DNA of 64,000 nucleotides from contig OZ038459.1 in the NCBI GenBank assembly GCA_964036195.1, positions 23,557,206 through 23,621,205 on the forward strand, read 5' to 3'. Of the stretch, positions 1-64,000 are shown piece after piece. The translations under genes were made by a program, and so were the position numbers. The notes beneath the pieces were generated by a model. That model saw nothing but the letters and a program-made list of their open reading frames with translations, was not told the origin of the DNA and made no database searches. Positions within the stretch are counted from its first letter, which is position 1; the number at the start of each line of letters is the position of its first letter. The stretch comes from Sphaerolaimus hirsutus. Its lineage: Eukaryota; Nematoda; Chromadorea; Monhysterida; Sphaerolaimidae.

Positions 1-600
1 GTATTTTTGTCCATTTTTATGCTATTTTGTCCCTATTTTTTAGCTTTTCTCTCCTTTTTTACCTTTACGCCTTGAAAAAGCCTTTAAAGAAACCCGTTTG
101 AATTACGTTTTCTGTACTCGCGTACTTTCAAAAAGTACGCGAGTATGTGAGTACCGGTATTTTTTCGGGAGGAAACGTAAACGTATCCTTATTTATCAAG
201 TAAACGTAAATACGTTTTAACAGCTATGCTAATTTCATGTTTTCAAATAAATACGCCACAGATTGGCAATAATAAATCAAAGTTTTGCTATCCCGCTGTG
301 CCCAAAAAAAGGATCAGTTAAAATAATAATGATCCTGTTTAAATGAGAGCAAAAAAAAACAAAATTACCTATTTTTAAATGCGAAAAGTGATCATGAATT
401 TTCATGACGCGGCACAAATTGCCGTGAAGTCGCACGGCAAAATGAAAAATTTGTTGGGCACATGTCATGGGAAATCAGGCGGGTTCCGTGTCTTACACTG
501 TTCAGATTATGCCCAACTTTCGTAAAATAGTTTTTCTTTATTTTCAAAGAAATCATTTTGCCTAACAAGTGTACAATGTTCATCACGGTCACCCACAACT
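1..600. other. AT-rich non-coding DNA with remnants of a CAGAGTTG-type element
   Basis: No credible exon is visible. Bases 95-230 carry words such as TACGTTTTCTGTACTCGCG and GTAAACGTAAATACG, which recur at 5825, 30720-31200, 35970, 48310, 53500 and 58850-59250. The copy at 30702-31204 is a complete element of this family, so this block is best read as a decayed piece of it. Confidence 0.5.
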
Positions 601-720
601 AGTGATGAAAAGTCGGAATTTAATTTTTGATGGCGCCATTTTTTCGATGGCGCTATCGAGCCATTGGCGTTTGGCGCCTTTTTTCTGAAACTTTACGCGT
701 GCGTTTTGCGCGTGCCACTT
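601..720. repeat. GGCGCC-rich fragment with a left TAGTGATG end
   Basis: The block starts with TAGTGATGAAAAGTC and continues with several ATGGCGCC/TGGCGCT words. The same start and word content are seen at 32119-32369, 56830-57170, 58606 and 62203. The right terminus is not recognisable, so this copy looks truncated. Confidence 0.5.
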
Positions 721-1029
721 TTTCCATTTTCCTTAGAAAAAATCGCCAAGGTCATGAACTTCAAAGTGCCATCAAAATTTATAAAAAGTTTTAAAAAATG
801 CGTAAAATCTCTCGAACATATGGGTAATTGAATAGCTCTTGAAAAAACGCAGAAAAAAATATTAATAAATAGAAATTCGGTGTTATTTATATTCTCTGCT
901 CAAAAAAATGAAATAATTTAATCTTATTGGTAAGAAACTGGTGACAATAAATATAAACTTATATTTTATACATTTATGAGAATGAAAATCTCTGAGCTCC
1001 CTGGAATGCTATTCATGATCAGGATGTTC

Positions 1030-1140
1030 TCATATCAGGGGTAAAAAGGGGGGTTTGGAGGGGTAACCCCCCTCAAACCGCCCAGCTATCTATCTATCCT
1101 AGAGGCAAATTTTTAGGCTAAAATCACCAAAATCACTAGT
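1030..1140. repeat. Fragment of the CTATCTATC/CGGAGG element family
   Basis: A G-run, a C-run, the words CCGCCCAGCTATCTATC and AGAGGCAAATTTTTAGGC match blocks at 19190-19330, 19850-19960 and 55100-55160. A second fragment is at 2060-2190. No complete ends are visible. Confidence 0.5.
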
Positions 1141-1183
1141 TCATGTGTTTTATTGCCTATTCTCCGCTTTTTTGAACATACTA

Positions 1184-1518
1184 CCGTATTTGCTTGAATA
1201 GGTCCCCCCCTTGAATAATTCTCCCCCTCGAATAACCCCCCCCCCCCTGTAAGATGAGTGACGAAATAATAATTCCCTCCCACGAATAATCCCCCCCTTT
1301 AAAGATTTGATTAATTTGTTCTACCTAATTTTAACAAAAATGGCACATTATTGTGTTTATAAGGCATGTTTCGGGAAATGAGTTGATGGTAACATGCTTG
1401 AAAATTTTGACGAAAAAATAATTACCCCCCTTGAATAATTCCCCCCTCGAATAGTTCCCCCCTCAAAAATGTCTGACGAAATAATAATCCCCCAGGGGGA
1501 TTATTCAAGCAAATACGG
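1184..1518. mobile_element. CCGTATTT TIR MITE, TA target duplication
   Basis: The left end CCGTATTTGCTTGAATA and right end TATTCAAGCAAATACGG are inverted copies, each flanked by TA. The body is mostly runs of C with words such as TTGAATAATTCCCCCC. TA duplications and short TIRs suggest mobilisation by a Tc1/mariner-type transposase; no transposase gene is present. Confidence 0.75.
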
Positions 1519-1530
1519 TATATGTGCTTA

Positions 1531-1986
1531 CCGTATTTCCTCGAAATACCCCCCGGGGGGTGATTGTTTCATAGTGGTCCCGAGAGGGGGGGGTTAAACG
1601 AGGGGGGGTATTTCGAGGGGGGTTATTATTTCACAAGAAAATTTTTGAAAACCAAGTACGAAATTGTCGTCTGAAACGTACGCAGACGTCGAAAAAAAGC
1701 GACAAAAACCGTCATTTATAAGGTTCTGTAGACTAATATTAGAATGTAGATTGTATGTACACTGTTCTAACGTGACACCGACATTGTTTTAACGTGTGTT
1801 CTGCAGTACACAGAACACAAACTACAGTTATTGTCATGTACGTTCCCTTTACACTCAATTTGGGGGGGTATTTCGAGGGGGGGGGTGATTGTTTCATAGT
1901 GGTCCCGAGAGGGGGGGGGGTCAAACGAGGGGGGGGGTATTTCGAGGGGGGGATTTCGAGGGGGGGGGTATTTCGAAGAAATACGG
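1531..1986. mobile_element. CCGTATTTCCTCGAAATA TIR MITE, TA target duplication
   Basis: The left end CCGTATTTCCTCGAAATA and the right end TATTTCGAAGAAATACGG are near-inverse, flanked by TA. It lies only 12 bases after the previous element. The interior (1570-1860) is homologous to the two halves of the interrupted copy at 28033-29613, so it shows what that copy looked like before interruption. Confidence 0.75.
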
Positions 1987-1988
1987 TA

Positions 1989-3410
1989 TATACAATTTTT
2001 AGCTAGGTATATTTGACCTACTTTTAGCGATTTTTTACCGCCTTCTTCTTTCTACACCTTGAAAGAGCCTTTATAGCGCAACCCCCCCCCCAAAAAAAAA
2101 TCAGCTATCTATCTATCCAGAGGGTCAAAATCTGCTCAATTTGCTACCCCCCCCCCCCCCAAAGGTCAAAATCTAGTATCCCCCTCTCTCGTATATCGTC
2201 TCAAAAAAGGGTACACTAAAGGTCACAAATCAACAGGTACTCAAGGTCAGGAATGACAATCTTCCTTGGCACGACAAAAAGTGCGTAAATTATAAATACC
2301 CTCGAATTTAATAAATATAACTAATTTCGTGAAGATGCAAAGTGATGATTAAAAGTGGTCAATCAAAATAGGACAGTAAAATTAAATTGCGGCAAACGTT
2401 AGGTAATCTCACCACTTGATCGACAGATAAAATACGCCCAAATATTCAACAAAAAACGGTATATAACAACATAAAATACATACCGCAATAATTGGCGACT
2501 GCGGGAAAAGTTTGGTACGGTGTAAAGTGTAAACTTGTACCCGATTTTCGCATATGAACAAGTGATAAACGCTCGCGAAATATCAAACGCATGGAGAAAA
2601 TGGTTAGGTAATACTAAAATTGGAAGAAACCATTTTTTTTGTTACGGCTGCGCCGATATGTAATCGATCTGTGTTAAAAATGCGGTGAAACAAACAATTT
2701 TTTTAGTAAAACCTGTACTTTACTTTTGTATTTGGAGACGCAAGAAAAAAATGTTACGGTCATTTTTAGAACTGAAAATGGAAAAAGTAGCATTTATACC
2801 TCATTTTCAAGGATTTATTTTCTACTTTGAAGTGTCACAAATAATTCAAAGTTAAACTCCTCAATTTTCACCCAACGTCATCTAGCAAATTAGCGATTTG
2901 CGCTATTATTTATCAGATCGTTGGAAATTCATATTTAAAGAAACGCAGACTAGGGTTCGGATAATATAAATGAAATAACATGTCGATTCACAAAACATTG
3001 AGCATATTTTCAAGCAATTTTCCGTTTCAAAAATCGATGTAGAACATCTCTGAAACATCGAATCCTGAAAAAAAGAAATCGTATCAACAAAAAAAATCAT
3101 ATAAAACTAAATATTAAACCGACAAAGAGGCAGAAAAGTTTGAAAAAGACCTCTGAAAGAGGAAATATGATTTATAGACATCGATACGTCAAACCGTCCG
3201 AAACGAACCCTAAAGTCTACCTGTACACCATGCTGAAATCTACCATATCCCATCTGAATGATGAAACGAATCTTATCTTCTCGAGACATTGTTTCCACTA
3301 TGCGATAATTTATCACCTAAATAATTACGCGTTTTAGTGTGATCATTACATTTAATTTATTGGTTACGTGTCTTCATACATCAAATTATGGTAAAGTAAC
3401 ATTCTTATGT
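1989..3410. other. Non-coding stretch, no gene seen
   Basis: Apart from a C-run/CTATCTATC fragment at 2060-2190, I see no exon with plausible splice sites and no recognisable protein similarity. The short open frames here have the composition of random AT-rich DNA. Confidence 0.5.
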
Positions 3411-3418
3411 GCAAAGCG

Positions 3419-3797
3419 CAGGGACGTATCCATTCTTTTACGGGGGGCTGCTTGTTTACGGAGGCCGGCGAACGGGGGGGCTTGTGCCCCCCCCACAAAT
3501 TCTACCTACAGAGTGGCGGAATGGCGCCATTGCGCTGGCGCCATTAGTCGGCGCCACGCCATGGCGCCATTGGCGTTGGCGCCAGCGCCATGGAACACTG
3601 TATGTAAATATACATCCAAATACAGCGAAAAGCACACCAGTGAGTGTATTTATAACGATTTGCAGCCACAGGGGACGAAATTTTTTACGCTGACGTTCAA
3701 AAAGTCGCATTATCTTGTCACTTTCTGGTCTCACCCGGGAAGGGGGGGGGTGCAGCCCCCCCCCCCCCCCTGCTGCCCCCCCCTGGATACGACCCTG
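3419..3797. mobile_element. hAT-type MITE (CAGGGACGTATCC family)
   Basis: It begins CAGGGACGTATCC and ends GGATACGACCCTG, and is flanked by the 8-bp near-duplication GCAAAGCG/GCAAAGCA (one mismatch). Inside are a GGCGCC-rich block near 3535-3600, a conserved stretch (about 3600-3735) shared with the copies at 12994, 23304 and 51039, and long C/G runs. The 8-bp duplication and CAGGG end are typical of hAT elements; the element is non-autonomous. Confidence 0.8.
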
Positions 3798-3805
3798 GCA
3801 AAGCA

Positions 3806-4490
3806 TGGGGTAAATATTTGCGACGGTGTATTCACTTATGACGCACAAAATTTAATAGGCGACAAACAGTCTGCGGCGGCGGCAATAATTTGGTCATAAC
3901 AAATTCAAGCAAAATTGAAACCGTACTAATATAAGTACGATCTATTTTGTATTTTACCTAACTGATATGTCAGGAAAACTTAAGCCGGGCATTTAAATAG
4001 AAAAGAAATGTCAAATCAGATAAACTTTCCGAAAAGAATTTCAGGAATTTTTCCGGCAATCAAGATGTGAAGTTTTCACACATTCCGGGGAGAAAAATCA
4101 CAAACACCTGACACCATGCAAAAAAATTGGAGGCAAACATGCAACCGCCAATGGAATTCGTGGCATGAGTGAAATGTTGACGCGGCAACGAAACAATTGA
4201 GCAGCCTTTCAATGTCACGTCTGGAGCGTACTGATCAATTCGACATACGCGGGGTTATTCCATACAGTTTTTCCGGGAAGAGTAAACTTATTGGCTCATA
4301 AATAAATACAGTAGTTTTCAACGGAAATTTTGAACACTGATGAATCATTGCAATTATTACTCACACCAAATAGTGGGTTCATGAAGGACATAGAAGATGG
4401 CTGCATGTGAAGCAGACTAAATGATGCCACTTTCAGATGCTCCCACACTTCACAAGATTATTATTTGACACAAATAATTGATGATAATGA
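3806..4490. other. Non-coding stretch, no feature recognised
   Basis: No exon, repeat family member or RNA gene could be recognised here. Confidence 0.4.
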
Positions 4491-4497
4491 TAATTAT

Positions 4498-4722
4498 CTC
4501 CACACACAGCAATTTTTTAAATAAGTTTGAACATTTTTTGGCAAAGTATGAATACTGTATTTCTTCTAATAGAAGAGCGCCATTCTGTTTTTTGTCAACC
4601 TCCAATAGAATAGGTAAACAAGTTGACAAAAAATAGAATGGCGCTCATCCATTAGAAGAAATACTGTATTCATACTTTGCAAAAAAATGTTCAAACTTAT
4701 TTTTAAAATCGCTGTGTGGAGT
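4498..4722. mobile_element. Foldback MITE, CTCCACACAC ends, TTCTAATAGAA core
   Basis: The outer ends CTCCACACACAGC and GCTGTGTGGAG are inverted, and the whole element folds back (TTTGAACA and AAGTATGAATACTGTATT recur inverted). The centre has the words TTCTTCTAATAGAAG and AATAGAATGGCGC. A second copy is at 7691-7912, and the core words also occur at 8196-8912 and in both palindrome arms (53570-53930, 57610-57950). Confidence 0.65.
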
Positions 4723-4805
4723 GCATCCTGTATATTCCACATACTTGTGCTTTTAAAATAATAGTAAATGACTTGCACCATTTGTGGAGCAATGCAAAGA
4801 ACATG

Positions 4806-5050
4806 TCGAACTGGCCAGTTCTGCAAATTGAGAAGTGAGAAGTGAAGTGGCAAATGCGAAGTGAATTGAGAAGAAAAAGCGAAGTCAAAAGCAAAGTTAA
4901 GTGGCAAGTAAATCAGCAAAAGTGAAGTAAAAAAAAAAAATTAATTTCCCTTTGCTTTTGCCAATTTCCTTCTCAATTCACTTCTTACTTCTCATTTCAC
5001 TTTGCATTTGGCATTTTACTTCTCACTTCACAATTTGCGGAACTGACCCC
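4806..5050. mobile_element. Foldback element of GAAGTG/CACTTC words
   Basis: The left side (CTGGCCAGTTCTGC, then GAAGTGAGAAG words) and right side (CTTCTCACTTCAC, then GCGGAACTGACCCCTG) are inverted around about 4935. A half copy with the same GCGGAACTGGCCCCTG end is at 52190-52320. No gene content. Confidence 0.6.
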
Positions 5051-6290
5051 TGTTAAGTGTCACATGCCAGTCCACCTGTGTCAGCATTAAGCCACTTCAC
5101 AATTCATCACTGTGTATCACACACCGTTACACTGCTGTGCTATTTTGCTGTGTATAAAATGAAACGCTGCACACTGCTAGTATAAAAATAAATAAATAAT
5201 TAGCATGGAAACTGTCTGTAAAAACAGAATATGTTTTACACACGCGTATGTGTTAATACCGCTTTACACATGTTATTCAGGGGCACGCACTCATTTTACA
5301 AACACGATTATTTCTGTTTGAGTGGTCAGCCATTGTGAAGATGTGCGCAAATGTTGTGTAAGTTGTTTGAACGTGTAGTAAGGAAAATTCGAGGAATTTG
5401 GACAAAGTTTTGATCGTAAATTATTGTAAATCACGGTGAAATATTACACGGCTGTACATGAACGATGTGTGAGATTCTTAAAAAAATCAGAGAGAAAAAA
5501 AACAAAGCAATTCTACACATTTGAGGAAAATGCGAACCGCACAGACGAATTCGTTCATGGATATTAATTGAACTTTGAATTTGAAGTTTGAACTGAACTT
5601 TGCATGCCAATTGACACTTTACTTTACATTTGTCATAGCAATTGACACTTTGCATGACATTTTACATGACATTTGACACTACTTTACACTCCACAGGGTC
5701 TTGGATTTGGAATTTGAAAATGACAAATGTCATGCAAAGTGTCTAAAGTCTTAATCCCAAGAGACACTGTACTGTAAACACAACACTGCGGTCACTTTAC
5801 ATGCACCCAAAAAAATTTTTCTGAATTTCGTTTTCGGTACTCGCGTACGTTTCACTTTACTCAAGGCTTCAAGTTGATTAAAAAGCATAAATACCTCTAA
5901 AGTCCTTCCTTCATAAGAGAATTTGCTGTGGGTAAATTTAAAGTTACACGTTCGTCACATTTTGTTCCTGTGATGACGTCACTCATAAAATTTACCCCCA
6001 GCAAATTTCCTATGGTGGCATTTTAGAAGGAAGTTTTTTATGCAAACGGATTATGTGGAGAAAGAATGCAATAAAATGTAAGCCCTTTGATGTTCGCCGA
6101 ACATGCGACGCAGCCTGTTCGAGTGTATGCGAAATGAATAAATCCTATTTTACAATGGGCATTGTTTTTTGCACTATAATGACCAGTGACTAAATAAATA
6201 GAAGTGACAACAGAAGCGGTATACACTTTGTCCTTTATCCTTTTACGCGTTCTATTTCCCTGTCCTTGTTTGCAACCGAGTTGCCATTTT
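5051..6290. other. Non-coding DNA with small hairpins
   Basis: At 5560-5760 short words (TTGACACTTTGCATGACA and the like) match the interior of the introner-like family, but without its ends. A foldback is visible at 5921-6010 (GAATTTGCTGTGGGTAAA against TTTACCCCCAGCAAATTTC). No exon was recognised. Confidence 0.45.
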
Positions 6291-6295
6291 GCATG

Positions 6296-6345
6296 ACTTT
6301 TGACATTTTGCATGACATTTGACATTTTACAGGGTTTGGGAGGGC
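6296..6345. mobile_element. Right end of an introner-like TIR element (truncated)
   Basis: The words GACATTTTGCATGACA and TTTACAGGGTTTGGGAGG, followed by GCCCCCTGATG, match the right terminus of the elements at 20792-20983 and 24306-24501. No matching left end is visible, and the terminus lacks the final CAG that serves as acceptor in the genic copies. Confidence 0.6.
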
Positions 6346-6599
6346 CCCCTGATGTATATGAGTTGTATTTGAAGAGATTTCATCGGTGCGCTCTTTTTTC
6401 TTGCGCCTTTCCCTCACTACAATATTCTTTACTCGACTTTTTTATATCTGCGCCTAATGTTTTTACTTTCAAACGCGTTGTTTGTGGCGGATTTCTCATT
6501 TCTGCATTTACCAAACTGCATGCGGAAACCTTTGAATGCGGAATGTAAAAATTCAGAGTAGTGGGGCTGTGGTCTGGGACTACTTTGCTGAAAATGTGG

Positions 6600-7428
6600 T
6601 ACAGTGCGCGCAGATATTTTGCTTTGCATACGGCAGTCAGCGTAAGCTCCGCCCACTTTCGTGTAAATGCCCCCACTACAGTGCGCGCAGAAATTCCTGT
6701 GCGTATTGGCACCGAGCCATGTGCCACTGTTACTCCGCGCACTCGCGCCAGCCTACATCTTAAAACTGCACTTGAATTTTGCTAGCCAGGCGTGTCATTT
6801 TCCCTTTACAAACTTGGGAATTTTTAGAACCTTTCGAGGCCCATCAAGCACTTGAAAATGGGAATTGTGGGTTGAGTGTATGCAAAGAGGGCTAAAATTA
6901 TGTGCATTCTCTGTCGAATGTAAGAAATTGTAGAAATTTAACTGTCGTTATTGAGCTCACACACAAAAAAGGCGAGCCTGACAGAAAGTTCGTGATTTTT
7001 GGGGTTAGCGCTAGTGGGCATTTACACAAAAGTGGGCGGAGCTTGCGCTGACCGCCGCATGCAAAGCAAAATATCTGCGCGCACTGTAGCGCTAACACCA
7101 AAAATCATGAACATTCCGTCAGGCTTGCCTTTTTTTGTGTGTGAGCTCAATAACGACAGTTAAATTTCTACGATTTTTTACATTTGACAGAGAACGCACA
7201 TAATTTTAGCCCTCTGTGCGTACACTCAGCCAACAATTCCCATTTTCAAGCACGTGGTGGGCCTCAAAAAGTTCATAAGAAATCACAAGATTGTATAGGG
7301 AAAACGAGGCGTGCGGCCGGGCCAAAATTCAAGTGCAGTTTTAAGATGTAGGCTGGCGCGAGTGCGCTGAGTAACAGTGGCACTTGGGTCGGTGCCAATA
7401 CGCACAGGAATTTCTGCGCGCACTGTAT
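6600..7428. mobile_element. Nested foldback elements with TACAGTGCGCGCAGA ends
   Basis: Two related inverted pairs can be followed: TACAGTGCGCGCAGATAT (6600) against its reverse at about 7080, and TACAGTGCGCGCAGAAATTC (6674) against its reverse at 7428. Long stretches between them pair across a centre near 7035. The ends and apparent TA context resemble Tc1/mariner-type MITEs. No transposase is encoded. Confidence 0.65.
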
Positions 7429-7690
7429 GTATCCAATTCACTACTCCCTGGAAGTGCGGCAAGTTTTGACATGTTTAATTGACTTTTCAGTTCCAACTCC
7501 TCCTACAAATTCCAATCTTGTTCTTTAGTTCCCCAGACACCATAGTTTAAACTAAGGAAAGAACTGGCAAGAAATGGCGCTTGGCAAGTTTGCAAGAACT
7601 TGAACACATACCTAGAAGTGCATATAAATGTTTTTAGTCATGAAACAAGAGACTGGCATACAGATTTTTGAAACATTTGATCAGCGCTAC

Positions 7691-7912
7691 ACACACAGTG
7701 ATTTTAAAAGTAAGTTTGAATGTTGTTTGGCAAAGTATGAATATCATATTTCTTTTAATAGAGAAGCGCCATTCTATTTTTTTGTCAACATGTTTACCTG
7801 CCTTTCTATTGGAGATGAAAAAAATAGATCAGCACTCTTATATTAGAAGAAATACAGTATTCATACTTTGCCAAAAATGTTTGAACTTATTTTAACAAGT
7901 GTGTGGAGTGGC
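7691..7912. mobile_element. Second copy of the CTCCACACAC foldback MITE
   Basis: Same architecture as 4498-4722: CACACACAGTGATTTT at the left, AAGTGTGTGGAG at the right, and a core with CTTTTAATAGAGAAGCGCC and AGAAGAAATACAGTATTC. Confidence 0.6.
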
Positions 7913-8195
7913 AATGATTCATTATGGTTTTTTCTTCATTTTTTGGCTATGCATTTTGCAAATACCTTGCCAAAATCATTTGAATGCATAGCCCAAATTT
8001 TCAGTGTGTGGTGCGCCTTGGTGACTTGAGTAAGTATCCTATATGCTCCATGGCACCCAGTACAAATGTTCTTATTCAGCACTGGTAATTTTTTAAGACC
8101 CTTTGTGAGTGTTCTTGTTGATTGGTAGAAGCTAGGTAAGTGTTGAGTTGTAATGACACCACAAAGGAATCCATTCATTTGCTTCTGATAATATA

Positions 8196-8912
8196 TACTG
8201 TATTTCTTCTAATAGAATGGCATCATTCTATTTTTTTGTTAACTTTTTTACCTGCCATACTATTGAAGGTGACGTTCTATTGGAGGCTGCCATTCTATTT
8301 TTTCACCATACTTTTTCACACAATGTTCATTTGAACATGGTATTTTAGTTAGACATGAGTAGGGTGTCAAATTTCTGTTTCCGTTTTCCGAATCCGCCAT
8401 TCTGCAGGAAATTTTTTTACCTTTCTGTTTTCCGGCAGCCAAGAATTTTTTACCTTTCCACTTTCCATTTTCCGGCAGCTGAAAATTTTTTACCTTTGCA
8501 TTTTCCAGTTTCCGGCAGCTGAAAATTTTTTACCTTTCCATTTTCCGTTTTCCGTAAAGTGAAAAAATTTTACCTTTCCATTTTCTGTTTTCCGAAAAAA
8601 ATTTTTTTCGACACCCTAGACATGAGTGACATTCTAACAAAAGAGTATCAATTCAAACATAACCCAATGTGAGAACAACCTGGAAATCATAGTTCTGCAC
8701 ACCCTGGATGTTCTCACCACCAATTTTTCAAATATTTTTGTGTTTTGGCACACTCACAACATAATTTCTACTTGTCGTTCTTTTGGAGGTGGTGTTCTAT
8801 TGGAGGCTGCCATTCTATTTTTCTCGTGGCTGTAAAAAAGTGCCAAAACCTGCCGTTCTATTGGAGGTGCCGTACTATTGGAGGCATGTCGTTTTATTAG
8901 AATAAATACGGT
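8196..8912. mobile_element. TACTGTATTTCTTCTAATAG element, interrupted
   Basis: Starts ACTGTATTTCTTCTAATAG and ends TTTTATTAGAATAAATACGG, with repeated words such as TTCTATTGGAGG between. It is interrupted by the hAT-type element at 8360-8618. Related, uninterrupted sequence lies in both palindrome arms (53570-53930, 57610-57950). Confidence 0.6.
8360..8618. mobile_element. hAT-type MITE, TAGGGTGTC ends, TTTTCCG array
   Basis: Starts TAGGGTGTCAAATTTC and ends ATTTTTTTCGACACCCTA, flanked on both sides by the perfect 8-bp duplication GACATGAG. The interior is four to five copies of a roughly 37-bp unit built from CCATTTTCCGTTTTCCG and GCAGCTGAAAATTTTTTACC. It is nested in the element at 8196-8912. 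Confidence 0.8.
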
Positions 8913-9060
8913 ATGAGGTTTTATGCTGCCCAGTGATCAGCTGTTCACTTTTTTCAGACACTACTGTACCAGTGTCGTCGGTACGAAAAGGCGATTTATA
9001 AGATTTACAAAAAAAGAAAATCTACATTTTACTGACGTTAGGATCTTCAAATTTGCGACA

Positions 9061-9102
9061 ATGTCAGGAGCTAGTTCAACTGGGATCGATTTTGATCAAG
9101 GG
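9061..9102 (+). CDS. RNF216: RNF216-like exon 1 (start codon)
   Basis: ATG in context GACAATGTC encodes 14 residues (MSGASSTGIDFDQG) and ends in phase 0 before GTTAGC. The same ATG, peptide and donor are preserved in the duplicate at 33161-33202, which supports the start. Any 5' UTR is not delimited. Confidence 0.7.
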
Positions 9103-12100
9103 GTTAGCTTGATTTTACGCAACTTTTACTATTTAAGACTGTTGTTGGGGTCATTCCATCCAGCAATGTGAACTTACGAGCTTTTGGCACTGTTCCAATT
9201 TCTTTCGCAATCTCGATTCGCGCTTCATTTCAGCCCGATCTCGGCGGATTCGCTTTTCAGCCGCCGCAAAATTCAGTCGATCAGATTTACGAAATTTTGA
9301 GCGGAGTTTTTCCCCGCGCCGAGATTCAAAATCGCCTGCGGCAGGTGAAAATCGAAAATGGAAATCTGAGTTACGATGAGGTGCAAGGTTCGGTGATCAG
9401 TCAATTGCTCGCTGAGAAGGAGTGCAGGGAGGCTGGAAGTTCTACGGGTGGTGAGCGTCGTTTAAAGTGTTTTTTAAAGCGGTTTATCATATGAAACGGG
9501 AGGAGTTGACAGTACAAACCAATTGACAACGACACCAAATGTCAACTGGTCCCGATCCCAATTCAAAGCTGGTAGGTAGCTAGCTGACGGGTAACATTGC
9601 GCATTATTGTATTCACATTGAAATACATGATGCCGGTCTTGTACATTGCACATACCGCAATATTTTTGGTAAACTATTTACGACTTCATGTTCAACATGA
9701 TTCGATATTTTTGCATTCGTTCGTCGGCTTGTGTCAGCAAGCTTTGAATTAGGATTGGAACCAGTTGACATATTTTCTCATTGTCAACTAGTGTGTGTAG
9801 AACCAATAAGTGTAAACTGACTTTATATCAAATTCTCTAACAATCACAGGCGATCCAGTTTTGGCCTCGCTTTGCGAAATGTTTCCCGAAATGGACAAAA
9901 AGTTTCTGAATGAAGCTCTTAAAGCTTGCAATCGTGATGTGAACATGGCTGCAAACGAGATTTTAGCTGGCAACTTGCCAAATCTACAAAATGGCGCTTT
10001 CTCTAATTTCCGCAATCCCGATGATGACGAAATCAGGACAGAAGTTTTGGTTGAATTTCCGGACGAACAATATAGGTTTGTTGCGGTTGCAAGAAAAATT
10101 TTTTGGCGCTGTGTTCGGTTACTTTTCATTTCCGCATTTGTGTTTAGTTCCGCGTAGGTTTGCTAAGCATTACATTTTTAATTTCCCGATTTTTTAAAAA
10201 ATCGGTCGGATCAAAGTGAGCCCATTTGTCGTCAAAATAACCCCCGTGAGGAATATTTGATATGATAGCCAGTGTACTGTTATGCGTTTTGTGGTTATTT
10301 ATTTTCTGTAGAGCTTTGGTAGTTAGAGGAAAAACATCAAATGTTGTTCGTTTTCAAGTTTAAAAGTGATTACCGTATATCCTCGAATAAGACCCCAGGG
10401 GAGTTATTTTTTCGTCAGAGCTTTTGAGGGGGGAGTTATTCAAGGGAGGGAGTTATTTTTTCCTCAGAAAACTTGGACTTAATTCATTGTATGAATGCAT
10501 CCTGTCAACTCATGTAATCCAGCTATTTGACAGTTCAACAACAACAAAAAAGTGTGTATACATTGCATACACGCTATGTATTTGCTGAAGGTGCCATACG
10601 TTTACATTATTTTGTATTTCCATCGATCATTTTTGTAAAATATGTAGCATATTTTACACCCATAGGGGGGAGTTATTCAAGAGGGGGGAGTTTTTCGTAG
10701 GAGGGAGTAATTTTTTCGTCAGAGTATTTGAGGGGGGAGTTATTCGAGGGGGGGTCTTATTCAAGGATATACGGTAGATTGTTATATTTGCTGTGTGCAT
10801 CAGATTTCATCTTCCATTTGCAATTTTTTGGCAGAATTTGCAGAATGTTCTTGCACAGAACACTGGCTAAAAAAATTTGGAAAAATTGGCACCGTAAATT
10901 TTTGTTGTAAAATCATCACATTGTAAAACCGTGCAAATCATTCGCTGAATATGGCGATTTTCCTTTAACATATTTCCTAGATCCCCAGCAACTAGTAAAA
11001 AACTCCCTCGCAGCGGCCAGTCAAGTTCCACAGCGGATTTGCTCCAATCGTCATCAAGTTCAACTACGCAAAAAGTGCCGATAAAACGTCCCATTGACAA
11101 CGCGGGCGCACATTTAAATGCCGGTGCGAAGCTACCCAAACATGAGCATGCTAGCTGCAGCAGTAGTAGCGGTTTTCCGATACCCGGAATGCATCAAGAC
11201 CCGGGGCCGGAACCGAATTCCGGTTCTGCGCGTGCGAAGTTTGATTCGATCGATATGGAAATGGCGAGCAGAAGCGATGGAATGGTAATGACTCCCGCTA
11301 TGGGCAGAAAACGCAGCCAGTCCGTGAATGATTTGGAAGGTATTTTGTGTCTTTTTTAAATTTGGCTGAATGCTATGAACTGGGGATCGGTTTTGCACGT
11401 TTCAAATGCCTGGCAGAATTTCCAGTTTTGACCGTGCGTTTTGTTTCACATTGTTACTTTTACACCGGGTTTACTTGTGCACTGGTCCTGCGCCGTTTCA
11501 TGTTGGAGACATTTTTATTTTATACGACTTGAAAAATATGTCTCTTTGCGCGCAATTGAAATCAGTCTACTACAACAAAAATTACTGTGAACTGTGAATT
11601 GTCAACTATTTCTCTAATTCTCCAAAAAGTAGTTGCTACATTATTAATAATTATATAATATTAATAATACATTATTAATAATAATTAATTTTATAATTAT
11701 CCACAACAACTTTTCCCTTCCCAGAAATCGAGCAACTTCCCGCATCCAGTGTACCGGATCCGGAGCCAATTCCAATTTCCTGGCGCCAGCACATTCAAGA
11801 TAAAAATATCCTTCGAATGCTGACGGGCGCCCAGTGCCGCACGATAGGCAAATGTGTGCAGATTTTCCCACAGGCAGACCCAAACTGGATCGTGAAGCAG
11901 TTGCTGCATGTCGATGACCCGAAGACTTTTGAGCAGCTAGTCGAGGGTTCGTTTTTGAGGCAGGGGTCTCCCTGGTCACTGTGTCTGTAGTCATGTAAAC
12001 CCGCTAGTCATGTAGACCCGCCAGTCATGTATTTCTAGGGGTGGGGGTATTAGCACTCACAACGTTTTTGTCACTCTTGGTGATAAATAAAAATTGAAAA

Positions 12101-15100
12101 TCTCAAATCAGTTGTTATGCATTTGAGTTTTTCAATTTTTCTTTGAGCGGTGTCGTCAAAATGTGACAAATGTGAGTATACTCTCTGCGGCTTGCGCTGT
12201 GAACTCTACTTATCACGCACCCGCTGCCGCTTATGCCCTATGCTGTGTTAGGCCCGCCTGAAATACATGACTGGTGGGTTTACATGACTAGCGGATTTAC
12301 ATGACTAGTAGGCCTACGTCCTCCAATGGGGTATTTGGGGTTAGGGTTCAAACGGGATCCCGATCCCGATCCCGGATCCCGTGAAATTCCGGGATTTACC
12401 AGTCCCGATCCCGATCCCGAAACCCCAATCCCGATCCCGAAATCTCAAAAATACCAATCCCGATCCCGAAAATTTTCAAATCCCGATCCCGAGAAACTCC
12501 CAAGTCCGGGATCCCGATCCCGGAAAAATTAGTGGAAATTATAAAAAGTGAAATAATGACGTTTTTGCATGCAAAAAAGTGGATGCAAACCCCCAGCGTC
12601 AATTTTATGCCACTTTTCTGGCATCCAACAGTGTTTTGAGACCTTTATGAACAACTGTGAATGCCAGAAAAATGGCCGAAATCTCTATCCCTAGAACCCA
12701 ATCCCGATCCCGGAAAAATGCCTATCCCAATCCCGATCCCGTGTCCCCAATCCCGGCCAATCCCGATCCCGATCCCGAAATCTCAAAAAACCAATCCCGA
12801 TCCCGAAACCCCAATCCCGATCCCGATCCCGAAATCTCAAAAAGTGAATCCCGATCCCGATCCCGAAAAGTCGATCCCGTTTGAACCCTATTTGGGGTTG
12901 GCTTACCCTTCCAAACTGGAACCGAAAATTTGGAAATTCCGAACCTAGTAGACATTCACTTGAATTTTTCAGTCTTTGAACTATGATTACCTCCAGGGCC
13001 GTATCCAGGGGGGGCGGGGGGGGGCTGCAGGACCCCCTTTCCCGGGACGAGACCAGAAAGTGACAGGAAAATGTGACTTTTTCAACGTCAGCGTAAAAAA
13101 TTTTGCGCGCGAGCGCGCATTCTTCGCCAGACATGTGAAGACAACAGGTAATTATCATCAGATTTGCTCCATGTGGCCGCAAATCTTTATAAATACACTC
13201 AACGTTGTGCTTTTTGCTGTTTTGTATGTATATTTACATACATATACAGCGTTCCATGGCGCTGGCGCCAACGCCAATGGCACCATGACGTGGCACCTAC
13301 TAATGGCGCCATCGCCATGGCGCCATTCCGCCACTATGTAGCTAAAATTTTAGGGGTTGAGCCCCCCCCCCCCCTCGCCGGCCTCCGTAAACAAGCAGCC
13401 CCCCCCCCCCCGCTCAAAAATCCTGGATACGTCCCTGATTACCTCTACGATATCATTATGTTTCATTTACCCACCCGACAAAAAATAAGTTCACATTCAA
13501 CATTCACATTTGAACTCAGACATGATGTCGGCTCCATACGACCGGGTATCATCAGTTTTGGAGAAGCAAAAACGCGACCGCCGACGAAAAGCCTATTTGG
13601 ATCCGGCCCGATTCGACGCGGAAGATTATGTCCGAGCGCACGCTTTTGATCCGAAGAAAAAGTTTTCCGAAGACTCCGAGAAACCGACTGAGCTGTATAC
13701 GAAGCATTTGATGGTGGGTTGTTTTTGTTGCTGTTTTGCGTTTTGTACTTTTTTGAGTTGAGTTTACTGAGTTTTGAGTTGACGGAATGGTGCCAGTTAT
13801 AGTGTGTTATAGTTCCAGCTTTTGCGCCTGCGAAAACACCTATGCAAAATAGTTACTGATTGAGAGGCGCCGGTGCCTGGTGCGGTGATTTTGCCATTTC
13901 CGCAAAAATAGTGGATTTATCGACTTTTTCCAGGATAATACGGCATCGACTTCTTCTGAAAATTGTTTCTAATTGTTCAAAAAATGAATATTTTTAAGCA
14001 TTGGGAATTTACATTGGATAAACGTTGAAAAATGGCGAAAAAAATCTGCGCAGCCAATTCTCGATGCCACTTTTGTGCTTCACTCGAATTTCGAAATTTT
14101 GGACTTATCGGCTTTTAGATTTGAAGCTTCAAATGCATAAAAAGTTCCCACTTCACAGGCGTATTTAAACCACGAGTACTCGTGCTTGCGTCCCACTTGG
14201 CTGGCCGAATTTGTGAAGCACGCCGGCGGCGGTCGTTTATTGCCCATCTGCGATATGCTCGATCCTCGTACGTTTTTTTTCAAAAATATGGTTTTGGGTT
14301 TAAAAAAAGTTTTTAAAAACATTGTTATTTTTGCAGAGCGGTCGGTGGTTCGGCGGGGTCGGCGGCCGGATGTGCGGGTGCCCGATGAGATGGCACAGAG
14401 AAGATTGTTGAAAATGCCCGCCATATGTGAGTTGGGTGTTTTAGCTTTTAATTTTATTGGCAGTGTGCCAGCCCAAGATCGATTTTGCGAGTTGTCTAGC
14501 GACGAAGTGCTAGGTTACGACTGGTACGCAGGATTGTTTTTTAAAACGTATTTAAATTTTATTTAAATCAAGCAGCTGAGAATAAATTTCCATCCCTATG
14601 CGGTACGTAGTAAAACGAATTAATCAAAAAGTCTTGTAGATATACTCGGCGGACATGATACTCTGCCCTCGCACTCATTTATGTCCCACGTTGGAAGCAT
14701 GCCAATGATGATAAAGCATACGATTATTGTACAAAAGATGAAAAAATCATTGGTGTAGATAAATAACGTATAGCGTTATAACAGAGATGACTTTTCAACT
14801 TTTTGGAATGAAAATCGCACGCGTAAATTTTTTTTGGCACGCTTCCAGCGGGAACCACGCGTGCAGGGTGTAAAGTGACAGGAGTATACTAGAGTGACGG
14901 GTTAGGGGGAGTAGGCTGTTCAACAATTTTTCCTCGGGGTAAATCGACAGCTGGTGCGTTTTTTCTTGTTTTCTCTTCTGAGGGTTACCCCCTCCCACCT
15001 TGTACCCCCATAAGTGGATAGACGCTAAATATTCACAACTTCACCCTATTTTGCAGACCAATCGAGCAGCAGGAGGTCGCGCGGCTCAGTTCCCGCCTCT

Positions 15101-18100
15101 GTCCCGGACGAGCAGCCGGAAGAAAACAAAATCGAATGGCCCGAAACTTTCGACCAGAGGTTTTTCGCTGAACTGCAGTATGTCGTGCACAAGCCGGCGA
15201 TTGAAGGTATTTTTGGGACGTTTTAAAGACGTTTTCTGCTTTATTGGGCAATGTGCCAAGTCTCCAAGTGGCAAGAAAGTAGGGTTCATTCGGGATTGAC
15301 CGTGCGGGATAGGGGTTTATTTTTTGGGATAGGGATTGTTTTTTGAATTTGTGGTATCAGGTTATGGATTTAGTAATTCACTTCGTAGTTTAACTTTAAT
15401 TTGTATTTATTTTCAGACGTTTTATTGAAATTTTATTAAACGCGTTTTTATGTCTTACCCTGTTCGCAGCGCACCTCAACGCTCGTCTGGCAAAGCGCCA
15501 AGAGCGCCTGGCAGAGTGCCAAAGCGCGGGAAGCCAACTGTACACGTGCGACGTGTGCGCCGAGGACCAGGTGCTGCTCGAGGATCTGTGCTGCTGCAAC
15601 GAAGACCCGAAACACGTTTTCTGTGCTGATTGTGTCGCTGAACACGCCAGGGTCAAGGTCAAGGAAGGTTTGTGCGGGAGGGAGTCAGCTTTTTGTGGTT
15701 TTCATTCAGATGCTATTTTGTATGTAAGGTGCAAAGTGTGGGGGTCGGGGTACCAGTCGCATGCAGATGTAGGATTTTTCCACTGAAAAATCAATAAGCA
15801 AATAAAAAAACCCCACACTGTTCGTGTATTGTTTAGTAACAAGAACCGCTTCTAAAAAATCTAAATTTCTATTTTCGAAAAACCCCTTCTTAAAAAATCG
15901 AAAATCACCTTTTTAAAATCAAAATTGTTAAAAAAACTGAACTGATACCCCCCAGGTTCCCATCGAGTGCCGTGCATGCAGTCCCCCTGCGCGGGCACCT
16001 ACCTGCACTCGGTGCTGTCCAGCTTGTTGTGCAGGGCCGACATGGACACCTTGGACAGGTGCCACTCCCACACCCTGTGAAGAGCCATGTAAAGTGTGAA
16101 ATGACATACAAAGTGCCTAAAGTCATGGAAAATGCCCTGCAAAATTGCAAACATTGTTTTGCCATTCTGCAGGGCTTTTTACATGACTTCAGACACTTTG
16201 CATGACACTTGGCATTTTGCAGGGCACTTACAGGGTGCGGGAGTGCCCAGGTTGGCGGCGCAGAAGGACATCAACTCGTGCGACATCGATGGCCTGTATC
16301 ACTGTCCCTTCTGTCCCTACGCGGCCGTGCCCGATCCTAGTGTCAGGGTTTTTCAGTGTGAAGGCTGTGGCAAAGAGAGTTGCAGGTGGGTGAATGTGAA
16401 AAGTGAAAAGTAAAGTGACTTGTCATTTGATTTTTCACTTTTTTTTCACCTGTAAAAGTGATAAATATGTTGAAAACTCATTTGAATTTTCAGTTTTTAA
16501 CATATTTATCACTTTTTTCAAGTGATAAATCAATTGATAATCAGAAAGTGATAATTATGTTGAAAACTCATTTGAACCTTGAGAACTCGTTGTGCTGCTG
16601 GGGGAGGGGGGAAATGTTTGGGTGCCGACGACATAAGACGACACGCACATAGGCCCGTTTCGCACATAGCATCAGTGTGGTCTGGGTTTATCCATGTGCG
16701 AAACGGGCGTATGTGCGAAACGGGTTTATGTGCGAAATAGGCCTGGTCCAGTCAAAACCTGCGCTTCAATTTTAAGAATTAAAAAAGTCCATTAATTTTC
16801 TTCAGAGAATGCGGGGAGCCGAACCACGTGCCGCTGCGCTGCGAAGAAGTGGAGAAGGACTACGAAACGAAACTGCGCACCTACGTGGAGGAGCAGATGG
16901 CCGAGGCGCTCATCAGGGTCTGCCCCTCCTGCAAAAAGAGGTGCGTCTATGTTTTTGAAAAATAAAATTTAGTGTGCAAAAATTTTGTATCCACAAAGAT
17001 TTTCCTGCTTTTGTTTTTGGGTCAGGCCTATTGCGCATGTATAATCAACCCATTATGCATCTAGACCCATTATAGACGCATATACCTGCAGGGGTAAGAA
17101 ATGCGTGCCGGTTAGGGTTCGGACGATATGACTTTCCGATATCGATATTCGATATTCGATATATTTTTCATTATATTTTTCGATATATTCAATATTTTTT
17201 TCAAAATTTCCGATATTCGATATGAAAAAAACAGTCGATATCCGATATTCGATATTCAATACGATATATTGTCTGAACCCTAGTGCCGGTTCTAGATGCA
17301 TAATGGGTTTACATGCGTAATGGCACAGGGCCGTACCACATTTTTGTTACTTGTCTAACTCCACTAGCCGTCGCCCACACATTGTCTCTACACGCCAGTT
17401 GACACTAAATGTCCTGGTTTCCATCCCAATTTAAAGCTTGCTCACGGGTGACTTTATGCATATTATTGTATACGCATATACTTTGCACCGGCCTTGTACA
17501 TTGCACATAGCACAATTTTTTCCCAACACTACTGCTTGATTAGCAACATGTTTAAACACTTTTGTATTTAAATACCGTTTATCGGCTCGTCAGCAAGCTT
17601 TGAATTGGGATCGGAACCAGTTGACATTTTGCGTCCCTGTCAACTACTGGGTAAGCCCATTTTCCAGTTAGCAAAACTAAGCCTGAAACATCCTCCCATC
17701 ACAGGACCGTGAAAAAGGAAGGCTGCAATCACATGACTTGCGTGTGCGGCGAGCATTTCTGCTACGTGTGCAAGCAGCCCGTGTCGCCCAGGGACCCTTA
17801 CAGGCACTTCAAGGACGGCACGTGCAGCACGCACACTAGTATTGATCAGGTGGGTTTGGGGATGTTTTTAAGGTTTCTTTTTTAAACAGCGCTTTGGATG
17901 ATTTTGAAAAAAAAAACTGATTTTAATTTGAAAAAAAATCTTTAAAAAACGATCTTTTCTATCTTTTTTCTGAAGGCTTTCGAAAAAATTGAAATTTCCG
18001 AACCTCACAAATTTCTAATCCAAAACGTCAGGTTCACGCGGACGTGGCCGAGCGCGCCGGACGCGAGGCGAGGGAAAAGTTTCTGGCGGAAAATCCACAA

Positions 18101-21100
18101 CAGAAAGAGTTCCTGGAGGCGCGCGGAACAGCTGTCCTGGATGGGAATGCCATTGGGAATTTGGTCGATCGGCAGGCGCCCCGCGGCCGCGGGTGGGTTA
18201 TCTTTGCATGTACCGTATTACCTCGAAATACCCCCATGGCCCATTTTGTTTATTATTTCTCCAGCCCATTTGGGGGGGGGGTTCATTCAAGGGGGTGGGG
18301 GGGTAATTCAAGGTAATACGGTACTTGAGCAGCGAGAAATATCCATTTACACCATATCCATTAACATCCATTGAGAAAATCCATTTACATCCAAGAACAA
18401 AGTACACACACGTCATTTTTTTCAATATTCATCTTTCAGTTTGCAATTTGGTATATTTTTTGAGGTGGAGATTCAGATTGTCACATTTCAGGATTTGGGC
18501 TCGGGGTAGGGATCCCGTCTTTAAACTGACTTGCAGGTGTCGAATTTTGCCTTAAGTTTTGCCGTGCAAAATTTCAAATCTCTTGAAAATTTGCCGCTTT
18601 GCAGGGGCCCCGCACAGGTCAGACGAAGGGGAGCTCACGGCGAACACGGGGTATGTTTGAAAAATGTGCCCCTCTGTGTGGTTTGGAGAAGTGCATTTCG
18701 GAGCGTTTTTCGTGCAACGAATTGCGACCGGATTTGCCCAAATTTAAGCTCAAAATCTCTAATTTATTATTCATTCTTTTGCCCATTTTAACTTCAAAAT
18801 CACTTATTCACGTATACTCCAGCGACATTACACCTTACAATGAAATATCCCATATCCCATCTGAATAAAACAACAAACATAAAAAGGTTTTCATTATACA
18901 GGGGTGGGCATTTTCAGCTGCCGCTGGTAAAACGCGATAGCTTGAGCTACAGTTGAGCTATCACAATGAAATTTTTACACAATAGAGTAGACTTCACAGG
19001 GCACCAATTCTGAAGTTTGCTACCCAAACGGTAACATTTTGGGTGAGTTGTGGAACACACAGTTTTTAGTGTAATTTTGTGACTTGACATCTCTTATCTC
19101 GGGACTGGGGGACTATTCGAGAAAATAAAAGAATTCGGTCTTAGCCCCGACCCCAAACCAGGGGTCTCGAATAGGGGGGGTTGGGGGGGGGGGGGGTTAC
19201 CCCTCCCAAACCGCCCAGCTATCTATCTATCCCGAAGGCCGCTCAGCTATCTATCTATCCCGGAGGCAAAATTTTGGGCTACTACCCCCTAAACCCCCCC
19301 CCCCCCCCCAAATCGCCCGGCTATCTACCTATCTGGAGCGATTTTTCAGAAACTATACCCCAATTTTCGCTCAAAATCGCTATTTTTCATACCTATATAT
19401 AGATTTTCACCTCCAAAATCACAAGTTCATGCGTCTAACTGCCCATTTTCAGCTATTTAAAGTACTATATGCTCTTGTATACTCATTTTGAGCTATTTTA
19501 CACCTACTTTGAGCCAGGGGTATCCAGGATTTTGGCCCTCGCGGGGGCTGGATAGATAGCAAATCGCTCCTCCGGAGGGATAGATAGCTTGAAAATTTTT
19601 CTGGGGGGGGGGGGCTGGCGGGGGCACAATATATAGGCTTTCCAAGGTTAAGAAGGCATAAAGTGGAAAAAATCGCTAATAATCAGTTAAAAGTAGCCAA
19701 AAGTAGGTATAAAATGGCTAAAAATAGGTATATAACCATGTATATAGCCGGAAAGCATGATTTTGAAGGTGAAAAACTATAAAATGGTGCGAACATTAGT
19801 GATTTTGAGCGAAAATTGGGGCAAAATTTCTCAAAAACCACTCCAGATAGATAGATAGCTGAGCGATTTGGGGGGGGGGTCTTTTGGGGTAGTAGCCAAA
19901 AATTTTGCCTCGGGATAGATAGATAGCTGAGCGGCCTCCGGGATAGATAGATAGCTGGCCGATTTGGGGGGGGGGGCAGCCCCCCCCCCAGCCCCCCCCC
20001 TAGGAGACCCCTGCTTTGAGCGATTTCTCGCCCTTTTCCTCCTTCTATGCCCCGAAAAAGCCTATATATCGAACCACCACAACCCCCCCCCAACCCCCCC
20101 CCAACCCCCCAGAAAATTTTTCAGCTATCTATCCCTCCGGAGGAGCGATTTGCTATCTATCCAACCACTCGGAGGGTCAAAATTCAAGATACCCCTGCCC
20201 CAAACCCCAACATACTCAAAGGGAATCAAAATCGGGCAATGTTCGACAGAACGGGAAGACACCAAAATACCGGTGACCCACATCCCTAAAATGCCACCCT
20301 CGATTTATCCTATGGGTGACGCCAAGTCATCACAAAATTACACTAAAAACTGTGTGTTCCACAACTCACCCAAAATGTGGCCGTTTGGGTTGCAAACTTC
20401 AGAATAGGTGTCCTATGGAGTCTACTCAATTGTGTAAAATTTTCATTGTGATAGCTCAACTGTAGCTCAAGCTATCGCGTTTTACCAGCGGCAGCTGAAA
20501 ATGCCCACCCCTGTATTTATCAAAGCAATTTATAAAGCTGAAAAAATTTATTTTTATGTTTGTTTTTTATTCATATGGGATATGGTAGATTTAGTTGTGA
20601 GGTGTAATGTCGCTGGAGTATACCTAATAACCTCCTAGCGGTCTCCCCGTCTCGCTCGAACCATTTTCAGAATGTAAAAATAAAATTCCACAAACAAAAT
20701 GATGGTTGCGCAGCGCCGGCGAGTGCGGCATTTGCAAGTGGAAATGGAGCAAATGGAGCAAATGGAACAAATGTTGAGAATGGATCTCCAGGTGCCAATC
20801 CCAGACCCTGTAAAAAGCCCTGTAAAATGTCAAATGTCATGCAAAGTGTCAAAAGTCATGGAAAATGCCCTGCGAAATGGCAACCGAGTTGCCATTTCGC
20901 AGGGCATTTTCCATTACTCTAGACACTTTGCACGACATTTGACATTTTACAGGGCTTTTTACAGGGTCTGGGACTGCCCCCAGGATTTACGACAGCTGCA
21001 GCAAATGCGAGACGATCTGCCGCTCGATGCTCGGCTGCAGCAGCTCCAGGGGCGTGAGGGGCACGTGCAGCAGCTGCGGCAGTTGGAGCAGCAGCAGCGG

Positions 21101-24100
21101 CAGTTGGAGCAGCCGCAGCGGCACTTGGAGCAGCACCGGCGGCAGTTGGAGCGACAGCAGCAGGTGCCAATTTTCTCAAGTGCATCGGTAAAGTGCCAAG
21201 TGTCAAGCAGGAGTATTCTAGATTTCGACCCTCCGGGGGGTTGGATATGGATAGCAAATCGATTCTCCGGAGGGATGGATAGCTGAAAATTTGTTGTTTT
21301 TTTTTGGGGGGGGGGTTTGCGGGGGTTCAATATATAGGTATAGAAGGGAGGAAGAGGAGAAAAATGGCTAAAAGTAGATGAAAATTAGGCAATTAGACGC
21401 ATGAACTAGGTATTTTGTAAATGAACATCTATATAAAGGTATGAGAAATAGCGATTTTGAGCGAAAATTTGGGTATGGTTTCTCAAAAATCACTCAATAT
21501 CCCCCCAACCCCCCCCCCCCCCGTTTCCTACCCCTGGTGTAAAGTCCACTAGTCGACTGACAAGAAAGCAAAAAAGTGACTATTTAAAATACATGTCGCT
21601 TACGTTTACTTCATTTGTTCTGCCACTCATCACTGGACTTTACTCTGCATTTTTCTCAACGAAACTGCGAAAACTCTCAGCGCATGTAAACTCTCAGTAC
21701 ATCTAAGCTCCCGGCGCATGTAAACGCATAGTGCGCATCTATGCACACTATGCGTGTGGTGACAATCAAAGATTCACCAGGCCGCGCCCCGGTGCAAACC
21801 AACTTCCGCGTCTTTTCCTTACTATAGTACTGAAAACCATATTTTTGAGAATTTACTTGATACTCTTGATCTATCATTAGCACTTTTCTATCTACGTTGA
21901 CTTTTTACGTGATTTTTTATTGGAAGTGTGAAGTCACTGTAGGTGGTACGAAAGAGCTGTGGAAAAACTTCCAAGACGGGAGTTGCATACCGCACCGCTG
22001 CCGCACCGGATGCATGCTGGGTGTACAAATGCGCTGAGAGCACATTTACATGCGCAGAGGGTTTACATGCGCTGAGGCACACCGCCAACGAAACACTCTT
22101 TATCATGTGCAGCAGCTGCAAGATGATTTCGAGCGGCAGCAGCGCCATCAACTAGCGCAGCAGCGGCAGCGGCAACAGCAGCAGCAGCTGGCGCAGCAGC
22201 GGCTCCTTGCGCAGCGGGAACACGAGCGCGTCGCGCGGCAGCGGCTGCAAGCTGCGCGGCACCTTGAACTGACGCACAACTTGAGGGGCCACGAGAAGCG
22301 TGAAGGTAAACTGAGAGCCGAACATGCGAACGTGCTGCGGCAGGTTGAGAAGTTGCAGCGGCGGCAGCCGGCGCGTCCAGAAGTGAGTATTTCTGGGCCA
22401 GGGTCTAGTGCACATCTGAACCCGCTACTTTGCATGACCCTCCAATCATCTGGTGCTACCCAATACTCATCTGTGCCCCCTTAGATCTGTACCCAACTTA
22501 ACGTACAAAATCCGGTGCGCCCGGTGCACATGTAGACCTGGGGCCAGATTCAATACTCCCTACAGATTTGTAGGGTAGGGCGTACGCCCGATAGATTTTT
22601 CAAAGTTCAGCCGCATCGACGCACATGAAGCGAGAGCAAGGCGGTTCATAAAATACACGAAACTATCCCTTAACGTCGCCGATATTGCAATCTGACGGTT
22701 ATCGCTTCGATTTTGGCTCGGAAATCACGATTTCGTCATTTCGTGGCCGTCTGCCAATTCGTTTTTTATTTTATTTTGTCGGGCAGGTTACTCGCATAAG
22801 TCGCGCTTTTGTACGCTCGTGCATGCATTTCTTTCTTGTCGCTGCCCTCATGGTTTCGGTTGCAGACAGTGAACACTAAAAAAGTGACCACCTGACTACA
22901 CGAAAGCGTGACCTATGCGAGTAACCCGCCCGACAAAATAAAATAAAAAACGAATTGGCAGACGGCCGAGAAATGTCTAAATCGTGATTTCCGGGCCAAA
23001 ATCGTAGTGATATACGTCATATTGCAATATCGGCAACCTTAAGGGATGGTTTCATATATTTTACAAACCGCCTTGCTCTCGGTGCATGTGCGTCGATGCG
23101 GCGAAACTTTAAAAAATCTGTCGGGCGTACGCCCTACCCTACAAATCTGTAGGGAGTATTAAATCTGGCCCCAGGTGATCGGGGTTTTTACATCTACATT
23201 ATTTTTGATAGTTGGCTATCTGTTTACGAAGCCCGGTGAACGGGGGGGGGGCGGTTTCAGTCCCCCTAAAATTTTACCGACATGGTGACGGAATGGTGTC
23301 ATGCAGGGGGGGGGGGCGGGGGGGGGGGCTGCAGCCCCTCCCCCCTCCCGGGGCGAGACCAGAAAGTGACCGGAAAATGCGACTTTTTCAACTTCAGCGT
23401 GAAAAATTTTGCGCGCAAGCGCGCATTCTTCACCAGACAAGGTATTATTATCAGGTGTTGCTCCATGTGGCCGCAAATCGTTATAAATATACTCAATGTG
23501 GTGCTTTTTGCTGTTTTGTATGTATATTTAAAATACATATACAGCGTTCCATGGCGCTGACGCCAACGCCAATGGCGCCATGCCATGGCGCCTACCAATG
23601 GCGCCATTCCGCCACTATGTAGCTAAAATTTTAGGGGGGGGGCTGAGCCCCCCCTCGCCGGCCTCCGTAAACAAGCAGCACCCCCGCTCAAAAATCCTGG
23701 ATACGTCCCTGGTGTCATGGCGCTGAAGCCTTGGCGTTGGCACCGAAAATTGCTGATGTGTATCTAAATAATTATACATGTAGAGCGATGAGCACGCCAT
23801 TCGGTCGAGGTTATAGAGAATGTACAGCACAAGGACCGATTTACTTGAAAAAAAAATCAGAGTGTTGGAAAAATGCGGGAAAATGGGTCTACATTCACAT
23901 CGGGTCTACATGTGCACCGGCACAGGGCTGAATTAAATGGGGCCGAAGGTATGAGTCTCATTTGGCACTAAGTGTGCAGCCCTCTTGGACAAAAACCCGG
24001 TGCGCATGTAAACCTGGTGCACATGTAGTAGACTCGGTGATTGGGGAGCCAGGGACATTTTTGGGTGGGGCGCTGTTTGTTTACGGAGCCCGGTAAACGT

Positions 24101-24540
24101 AGTAGGTAGAAGTAGGTGAATAGCGGGTCTTGATGAGTAGCGGGTTTACACGACTACCAGGCCCACACCCGCCGTATATGTATTTTTACACATGTCTCCG
24201 CTAAAACAACTGCAGGATGCCGAACAGTTGCAGCAACTCCAAAATACATTGGACCGGCTGAATGGACTAATAAATGATGTGGTTGTCCAACGTGTGCAGG
24301 CCCAGGTGGCACTCCCAAGCCCTGTAAAGTGAAAGTAAAGTGTCAACTGTAAAGTCAAATGCAAAGTAAACTGTCAATTGTCATGCAAAGTTCAATGATA
24401 AAATCTTTTCTTTTTTTTGTTTCGATTGACACTTCACTTTGCATTTGACTTTACATTTGGCACTTTACTTTACACTTTACAGGGCTTGGGACTGCCCCCA
24501 GGGCGCATTGCGGCAGCACGATGAACAACAAGACGAGTGA
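9061..24540 (+). CDS. RNF216: RNF216/TRIAD3-like RBR E3 ubiquitin ligase with C-terminal Gln-rich coiled coil (21 exons)
   Basis: Exons: 9061-9102, 9234-9450, 9850-10075, 10981-11339, 11725-11946, 13520-13713, 14159-14267, 14337-14426, 15057-15206, 15470-15667, 15956-16058, 16251-16385, 16806-16940, 17705-17849, 18032-18192, 18605-18650, 20714-20791, 20984-21163, 22113-22382, 24216-24305, 24502-24540. All junctions are GT-AG, phases match, and the sum (3189 bases) gives 1062 codons plus TGA. The product should be a RING-HECT-hybrid ligase that takes ubiquitin from E2 onto a RING2 cysteine (C739, in HMTC). CUE-like modules lie at about residues 20-75, 90-130 and 230-270, the RBR at 560-775, and a Gln-rich coil at 845-1062. 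The IBR, RING2 and following helical segment match RNF216. The Gln-rich tail is unlike the Pro-rich tail of vertebrate RNF216. The ATG at 9061 was chosen because it opens the frame and is conserved in the duplicate at 33161. Exons 16-21 are less certain than 1-15. Confidence 0.82.
9234..9450 (+). CDS. RNF216: RNF216-like exon 2, CUE-like segment
   Basis: The acceptor is TTTCAG at 9228-9233 and the donor GTGAGC at 9451; phase 0 in, phase 1 out. It encodes a helical segment with the F-P core typical of CUE/UBA-like folds (EILSGVFPRAEI). A diverged but open copy is at 33329-33545. Confidence 0.8.
9511..9794. mobile_element. TTGACA-type TIR MITE in intron 2
   Basis: Left part TTGACAACGACACCAAATG, right part TCATTGTCAACTAGTGTG, with the family hallmark CCAATTCAAAGCT inside. 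Relatives are at 17389-17646, 25556-25783, 33616-34866, 60790 and in the eight satellite modules from 38392. It makes up most of intron 2. Confidence 0.6.
9850..10075 (+). CDS. RNF216: RNF216-like exon 3, CUE domain
   Basis: Acceptor AATCACAG, donor GTTTGT; phases 1 in, 2 out. It contains the clearest CUE motif: LCEMFPEMDKKFLNEAL followed by a CNRDVNMAANEIL helix. CUE domains bind ubiquitin, so this may help the ligase recognise ubiquitinated partners. The distal part is acidic (NPDDDEIRTE). Confidence 0.82.
10373..10774. mobile_element. CCGTATATCCTCGAATAA TIR MITE in intron 3
   Basis: CCGTATATCCTCGAATAAG and TTATTCAAGGATATACGG are inverted ends flanked by TA. Runs of G in the body; words GGGGGGAGTTATTC repeat. 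Same family as 34175-34511 and 60257-60674. Confidence 0.75.
10981..11339 (+). CDS. RNF216: RNF216-like exon 4, Ser-rich linker
   Basis: Acceptor TTTCCTAG, donor GTATTT; phases 2 in, 1 out. It encodes about 120 residues rich in Ser, Pro and Gly (for example SSSSSTTQKVPIKRP), probably disordered. The GRKRSQSVNDLE segment near its end looks like a basic site suited to phosphorylation (inference). Confidence 0.72.
11725..11946 (+). CDS. RNF216: RNF216-like exon 5, third CUE-like segment
   Basis: Acceptor CTTCCCAG, donor GTTCGT; phases 1 in, 1 out. After a Pro-rich start it encodes CVQIFPQADPNWIVKQLL, the third F-P helix of this gene. It is GC-richer than the flanking introns, as real exons here tend to be. 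Confidence 0.75.
11986..12318. repeat. Inverted array of CATGTAAACCCGCTAGT words in intron 5
   Basis: TCATGTAAACCCGCTAGTC and variants stand in direct copies at the left (11990-12030) and in inverted copies at the right (12255-12315), with the end words TAGTCATG/CATGACTA. It is one of a class of word arrays also seen at 16640-16745, 17030-17340, 21680-22090, 24110-24165 and 55960-56140. Confidence 0.6.
12342..12890. mobile_element. hAT-type MITE filled with CCCGATCCCGAT array (intron 5)
   Basis: Starts TAGGGTTCAAACGGGATC and ends CCCGTTTGAACCCTA, flanked by perfect 8-bp duplications TTTGGGGT. About half its length is degenerate (CCCGAT)n, which is nearly self-complementary with GGGATC. The central 12540-12660 is unique and contains TTTTTGCATGCAAAAAA. 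Close copies are at 24659-25244 and 33664-34103. Confidence 0.88.
12994..13437. mobile_element. hAT-type MITE (CAGGGACGTATCC family) in intron 5
   Basis: Ends CAGGGCCGTATCCAGG and CCTGGATACGTCCCTG, flanked by perfect 8-bp duplications ATTACCTC. Body as in 3419-3797: CCCGGGACGAGACCAG, GCGCGCGAGCGCGC, an ATGGCGCTGGCGCC block and C/G runs. It lies about 80 bases upstream of the exon 6 acceptor. Confidence 0.88.
13520..13713 (+). CDS. RNF216: RNF216-like exon 6, basic helical segment
   Basis: Acceptor GAACTCAG, donor GTGGGT; phase 1 in, 0 out. Encodes VLEKQKRDRRRKAYLDPARF and a further charged stretch ending in TKHLM. No named domain recognised; it lies between the CUE-like region and the RBR. 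Confidence 0.78.
14159..14267 (+). CDS. RNF216: RNF216-like exon 7
   Basis: Acceptor CTTCACAG, donor GTACGT; phases 0 in, 1 out. Encodes AYLNHEYSCLRPTWLAEF and HAGGGRLLPICDMLDP. No domain recognised, but GC content, splice sites and phase all fit an exon. Confidence 0.75.
14337..14426 (+). CDS. RNF216: RNF216-like exon 8
   Basis: Acceptor TTTTGCAG, donor GTGAGT (a full consensus); phases 1 in, 1 out. Encodes an Arg-rich segment (RSVVRRGRRPDVRVPDE). Intron 7 is only 69 bases, the shortest in the gene. Confidence 0.75.
14637..14896. mobile_element. GAGTATACT-type foldback element in intron 8
   Basis: Left end AGATATACTCGGCGGAC, right end ACAGGAGTATACTAG. Internal inverted words (ACGTTGGAAGCATGCC against GGCACGCTTCCAGCG). 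A close relative occurs in both palindrome arms (52490-52700, 59930-60060) and a diverged one at 25912-26151. Confidence 0.55.
15057..15206 (+). CDS. RNF216: RNF216-like exon 9
   Basis: Acceptor TTTTGCAG, donor GTATTT; phases 1 in, 1 out. The second half encodes NKIEWPETFDQRFFAEL and QYVVHKPAIE, an amphipathic helical lead-in to the RBR. The first half is Ser/Arg-rich. Confidence 0.78.
15470..15667 (+). CDS. RNF216: RNF216-like exon 10, RING1
   Basis: Acceptor GTTCGCAG, donor GTTTGT; phases 1 in, 1 out. After a charged helix it carries the RING1-like Cys cluster YTCDVCAEDQVLLEDLCCC and HVFCADCVAEHARV. RING1 of RBR ligases docks the charged E2. The spacing is RNF216-like rather than a canonical C3HC4. 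Confidence 0.85.
15956..16058 (+). CDS. RNF216: RNF216-like exon 11, end of RING1
   Basis: Acceptor CCCCCAG, phases 1 in, 2 out; encodes VPCMQSPCAGTYLHSVL and CRADMDTLDR. The donor is not independent genomic sequence: it is the left end (GTGCCACTCCC) of the TIR element that forms intron 11. Confidence 0.85.
16059..16250. mobile_element. Introner-like TIR element forming intron 11 exactly (192 bp)
   Basis: Left end GTGCCACTCCCACACCCTG, right end CAGGGTGCGGGAGTGCCCAG. The interior is also imperfectly inverted (AAAGTCATGGAAAATGCCC against CATGACTTCAGACACTTTG), so the element is one long hairpin. The first two bases are the splice donor and the last two the acceptor; removal joins TTGGACAG to GTTGGCGG in frame inside the RBR. 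Read through, the frame meets TGA 24 bases in. The flanking CAG occurs on both sides. Confidence 0.88.
16251..16385 (+). CDS. RNF216: RNF216-like exon 12, IBR first half
   Basis: Phases 2 in, 2 out, donor GTGGGT. Encodes LYHCPFCPYAAVPDPSV and FQCEGCGKESCR, matching the IBR Cys pairs of RNF216. Its acceptor is the right end of the introner-like element. Confidence 0.88.
16806..16940 (+). CDS. RNF216: RNF216-like exon 13, IBR second half to RING2 start
   Basis: Acceptor CTTCAG, donor GTGCGT; phases 2 in, 2 out. Encodes ECGEPNHVPLRCEE (last IBR Cys/His ligands), a long linker helix (TYVEEQMAEALIRV) and the first RING2 pair CPSCKKR. Confidence 0.88.
17030..17340. repeat. Inverted word array (GCATAATGGGTTTACATGC) in intron 13, interrupted
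   Basis: GGCCTATTGCGCATGTA at the left and TACATGCGTAATGGC at the right are inverted, with further inverted words (CATTATGCATCTAG against CTAGATGCATAATG). The centre is occupied by the hAT-type element at 17113-17282. Confidence 0.55.
17113..17282. mobile_element. hAT-type MITE filled with CGATATCG words (intron 13)
   Basis: Starts TAGGGTTCGGACGATATG and ends ATATTGTCTGAACCCTA, flanked by perfect 8-bp duplications GTGCCGGT. The body is degenerate copies of TTCGATATTCGATAT, a self-complementary word. A truncated relative is at 35325-35543. Confidence 0.85.
17389..17646. mobile_element. TTGACA-type TIR MITE in intron 13
   Basis: CCAGTTGACACTAAATGTC at the left and CCAGTTGACATTTTGCG at the right, with the family hallmarks TTTAAAGCTTGCTCACG and CAGCAAGCTTTGAATTGG as an inverted pair. 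It ends about 60 bases before exon 14. Confidence 0.6.
17705..17849 (+). CDS. RNF216: RNF216-like exon 14, RING2 with catalytic Cys
   Basis: Acceptor CATCACAG, donor GTGGGT; phases 2 in, 0 out. Encodes TVKKEGCNHMTCVCGEHF and CYVCKQPVSPRDPYRHF. In RBR ligases the Cys of the HMTC motif forms the ubiquitin thioester; here it is codon 17739-17741 (residue 739). All expected RING2 Cys/His positions are present, so the enzyme looks intact. Confidence 0.9.
18032..18192 (+). CDS. RNF216: RNF216-like exon 15, post-RBR helix
   Basis: Acceptor AACGTCAG, donor GTGGGT; phases 0 in, 2 out. Encodes DVAERAGREAREKFLAEN and LVDRQAPRGRG. The charged helix directly after RING2 corresponds in position to the Glu/Lys-rich helix of RNF216. 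Confidence 0.85.
18213..18321. mobile_element. Short CCGTATTACCTCGAAATA MITE in intron 15
   Basis: CCGTATTACCTCGAAATAC and AATTCAAGGTAATACGG are inverted, flanked by TA. At 109 bases it is the smallest complete copy of the family in the window, and it sits 20 bases after a splice donor. Confidence 0.75.
18605..18650 (+). CDS. RNF216: RNF216-like exon 16 (probable)
   Basis: Acceptor CTTTGCAG, donor GTATGT; phases 2 in, 0 out. Encodes PAQVRRRGAHGEHG. Short and of low complexity, so it is called mainly because it is GC-rich, has good splice sites and connects exon 15 (phase 2) to exon 17 (phase 0). Confidence 0.55.
18812..20623. mobile_element. Composite inverted-repeat element (1.8 kb) in intron 16
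   Basis: Outer ends GTATACTCCAGCGACATT and AATGTCGCTGGAGTATAC are inverted. Inside, CAGGGGTGGGCATTTTC (18900) pairs with its reverse at 20515, and about 180 bases of arm follow on each side. The centre (19100-20220) is a jumble of CTATCTATC/CGGAGG units with long C and G runs. No coding capacity seen. Confidence 0.7.
20714..20791 (+). CDS. RNF216: RNF216-like exon 17, Gln-rich coil
   Basis: Acceptor TTGCGCAG, phase 0 in, phase 0 out. Encodes RRRVRHLQVEMEQMEQM and MLRMDLQ. The donor GTGCCAATCCC is the left end of the next introner-like element. An alternative reading is that an ATG at 20699 starts a separate gene; continuous phase from exon 15 favours the fused model. Confidence 0.6.
20792..20983. 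mobile_element. Introner-like TIR element forming intron 17 exactly (192 bp)
   Basis: Left end GTGCCAATCCCAGACCCTG, right end CAGGGTCTGGGACTGCCCCC followed by the acceptor CAG; the arms stay inverted almost to the centre (GGCAACCGAGTTGCC). Flanked by CAG on both sides. Its length equals that of the element in intron 11. Unlike that copy it has no stop in the gene's frame, so unspliced RNA would still encode protein. Confidence 0.85.
20984..21163 (+). CDS. RNF216: RNF216-like exon 18, Gln-rich coil
   Basis: Phase 0 on both sides; 60 residues of heptad-like Leu/Gln/Arg sequence (for example RQLEQQQRQLEQPQRHLEQ). The donor GTGCCAATTTTC again resembles the left end of the introner-like family, but the rest of intron 18 is filled with other repeats. 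Confidence 0.65.
21164..22112. repeat. Intron 18: degraded introner start, CTATCTATC unit and word array
   Basis: The first about 50 bases (GTGCCAATTTTC, AAAGTGCCAAGTGTCAA) look like a decayed introner left end. 21220-21530 is a CGGAGGGATGGATAGC/C-run block, and 21680-22090 holds direct and inverted copies of GCGCATGTAAACTCTCAG-like words. No exon seen. Confidence 0.5.
22113..22382 (+). CDS. RNF216: RNF216-like exon 19, Gln-rich coil
   Basis: Acceptor CATGTGCAG, donor GTGAGT; phase 0 on both sides. 90 residues, almost all Gln, Arg, Leu, Ala and Glu, predicted as a long coiled coil (for example HVLRQVEKLQ-like heptads near the end). Part of the CAG/GCAGCGG richness could be repeat expansion, but the periodic Leu/Ala favours selection for a coil. 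Confidence 0.65.
22538..23174. mobile_element. 637-bp near-perfect foldback element in intron 19
   Basis: Ends CTGGGGCCAGATTCAATAC and TATTAAATCTGGCCCCAG; pairing continues through GTAGGGTAGGGCGTACG and almost to the centre (CGAATTGGCAGACGGCC against GGCCGTCTGCCAATTCG). No clear target duplication. Nothing coding. Confidence 0.75.
23304..23711. mobile_element. hAT-type MITE (CAGGG family) in intron 19
   Basis: Flanked by perfect 8-bp duplications GTGTCATG; right end CCTGGATACGTCCCTG. It is inserted in an older relative, since 23215-23290 and 23720-23760 show matching words (GAAGCCCGGTGAACGG, GCGTTGGCACC) on either side. Confidence 0.85.
24216..24305 (+). CDS. RNF216: RNF216-like exon 20, coil
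   Basis: Acceptor CAACTGCAG, phase 0 on both sides. Encodes DAEQLQQLQNTLDRLNGL and INDVVVQRVQAQ. The donor GTGGCACTCCC is the left end of the introner-like element that follows. Confidence 0.65.
24306..24501. mobile_element. Introner-like TIR element forming intron 20 exactly (196 bp)
   Basis: Left end GTGGCACTCCCAAGCCCTG, right end CAGGGCTTGGGACTGCCCCC plus acceptor AG. The sub-terminal arms (AAAGTGTCAACTGTAAAGTC against inverted counterparts) pair, and the loop TTTTCTTTTTTTTGTTTCG is shared with the copies at 53075 and 61149. CAG stands on both sides. In-frame TGA follows within 30 bases, so the last exon requires removal. Confidence 0.85.
24502..24540 (+). CDS. RNF216: RNF216-like exon 21 (last coding exon)
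   Basis: Encodes GALRQHDEQQDE and the stop TGA at 24538-24540. The composition continues the Gln-rich coil in phase 0. No AATAAA lies close by; a CAATAAAAAAAT at about 25403 is possible but lies beyond a hAT insertion, so the 3' end is not defined. Confidence 0.62.
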   Translation, partial: GALRQHDEQQDE

Positions 24541-24658
24541 CGCTTCAGACAAAAGTGGCGATGTGTGCGCGCTGCCCGCTGGAAAAAAGTGATGCATTGG
24601 TCTGTGGGGAAAGTTTTCGCCGTTTTCCGGTCGTCTCCCATTGGATCGCCCTGACCGG

Positions 24659-25244
24659 TAGGGTTCAAACGGGATCCCGATCCCGATCCCGGATCCCGTG
24701 AAATTCCGGGATTTACCAGTCCCGATCCCGATCCCGAAACCCCAATCCCGATCCCGAAATCTCAAAAATACCAATCCCGATCCCGATCCCGAAAGTTTTC
24801 AAATCCCGATCCCGATCCCGAGAAACTCCCAAGTCCGGGATCCCGATCCCGGAAAAATTAGTGGAAATTATAAAAAGTGAAATAATGACGTTTTTGCATG
24901 CAAAAAAAGTGGATGCAAACCCCCAGCGTCAATTTTATGCCACTTTTCTGGCATCCAACAGTGTTGTGACACCTTTGTGAACAACTGTGAATGCCAGAAA
25001 AATGGCCGAAATCTCTATCCCTAGAACCCAATCCCGATCCCGGAAAAATGCCTATCCCAATCCCGATCCCGATCCCGTGACCCCAATCCCGGCCAATCCC
25101 GATCCCGATCCCGATCCCGAAATCTCAAAAAAACAATCCCGATCCCGATCCCGAAACCCCAATCCCGATCCCGATCCCGATCCCGAAATCTCAAAAAGTG
25201 AATCCCGATCCCGATCCCGAAAAGTCAATCCCGTTTGAACCCTA
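24659..25244. mobile_element. hAT-type MITE with CCCGATCCCGAT array
   Basis: Starts TAGGGTTCAAACGGGATC, ends TCCCGTTTGAACCCTA, flanked by perfect 8-bp duplications CTGACCGG. Nearly identical to 12342-12890 apart from the numbers of CCCGAT units, which suggests recent spread with array length change. Confidence 0.9.
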
Positions 25245-25555
25245 CTGACCGGTGCGGTTTGAACCAGGCATACCGTAAAAATAGTCTATTAATGAGAGGT
25301 CGCATTAAAAGGGGGTCGCATTGATGAGCCTGCGGCTGTGAACATGTAAACCCGGTGCGCATGTAGTCCCGGTGCCCATTTTAACTGGTTTTACAGGAAT
25401 ATTTCAATAAAAAAATCGATATCTCCAGAAACAGTGAACCACGTTCGTGTTGAGTTTTGGACATGATTATGAGGTTTCATGAATTTAGTCCATGAAAAGT
25501 TGGAAACCTGTGTCATCACTCACTTTTATCTACTCAATTTGGTGATAAAATGGGC

Positions 25556-25783
25556 CCCCACACACTGGATGTCAACTGAATTCGTGTCAACTAAATGTCA
25601 ACTGAATGTAAGTGATAGTGTGATTTCAACTTATCTATCTGATAGAGCATAGTTGATTTTACATCATGACACTTCATTTTCATCGTTCCTGTTTAGTGTG
25701 ATGCTTTTTACAAACTTCTTGTTTTATTCAATTGACACTGAGTTGACGCGAATTTGCGATGTCAACTAGTGTGTGTGGGCCCA
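25556..25783. mobile_element. TTGACA-type MITE with long GGGCCCACACAC ends
   Basis: CCCCCACACACTGGATGTC at the left and GATGTCAACTAGTGTGTG followed by TGGGCCC at the right are inverted. Words GTGTCAACTAAATGTCAAC are repeated inside. It probably shows the full TIR of the family whose shorter copies lie in introns 2 and 13. Confidence 0.65.
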
Positions 25784-25911
25784 ATGTTACGCTTGAATTT
25801 TACGTGGAGCTGTGATTCCAGTTTATATAAATACCACCGCTGAGACCTCAGTAGGATGTTCCGTGGCGATCTAATGGGAGACTGTCCGGAAACGGCAAAA
25901 ACTTTTACCAG

Positions 25912-26151
25912 ATATACGCGGCGGACCGCAAAGTGTGCGCCCAAAATTATTTATGTCTTGGTCGATAACGCGCGAGCTGGATACTTATGTATGCACTTTC
26001 ACAAAAAGAAAAATATTTTTTAAATAAAAAGGCGGAGTCGCGTGCAAACGGGGAATGTCTTTTCCCCGTAAATATTTTTATTTTATTAATGATGACGTCA
26101 TGATGGAGTGTTTACTTCAGAAAAATGTATAACATGCGGTCCACCGAGTAT
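25912..26151. mobile_element. Diverged GGTATACTCGGYGGACC element
   Basis: GATATACGCGGCGGACCGC and GCGGTCCACCGAGTATACC are inverted ends; an internal hairpin GGGGAATGTCTTTTCCCC is near the middle. Related to 14637-14896. Confidence 0.6.
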
Positions 26152-26169
26152 ACCTACCTATATTTGATG

Positions 26170-27619
26170 CAGGGACGTAGCCAGGATTTTTGAGCGGGGG
26201 GGCGGATTGTATACGGAGCCCGGCGAACGGGGGGGGCGGCGCCCCCCCCCCTAAAATTTTACCCCTGTTGTAGGGAAATGGCGCCATGGCGCTGGCGCCA
26301 TTCGTAGGCGCCACTGGCGTTGGCATTGGCGCCAAAACAGCAGTATACGTCTGTATTTTACAGGCATATACAGCGACTAGGCCGCGGAGACCGGTCAGTA
26401 GGGCTCGAAACTCGGATTTTTTTCAAACTCGAGTTCGAGTCACAACCCAAAAAATTTTCCGGTCGAGTCGGCGAGTCGAGTCGGGCGAGTCAGCGAAAAG
26501 TCGAGTCGAGTCGGGCAAAAATCTCGAGTCTCGAGTCGAGTCAGATGCGTTACTTTTTGGTATGACCCTTGCAGAAATTTTAGATAGTATTTTCTTTACC
26601 TATGTTTTCACACACGCTTAATGATGTCCAAATATGATGCCTAAATGCCAACAGTTCATTTGAATATAAAAATAAAGTGAAAATATAACTCACATGTTCA
26701 CTTTCTTGATGTTGACACAAATTAAGTTGCAAAAATAGAACCAGCCTACCCATGGAAATACAACATCTTTTAACGATCTGGTTTTTATTAAAAAATGTTT
26801 CTTAAAGAAAAACCATTGAAAAATGCCATCCCTCAACCACCCAACAAATTGCATATAAAGCCAATGTCAGGCAATGATCGGAGAAGTCAGAAACAAGTAT
26901 TGTTTATATTCACAAAAGACAGGCACTTAATCATATGAAGATTATCAGCTACAACCTGGGATCCAGTATCTTTGAATGAGAGTGTTTGCGAGTGAATGAG
27001 AATTTACCCTCTGAATGGAGAATGAATGGTGTGGGCTCGCTTACCACACACACAAATTTTACCTACACAAATGGATTCATGCCATTATACTGGCTCCATC
27101 ATAGGCACCACAACATGGCTCAATTGGCAATAAGAAGCTTGAATTTTAACATCATTCAATACATATTCCAAGCCAATCAGTGATAAATCATTCATACAGT
27201 GTGGAAATGCGCGCTTGCGCGCAAGTTTTTTGAAAAATAAGTCAAAAAATTCATATCAAATTGAATTTTTTGGATATTATTCAATGGGGACCCCGACTCG
27301 AAATTTGGCAAAATTTCGAGTCAAGTCAGGCAAAAACCTCGAGTCTCGAGTCTGGGCCATATTTTTCCGTCGAGTCGGGCGAGTCGAGTCGGTACCCCAT
27401 TTTACCCTCGAGTCACGAGTCGAGTCGAGTCGAGTTCGAGCCCTACCGGTCAGCCATAAAGATATGTTGTGAAGGGAGAATGCGCGCTTGCGCGCAAAAA
27501 TTTTTCAAACTGTCGACAAAATCGTCGTCTGAAAGTGCCATTTCTGGCACATTTTTTGGTCCGGCCCGGGAAGGGGGGGGCGGCCGCCCCCCCCCCGCCC
27601 CCCCCTGGCTACGTCCTTG
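26170..27619. mobile_element. hAT-type MITE (CAGGGACGTAGCC family), interrupted
   Basis: Starts CAGGGACGTAGCCAGGAT, ends CCTGGCTACGTCCTTG, flanked by perfect 8-bp duplications ATTTGATG. The middle is taken up by the element at 26399-27445. Without it the host would be about 400 bases, as in the other copies. Confidence 0.88.
26399..27445. mobile_element. Nested hAT-type element with GAGTCGAGTC words
   Basis: Starts TAGGGCTCGAAACTCGG and ends GAGTTCGAGCCCTA, flanked by perfect 8-bp duplications CCGGTCAG. Both ends carry degenerate arrays of TCGAGTCGAGTC, a self-complementary word. The middle (about 26560-27290) is unique AT-rich sequence with no coding frame I can defend. A truncated relative is at 49427-49594. 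Confidence 0.88.
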
Positions 27620-28032
27620 ATTTGATGTGTCTTTGTTTGAGTTGGCTGCCGATGTTGTTTCACAAATTTTGATGATTTTTTTGTCCAGAATCTAGTTCAA
27701 TCCGCTTGTATTAGTTTTTTAATATCAAAAATGAGCGCCATCCTGCAACTCAACATTTTACTGGTTACTTAGTGCAAGTCTACGATCAAGTTTTTTTCTG
27801 TTTTTGTGCGAGGTAAACTTTTGTTATAGTCAAGTATTTTCTGAAACCAAGAACCAGAACCGAAAATGTTGAAATTCCGAACCCTACCATTGACCATAAA
27901 TATACGAATCACCTAAATTTGATTTCTGCTCACTTGCTGATATGTCTCGTTTTTATCTAGCCGCAAATTACCAAACAATTTCTTGTGATTACTGTCTAAA
28001 ATGATACATTTTGCAAGTAAATATTTATTATG

Positions 28033-29613
28033 CCGTATTTCCTCGAAATACCCCCACTCTAAATACCCCCCTCGAAATACCCCCGTCTCGAAATACCCCC
28101 CCCCCCCTCAAAATGGCCACTATGAGTTTATTAGCCACCCCTCGAAATACCCCCCCCCCCAAAATTGAGTGTGCAGAGAACGTACATGACCTAACTGCGG
28201 TTTGTGACTCGGTCAATGCAAAACACACGTTAAAAACAATGAATTGTTACGTTAGAACTGTGTTTATGCCATCTACATACAGGACCGATCACTCACATCC
28301 GACCATAAGCGATTTTTTTAGAAAATTATTCACCACCCCAGAACTAGGGCATTTCGGCTGGGTCTGTTCCATGACAAATAAAGTTCAAACATTTGCCTAA
28401 AAAAGTATATGGGCACCCACCGCTGGAACCCACCTTGGGCCGTGTAAATGACCCATATATTTTTATATATTCTTTTTGGCTGATCACTCAAGTCCGACTG
28501 CGAGTGATAATCAACTAAAATCCTGCTTTTCAAGGCCGAATTTTAGCCTGAAATACAGAACATGTTCATGGCGAATTGCCAAATGCAACTTCAATGGTTT
28601 TTTTAGCGATAAAAATAGGATAATGATATTTTTTAGTTTGTATTGATTTGTATGGCGGAACGCACTTCGTCAGAATTTTCATCGCAGTAATTTTTAACGC
28701 TGCAAAATGAAGCTATGAAAACGCTCCCACATTAAAGAGAAAGCCAGAGGCATTTTTTTAAAACTTCCACCGCTCAAATGCCAAATATATCAAATTTGAG
28801 AACGTGTGAGGCGAACTTTGAAGATGTTACTTATTTCGTTGTGGGAAGAAAATTAGTACTGAGGGAAATGTAGCGAGGTTTTTTAAATTTCATTTCGCGT
28901 TTTCTCAAATTTGATTAATTTGGCATTTGAGCGGAGAAAGTTTTGAAAAAATGCCTCTGGCTTTCTCTTTAATGTGGAAGTGTTTTCATAGCTTCGTTTT
29001 GCATCGTTAAAAAATGCTGCGATAAAAATTCTGACGAAGTGCGTTCCGCCATACAAATCAATACCAACTAAAAAATATCATTATCCTGTTTTTATCGCTA
29101 AAAAAGCCATTGAAGTTGCATTTGGAAATTCGCCATGAACATGCTCTGTATTTCAGGCCAAAATTCGGCCTTGAAAAGCAGGATTTTAGTTGATAATCAC
29201 TCGTAGTTGGACTTGAGTGATCAGCCAAAAAGAGTATAAAATATGTGGGCCGTTTACACAGCCCAAGGTGGGTTCCAGCCAGGGGGTGCCCATATACTTT
29301 TTTAGGCAAATGTTTGAACGTTATTTTTCATGGAACAGACCCGGCCGATATGCCCTAGTTCGAGGGTGGTGAATGATTTTCTAAAAAATCGCTCATGGTC
29401 GGATGTGAGTGATCGGTCCTGTACTTATATATTGTTTTTTTTCCCATAGACTCATATAGCGGTTATTGTCGCATTTTTCTACGTCTGCGTGCGTTTCAGA
29501 CGACAGTAAAGTACTGAAATTTCAACAAAATTCTGGCGAAATAATAAACCCACCCTCGAAATACCCCCTCGTTTAACCCCCCTCAAAATTCTCTTTCTGA
29601 AACAATCACCCTC
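28033..29613. mobile_element. CCGTATTTCC MITE interrupted by a foldback element
   Basis: Left end CCGTATTTCCTCGAAATAC; the right part (29450-29613) matches the reversed 1550-1700 of the intact copy at 1531-1986, and its terminal about 30 bases are missing. The 28280-29421 foldback sits at the site corresponding to about position 1746 of the intact copy. Confidence 0.7.
28280..29421. mobile_element. 1.1-kb foldback element, CAGGACCGATCACTCAC ends, TA duplication
   Basis: Inverted arms of over 500 bases (CAGGACCGATCACTCACATC at both ends in opposite orientation, TATGGGCACCC further in) close on a centre near 28850. TA lies on both sides, and the host copy at 1531-1986 shows the uninterrupted site. 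No transposase frame. Confidence 0.8.
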
Positions 29614-29861
29614 GGGCAATTATAGGCAATTATAGGCAATTACGATGGACCATTTTCGAAGTTGTTTGTATATTTGTTTAGAAGTTGTTTGTATATTTGT
29701 TTAGAACCTACTTGTTTAGAAGTTTTGATGGTGGAACGTTTGCTTTTTCAATAAAAATTATCGAAACTACTAATTTTTTGCTTTCGTTATAATATATTTA
29801 TTGCTGGTGAGAAAGAAACTCGACTTATTGGTTTTGCATTCAGTTAAAATATTGTAGATTA

Positions 29862-30271
29862 CCGTATTTCCTCGAAATACCCCCAGAGGGTTCATTATTT
29901 CACCAGCAAAATTGGAGGGGGGGGGGTTATTCGAGGGGGGGTCTATTATTTCGCCAGAAATTTTCGGAAATTCCCCATACGCAGACGTAGATCAATCGAA
30001 CAATTACGCAGATGTATATGTGTTTATAGGCATATATCACTGTATCTACACATAAACCCTTCCCTAACGTCACTGAGCCATCACTTTTAAGGTGTGTTCT
30101 GCATTGTACAGATCACAAACTACGGTATTTGTCATGTACGTTCTCTTTACACTCAATTTTAGGTGGGGTATTTCGAGGGGGGGGGGTTTATTTTTTCCTC
30201 GGCCGAATTTTAGGGGGGTATTTCGAGGGGGGGGGGGTTAATTCAAGGGGGGATAATTCGAGGTAATACGG
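29862..30271. mobile_element. CCGTATTTCCTCGAAATA MITE
   Basis: CCGTATTTCCTCGAAATAC and AATTCGAGGTAATACGG, flanked by TA. The interior resembles 1531-1986 (words CATGTACGTTCTCTTTAC and ACTCAATTTTAGG) plus G-runs. Confidence 0.75.
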
Positions 30272-30701
30272 TATATTGTTAAGTGCGCTTTAGGTGGGTA
30301 TATGTTTACCAGTCCTTCACTTAGTTGACAGTTTATAAGCGTTTAACTTATCTACAAAAAAATCTTATTAAAAAATATCTACGCGTTATATGGTTTCTAG
30401 TTGACGGCTTTTTTGTCAATTTGGGTGGAGCTAGTCAAGCTGTTTCAAGTTGACCGCTACTCAACTGTCATCGCCGCAAAAAATACATTCTCACAATCGT
30501 AGTCACACAAATTTTGCCGGGCAATTATTTACGTATTTCAAAGCATTTTTGTGTTTTTTTTATAATTGTGTTTCAGTTTGAACTCAATGATAATTTAGAA
30601 ATCAAAAATTTTATTTCATCTAAGAATGTATCGGGTATAATATCACTTGAACGAAATTGAGCCTTTTTAAAATAAATAAATGTGCCATGTGTAGTGGTAG
30701 G

Positions 30702-31204
30702 CAGAGTTGTACAAATACTGGTATTTTTGGAAAACGTAAACGTAAACCTAAATACCTTTTCTAAATTGCGAGTATCAATACTGAAAACGTAAAATACTTC
30801 TAAAATACCCGGGTAAACGTAAAAAAACGTAAACGTAAAAATTTCTTTGAAGTGCACCACCCATGATCAAGTGCATTGAAAAGCACTTTTGTTTTTCCTA
30901 TTTCAACCATTTCTCTGTTAATACGATCACATTCTTGCTTACCTATGTTATTTATCATACAATTGAGACGATAATTGGCCAAAAACATAAATTGTATGTA
31001 TTGTATCAGAAAAAAGTTCAAAAATGCACTGTTGTTGTGCATTTTCCATATGATTTTTACGTTTTCTCTGGTACCCGGGTAATTGTGCCAGGAAAACGTA
31101 ACAAAACGTAATGGTATTTTTGGAAAACGTAAATGTAAACGTAAATATAAATACCTAAATAACCGGGTATTTCGGGTAAACGTAAATACGTTTTTCCAAC
31201 TCTG
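30702..31204. mobile_element. hAT-type element, CAGAGTTG ends, ACGTAAACGTAAA words
   Basis: Starts CAGAGTTGTACAAATACTGG and ends ACGTTTTTCCAACTCTG, flanked by perfect 8-bp duplications GTGGTAGG. Words GGAAAACGTAAACGTAAA and their inverses occupy both ends; the middle (30850-31060) is unique and AT-rich. The first 230 bases of the window and several other blocks are fragments of this family. Confidence 0.85.
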
Positions 31205-31212
31205 GTGGTAGG

Positions 31213-31369
31213 TAGGGTTCAAACGGGATTGACTTTTCGGGATCGGGATCGGGATTCGCTTTTTGAGATTTCGGGATCGGGATTGGGGTTTCGGGATCGG
31301 GATCGGGACTGCTAAATCCCGGAATTTCACGGGATCCGGGATCGGGATCGGGATCCCGTTTGAACCCTA
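31213..31369. mobile_element. Short hAT-type CCCGAT MITE inserted directly beside its neighbour
   Basis: Starts TAGGGTTCAAACGGGATT, ends CCCGTTTGAACCCTA; the flanking 8-bp duplication is again GTGGTAGG, so three GTGGTAGG copies bracket two adjacent elements (30694, 31205, 31370). Confidence 0.88.
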
Positions 31370-31377
31370 GTGGTAGG

Positions 31378-32110
31378 TAAACTCCATGACGCCTACGAGA
31401 AATCGCGCTCAAGGCGCCACAGAACACTGGCGCCAGCGGCATGAAACCATGGCAACACAACTAGTGTGAATAGTGATGGAAAAGTGCCAAAAATGGTGCC
31501 AAGCCTCAAGAAGTACCACAAAAATGTGATGGTTGATTGAATTTTTGACTCTGATTCAGTCTTTTATGAAATACTGTTGTGCAAAGCGTTTTTTTCTCAG
31601 TAAAATATTGTTTGTCAAGAGTTCATATTGGTTTCTCCACTTCTGATTGTGCCTTTGGCTGGTGAACATTACCATTATTATCGCTTATCATCGATGAATT
31701 ATTTAAATAATATTGAAGACAGATGATGTTTTGAAACTTTCAAAAAAAACCCTGTAATTCGATCTTCTTGGAATGTCAATAGGGATTCTTCTAGGTAATA
31801 CTAAATAGGTTCGTCTATTGACAAACTAAATATAAGATTTTCAATTTTGATTGACATCCATATTCCCTTATTTTGACATGCACATTTCTTGGGTGGCGCC
31901 ATGGCGCTTGGCGCTTTTTTTTGTGGCGCCAGCCCTTTGCGTTTGGCGCACCGTTTCCAAATAACGCCTAAGCACCGTTTGGCGCCGTTTTTTCTGGCGC
32001 TGTTCCAATACTATCCTTCACGCAATTTGTTTCTAGGCCTTAGTGTTAATACCGTTCAAACGCATGTGTGGTGGATTTTTCGCATTTACAATCTGCTCGC
32101 TGAATATTTA
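31378..32110. other. Non-coding stretch with scattered GGCGCC words
   Basis: 31390-31490 and 31890-32000 are rich in ATGGCGC/GGCGCC words like the element at 32119, but no ends or target duplications can be made out. No exon seen. Confidence 0.45.
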
Positions 32111-32118
32111 CTGCGGAG

Positions 32119-32369
32119 TAGTATGTGAAAAGCGCCAGAACTTTGGCGCCAAGCGCCATGGCGCTTTTCCGACTCTTAGCGCCAAGCGCCAATGGCGCCA
32201 GAGCAAAATGGCGCCATGGCGCTTTTTGCTTTGGCGCTAGTGCCAAGCGCCAGCTCCAGGAATTTTGTTCCTGGCGCCGGTCAAAAATAGCGCCAAGCGC
32301 CATAGAAATTTCATAGGCATGGCGCCACAGGAAAATAGCGCCAAGCGCCATGGCGCTTTTACATCACTA
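32119..32369. mobile_element. hAT-type MITE filled with GGCGCCAAGCGCCATGGCGC words
   Basis: Starts TAGTATGTGAAAAGCGCC and ends GCGCTTTTACATCACTA, flanked by perfect 8-bp duplications CTGCGGAG. The body is a dense, imperfect array of the self-complementary words GGCGCC and CCATGG with AAGCGCC spacers. Confidence 0.85.
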
Positions 32370-32377
32370 CTGCGGAG

Positions 32378-33160
32378 TGCACCATGCATCAGTGTGACCT
32401 GGAACGGATCGGGTCTCGTATGAGAACTTGGCCCTCATCACAGTTATCAGTTGCGTATTATACGAATGGGAGTGAAAGCATAAAGTTTGCTCAAAATCGC
32501 TAAAATTAGCTTCACTTTGCCAATTTCCACCTTCATAATCGCTATTTTCGTTTATATACGTGGTTGCAAAGCTAGTGTTCCCCGATTTTATTCATATTTT
32601 TAGTGGATTTCGAAATTTTGGCCGGCTGCCAAGTTCTCATACGGGGACGCTTCTCCTGGAACTTGTTGGTGAAAATGTGGTATGTATCCAATTGAGTACT
32701 CCTTGGAAGTGCGGCAATTTTCGAGGAACGAGTGGCTCATATGCGTCAGGTTGGCTCACGTCCAAATTACCGGTTGCGTATTGTACGAGCGCCGCTGAAC
32801 GGAGTGGAAGCTAAAATTTGAACCATATTGTCAATTTTCACGTTGATAATTGCTATGCTGTAAATATAATCGCTGTTTTGCAAAAATTATTTTGATATCA
32901 TTATAAATACATAGGCTAAAATACGTATATAACCATGTACATAAACGAAAGTAGCGATTTTAAAGATAAAAATTGGCAAAATGTAGCTAATTTTAGATTT
33001 TGAGCACTACGTGCGCTTTCACTCTCGTTCGTATCATACGCAACCGGTAACTTGGACGGGGGCCAACTTACGTGGCCCGATCAGTGTGGACGAAAAACGA
33101 TTAAAAACATAAAAAACCTGAATTCTGCTGGCGGGAGGGTTCTTCTACAAATTTGCAGCG
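32378..33160. other. Non-coding foldback-like sequence
   Basis: Words around 32440-32640 (TTGCGTATTATACGAATGG, AAATTGGCAAAGTG) recur inverted at 32930-33080 (CGTATCATACGCAACCGG), so much of this stretch is an old inverted repeat. No exon recognised before 33161. Confidence 0.45.
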
Positions 33161-33545
33161 ATGTCAGGAGCGAGTTCGACTGGGATTTATTTCAATCAAG
33201 GGGTTAGATTTTCTAATGCAACTTTTACCATTTGAAACCTTTTGTAGAGCTATTCCATCCGGCAGTGTGAACTGACGGGTTTTTGGCACTGTTCCAATTT
33301 CTTTCGCAATATTTATTCACACTTTCAGCCCGATCGCGGCGCATTCGCTCACGAGCCGCCGTCAAATTCAGTCGACCAAATTTACGAAATTCTAAACGGA
33401 GTTTTTTCGTGCGCCGAGATTCAAAATCGCCTGCGGCAGTTCAAATTGCAGAATGAAAATTTGAGTCACGATGATGTTCAAGTTTCCGTGGTCAGTCAAT
33501 TGCTCGCTGAGAAACAGTGCAGGGAGGCTGGAAGTACCTCAGGTG
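33161..33545 (+). CDS. Partial duplicate of RNF216-like exons 1-2, open and with intact splice sites
   Basis: 33161-33202 (MSGASSTGIYFNQG) and 33329-33545 (CUE-like, ILNGVFSCAEIQNRLRQ) correspond to exons 1 and 2 at 9061 and 9234. The intron between is also related. There is no stop or frameshift in either exon; the start codon, donor GTTAGA, acceptor TTTCAG and donor GTGAGT are all retained. No copy of exon 3 (CUE) follows before 36 kb, so on this evidence it is a gene fragment; it could be the 5' end of a longer paralogue only if the remaining exons lie elsewhere. Many differences are amino-acid changing. Confidence 0.7.
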
Positions 33546-33663
33546 GTGAGTGCCTTTTTAAAAGTATTTTCTCCTGTTCTAATGTTATTGACTGCCGTCA
33601 AATGTGCACGCACTACACGCACTAGTTGACGATGACACCAAATGTCAACTGGTTCCGTCCCAT

Positions 33664-34103
33664 TAGGGTTCAAACGGGATCCCGATTCCGATCCCGGATC
33701 CCGTGAAATTCCGTGATTTAGCAGTCCCGATCCCGATCCCGAAACTTTTCAAATCCCGATCCCGATCCCGAGAAACTCCAAAGTCCGGGATCCCGATCCC
33801 GGAAAAATGAGTGGAAATTATCAAAAGTGAAAAAACGATGTTTTTGCATGCAAAAATGTGAACGCAAACCCCCAGCGTTCATTTTATGCCACGTTTCTGG
33901 CATCCAACAGTGTTTTTAGACCTTTATGAACAACTGTGGATGCCAAAACATTGGCCAAAAGCTCTATCCCAAGACCCCAATCCCGATCCCAAAAAAATGC
34001 CAATCCCGATCCCGTGACCCCAATCCCGGCCAATCCCGATCCCGATCCCGAAATCTCAAAAAACCAATCCCGTTCCCGAAAGGTCAATCCCGTTTGAACC
34101 CTA
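33664..34103. mobile_element. hAT-type MITE with CCCGAT array
   Basis: Starts TAGGGTTCAAACGGGATC, ends CCCGTTTGAACCCTA, flanked by perfect 8-bp duplications CGTCCCAT. Closely related to 12342-12890 but with shorter arrays. Confidence 0.88.
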
Positions 34104-34174
34104 CGTCCCATCCCAATTCAAAGCTTGCTCTCGAGTAACACTACGCATTATACTATAATACACAAATATATATA

Positions 34175-34511
34175 CCGTATATCCTTGAATAAGACCCCAG
34201 GGGAGTTATTATTTCGTCAGAAGTTTTGGAGGGGGGAGTTATTCAAGGGGAGGAGTTATTTTGTCCTTGGAACTTTCACTTTATTTATTGTATGAATGCA
34301 TTGCATCAACTCATGTAATCCAGGTACTGAACAGTTAAACAACAACCAAAACAAGGTATTCATGTTAAAATTTGCATTTATCGGCATCTGAATTATTCAA
34401 ATACATGTTGTGGGTACACATACCAAATACACGAAGGGGGGAGTTATTTTTTCCTCACCTGGCCAACAGGGGGAGTTATTCAAGGGGGAGGACTTATTCA
34501 AGGATGTACGG
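34175..34511. mobile_element. CCGTATATCCTTGAATAA MITE
   Basis: CCGTATATCCTTGAATAAG and TTATTCAAGGATGTACGG, flanked by TA. Same subfamily as intron 3 (10373-10774). Confidence 0.72.
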
Positions 34512-35324
34512 TATGTACACTACCGTGCAGAATAGTTGGGACTTTTCACCATAGAGAAATGGGGGGCTGCGGGTCCATCACACCTTTGAAGCTTTCCACT
34601 CCATTGATCCTTGCTAATTTTGCCACTGTTCGAGTATGTCGGGGTTTGAGGTTCGAGCTATTAAAAAAATTTTTGTTTGCTCGAGTAATCCCCCATGCCC
34701 AAGATAAGGGGGGTCTATAAAAAAGGTGTTCAAAAAATAAAAAATGGCTAATCTGCATGATTGAATTTGAAGCTCAATAACTTGATTAAATATTTTTGCG
34801 TTTGAACGTCGTTTGTCAACTCGTCAGCAAGCTTTTCGTTGGGGTGGGAACCAGTTGCCATTTGATGTATACTGTAGTTCACTGTATTCTTATTTAATGC
34901 AAAAAGGTAAATATTTAAAATAAATGCCCGAAAATCTGTATCGAAGTGTCTATAGGGTGGCGCACGTCAGGCGCACGGTTTCGATTGGCTCCCAACATGT
35001 CAATTTTGATTGAAAACTGCTCAAATTTGGTATGGGGGTAGATAAATGTACCCCATTTGTTGTGTTAAGTGCACGGTTCCACATCACAAAAATTCATGTC
35101 GGAACGTGAAGCAAAGTTTAATACATGTTTGAATGTGGCGCATGTCAGGCAATCGTCTACCATAACACCATTTATTCATAAAAATAGTCCAAATTTAGCA
35201 TGACAATAGATAAATGTACCCTATTTAGTATGTTAAGCGCACACATAAATATCACTAAATTTTCACATCTATCACATCGTATGCAAAACAACTCCACAGG
35301 ACCATCTACAATGGGACACATTTA

Positions 35325-35543
35325 GGGTTGGGACGATATATCGTATCGAATACCGGATATCGGATATCGACTATTTTTTCATATCGAATATCGGATATCG
35401 ACTATTTTTTCATATCGAATATCGGATATCGACTATTTTTTCATATCGAATATCGAATATCGATATCGAAAATTTTGAAAAAATATCGAATATCGATATC
35501 GAATATCGACCATTTTTTCTCTCGATATTTTCGATATTCTATA
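35325..35543. mobile_element. Truncated hAT-type element with CGATATCG words
   Basis: Left end TAGGGTTGGGACGATATATC, then tandem copies of ATCGAATATCGGATATCG and CTATTTTTTCATATCGA. No right TIR is visible. Related to 17113-17282. Confidence 0.6.
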
Positions 35544-36448
35544 CTCCCTGGGCCTGACTTCAAATAAGCCAGGAATGGCACATTTACAATTTTGGATGTT
35601 TCTGGACACATGTTTTTGGACACATGTTTCTGGATGTCAGCGCCAAGCGCCAATGGCGCCACAGGGTAATGGCGCCAAGCGCCAATAGCGCCAGCGCCAA
35701 AATTTTTTTCAATTCGTTTGTAGAATAATGACTACATAACTGCGACGTACTGCTGATGTTGATGTAGTCGATTTAACTTTGGCCATTAAAGTTCAATCCA
35801 CCAAGTAAAAAGGGTAACTATTCAGGAAGGGTATTCAGTGATTAGAAAACAAAAATTCATATTTCATACTACAGGAGCATATCACAGCTTATTATTTCAT
35901 GGTAGAATGCAGAAATCAGAGTTGTTATAAGTATACTGGTATTTAAAAAAGTGTAAAAGCAAACATATACGTTTTCTGTACTCGCGTACTTTAAAAAGTA
36001 CATGGTCCGGCTGAAAAGTCCCCGGGCAGTGCTCGCCATTCGCGCTACGGGTAAGCTACGGTCATAAAATTTTAACACGTTTATATATCAGGTGTTTTAA
36101 GTTACCATCCAAAATTTCACCCCTCTAGCTCCACCCACTGCGGAACTGTGGGGGTTTCAATTTCAGTCGTTTTGTACTGATGTACAAATGGTGCTCTAGT
36201 TCAATGCTGCTTTAAGTTGTGATCATGAGCTCCTGTTTTGTCAATGTGTTTTGCCACGAGGTAGTAGTAAAGTGACAATTCTTGGTGTTTGCGTGAATAA
36301 CTAGAGAACGAGTGGAACTATCGCGGCCATGATTTGGGGGATCATTTCCTATTTAGTTGTTAACATTGACCTAAAATTTGCATTATAGTCTTCTTTCACT
36401 AGTTTAATCGTGAAAATCGGGCCTGAAATGGCCGAGTTGTTGCTTATT
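35544..36448. other. Non-coding stretch; GGCGCC fragment and a possible mariner remnant
   Basis: 35635-35700 is GGCGCC-rich. 35918-36000 is a CAGAGTTG-family fragment. 36003-36450 starts TGGTCCGGCTGAAAAGTCCC, a terminus reminiscent of mariner elements, but I can read no transposase frame, so this is only a suggestion. Confidence 0.35.
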
Positions 36449-39400
36449 TTAAAAAATGCTGCTTTTGTGCTCAATTGAGAGAACGTGGTGCGGCTTATGC
36501 TCGTTTGGGCACAATATATAGGTTGCTTTTAAAACACAGCTTTGTGCTTTATTTATATTTATGTTTCTCATTTAATAAGTTGCCGATGGACATAAATATC
36601 ACACTTTGAAAGATTTAACAGTTTATAAACACTATACCATATTTCCTTGAATAACTCTGTTGGCAATAAATGTTTCATAATACGTAGACAAAGTAAGTAT
36701 TCCTTATTTATTCAGTCATTTATTCATGAAGAACGATTAAATACTAGTAAAGTACATTTTCCTGGAAAAAAAGTAAAGGTCACTATTGTTGAGATATTTC
36801 TACAGAATTATCACTCAAAATCACTAATTTAGTCTCATTTCTGTCAATTTTCGCGTCCAAATTCACTAGTTCATGTGTTTCTGCCTATTTTCAGCTTTAC
36901 TTGACATTTGCAGAAAATGCCATCTTTCCCAATTTGAAGTGAATGATTTATATTATGTTTCTCAACCAGGGTTAGTTTTAGTAAAATTCTTTTTACTAAA
37001 ATTGTATTTTTAAAAAATTAAAATTGTATTTTATTTTTATTTTATTCTTCAATTTTCCATTTTATTTTTATTTTATTCTTCAATTTTTCATTTTATTTTC
37101 ATTTTATTTTAATTTTTTATTTTAGTTTGTGACCAGTATTGATTTAAGTAAAATTCTTTTTACTAAAATTGTATTTTATTTTTATTAAAATAGTATTTTT
37201 TTTTATTTTATTCTTCAATTTTACATTTTATTTTTATTTTATTTGTTAATTTTCTATTTTATTTTTATTTTATTTTTATTTTTTTCTGAGATTTTGCCAA
37301 CCCTGTTCTCAACATTTTTAGCCACTTCATTACATGTTACACGCGAAATGTGAGAGTGCACAAAATGTGACACTTCCAAATTCATACTTCAACTGTTTTA
37401 TTTGTTGCTTATTTTCAGCTATTCTTGACATTTGCACAAAATGCTTATTTTTACACTTTGATGACCTATGACTCGCTTACAGTATGTATTAAAAGTGAAT
37501 TTGTGAAGTTAAGTGAATTAGTGAAGTTAATTAAATGTGAGTGAGCAAAATTGTAAATGTGAGAGTGAGCAAAATTGTAAATGTGAGAGTGCGCGAAGCT
37601 GCAAATGTGAGAGTGCGCGAAACTGCAAATGTGAGAGTGCGCGAAACTGCAAATGTGAGAGTGAGCAAAATGGTAAATGTGAGAGTGAGCAAAATTGTAA
37701 ATGTGAGAGTGAGCAAAATTGTAAATGTGAGAGTGAGCAAAATTGTAAATGTGAGAGTGCGCGAAGCTGCAAATGTGAGAGTTCGCGAAACTGCAAATGT
37801 GAGAGTGAGCAAAATGGTAAATGTGAGAGTGAGCAAAATGGTAAATGTGAGAGTGAGCAAAATGGTAAATGTGAGAGTGAGCAAAATTGTAAATGTGAGA
37901 GAGAGTGATCAAAATAGAAAGTGTAAATTGTAAATGTGAGAGTGCGCGAAGCTGCAAATGTGAGAGTTCGCGAAACTGCAAATGTGAGAGTGAGCAAAAT
38001 GGTAAATGTGAGAGTGAGCAAAATGGTAAATGTGAGAGTGAGCAAAATTGTAAATGTGAGAGAGAGTGATCAAAATAGAAAGTGTAAATTGTAAATGTGA
38101 GAGTGCGCGAAGCTGCAAATGTGAGAGTGCGCGAAACTGCAAATGTGAGAGTGAGCAAAATGGTAAATGTGAGAGTGAGCAAAATTGTAAATGTGAGAGT
38201 GCGCGAAGCTGCAAATGTGAGAGTGAGCAAAATGGTAAATGTGAGAGTGAGCAAAATTGTAAATGTGAGAGTGCGCGAAGCTGCAAATGTGAGAGTGAGC
38301 AAAATGGTAAATGTGAGAGTGAGCAAAATTGTAAATGTGAGAGTGCGCAAAGCTGCAAATGTGAGAGTGCGCAAAACTGCAAATGTGCAAAGTTGACATT
38401 GACACCAAATGTCAACTGGTGCCGATCCCGATTCAAAGCTTGCTGACGAGTGGACAAACGACATTCAAACGCAATCTTTGAATTTGGAACGGAACCAGTT
38501 GACATTTGGTGTCAATGTCAACTAGCGTGTGTAGGGCCATAGCTCCCCGCACTGGATTCACAGGTAGATGGTGTTCCTGGATTGGATGTGCCGGCGGCAC
38601 ACGTGGCAGACGTGCATGCGCCGGGCACATGTGAATTAGTGAAGTTAATTAAATGTGAGAGTGCGCGAAGCTACAAATGTGAGAGTGAGCAAAATGGTAA
38701 ATGTGAGAGTGAGCAAAATGGTAAATGTGAGAGTGAGCAAAATTGTAAATGTGAGAGAGAGTGATCAAAATAGAAAGTGTAAATTGTAAATGTGAGAGTG
38801 CGCGAAGCTGCAAATGTGAGAGTGCGCGAAACTGCAAATGTGAGAGTGAGCAAAATGGTAAATGTGAGAGTGAGCAAAATTTTAAATGTGAGAGTGCGCG
38901 AAGCTGCAAATGTGAGAGTGCGCGAAACTGCAAATGTGAGAGTGAGCAAAATTGTAAATGTGAGAGTGCGCGAAGCTGCAAATGTGAGAGTGCGCGAAAC
39001 TGCAAATGTGAGAGTGAGCAAAATGGTAAATGTGAGAGTGAGCAAAATTGTAAATGTGAGAGTGCGCGAAGCTGCAAATGTGAGAGTGAGCAAAATGGTA
39101 AATGTGAGAGTGAGCAAAATTGTAAATGTGAGAGTGCGCGAAGCTGCAAATGTGAGAGTGAGCAAAATGGTAAATGTGAGAGTGAGCAAAATTGTAAATG
39201 TGAGAGTGCGCAAAGCTGCAAATGTGAGAGTGCGCAAAACTGCAAATGTGCAAAGTTGACATTGACACCAAATGTCAACTGGTGCCGATCCCGATTCAAA
39301 GCTTGCTGACGAGTGGACAAACGACATTCAAACGCAATCTTTGAATTTGGAACGGAACCAGTTGACATTTGGTGTCAATGTCAACTAGCGTGTGTAGGGC

Positions 39401-42400
39401 CATAGCTCCCCGCACTGGATTCACAGGTAGATGGTGTTCCTGGATTGGATGTGCCGGCGGCACACGTGGCAGACGTGCATGCGCCGGGCACATGTGAATT
39501 AGTGAAGTTAATTAAATGTGAGAGTGCGCGAAGCTACAAATGTGAGAGTGAGCAAAATGGTAAATGTGAGAGTGAGCAAAATGGTAAATGTGAGAGTGAG
39601 CAAAATTGTAAATGTGAGAGAGAGTGATCAAAATAGAAAGTGTAAATTGTAAATGTGAGAGTGCGCGAAGCTGCAAATGTGAGAGTTCGCGAAACTGCAA
39701 ATGTGAGAGTGAGCAAAATGGTAAATGTGAGAGTGAGCAAAATGGTAAATGTGAGAGTGAGCAAAATTGTAAATGTGAGAGAGAGTGATCAAAATAGAAA
39801 GTGTAAATTGTAAATGTGAGAGTGCGCGAAGCTGCAAATGTGAGAGTGCGCGAAACTGCAAATGTGAGAGTGAGCAAAATGGTAAATGTGAGAGTGAGCA
39901 AAATGGTAAATGTGAGAGTGAGCAAAATTGTAAATGTGAGAGAGAGTGATCAAAATAGAAAGTGTAAATTGTAAATGTGAGAGTGCGCGAAGCTGCAAAT
40001 GTGAGAGTGCGCGAAACTGCAAATGTGAGAGTGAGCAAAATGGTAAATGTGAGAGTGAGCAAAATTTTAAATGTGAGAGTGCGCGAAGCTGCAAATGTGA
40101 GAGTGCGCGAAACTGCAAATGTGAGAGTGAGCAAAATTGTAAATGTGAGAGTGCGCGAAGCTGCAAATGTGAGAGTGCGCGAAACTGCAAATGTGAGAGT
40201 GAGCAAAATGGTAAATGTGAGAGTGAGCAAAATTGTAAATGTGAGAGTGCGCGAAGCTGCAAATGTGAGAGTGAGCAAAATGGTAAATGTGAGAGTGAGC
40301 AAAATTGTAAATGTGAGAGTGCGCGAAGCTGCAAATGTGAGAGTGAGCAAAATGGTAAATGTGAGAGTGAGCAAAATTGTAAATGTGAGAGTGCGCAAAG
40401 CTGCAAATGTGAGAGTGCGCAAAACTGCAAATGTGCAAAGTTGACATTGACACCAAATGTCAACTGGTGCCGATCCCGATTCAAAGCTTGCTGACGAGTG
40501 GACAAACGACATTCAAACGCAATCTTTGAATTTGGAACGGAACCAGTTGACATTTGGTGTCAATGTCAACTAGCGTGTGTAGGGCCATAGCTCCCCGCAC
40601 TGGATTCACAGGTAGATGGTGTTCCTGGATTGGATGTGCCGGCGGCACACGTGGCAGACGTGCATGCGCCGGGCACATGTGAATTAGTGAAGTTAATTAA
40701 ATGTGAGAGTGCGCGAAGCTACAAATGTGAGAGTGAGCAAAATGGTAAATGTGAGAGTGAGCAAAATGGTAAATGTGAGAGTGAGCAAAATTGTAAATGT
40801 GAGAGAGAGTGATCAAAATAGAAAGTGTAAATTGTAAATGTGAGAGTGCGCGAAGCTGCAAATGTGAGAGTGCGCGAAACTGCAAATGTGAGAGTGAGCA
40901 AAATGGTAAATGTGAGAGTGAGCAAAATTTTAAATGTGAGAGTGCGCGAAGCTGCAAATGTGAGAGTGCGCGAAACTGCAAATGTGAGAGTGAGCAAAAT
41001 TGTAAATGTGAGAGTGCGCGAAGCTGCAAATGTGAGAGTGCGCGAAACTGCAAATGTGAGAGTGAGCAAAATTGTAAATGTGAGAGTGCGCGAAGCTGCA
41101 AATGTGAGAGTGCGCGAAACTGCAAATGTGAGAGTGAGCAAAATGGTAAATGTGAGAGTGAGCAAAATTGTTTTAAAAAATGCTGCTTTTGTGCTCAATT
41201 GAGAGAACGTGGTGCGGCTTATGCTCGTTTGGGCACAATATATAGGTTGCTTTTAAAACACAGCTTTGTGCTTTATTTATATTTATGTTTCTCATTTAAT
41301 AAGTTGCCGATGGACATAAATATCACACTTTGAAAGATTTAACAGTTTATAAACACTATACCATATTTCCTTGAATAACTCTGTTGGCAATAAATGTTTC
41401 ATAATACGTAGACAAAGTAAGTATTCCTTATTTATTCAGTCATTTATTCATGAAGAACGATTAAATACTAGTAAAGTACATTTTCCTGGAAAAAAAGTAA
41501 AGGTCACTATTGTTGAGATATTTCTACAGAATTATCACTCAAAATCACTAATTTAGTCTCATTTCTGTCAATTTTCGCGTCCAAATTCACTAGTTCATGT
41601 GTTTCTGCCTATTTTCAGCTTTACTTGACATTTGCAGAAAATGCCATCTTTCCCAATTTGAAGTGAATGATTTATATTATGTTTCTCAACCAGGGTTAGT
41701 TTTAGTAAAATTCTTTTTACTAAAATTGTATTTTTAAAAAATTAAAATTGTATTTTATTTTTATTTTATTCTTCAATTTTCCATTTTATTTTTATTTTAT
41801 TCTTCAATTTTTCATTTTATTTTCATTTTATTTTAATTTTTTATTTTAGTTTGTGACCAGTATTGATTTAAGTAAAATTCTTTTTACTAAAATTGTATTT
41901 TATTTTTATTAAAATAGTATTTTTTTTTATTTTATTCTTCAATTTTACATTTTATTTTTATTTTATTTGTTAATTTTCTATTTTATTTTTATTTTATTTT
42001 TATTTTTTTCTGAGATTTTGCCAACCCTGTTCTCAACATTTTTAGCCACTTCATTACATGTTACACGCGAAATGTGAGAGTGCACAAAATGTGACACTTC
42101 CAAATTCATACTTCAACTGTTTTATTTGTTGCTTATTTTCAGCTATTCTTGACATTTGCACAAAATGCTTATTTTTACACTTTGATGACCTATGACTCGC
42201 TTACAGTATGTATTAAAAGTGAATTTGTGAAGTTAAGTGAATTAGTGAAGTTAATTAAATGTGAGTGAGCAAAATTGTAAATGTGAGAGTGAGCAAAATT
42301 GTAAATGTGAGAGTGCGCGAAGCTGCAAATGTGAGAGTGCGCGAAACTGCAAATGTGAGAGTGCGCGAAACTGCAAATGTGAGAGTGAGCAAAATGGTAA

Positions 42401-45400
42401 ATGTGAGAGTGAGCAAAATTGTAAATGTGAGAGTGAGCAAAATTGTAAATGTGAGAGTGAGCAAAATTGTAAATGTGAGAGTGCGCGAAGCTGCAAATGT
42501 GAGAGTTCGCGAAACTGCAAATGTGAGAGTGAGCAAAATGGTAAATGTGAGAGTGAGCAAAATGGTAAATGTGAGAGTGAGCAAAATGGTAAATGTGAGA
42601 GTGAGCAAAATTGTAAATGTGAGAGAGAGTGATCAAAATAGAAAGTGTAAATTGTAAATGTGAGAGTGCGCGAAGCTGCAAATGTGAGAGTTCGCGAAAC
42701 TGCAAATGTGAGAGTGAGCAAAATGGTAAATGTGAGAGTGAGCAAAATGGTAAATGTGAGAGTGAGCAAAATTGTAAATGTGAGAGAGAGTGATCAAAAT
42801 AGAAAGTGTAAATTGTAAATGTGAGAGTGCGCGAAGCTGCAAATGTGAGAGTGCGCGAAACTGCAAATGTGAGAGTGAGCAAAATGGTAAATGTGAGAGT
42901 GAGCAAAATTGTAAATGTGAGAGTGCGCGAAGCTGCAAATGTGAGAGTGAGCAAAATGGTAAATGTGAGAGTGAGCAAAATTGTAAATGTGAGAGTGCGC
43001 GAAGCTGCAAATGTGAGAGTGAGCAAAATGGTAAATGTGAGAGTGAGCAAAATTGTAAATGTGAGAGTGCGCAAAGCTGCAAATGTGAGAGTGCGCAAAA
43101 CTGCAAATGTGCAAAGTTGACATTGACACCAAATGTCAACTGGTGCCGATCCCGATTCAAAGCTTGCTGACGAGTGGACAAACGACATTCAAACGCAATC
43201 TTTGAATTTGGAACGGAACCAGTTGACATTTGGTGTCAATGTCAACTAGCGTGTGTAGGGCCATAGCTCCCCGCACTGGATTCACAGGTAGATGGTGTTC
43301 CTGGATTGGATGTGCCGGCGGCACACGTGGCAGACGTGCATGCGCCGGGCACATGTGAATTGGTGAAGTTAATTAAATGTGAGAGTGCGCGAAGCTACAA
43401 ATGTGAGAGTGAGCAAAATGGTAAATGTGAGAGTGAGCAAAATGGTAAATGTGAGAGTGAGCAAAATTGTAAATGTGAGAGAGAGTGATCAAAATAGAAA
43501 GTGTAAATTGTAAATGTGAGAGTGCGCGAAGCTGCAAATGTGAGAGTGCGCGAAACTGCAAATGTGAGAGTGAGCAAAATGGTAAATGTGAGAGTGAGCA
43601 AAATTTTAAATGTGAGAGTGCGCGAAGCTGCAAATGTGAGAGTGCGCGAAACTGCAAATGTGAGAGTGAGCAAAATTGTAAATGTGAGAGTGCGCGAAGC
43701 TGCAAATGTGAGAGTGCGCGAAACTGCAAATGTGAGAGTGAGCAAAATGGTAAATGTGAGAGTGAGCAAAATTGTAAATGTGAGAGTGCGCGAAGCTGCA
43801 AATGTGAGAGTGAGCAAAATGGTAAATGTGAGAGTGAGCAAAATTGTAAATGTGAGAGTGCGCGAAGCTGCAAATGTGAGAGTGAGCAAAATGGTAAATG
43901 TGAGAGTGAGCAAAATTGTAAATGTGAGAGTGCGCAAAGCTGCAAATGTGAGAGTGCGCAAAACTGCAAATGTGCAAAGTTGACATTGACACCAAATGTC
44001 AACTGGTGCCGATCCCGATTCAAAGCTTGCTGACGAGTGGACAAACGACATTCAAACGCAATCTTTGAATTTGGAACGGAACCAGTTGACATTTGGTGTC
44101 AATGTCAACTAGCGTGTGTAGGGCCATAGCTCCCCGCACTGGATTCACAGGTAGATGGTGTTCCTGGATTGGATGTGCCGGCGGCACACGTGGCAGACGT
44201 GCATGCGCCGGGCACATGTGAATTAGTGAAGTTAATTAAATGTGAGAGTGCGCGAAGCTACAAATGTGAGAGTGAGCAAAATGGTAAATGTGAGAGTGAG
44301 CAAAATGGTAAATGTGAGAGTGAGCAAAATTGTAAATGTGAGAGAGAGTGATCAAAATAGAAAGTGTAAATTGTAAATGTGAGAGTGCGCGAAGCTGCAA
44401 ATGTGAGAGTTCGCGAAACTGCAAATGTGAGAGTGAGCAAAATGGTAAATGTGAGAGTGAGCAAAATGGTAAATGTGAGAGTGAGCAAAATTGTAAATGT
44501 GAGAGAGAGTGATCAAAATAGAAAGTGTAAATTGTAAATGTGAGAGTGAGCAAAATTTTAAATGTGAGAGTGCGCGAAGCTGCAAATGTGAGAGTGCGCG
44601 AAACTGCAAATGTGAGAGTGAGCAAAATTGTAAATGTGAGAGTGCGCGAAGCTGCAAATGTGAGAGTGCGCGAAACTGCAAATGTGAGAGTGAGCAAAAT
44701 GGTAAATGTGAGAGTGAGCAAAATTGTAAATGTGAGAGTGCGCGAAGCTGCAAATGTGAGAGTGAGCAAAATGGTAAATGTGAGAGTGAGCAAAATTGTA
44801 AATGTGAGAGTGCGCGAAGCTGCAAATGTGAGAGTGAGCAAAATGGTAAATGTGAGAGTGAGCAAAATTGTAAATGTGAGAGTGCGCAAAGCTGCAAATG
44901 TGAGAGTGCGCAAAACTGCAAATGTGCAAAGTTGACATTGACACCAAATGTCAACTGGTGCCGATCCCGATTCAAAGCTTGCTGACGAGTGGACAAACGA
45001 CATTCAAACGCAATCTTTGAATTTGGAACGGAACCAGTTGACATTTGGTGTCAATGTCAACTAGCGTGTGTAGGGCCATAGCTCCCCGCACTGGATTCAC
45101 AGGTAGATGGTGTTCCTGGATTGGATGTGCCGGCGGCACACGTGGCAGACGTGCATGCGCCGGGCACATGTGAATTAGTGAAGTTAATTAAATGTGAGAG
45201 TGCGCGAAGCTACAAATGTGAGAGTGAGCAAAATGGTAAATGTGAGAGTGAGCAAAATGGTAAATGTGAGAGTGAGCAAAATTGTAAATGTGAGAGAGAG
45301 TGATCAAAATAGAAAGTGTAAATTGTAAATGTGAGAGTGCGCGAAGCTGCAAATGTGAGAGTGCGCGAAACTGCAAATGTGAGAGTGAGCAAAATGGTAA

Positions 45401-45900
45401 ATGTGAGAGTGAGCAAAATTTTAAATGTGAGAGTGCGCGAAGCTGCAAATGTGAGAGTGCGCGAAACTGCAAATGTGAGAGTGAGCAAAATTGTAAATGT
45501 GAGAGTGCGCGAAGCTGCAAATGTGAGAGTGCGCGAAACTGCAAATGTGAGAGTGAGCAAAATGGTAAATGTGAGAGTGAGCAAAATTGTAAATGTGAGA
45601 GTGCGCGAAGCTGCAAATGTGAGAGTGAGCAAAATGGTAAATGTGAGAGTGAGCAAAATTGTAAATGTGAGAGTGCGCGAAGCTGCAAATGTGAGAGTGA
45701 GCAAAATGGTAAATGTGAGAGTGAGCAAAATTGTAAATGTGAGAGTGCGCAAAGCTGCAAATGTGAGAGTGCGCAAAACTGCAAATGTGCAAAGTTGACA
45801 TTGACACCAAATGTCAACTGGTGCCGATCCCGATTCAAAGCTTGCTGACGAGTGGACAAACGACATTCAAACGCAATCTTTGAATTTGGAACGGAACCAG
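36449..45900. repeat. 4.7-kb tandem segmental duplication
   Basis: 36449-41171 is repeated from 41172 with an offset of 4724 bases, including the unique AT-rich part (36960-37290 against 41684-42014) and the arrays. Differences are few (for example AATTAGTGAAG/AATTGGTGAAG near 43358). A deletion of about 233 bases near 44.5 kb changes the offset to 4491. It is either a very recent duplication or partly an assembly effect of the repeats. Confidence 0.85.
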
Positions 45901-47615
45901 TTGACATTTGGTGTCAATGTCAACTAGCGTGTGTAGGGCCATAGCTCCCCGCACTGGATTCACAGGTAGATGGTGTTCCTGGATTGGATGTGCCGGCGGC
46001 ACACGTTGCAGACGTGCATGCGCCGGGCACATGTGAATTAGTGAAGTTAATTAAATGTGAGAGTGCGCGAAGCTACAAATGTGAGAGTGAGCAAAATGGT
46101 AAATGTGAGAGTGAGCAAAATGGTAAATGTGAGAGTGAGCAAAATTGTAAATGTGAGAGAGAGTGATCAAAATAGAAAGTGTAAATTGTAAATGTGAGAG
46201 TGCGCGAAGCTGCAAATGTGAGAGTTCGCGAAACTGCAAATGTGAGAGTGAGCAAAATGGTAAATGTGAGAGTGAGCAAAATGGTAAATGTGAGAGTGAG
46301 CAAAATTGTAAATGTGAGAGAGAGTGATCAAAATAGAAAGTGTAAATTGTAAATGTGAGAGTGCGCGAAGCTGCAAATGTGAGAGTGCGCGAAACTGCAA
46401 ATGTGAGAGTGAGCAAAATGGTAAATGTGAGAGTGAGCAAAATTTTAAATGTGAGAGTGCGCGAAGCTGCAAATGTGAGAGTGCGCGAAACTGCAAATGT
46501 GAGAGTGAGCAAAATTGTAAATGTGAGAGTGCGCGAAGCTGCAAATGTGAGAGTGCGCGAAACTGCAAATGTGAGAGTGAGCAAAATGGTAAATGTGAGA
46601 GTGAGCAAAATTGTAAATGTGAGAGTGCGCGAAGCTGCAAATGTGAGAGTGAGCAAAATGGTAAATGTGAGAGTGAGCAAAATTGTAAATGTGAGAGTGC
46701 GCGAAGCTGCAAATGTGAGAGTGAGCAAAATGGTAAATGTGAGAGTGAGCAAAATTGTAAATGTGAGAGTGCGCAAAGCTGCAAATGTGAGAGTGCGCAA
46801 AACTGCAAATGTGCAAAGTTGACATTGACACCAAATGTCAACTGGTGCCGATCCCGATTCAAAGCTTGCTGACGAGTGGACAAACGACATTCAAACGCAA
46901 TCTTTGAATTTGGAACGGAACCAGTTGACATTTGGTGTCGATGTCAACTAGCGTGTGTAGGGCCATAGCTCCCCGCACTGGATTCACAGGTAGATGGTGT
47001 TCCTGGATTGGATGTGCCGGCGGCACACGTGGCAGACGTGCATGCGCCGGGCACATGTGAATTAGTGAAGTTAATTAAATGTGAGAGTGCGCGAAGCTAC
47101 AAATGTGAGAGTGAGCAAAATTGTAAATGTGAGAGTGAGCAAAATTGTAAATGTGAGAGTGAGCAAAATTGTAAATGTGAGAGTGCGCGAAGCTGCAAAT
47201 GTGAGAGTGCGTGAAACTGCAAATGTGAGAGTGCGCGAAACTGCAAATGTGAGAGTGAGCAAAATGGTAAATGTGAAAGTGAGCAAAATTGTAAATGTGA
47301 GAGTGCGCGAAGCTGCAAATGTGAGAGTGAGCAAAATGGTAAATGTGAGAATGAGCAAAATTGTAAATGTGAGAGAGAGTGATCAAAATAGAAAGTAAAT
47401 TGTAAATGTGAGAGTGTGCAAAGCTGCAAATGTGAGAGTGCACAAAACTGCAAATGTGAGAGTGAGCAAAATGGTAAATGTGAGTGAGGAAAATAGTAAA
47501 TTGTAAATGTGAGAGTGGGCGAAGCTGCAAATGTGAGAGTGCGCAAAACTGCAAATGTGAGAGTGAGCAAAATGGTAAATGTGAGAGTGAGCAAAAAGTA
47601 AATGTGAGAGTTAGC
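37536..47615. repeat. 24-bp minisatellite with higher-order structure
   Basis: The unit is AAATGTGAGAGTGAGCAAAA plus four bases, with variants GTGCGCGAAGCTGC and GTGCGCGAAACTGC. Because 24 is divisible by 3 and the unit has no stop, long frames are open on both strands; these are not genes. Arrays alternate with a composite module (below). Short blocks of the same unit recur at 50240-50390, 50740-50930, 51895-52065 and in the right palindrome arm (62806-63015, 63540-63750). Confidence 0.9.
38392..47059. repeat. Eight copies of a TTGACA-MITE plus RING-exon-fragment module
   Basis: Each module has a TTGACA-type MITE (about 147 bases, starting GTTGACATTGACACC) followed by a 94-base fragment of the RING exon at 47659-47811 in reverse orientation. 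Fragments start at 38540, 39403, 40588, 43264, 44127, 45079, 45942 and 46966. Each retains the last 23 or so codons (minus strand, TCARRMHVCHVCRR to IYL and stop), with TGA where the intact exon has TAA. They are followed by GAATTAGTGAAGTTAATT and the next array. Confidence 0.85.
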
Positions 47616-47658
47616 AAAAGCAACTAACGTGCACCGGCTATAGCTCCCCACACTGGAT

Positions 47659-47811
47659 TTACAGGTAGATGGTGTTCCTGGATTGGATGTGCCGGCGGCA
47701 CACGTGGCAGACGTGGATGCGCCGGGCACATGTGTCACATGCGGTGTGGCTGCACTGGAACATGACCCTGATCGGCTCGTCCATGCAGATGGCGCACTTG
47801 ATGCTGGGCGT
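47659..47811 (-). CDS. Terminal RING exon of a Mind-bomb-type E3 ligase (partial gene)
   Basis: On the minus strand, after acceptor CCAAATCAG (47812-47820), 50 codons run to TAA at 47659-47661. They encode a C3HC4 RING with spacing C-x2-C-x10-C-x-H-x2-C-x2-C-x6-C-x2-C (KCAICMDEPIRVMFQCSH, TACDTCARRIHVCHVC) and end RNTIYL. The spacing and a RING at the extreme C terminus fit Mind-bomb ligases; IAP-type or other C-terminal RINGs are alternatives. Upstream exons should lie at higher coordinates on the minus strand, but none is recognisable through the repeats up to 64 kb. The 3' flank merges within about 25 bases into the minisatellite. Confidence 0.68.
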   Translation of the reverse strand, partial: TPSIKCAICMDEPIRVMFQCSHTACDTCARRIHVCHVCRRHIQSRNTIYL

Positions 47812-47837
47812 CTGATTTGGGCATCAAAAGAAATCAA

Positions 47838-48430
47838 CGTGCTAAATCAACCAATTTACAGTTGGCGCTTTTTCAAAATATAAATGAGTTAAATATTGCA
47901 AAATTAGTAAAAACTTTGTAGAAATAGGGGATACATTTATAGAATTCATTGTTTGACATGACATATTTAGGTATTTACATATTTCAGTATTGAGGTGTTG
48001 TCATCGCCGACATGAGAATATATTTGTCATTTTTTGTACGTTGATTGCATTTTTGAGTGCGAGATTATTGAAGAGTTGTTAAAAGTATCAAAAATTTTTC
48101 AAAGTATACGTAAACATAAAGTATTTATTTAGGTATTTATCCCTCGAGAATACGTCCATATTATTATACAGCATGTTATTACATTTGCACAAAATGCTCA
48201 TTTTTAGTTTCATGACAAAAATTTCATTTACAGTATTGTTTCTTGACATTTTGTCTGAAATTGAATGGTTTTTAATAACCAAAAGCAGGTTCACTGGTGA
48301 CTCTGGTGCAGAGTTGTTAAAAGTATCAAACTTTTTCTAAGTATACATAAACATAAAGTATTTATTTATTACTCAGCCCTGAGTACAGAAAATGTTAAGT
48401 AAAATTTTATACTTTTACTCATGAGTAAAC
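47838..48430. other. AT-rich non-coding DNA with CAGAGTTG-family fragments
   Basis: 48070-48130 and 48308-48440 carry AGAGTTGTTAAAAGTATC and AAACATAAAGTATTTATTT, fragments of the family at 30702. No exon was recognised. Confidence 0.45.
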
Positions 48431-48439
48431 ATGAGTAAA

Positions 48440-49950
48440 ATACTTTTTGAACTGGAGAAATGGAGAATCTGATACTGTGCTAAAATGGAGAATCTGAGAC
48501 TGTGTGAAATGGAGAATCTGAGACTGTGCGAAATGGAGAATCTGAGACTGTGCTAAAATGAAGAATCTGAGACTGTAAGAAATGAAGAATCTGAGACTGT
48601 GTGAAATGGAGAATCTGAGACTGTGCGAAATAGAGAATCTGAGACTGTGTGAAATGGAGAATCTGATACTGTGCTAAAAGGAAGAATCTGAGACTGTGTG
48701 AGATGGAGAATCTGATACTGTGCTAAAAGGAAGAATCTGAGACTGTGTGAAATGAAGAATCTGAGACTGTAAGAAATGAAGAATCTGAGACTGTGTGAAA
48801 TGGAGAATCTGAGACTGTGCGAAATGGAGAATCTGAGACTGTGCTAAAAGGAAGAATCTGAGACTGTGCGAAATGAAGAATCTGAGACTGTAAGAAATGA
48901 AGAATCTGAGACTGTGTGAAATGGAGAATCTGATACTGTGCGAAATGGAGAATCTGAGACTGTGCTAAAAGGAAGAATCTGAGACTGTGCGAAATGAAGA
49001 ATCTGAGACTGTAAGAAATGAAGAATCTGAGACTGTGTGAAATGGAGAATCTGAGACTGTGCGAAATGGAGAATCTGAGACTGTGCTAAAAGGAAGAATC
49101 TGAGACTGTGCGAAATGAAGAATCTGAGACTGTGCAAAATGGAGAATCTGAGACTGTGCGAAATGGAGAATCTGAGACTGTGCTAAAAGAAAGAATCTAA
49201 GACTGTGGGAAATGAAGAATCTGAGACTGTGTGAAATGAAGAATCTGAGACTGTGCAAAATGAAGAATCTGAAGCTGTGCAAAATGGAGCATCTGACACT
49301 GTGAAGTGTGAGGATCTGAGACTGCGTGAAATGAAGAATCTGAGACAGTGCTAAAAGGAAGAATCTGAGACTGTGTGAAATGAAGAGTCTGAGACTGTAA
49401 GAAATGAAGAATCTGAGACTGTGAAGTAGGGCTCAAACTCGACTCGACTTGACTCGACTGGACTCATGACTCGAGGGTAAAACAGGATACCAACTTGACT
49501 CGTCTGACTCGACTGGAAAAATTTGGCCCAAACTTGACACTCTAGGTTTTTGCCTTACTCGACTCAAAATTTTGGCAAATTTTGAGTCAGGGTTATCTGA
49601 GACTGCGTGAAATGGAGAATCTGAGACTGTGCGAAATGGAGAATCTGAGACTGTGCTAAAATGGAGAATCTGAGACTGCGTGAAATGGAGAATCTGAGAC
49701 TGTGCGAAATGGAGAACCTGAGACTGTGCTAAAATGAAGAATCTGAGACTGTGTGAAATGGAGAATCTGAGACTGTGCGAAATAGAGAATCTGAGACTGT
49801 GCAAAATGGAGAATCTGATACTGTGCTAAAATGGAGAATCTGAGACTGTGCAAAATGGAGAATCTGAGACTGTGCAAAATGGAGAATCTGAGACTGTGCA
49901 AAATGGAGAATCTGAGACTGTGTAAAATGGAGAATCTGAGAGAAATGGAG
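48440..49950. repeat. Second minisatellite, 24-bp unit AAATGGAGAATCTGAGACTG
   Basis: Over 55 imperfect copies of AAATGGAGAATCTGAGACTG plus four bases, with variants AAATGAAG and TAAAAGGAAG. Open frames follow from the period divisible by 3. Interrupted at 49427-49594 by a TAGGGCTCAAACTCGAC element that lacks its right end. Confidence 0.88.
49427..49594. mobile_element. Truncated hAT-type GACTCGAGTC element in the minisatellite
   Basis: Left end TAGGGCTCAAACTCGACTC, then degenerate GACTCGACT words; the right end breaks off at GAGTCAGGGTT. Related to 26399-27445. Confidence 0.6.
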
Positions 49951-51038
49951 ACTGCTAACTTAAGTATTTTAGTTACTTAAGTATTTTTAGCCACTTTTAA
50001 AGTTTTTTTTGTTGTAAAAATATTGCATATATGTTATTTATGTGGTTTTATTACATGTTACATGTGAAATGTGAGAGTGCTCAAAACGTGACACTTCCAA
50101 ATTCATACTTCATCTGTCTTTTTTTGCTTATTTTCAGCTATTCTGGACATTTGCACAAAATGCTAATTTTCACACTTTGATGACCTATGACTGATGTACA
50201 GTAGGTATTAAAAGTGAATTTGTGAAGTGAAGTGTATAAAATGTGAGAGTGAGCAAAGCTGCAAATGTGAGAGTGAGCAAAATGGTAAATGTGAGAATGA
50301 GCAAAATGGTAAACATAGGGGGGAGTTGTTTGAGGAAAGGGGGCAAAATGGTAAATGTGAGAGTGATCAAGATGGTTAATGTGAGAGTGAGTGAAATGTA
50401 AGAAGCTTGATTTGTGACATGTAACATTAGCAGAAAATGTTAACTTTCCCAATTTGAAGTGAATTATTTATATTATGTTTCTCATTTTGCGCCACTTTTA
50501 AAGGGTTTTTTTGTAAAAATATTGAAGTGCTGTTATTAAATGTTACGCGCATCATGTGAGAGTGCACAAAACATGACACTTCCAAATTCATACTTCATCT
50601 GTTTTTATGCTTATTTTCAGCTATTCTTGACATTTGCACAAAATGCTAATTTTCACACTTTGATGACCTATGACTCACTTACAGTAGGTATTAAAAGTGA
50701 ATTTGTGAAGTTAAGTGAATTAGTGAAGTTAATTAAATGTGAGAGTGCTCGAAGCTGCAAATGTGAGAGTGAGGACAATGGTAAACATATGGGGTAGTTG
50801 TGTGAGGGAAGGGGGCAAAATGGTAAATGTGAGAGTGAGCAAAATGGTAAACATGGAGGTAATTGTGTGAGGGAAGGGGGTCAAATGGTAAATGTGAGAG
50901 TGAGCACTTAAATCTTGAATGTGAGAGTGAGTGAAATGTAAGAAGCTTGTTTTGTGAATGTTTGAGTGCGCAAAATGTACAAAACGACAATAATAAACAT
51001 ACAGTGCGCGAAATGTCATCAGGGGGCAGTCCCAAGCC

Positions 51039-51435
51039 CGCAGCCCCCCCCTCCCGGGTCGAGACCAGAAAGTGACCGGAAAATGCGACTTTTTCAACGT
51101 CAGCGTAAAAAATTTTGCGCGCAAGCGCGCATTCTTCACCACACATAGGGTATTATCATCAGATTTGCTTCATGTGGTCGCAAATCGCTATAAATACACT
51201 CAATGTTGTGCTTTTTGCTGTTTTGTATGTATATTTACATACATATACAGCGTTCCATGGCGCTGGCGCCAACGCCAATGGCGCCATGGCGTGGCGCCTA
51301 CAAATGGCGCCAGCGCCATGGCGCCATTCCGCCACTATGTAGCTAAAATTTTAGGGGGGGGGCTGAGCCCCCCCCCTCGCCGGCCTCCGTAAACAAGCAG
51401 CCCCCCCCCGCTCAAAAATCCTGGATACGTCCCTG
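51039..51435. mobile_element. hAT-type MITE (CAGGG family), left end lost, present in one arm only
   Basis: Right end CCTGGATACGTCCCTG followed by GTAAAGTG; body as in 12994-13437. The mirror site in the right arm (63430-63450) lacks the element and carries a single GTAAAGTG at the matching place, so this is a filled/empty pair. The left TIR and flank are deleted. Confidence 0.8.
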
Positions 51436-52873
51436 GTAAAGTGTCAAATGTAAAGTCAAATGCGAAGTCAAATGTCAAATGTAAAGTAAAGTGTCAATTG
51501 TGTATCCAAATCTTATTTTTCATATCCAGATCTAATGTTTTTGTATCCAAATCTTATGTCGAAAAGTAATATTTGGATACAAAAACATTATATTTAGATA
51601 TGAAAAAAAAGAAGATTTGGATACACAATTGACACTTGACTTTACACTTTACTTAGCATTTGACACTTGACTTGACATTTATCTGTCAACTGTAGTTAAC
51701 GGTCACCTCATTTCTAGAAAACACAAATGCATTCAAAGCTTATTTATGAGTTTTTGAAGTTTTAAGTGCAAACATGTGTATGCATTTGCAATAGTGATTT
51801 TTGATGTTTTCATAAAAACATGATGTAAATATGATGTTTTAGAAGAAATCGCATCATTTATGCATCATTTTTATGCTTACTTACATATGCACAAAATGGT
51901 AAATGTGAGAGTAAGCCAAATAATAATATAAATGTGAGAGTGAGCAAAATGGTAAATGTGAAAGTGAGCAAAACGGTCAATGTGAGAGTGAGCAAGATGG
52001 TAAATGTGAGAGTGATCAAAATGGTAAATGTGACAGTGAGCAAAATGGTAAATGTGACAGTGAGCAAGATGTGATGTGATGACTTGAGTGAGTGAGTAAA
52101 AAATAAAAACTGATAATAACTTGTGATGCTTCTGATGTTTGCGTGTGCGTGTGCATGTGGGTGTGAAAACTAGTAAAGCAAACAGAAAACTTCACCTCAA
52201 AATTTCACTTCACTTTTCACTTTGCTTTCCACTTCTCATTTCACTTCATGTTTCACTTCTCATTTCACTTCTCACTTGCCATTTCACCTCTCACTTCTCC
52301 ACTTGCGGAACTGGCCCCTGAAGAGATAGTCGCGCCCGCAATATGAGACTTTGATCGTATCCTGGGCAGCCCCAATACAAACTTTGATCGAATCGCGTCG
52401 CATCTCGCCCTCAATATAATTTTTTATCGAATCGCAGCAATACATATTTGAATTAAAGAAAATGAAGGCTTTTTGATTTTTGTATAAAAGATTTATGTCT
52501 CACGCTGGAAGCGTGCCAATATTGATAAAGCATGCGATTTTTGTATAAAAGATGAAAAATTCATTGTTGTGAATAAGTCAACGTATTACGATAAAACAGC
52601 GATGATTTTTTCCAACTTTTTATGAAAATCACATGCTTAAAAAAGTTGGCACGCTTCCAGCGGCAACCACGCGTGCAGGGTGTAAAGTAAATGGAGTATA
52701 CTAGTTTGCGTAGGACCATCGCGTTAAAAAAAATCAAAGTTTCCGTTAACGCACTGTTAGCAAAAAAGAAATTTCCATAGCTATTTTCATTTCTCCCATT
52801 TAATTTATTGTTACGCCCCCTCTGTTGTGCTCGTATTTATTTACATCCTTCCATTTTCATTTCCCCGCAACAG

Positions 52874-53074
52874 AAGTGCGCCACAGCGCGCCAGATGTTT
52901 TTTTCGCTGCCGCGCGGCTGGCGTCAACGAATCTGGGCCGACCTCCGTGCGCCTGAACGGCCGCCCAGCCCCAGCGCCTTAGTCATCCTTATCGTGTGTG
53001 TCAGCATCCGCTTTTTTTGCTTTTTTCACACGCTGGGTGGCGCGGTGGGGTCGTTTCTGTGCTGTTACAACCGG
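52874..53074 (+). CDS. Candidate exon, left palindrome arm, function unknown
   Basis: Acceptor CCGCAACAG, donor GTGCCAGTCCC (left end of an introner-like element); 67 codons, phase 0 on both sides. Contains MFFSLPRGWRQRIWADL and a hydrophobic stretch ALVILIVCVSI. The F-LP...W part vaguely recalls THAP-type zinc fingers, but the CxxC and CxxH ligands are not convincing. It is GC-rich in an AT-rich background, like the proven exons. Kept open in the mirror copy at 59566-59766. Confidence 0.45.
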
Positions 53075-53172
53075 GTGCCAGTCCCAAGCCCTGTAAAGTT
53101 TTGTCAAATGTCGTACAAATTTGTCAATTGTCAGGCAAAGCTCAGTAAAAAAAGGTTTTCTTTTTTTTGTTT
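53075..53172. mobile_element. Introner-like element, 3' half deleted
   Basis: Left end GTGCCAGTCCCAAGCCCTG and the loop GGTTTTCTTTTTTTTG are present; then the sequence jumps to CGTTTTACAATATTTAC. The mirror copy at 59407-59565 keeps both ends, so the acceptor side has been lost in this arm. Confidence 0.7.
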
Positions 53173-55571
53173 TGATTGACGTTTTACAATATTTACTAGA
53201 GTACAGAAAACATATTTCAGATCGTCTTTTATATAGGTTTTTAAAAGCATAAAAGGGAAAAAAAGGAAGAAAATGTGCTAAAAATATGGGAAATTAGTTG
53301 AAAATGTGTATAGAACCAAATATATAGTCAAAAATTGCATAACACAGGCAAAAACTTATGAAAATCAGTGATTTTCAGCGACATTTCTTGAAAATTTAGG
53401 TGACATTTCTCAAAAGTACTCACGTTTACATTTTCTGCAGGGAAAGTATGTTTACTCATGTTTACTCATGAGTAAAAAAAAAAATTTACTTTACGTTTTC
53501 TGTACTTATGTGCTTCTGTGCTTCATGACCTTTTTGATGTAGCTTCATGACCTTTTTGATGTACCTATTCCTATGCCTTCTAATAGTAGAGTGCTGGTCT
53601 ATTCTTTTCATCAACTTTTTTACCTCCCATTCTATTAGATGGAGGCTGCCATTCTATTTTTTCACCAATTTTTTCACACATTTTTCATTTGAAGATAAAG
53701 TATTTTTGATGTAACACGAAGATAAAGTATTTTTGATGTAACATGACCAACATAACAGAACATAAATTTAAAAAAAAACAAATGTGAAAACAACCCTTCA
53801 ATCATAGTTCTGAACTCCTCAGATGTTGTCAGCACCTTTTTCTATTTTGGTGTTTTGGCACCCTCCCAATGTACTTACTACCTGCTGTTCTATTGGAGGT
53901 GCTGTTCTATTAGAAGAAAAACTGTACTGCCTATGAACTGATATCAAATGTTGTTGATACCATAATTGTTAGCTATTTTGCCCAAAGGTGCAATTCAGAA
54001 ACCCATTGTCAATAAGATACTAACTTCATAATGTTAAAATGACTATGTTGTGCAAATGTAATGCACTGCAAAAATGATGGAAAATATTAACTTCATAATG
54101 TGAAAATGACAATTGTGTGCAAATGTAATCCACTGTAAAAATTATGTAAAATTATTCCCAGATATTTGTTCAGTAATCAAGTTTTGCAACCTGAAATATT
54201 GTTACCCACTCAAGTACTTTTTCATTCCCAGTTATTAAATTTGTGTCTGTTACATTAAAATTTATATTCACAAAAATCTAATTTTATTTCTGCAACAGTG
54301 CACCCTATTCCCAGCCAAATGTGGTGTAAGCTGAGTTCAGCATTCGGATTGGGTTATTTATCACAGCAATTTGATCTGGGTGCACAATTTCCCTACACAC
54401 ATTAGTTTTCAACTAAAATTATAAAAACACACAAATCAGCTTTGAACATATTTGCGTTTACTGAATTGAGCTTTTTTTATGCCCATATCAACTGTTGACG
54501 GCCAACTCATTCCGGTAAACTCACATGTGTTCAAAGCTGATTAGTGAGTTTTCAAAATTTCGGTTGAAAACTAGAGCGTGTAGACCCAGTGATACGAACC
54601 CTGCCTTTGAAAACAAACGCACACACGCCATGCGTCTAAACATTATTTACACATCGCAGCTGTATGTGGTATTCCCGGTTTACATACATAAAAATGTACG
54701 CACGTGTGCACTGTGTTGGCACGCGGCCAGCTAAGTCTAGTAAGACGTGTGTATTATCGATTGCCGTTTGTCATTGGCGCCCTGGAAGCTATTTCTATTT
54801 TCCAGTTGTTTCTTTCGTTGAAAGTGGATTAACGTTGTTTTTGGCAGATAAATATGTAACTGTTTCTATCATTATCGTTATTCAATCGGGGAATTTTGTC
54901 GCGCATCGAAACCACTTGACGTTTCAGTTTGTTTTCATTTTTGTGCAATTTTTGGGGGTTAGAGATTTTGTTTAGACAGTTAGCTGCTTTTTCCAGGGGC
55001 GGATCCTGCACTCTGTAAACGCTATGTGAACGGGAAATGTCACAACTTATGGAGTGTTATATGTTGTTCCCATTGAGTGCCCAGTGAGGTTTGCATTTAA
55101 CCCCTCCCCAAACCGCCCAGCTATCTATCTATCCCGGAGGCAAATTTTCTCGCTACTAGCCCCTGACCCCCACCCTTCCTAATCGGCCCACCTACCTGGA
55201 GCGATGTTTGGGGGATTATACCCCAACTTTTGCTCAAAATCGTTAATTTTATAGCTTTTCACCTCCAAAATCACTAGATCACGTTCCTTATTGCCTATTT
55301 TTAGCTATCTTTAGTGCTATATGCTCTTGTATACCTATTTATATTGAGCTATTTTACACCTACTTTTAGCGATTTTTCTCTTTTCTCCGTTCTACACCTT
55401 GAAAAAGCCTTTATATCGAACTACCGCTACTCCCCCCCAACCCCCCCAAATTTGTTCAGTTATCTATCCCGCCGGAGGAGCGATTTGCTATCTATCCAAC
55501 CCCCTGACGGTCGAAATCTAGGAGCCCCTTGTCTCACAGTTACCAATTTTCCGCGCAGCTAAAATGGACTT

Positions 55572-55736
55572 GAATCTACGTCATCATGTCGGCATCATGT
55601 GGCGATTGCGCCAGCCCGACGGCAGCCCGGCACAGAATCGAGGACAACCCCCGTTTGTCGGGCATCGCTTCTCGCACGTTCTGCATCTCGGCTGCAGGCT
55701 AGCCTTTTTTTGGCGTATTTACCCCGGGTAGAGGTG
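55572..55736 (+). other. GC-rich open stretch, possible short exon or gene
   Basis: After an acceptor-like CGCGCAG, an ATG at 55564 opens a frame to TAG near 55730 (for example MWRLRQPDGSPAQNR and HRFSHVLHLGCR). The contrast in GC content is exon-like, and a GTGAGT follows at about 55734, but the stop precedes it. No family recognised. Confidence 0.25.
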
Positions 55737-55959
55737 AGTTTGTAGGGCGGGGGTTGTGAACCTGTCGGGGGTTGTGCCCGCTCAGCTATCTATCGATCAC
55801 GGAGGCAAAAAATTTCGGCTCAGCTATCTATCTATCTATCCCCCAAATCGCAAGATTTTAGCTTTATTTTGCACCAATTTTCACTCAAAATCGCTAATTT
55901 TCGTACCTTTTGTATAGTTTTTTTAAGCTCCAATTTCTAATTAATGTTCCTTATGGGCC

Positions 55960-56140
55960 AGGCCTCCTACGCACAAATGACCGGGGCGCACAAACGCCTG
56001 GCACGCACAAAATGAAAGTCCGGTACGCACAAACGCCCGGTAAGCACAAAACTGTAGCTTTGTGCGTGCCGCACATTGTGCGTGCCAGTCGTTTGTGCGC
56101 GCCGGTCATTTGTGCGGGCGGGGCTTGTATTCTGGCTGGC
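55960..56140. repeat. Inverted word array (GCACAAATGACCGG)
   Basis: GGCCTCCTACGCACAAATG, then direct copies of CGCACAAACGCC(T/C)GG, a turn near 56050, and inverted copies (CGTTTGTGCGCGCCGG, TCATTTGTGCGGG). Same architecture as 11986-12318. Confidence 0.6.
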
Positions 56141-56535
56141 TTGGCTCATTATCCCCCCCCCCCGCAGCACAACGAGACCACGAGATGGCGCCGACTGGCT
56201 GCACGCTTCCAACGTACATAAATGAGTGCGAGGGCAGAGTATCATATCCGCCGAGTATAAATAACATTGCCACGAATCTCACTGAGTTTTTGAGTGCATG
56301 TTGGGTGCATTCACGTGTAAGTGCGGTGCACATACACGTGTCGCGGCGGGGGGGGGGGGGCGTGTAAGACATAATTGTGAAATTAGTTTCCCCAACCCCC
56401 TAATTAAGCGATTATTACGCCGGCAGTTCGCGGCTGGCAATAAAATAATTGCGGCCAGCGCCAAATTCCCCCAAATGCCATGACGCCAGAGTTTTAATAC
56501 TTTAATTACCCTGGTTTAATTACCCTTTAAGTACC

Positions 56536-57179
56536 CAAACCAGGGTAATTAAAATATTAAAACTCACACCCTTCACACGCCCTCCACTTTGTGTTTGCCC
56601 CCCCCATACTGAGATACATTTGTTTCAGAGAATAAATTGCTTTAGTTAGATGTGTTATTATGAATAGTGAATTTTTCAATAGTAGTGAATATTATATTTA
56701 TTTGAATATCGAACTTTGGTAACACAACAAGCAAGCCAAAAATGCAAAGTAAAAAACGTAAATGGCATGGGTTAGGAAATGCAAGATAGATACTGCTAAG
56801 CACAGCACAGAACAGGACCGAAAATGATCAAACTAGTGATGGAAAATGCACCATGGCGTTTTTTCCAACACTACACAGCGAAACACCTAAATTTTACAAA
56901 GGTGACAAAGCATTGCATCAAATTGAAATGCACAGTGTAACTAGTGATGGAAAAATCGCCATGACTTTGGCGCCAGCGCCATGGCACTTTTACAGCACTA
57001 ATGACAGGCAAGCATGTAAATACACTGAAATTCGGAATGCTATGCAACTAGTGTTGGAAAAATCGCCATGACTTTGGCGCCAGCGCCATGGCGCTTTTCC
57101 ATCACTAATCACAGACACTCAGGGAAATGCACCGAAATTGGAAATGCGATGCAACTAGTGATGGAAAAGGGTACTAAAA
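56536..57179. repeat. Palindrome spacer with TAGTGATGGAAAA/GGCGCC units
   Basis: Three units beginning TAGTGATGGAAAA (56833, 56940, 57047) contain TTTGGCGCCAGCGCCATGG; their right ends are variants of TTTTCCATCACTA. Related to the hAT-type element at 32119. No target duplications could be found. Confidence 0.55.
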
Positions 57180-57352
57180 CCGGGTACTTAAAGGGTAATT
57201 AAACCAGGGTAATTAAAGTATTAAAACTCTGGCGTCATGGCATTTGGGGGAATTTGGCGCTGGCCGCAATTATTTTAATTGCCAGCCGCAAACTGCCGGC
57301 GTAATAATCGCTTAATTAGGGGGTTGGGGAAACTAATTTCACAATTATGTCT

Positions 57353-57552
57353 NNNNNNNNNNNNNNNNNNNNNNNNNNNNNNNNNNNNNNNNNNNNNNNN
57401 NNNNNNNNNNNNNNNNNNNNNNNNNNNNNNNNNNNNNNNNNNNNNNNNNNNNNNNNNNNNNNNNNNNNNNNNNNNNNNNNNNNNNNNNNNNNNNNNNNNN
57501 NNNNNNNNNNNNNNNNNNNNNNNNNNNNNNNNNNNNNNNNNNNNNNNNNNNN
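57353..57552. other. Assembly gap (200 N)
   Basis: A run of exactly 200 N. From the mirror arm the missing sequence should be about 2.4 kb, so 200 looks like a placeholder. Frames that cross it are meaningless. Confidence 0.95.
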
Positions 57553-57998
57553 ACCTTTGGGCAAAATAGCTAACAATTGTGGTATCAACAACATTTGATA
57601 TCAGTTCATAGGCAGTACAGTTTTTCTTCTAATAGAACAGCACCTCCAATAGAACAGCAGGTAGTAAGTACATTGGGAGGGTGCCAAAACACCAAAATAG
57701 AAAAAAAGTGCTAACAACATCTGAGGAGTTCAGAACTATGATTGAAGGGTTGTTTTCAAATTTGTTTTTTTTATTTTTATGTCTGATATTCAAATGTTGG
57801 TTATGTTACATCAAAAATACTTTATCTTCAAATGAAAAATGTGTGAAAAAAATTGGTGAAAAAATAAAATGGCAGCCTCCATCTAATAGAATGGGAGGTA
57901 AAAAAGTTGATGAAAAGAATAGACCAGCACTCTACTATTAGAAGACATAGGAATAGGTACATCAAAAAGGTCATGAAGCTACATCAAAAAGATCATGA

Positions 57999-58825
57999 AG
58001 AACAGATTTATTTCTATGTAGCCTGGAGACAATTATTGTTAAGGATCAGAATGCCTATAAAATTGTACTGACTGTTTGAATAAAAAAAGTGAATGTTTCA
58101 ACAGTTACAAAGCAAAACATCTTCAAATGCTATATGCATAGATATTTTGCCTCATTACTGTTGGGGCATTGACTTAAAGCACTTGACTCATATGGACAAT
58201 CATCTAGGGATTTTGAATATTTACAACTTTCCTTCTAGGCATAATTGTGATTGTCAACAAAATATTTGACATCAAACTGTAAAGTTACCATTTTGTGCAA
58301 ATGCAACGCATAGTAAATATGACACAGAAATGGCACACTTTCTTTAAAAAATAATCACATTTACATTACTCCATTTTGAAAAACTACATTCTGCATGATT
58401 TCATGGTGTTTGGTTTTCAATAATCTGAACTGTTTGTGAGAACCATCTATTAATCAGGTTCCTAAATATTTGTTACTTCACATGTGAGTAGTTGTTTGTT
58501 ATACTAGGCAATTATGTTGTGTTTGCCACTGAAAAAGCCCATATGCTAACAGTAAACAGTTGGGGTGTTGCACAATGCAATGTGTGTTAAAATAGTGCAA
58601 AAAACTAGTGATGGAAAAGTGCCATGGTTCCTTCACCACCCCAATTGAAAGAGTGCCATGGCGCTGGTGCCAGCCCTAATGGAAAAAAATGTCATGGCGC
58701 TGTTTTGTTGTGGCATTGGGCCATACCCATGAAACGCGCCATTGGCATGGCGCTATTTTTTGCATTGCGCCAGGGACAAAACTGACGGTGCTAGTGTGTC
58801 GTGTAAAGTATTTATTTTTTACTCA
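57999..58825. other. Right-arm-specific insertion, no gene seen
   Basis: AT-rich, with a fragment of TAGTGATGGAAAAGTGCC/GGCGC type at 58604-58790. It has no counterpart in the left arm. No exon recognised. Confidence 0.45.
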
Positions 58826-59406
58826 CCCCAAAGTACAGAAAACGTAAAGTAATTTTTTTATTTTTACTCATGAGTAAACGTACTTTCCCTGCAGAAATGT
58901 GAGTACTTTTGAGAAATGTCACCTAAATTTTCGAGAAATGTCGCTCAAAATCACTGATTTTCGTAAGTTTTTGCCTGTTTTATGCAATTTCTGACTATAT
59001 ATTTGGTTCTATACACATTTTCAACTAGTTTCCCATATTTTTAGCACATTTTCTTCCTTTTTTTCCCTTTTATGCTTTTAAAAACCTATATAAAAGATGA
59101 TCTGAAATACGTTTTCTGTACTCTAGTGTTTACTTTTAAAAAGTATACGTAAAAGCGAGTACCAGAACTTTTTTCAGAGGAAACGTAAATGTATTTACTC
59201 TGTACTCGAGTATACCCATTTATCGAGTAAAAATAAATACATTTTAACAACTATGTCCAGCACCCCATCCCTGTAAAGTCAATTGTCATGTAAAATGCCA
59301 ATAAAAATATATATTAAAAAAACGAAAAGAACGTATTACGGAAATTTTGACACTTGACATGACAATTTACAAATTTGTATGACATTTCACTCTGCAGAGA
59401 GCGAGA

Positions 59407-59565
59407 CTGGCATCATGGGGCAGTCCTGAGCCCTGTAAAGTCGAGTGTCAAATTGTAAAACGTCAATCAAAACAAAAAAGAAAACCTTTTTTTACTGAGC
59501 TTTGCCTGACAATTGACAAATTTGTACGACATTTGACAAAACTTTACAGGGCTTGGGACTGGCAC
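59407..59565 (-). mobile_element. Introner-like element after the candidate exon (159 bp, minus strand)
   Basis: On the minus strand it begins GTGCCAGTCCCAAGCCCTG at 59565 and ends CTCAGGACTGCCCC, ATGATGCCAG at 59407. Both splice dinucleotides are present. The following sequence (TCTCGCTCTCTGCAG) runs into another inverted repeat ending near 59262, so the next exon is not evident. Confidence 0.65.
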
Positions 59566-59766
59566 CCGGTTGTAACAGCACAGAAACGACCCCACCGCGC
59601 CACCCAGCGTGTGAAAAAAGCAAAAAAAGCGGATGCTGACACACACGATAAGGATGACTAAGGCGCTGGGGCTGGGCGGCCGTTCAGGCGCACGGAGGTC
59701 GGCCCAGATTCGTTGACGCCAGCCGCGCGGCAGCGAAAAAAACATCTGGCGCGCTGTGGCGCACTT
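59566..59766 (-). CDS. Mirror copy of the candidate exon, right palindrome arm
   Basis: Acceptor CCGCATCAG (minus strand), donor GTGCCAGTCCC; 67 codons, phase 0 on both sides, same residues as 52874-53074 (for example RQRIWADLRAPERPPSPS). It retains a complete introner-like element downstream and is therefore the better candidate for a functional copy. Confidence 0.45.
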
Positions 59767-60256
59767 CTGATGCGGGGAAATGAAAATGGAAGGATGTAAA
59801 TAAATACGAGCACAACAGAGGGGGCGTAACAATAAATTTAATGGGAGAAACGAAAATAGCTACGGAAATTTCTTTTTTGCTAACAGTGCGTTAACGGAAA
59901 CTTATTTTTTTTTAACGCAACAGACCTACGCAAACTAGTATACTCCATTTACTTTACACCCTGCACGCGTGGTTGCCGCTGGAAGGGTGCCAACTTTTTT
60001 TAAGCATGTGATTTTCATAAAAAGTTGGAAAAAATCATCGCTGTTTTATCGTAATATGTGAGAACGTTACGTGAGAACATGGTTTATGACATCTACACAC
60101 ATATGTATTTTGAGGGGGGGTATTTTTCCATAAGCTTGCTCAGACCGGGAGTATTTTGAGGAAATACGGTAGTAGATTTCACTGTACAGACGGTCTGGGG
60201 ACTATACAAATGAACAATCAGACGCGTATGCATATGGATCATTCAAAAACAAGTTA

Positions 60257-60674
60257 CCGTATATCCTCGAATAAGACCCCCCCCCTTGAATAACTCCCCA
60301 CCCTTGAATAACTCCCCCCTCAAAAACACTGACGAAAAAATAACTCCCCCCCTTGAATAACTCCCCACCCTTGAATAACTCCCCCCTCTGTGATGAGTGG
60401 AGAGGATACTGGAACAAGTGAAAAAAAATGAAATGCAAATACAGTGCAGTGTGTGAGACAAAAAATACAAAGGATGTTAGCATACGGCAGCGAAAGCAGA
60501 TGCACAGTGTGTATTACGCAGTGTATACACACCTATCTACCTGCAAGTTTTCCTGAATATTATGAGGAAAAAATAACTCCCTCCCTTGAATAACTCCCCA
60601 CCCTTGAATAACTCCCCGCTCAAAAACTCTGACGAAAAAATAACTCCCCGGGGGACTTATTCGAGGATATACGG
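60257..60674. mobile_element. CCGTATATCCTCGAATAAG MITE
   Basis: CCGTATATCCTCGAATAAG and TTATTCGAGGATATACGG, flanked by TA. Repeated CCCTTGAATAACTCCCC words. A right end of a related copy is at 60110-60168. Confidence 0.75.
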
Positions 60675-61062
60675 TAATACAAATAAATACAAAAATTGAA
60701 ATAGATTCAAAAACTTAAGTCAAAACCAAGACAATTTGTTTTGCTTATCATGTATTTAAGTATTTTGCATAACATAAAATTTGCCCTACACACACTACCA
60801 GGTAGTTGACAATGACATCAAATGTCAACCAGTTCCGATCCCAATTCAAAGCTTGCTGACGAGCCAAAGAAGGACATTCAAATGGAAACTATACTGAGTA
60901 TACTGGGATTAGTTAATTTGTAAGTATTTATGTGGTCAAAATCCTTTCCACTTTGGCACCTGCAAACTACCTACCACGCGAAAAACGCTTTGTGTGATAT
61001 ATTTACAACTTTGCAAATCGCAAGTCAACGGGCCAGTGGCCAAAAGTACATTCATTTACCCT

Positions 61063-61120
61063 AGGGTTCAAACAGGACCAGGTTTTTGGGTCGGTACCAG
61101 GGGGTCCGGGACCAGCCTAA
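61063..61120. mobile_element. Truncated hAT-type element, GGACCAGG words
   Basis: Left end TAGGGTTCAAACAGGACC followed by GGGTCCGGGACCAG. The right end is not found. It looks like another subfamily of the TAGGGTTC elements with a different inner word. Confidence 0.45.
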
Positions 61121-61148
61121 AATTAACTAAAACCTTCATGGAAACCAG

Positions 61149-62170
61149 GTGGCAGTCCCAAACAACGATGGAAAAAACACAGAAATTGAACACAGAAACT
61201 CATTGAGTTTCTGTGTTTTTGTTTCACACAGAAACACGGAAACTCACAAATTTTGAAAAACTCAAAACTCAAATGAGCTGTTTTTTTGAGAATACAGAAA
61301 AACAGAAACACGGAAACACAGAAAAGTTTTTTGAGTTTTTGAGTTTTTTTCAGCAAAGTGGTTGAACACATTTTCAGAATTCACATGAATTCAGTTAAAC
61401 TAAACAAGATAAGATATGCATGTATAGCATGTAAATATGTACATAATGTATTCATTTTTTATGATGGAACAAAAAATAAATTAAAGATGGCATGCACATC
61501 TCCTGGTGGACATGTTTAAATATAGTTGTAGTTCAAATCAATGCTGTAGTCTTCCATACAGTGCACATCCATTGAAGAATTTTGGAGTACTGTGTAAATT
61601 GTTGTTTGTGAGCATTTTGTTGATGCTGGTGTTGTGATATGGGTGAATGGAATTTTTATGGACTTTTTTGACACTTGAATGAATACACATATGTTATGTG
61701 GGGTTCAAACATGTGCAAAACCAATTTTTTATAAGAAAACCGCTGTTACCACATCAAATAGCTGTAAATCAGAATTTGGGGGGATTAGAGTTTTTTGGAC
61801 AAAAACTCGAGTTTTTTAGAGAAAAAAAACTAAAAAAATACGAGTTTTAACAAAAAACACAGTAATAAAAACAGAGTTACTCAAGTTTTTTTCGATAAAA
61901 AAACTCAAAACACAGGTATTCATTTTTGAAAAACTCAAAACACAGAAAGTGTTTTTTTTTGGAGAACTTACCCATCGTTGGTCCCAAGCCCTGTAAAGTG
62001 TAAAGTAAAGTGTCAAATGTAAAGTCAACTGCAAAGTAAACAGTCAATTGCAAAGTTCAGTAATAACATCTTTTCTTTTTTGTTTTGATTGACACTTTAC
62101 TTTGCAGTTGACTTTACATTTGACACTTTACTTTACACTTTACAGGGCTTGGGAATGGGACTGCCCCCAG
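61149..62170. mobile_element. Introner-like element interrupted by another transposon
   Basis: Left end (after CAG) GTGGCAGTCCCAA, right part GTCCCAAGCCCTGTAAAG to ACTGCCCCCAG at 62170. Flanked by CAG on both sides like the genic copies. No exon is recognisable on either side, so this copy seems intergenic or lies in an unrecognised intron. Interrupted by 61163-61980. Confidence 0.7.
61163..61980. mobile_element. CAACGATGG TIR element nested in the introner-like copy
   Basis: CAACGATGG and CCATCGTTG are the ends; the flanks GTCCCAAA and GTCCCAAG are an 8-bp near-duplication of introner sequence. Inside are repeated words such as ACACAGAAACACGGAAAC and AAAAACTCAAAACACAG, inverted left against right. 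Probably hAT-type. Confidence 0.7.
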
Positions 62171-62202
62171 TAGGCTGAGTTGACATTGGGTGTCATCGGA
62201 CT

Positions 62203-62410
62203 AGTGATGTGAAAAGCGCCATAACTTTGGTGCCAAGCGCCAAAAGCGCCATGGCGCTTTTCCAACCTCTAGCGCCAAGCACCAATGGCACCAGAGCAAA
62301 ATAGCGCCAAGCGCCAGAAGCGCCATGGCGCTAGCACCAAGCACCAAGCGCCAGCGCCAGGCATTTTGTTCCTGGCGCCTGTCAAAAATAGCACCAAGCG
62401 CCAAAAGCGA
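62203..62410. repeat. GGCGCC-type fragment
   Basis: Starts TAGTGATGTGAAAAGCGCC and continues with AAGCGCCAAAAGCGCCATGG words like 32119-32369, but the right terminus is not found. Confidence 0.55.
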
Positions 62411-64000
62411 TGATCCAGTTGACATTCAGTGGGTGTGGCGCCGATGTGACAAAATATGAGAAATTATTGAAAGTTCTGTTTTAAATAACATTTATGTGAT
62501 ATTTTGACACTTGACTTTACACTTGACACTTAAATGTTTGATGCATTCATGTATTGATGTGTAAAACTCCGCTCTCATACAACTATAACAATGAACTGTG
62601 TCACTTATTCTGGAACAAATCAAGTATACATACGACTATCCTCATGAAGAATGTGTTGTGTTTGTAAAGTAGTGAGACAGCATAAAATATGTAAAGCTTC
62701 ACATGTTCACACCCACATGCACACGCACACGCAAACATCAGAAGCATCACAAGTTATCATCAGTTTTTATTTTTTACTCACTCACTTAAGTCATCACATC
62801 ACATCTTGCTCACTGTCACATTTACCATTTTGCTCACTGTCACATTTACCATTTTGATCACTCTCACATTTACCATCTTGCTCACTCTCACATTGACCGT
62901 TTTGCTCACTTTCACATTTACCATTTTGCTCACTCTCACATTTATATTATTATTTGGCTTACTCTCACATTTACCATTTTGTGCATATGTAAGTAAGCAT
63001 AAAAATGATGCATAAATGATGCGATTTATTCTAAAACATCATATTTACATCATGTTTTTATGAAAACATCAAAAATCACTATTGTGAATGCATACACATG
63101 TTTGCACTTAAAACTTCAAAAACTCATAAATAAGCTTTGAATGCATTTGTGTTTTCTAGAAATGAGGTGACCGTTAACTACAGTTGACAGATAAATGTCA
63201 AGTCAAGTGTCAAATGCTAAGTAAAGTGTAAAGTCAAGTGTCAATTGTGTATCCAAATCTTTTTTTTCATATCTAAATATAATGTTTTTGTATCCAAATA
63301 TTACTTTTCGACATAAGATTTGGATACAAAAACATTAGATCTGGATATAAAAAATAAGATTTGGATACACAATTGACACTTTACTTTACATTTGACATTT
63401 GACTTTGCATTTGACTTTACATTTGACACTTTACACTTTATAGGGCTTGGGACTGCCCCCTGATGACATTTCGCGCACTGTATGTTTATTATTGTCGTTT
63501 TGTACATTTTGCGCACTCAAACATTCACAAAACAAGCTTCTTACATTTCACTCACTCTCACATTCAAGATTTAAGTGCTCACTCTCACATTTACCATTTG
63601 ACCCCCTTCCCTCACACAATTACCTCCATGTTTACCATTTTGCTCACTCTCACATTTACCATTTTGCCCCCTTCCCTCACACAACTACCCCATATGTTTA
63701 CCATTGTCCTCACTCTCACATTTACAATTTTGCTCACTCTCACATTTAATTAACTTCACTAATTCACTTAACTTCACAAATTCACTTTTAATACGTACTG
63801 TAAGCGAGTCATAGGTCATCAAAGTGTAAAAATAAGCATTTTGTGCAAATGTCAAGAATAGCTGAAAATAAGCATAAAAACAGATAAAGTATGAATTTGG
63901 AAGTGTCATGTTTTGTGCACTCTCACATGATGCGCGTAACATTTAATAACAGCACTTCAATATTTTTACAAAAAAAACCCTTTAAAAGTGGCGCAAAATG

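Follow-up and report, generated by a model that had tools for sequence, protein, structure and literature searches.

Probable transposon insertions behind three introns of Sphaerolaimus hirsutus, and a candidate animal introner family related to NuwaI

Introduction

Three predicted introns in the window (the whole 64,000-nucleotide stretch of DNA analysed here, which sits on contig C15 of a 348-Mb genome) resemble one another and fold back on themselves. This raises the question of whether they are insertions of a transposon that can serve as an intron where it lands. Such elements, called introners, are a leading explanation of bursts of intron gain, and animal cases are scarce. The introners of Micromonas and Aureococcus are MITE-like and have created introns on a genomic scale. 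The family described here differs from these in its host, theirs being algal, and in its target duplications.

Three foldback introns and their host genes

The initial annotation placed the three introns at 16059-16250, 20792-20983 and 24306-24501, with lengths of 192, 192 and 196 bases. All of these values are verified, and GT...AG ends, common inverted termini and an internal foldback are seen in each intron. The description of the three as exact copies was too strong, as their pairwise identity is only 62-81% (80.5% between the copies at 16059 and 20792, and 63.4% and 62.0% for the other two pairs). In addition, intron 1 ends with GGGAGTGCCCAG, two bases short of the 3' terminus that had been given. 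The introns and the host gene features around them are as follows.

9061..18192, plus strand: gene model of an RNF216-like RBR ligase with 16 exons and 842 amino acids
15956..16058, plus strand: exon upstream of introner 1 (RNF216-like)
16056..16058, plus strand: 5' CAG copy of the target duplication of introner 1, forming the exon end (from the sequence and the family pattern)
16059..16250, plus strand: introner 1, comprising the element and the 3' copy of the target duplication, CAG (16248-16250); donor GTGCCA, acceptor CCCAG
16251..16385, plus strand: exon downstream of introner 1, start of the IBR
20792..20983, plus strand: introner 2, a near-perfect foldback with CAG on both sides; arms of 98 nt, 92% complementary, 3 nt between them
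20984..21163, plus strand: exon from introner 2 to the following intron, coding for coiled coil in phase 0
24216..24305, plus strand: exon upstream of introner 3
24306..24501, plus strand: introner 3, of the GTGGCA...AAGCCC subfamily, 196 nt, CAG on both sides
24502..24540, plus strand: last coding exon after introner 3, ending with TGA

Introner 1 lies between RING1 and the IBR of the RNF216-like gene and is a phase 2 intron. The predicted protein matches RNF216 in PDB 7m4m (E 2e-24), and the alignment is gapless at the junction, D-R|L-A. Of the 15 other donors in the gene model, 12 have a G at position +5, which the element donor, GTGCCA or GTGGCA, lacks. Introns 2 and 3 separate coiled-coil exons that are joined in phase 0, and once introner 3 is removed a stop codon follows 12 codons on. 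No homology was found that ties the coiled-coil exons (20699-24540) to RNF216, and an ATG is present at 20699; these exons may form a gene separate from the RNF216-like one.

That removal of the introns keeps the frame, as had been claimed, holds for intron 1 within the 842-amino-acid protein and for introns 2 and 3, which lie between exons whose lengths are multiples of three and which end at a stop. Introns 1 and 3 carry in-frame stops. Because intron 2 would be open in frame if it were retained (ORF 20699-21286), the case for its splicing rests on its resemblance to the family. All three introns are predicted to fold as RNA far better than shuffled sequences, with z values of -9.5, -23.5 and -17.2.

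Related termini recur in the window. There are six occurrences of GGGACTGCCCCCAG with at most two mismatches where 0.09 are expected, and 24 occurrences of GTGSCANTCCC with at most one mismatch where 4.85 are expected, although 8 of these 24 (GTGCCGATCCC) fall within the tandem array at 38-47 kb.

Genome-wide abundance

The exact 26-base 5' end CWGGTGSCANTCCCANRCCCTGTAAA is found 5,193 times in the genome (2,605 + 2,588), and the reversed control pattern is found 0 times. CAG stands in front of 2,677 of these ends and CTG in front of 2,516, a ratio of 51.6 to 48.4 (p 0.026). Since the two flanks are almost equally common, most copies are probably not introns, and those that are located in exons are probably only a minority. 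No sequence in viral_contigs matches the TIR pattern.

With intron 2 as a query there were 1,232 genome candidates. The 40 that were scored, each in its better orientation, are 91-100% identical to the query over nearly the full length. The loci fetched for further analysis were 28 of these 40 matches and 50 loci found with the CWGGTGSCANTCCCANRCCCTGTAAA pattern, the latter being a position-ordered set on contig C1 and not a random one. From 80 loci and the window, 100 unique elements were obtained (108 before duplicates were removed), and each was turned so that its GTG end comes first where it has one. The traits of a MITE are found together in this family, namely a typical length of about 190 nt, flanking TIRs, no coding content, a strong foldback and 5' ends numbering at least 5,193.

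Target site and transposon class

A GTG start is present in 92 of the 100 elements, which is partly owing to how the elements were turned. Among these 92, CWG is found in front of 82 and behind 69. The flanks are CAG/CAG in 34 elements, CTG/CTG in 22, CTG/CAG in 8, CAG/CTG in 4 and other combinations in 24, these last being the elements that lack CWG on one or both sides. Where CWG is present on both sides, the W agrees in 56 of 68 elements and disagrees in 12 (Fisher p 1.4e-7). Of the 92 elements, 53 have C at position -4 and 47 have G directly behind the duplication, which indicates a preferred target of C-CWG-G. The element is thus flanked by a 3-bp CWG target duplication within a preferred CCWGG. 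The 3' end is CCCC, corresponding to a TIR of GGGG, in 66 of the 92.

These features point to a published group of transposons, whereas the initial annotation had not recognised the family. NuwaI elements, a group of the PHIS (PIF/Harbinger) transposons, are described as having CWG duplications, TIRs that usually begin with GGG, and animal hosts (Han et al. 2015, PMC4482050). The present family shares the CWG duplication and the animal host, and the 3' end, though not the 5' end, of most of its elements corresponds to a GGG-type TIR. Unlike NuwaI as presented there, the element is a foldback MITE of about 190 nt that has no transposase of its own, and its 5' TIR begins with GTG. An intron-making role, which is proposed here for the element, is absent from the description of NuwaI in that paper. 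By its termini and target site, the family appears to match the NuwaI group of Harbinger with one TIR reading GTG instead of GGG.

An empty site and a carrier transposon

Locus L080 holds, on its minus strand, a DDE_Tnp_4 (Harbinger) transposase gene whose first part is interrupted by a copy of the element.

About L080:4678-4872, equal to C1:28879877-28880071, minus strand: introner copy in the L080 transposase gene

When this copy is removed, the sequence ...SYPL|DDSSDED is joined in frame. A diverged copy of the same transposon, L083 (C1:25982575-25986137), is without the element and reads GAGCAG|GACGAC, where the filled site of L080 reads CTG-element-CAG|GACGAC; counted on the alignment, the exon length is the same in both. 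The empty site in L083 shows a precise insertion into a previously uninterrupted site, and this evidence comes from one paralogous site in a transposase gene. The L080 copy is flanked by CTG on its 5' side but CAG on its 3' side, and the 5' duplication has therefore probably undergone one base change after insertion.

Among the 40 that were scored of 4,552 candidates, at least 15 copies of the filled transposon, counting L080, span the insertion site at 97-100% identity. A copy of the element that sits in a different, recently amplified Harbinger transposon has spread along with that transposon. The one terminus of the filled transposon that is seen differs from the introner TIR, while the other was looked for and not found. 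For this reason the L080-type transposon is called a carrier, and a role as mobiliser is not supported.

An autonomous NuwaI member would be expected to bear the same TIR together with a DDE transposase and a Myb/SANT ORF. DDE_Tnp_4 transposases are plentiful in the genome. There is no GGGGCANTCCC terminus with at most one mismatch in the two 6-kb transposase loci L079 and L080, and L079 (C1:20511500-20517500), which was considered as the partner transposase, was rejected as having no matching TIR. L079 and more than 100 listed places in the genome represent a further family of Harbinger-type transposases, whose copies score very much alike. The DDE region of the L079 type exceeds the profile by about 160 nt and has four TGA codons inside, perhaps indicating introns.

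Coding context of the junctions

A Pfam scan was carried out on 40 of 167 junction-spanning fragments (32 sense and 8 antisense), a biased selection made by codon score and by eye. There are matches in six of the 40 (L004, L010, L018, L025, L026 and L051), and the matched stretch crosses the junction in four, which correspond to CNOT1 (L004), a sulfate transporter (L010), a kinase (L018) and SLC6 (L025). All four are read in the GTG-first direction of the element; the first three are flanked by CAG/CAG and L025 by CTG/CTG. The remaining 34 scanned fragments, high-scoring CTG copies among them, have no Pfam match. Three loci recognised by eye, L024 (ADAMTS-like), L054 (SMYD-like) and L077 (Cys-rich), also gave none. 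The codon-usage score was discarded as evidence of coding; the CTG copies L047, L043, L050 and L063 also ranked high, and the score was judged to have drifted towards a measure of G+C after self-training.

When compared with solved structures, L010 aligns with SLC26-type sulfate transporters, and L025 with GABA transporter 1, without a gap at the junction. The MARK-like kinase of L018 has a one-residue gap about five residues from the junction, and CNOT1 in L004 has a two-residue gap at the junction. Similar introns whose likeness extends up to both splice sites are predicted from the DNA in the unrelated RNF216, CNOT1, SLC26 and MARK-like kinase genes.

Locus L025 (C13:10920189-10924375, minus strand) breaks the simple rule, since the conserved SLC6 exon there holds a CTG/CTG copy. 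This copy reads TCTAG where most of the elements compared have TCTGG or CTTGG, and this TCTAG could act as an in-frame acceptor 12 nt before the end of the element, adding four codons. An AG at about the same place is also found in L049 and in the copy at 4435 of the window (minus strand), and copies that read GGGAG close to their end could likewise use an acceptor at +9 nt. In the L025 copy, the four GT dinucleotides nearest the 5' end, at element positions 0, 6, 18 and 30, are each a multiple of three away from the donor, and any of them, paired with the outer acceptor, would maintain the frame; the fifth GT, at 37, would not.

Coding flanks were also assessed, in the fetched copies with CWG on both sides, by open frames that cross the junction and extend for at least 40 codons to either side of it. 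Such frames occur in the sense direction in 22 of 41 copies with a CAG acceptor, versus 6 of 25 with a CTG acceptor and 256 of 1,725 background sites, defined as every CAGG of the same loci including those inside elements and exons (p 0.022 and 1.4e-8). In the C1 sample alone, the sense counts are 8 of 21 for CAG versus 5 of 20 for CTG. Antisense frames, which are not expected to be favoured, are also raised, with 12 of 41 for CAG (p 0.024) and 8 of 25 for CTG. Rank tests of CAG against CTG copies are not significant for frame length (p 0.11) or flank G+C (p 0.28). The initial annotation had looked to enrichment of copies at exact intron boundaries; in the fetched sample, coding flanks are moderately over-represented among CAG copies, and most copies are probably located outside exons.

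Proposed route from insertion to intron

The three introns are probably insertions of a non-autonomous foldback TIR transposon (a MITE) of NuwaI type, from the Harbinger (PHIS) superfamily, in which CAG|GT would provide the donor and the duplicated CAG the acceptor. The initial annotation had already proposed a TIR transposon whose ends are splice sites. To this are now added the thousands of copies, the matched CWG duplications, the domains restored at several junctions and the empty site; we infer the splicing itself from DNA.

If the target CAG is on the coding strand and the GTG end comes first, insertion would produce CAG|GTG...CCCC CAG|G. The element would contribute the GT, whereas the duplicated CAG would contribute both the exonic side of the donor and the AG of the acceptor. 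The spliceosome would then take CAG|GT as donor and the second CAG as acceptor, leaving CAG|G, a proto-splice site, and an mRNA exactly as it was before insertion. Because the earlier mRNA would be restored, we propose that such an insertion is nearly harmless and stays as a new intron. In the reverse orientation the donor position would hold GG, and with a CTG target the acceptor would be TG. Exonic copies of these kinds would be expected to disappear, except where a new AG arises in frame. The transposase that mobilises the element is likewise presumed.

A broader history seems to us about equally apt to prove right or wrong. In this history, a NuwaI-type transposase has a CCWGG target that overlaps with CAG|G, the proto-splice site, and its MITEs would for that reason have been prone to become introns. 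One G-to-T change in a TIR would have created a donor, after which the family produced introns on a mass scale in an animal host. A family member would also have entered, as an intron, the transposase gene of another Harbinger element and spread through the amplification of that transposon.

Three other explanations need to be considered. Splicing might take place mostly at a donor within the TIR, GTAAA, 18 nt downstream of the outer GTG, with six codons added per insertion. The frame would be kept because the site is 18 nt inside, and GTAAA has a better donor likeness at +3 and +4 than the outer GTG. However, its exonic side is CCT rather than CAG, its +5 position is also not G, and the six added residues would fall where the RNF216 and SLC26 domains align gapless, which makes this arrangement unlikely. 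We consider it somewhat less likely still that these are ordinary MITEs, with a GT and AG that are a by-product of the target site and do not lead to splicing, and with exonic cases that represent recent damage, pseudogenes or assembly alleles. In favour of this are the number of copies, at least 5,193, and their nearly equal CAG and CTG flanks; in addition, over half of the fetched copies are without long junction-spanning frames, and antisense frames are raised. Yet copies in the spliceable arrangement are present in several conserved coding exons, and a transposon with a copy in its own transposase gene was amplified afterwards.

Duplication of an existing intron by reverse splicing and reverse transcription would account for the fact that copies in coding exons start and finish at splice sites. 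This RNA-based route is nevertheless disfavoured, to the point of being very improbable, by the TIRs and the matched CWG target duplications, by copies outside the gene models of the window, and by CTG copies that are almost as numerous as CAG copies. The insertion of a MITE that carries its donor and gains its acceptor is thus the reading we prefer.

Relation to known introners

Across the 3,325 genomes surveyed by Gozashti et al. (2022, PMC9860276), introners are reported from just two groups of animals. That survey describes families in which one splice site is carried by the element and the other comes from the target duplication, and among its examples the target duplication of the Aureococcus sp. 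introner is 8 bp. Like the introners presented there, the family discussed here has TIRs and target duplications, and its many introns in unrelated genes resemble one another up to the splice sites. Its arrangement of one carried site and one from the duplication is that described for Chrysochromulina sp., which showed no TIRs (PMC9860276). Unlike the introners in that account, the present family combines a 3-bp CWG duplication with TIRs in an animal host. It also differs in its copies, at least 5,193 and probably mostly non-exonic, and in having one copy inside the transposase gene of another transposon. The word 'Harbinger' is absent from the main text of PMC9860276, and in a full-text literature search introners and Harbinger occurred together in one paper, on fungi.

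We therefore regard this as an animal introner family that is a variation on known introner and NuwaI themes; its unpublished status rests on a limited literature search. With thousands of copies, a defined 3-bp duplication, an empty site, and an internal negative control in the CTG or reversed copies, which are expected not to splice, intron gain would become directly measurable. In such a genome, one could measure the rate at which insertions are tolerated, the splice sites that are used and the selection that sorts orientations. A 2025 paper reportedly deals with horizontal transfer of introners.

Other copies and repeats

Three further copies of the element in the window are altered in different ways.

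6272..6351, plus strand: truncated copy, 3' half, ending CCCCCTG
61149..62170, plus strand: copy flanked CCAG...CCAG, apparently with another foldback transposon nested in the 5' TIR
63130..63462, plus strand: degenerate copy ending ...GGGACTGCCCCCTG, without a terminal AG

The intron that follows introner 2 (21164-21215, donor CAG|GTGCCAATTTTC...GGTAAAGTG) resembles a decayed introner 5' end that has been enlarged by other insertions. A nearly identical ORF is found on opposite strands at 52808-53179 and 59467-59832, and within each stretch lies a truncated element copy (53075 and 59555). There are also two large foldbacks, at 28463-29241 and 22536-23176, with arms of 360 and 277 nt that are about 90% complementary. 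A long repeat array occupies 37466-47840 and has open frames in several phases, encoding repeats of the CESEQNCK and SHLQFCSL types. Genes such as RNF216, CNOT1, SLC26 and SLC6 accord with an animal host, and elsewhere in the genome a piece of mitochondrial COX1 (L082) reads sensibly with AGA as Ser, TGA as Trp and ATA as Met, as in many protostomes.
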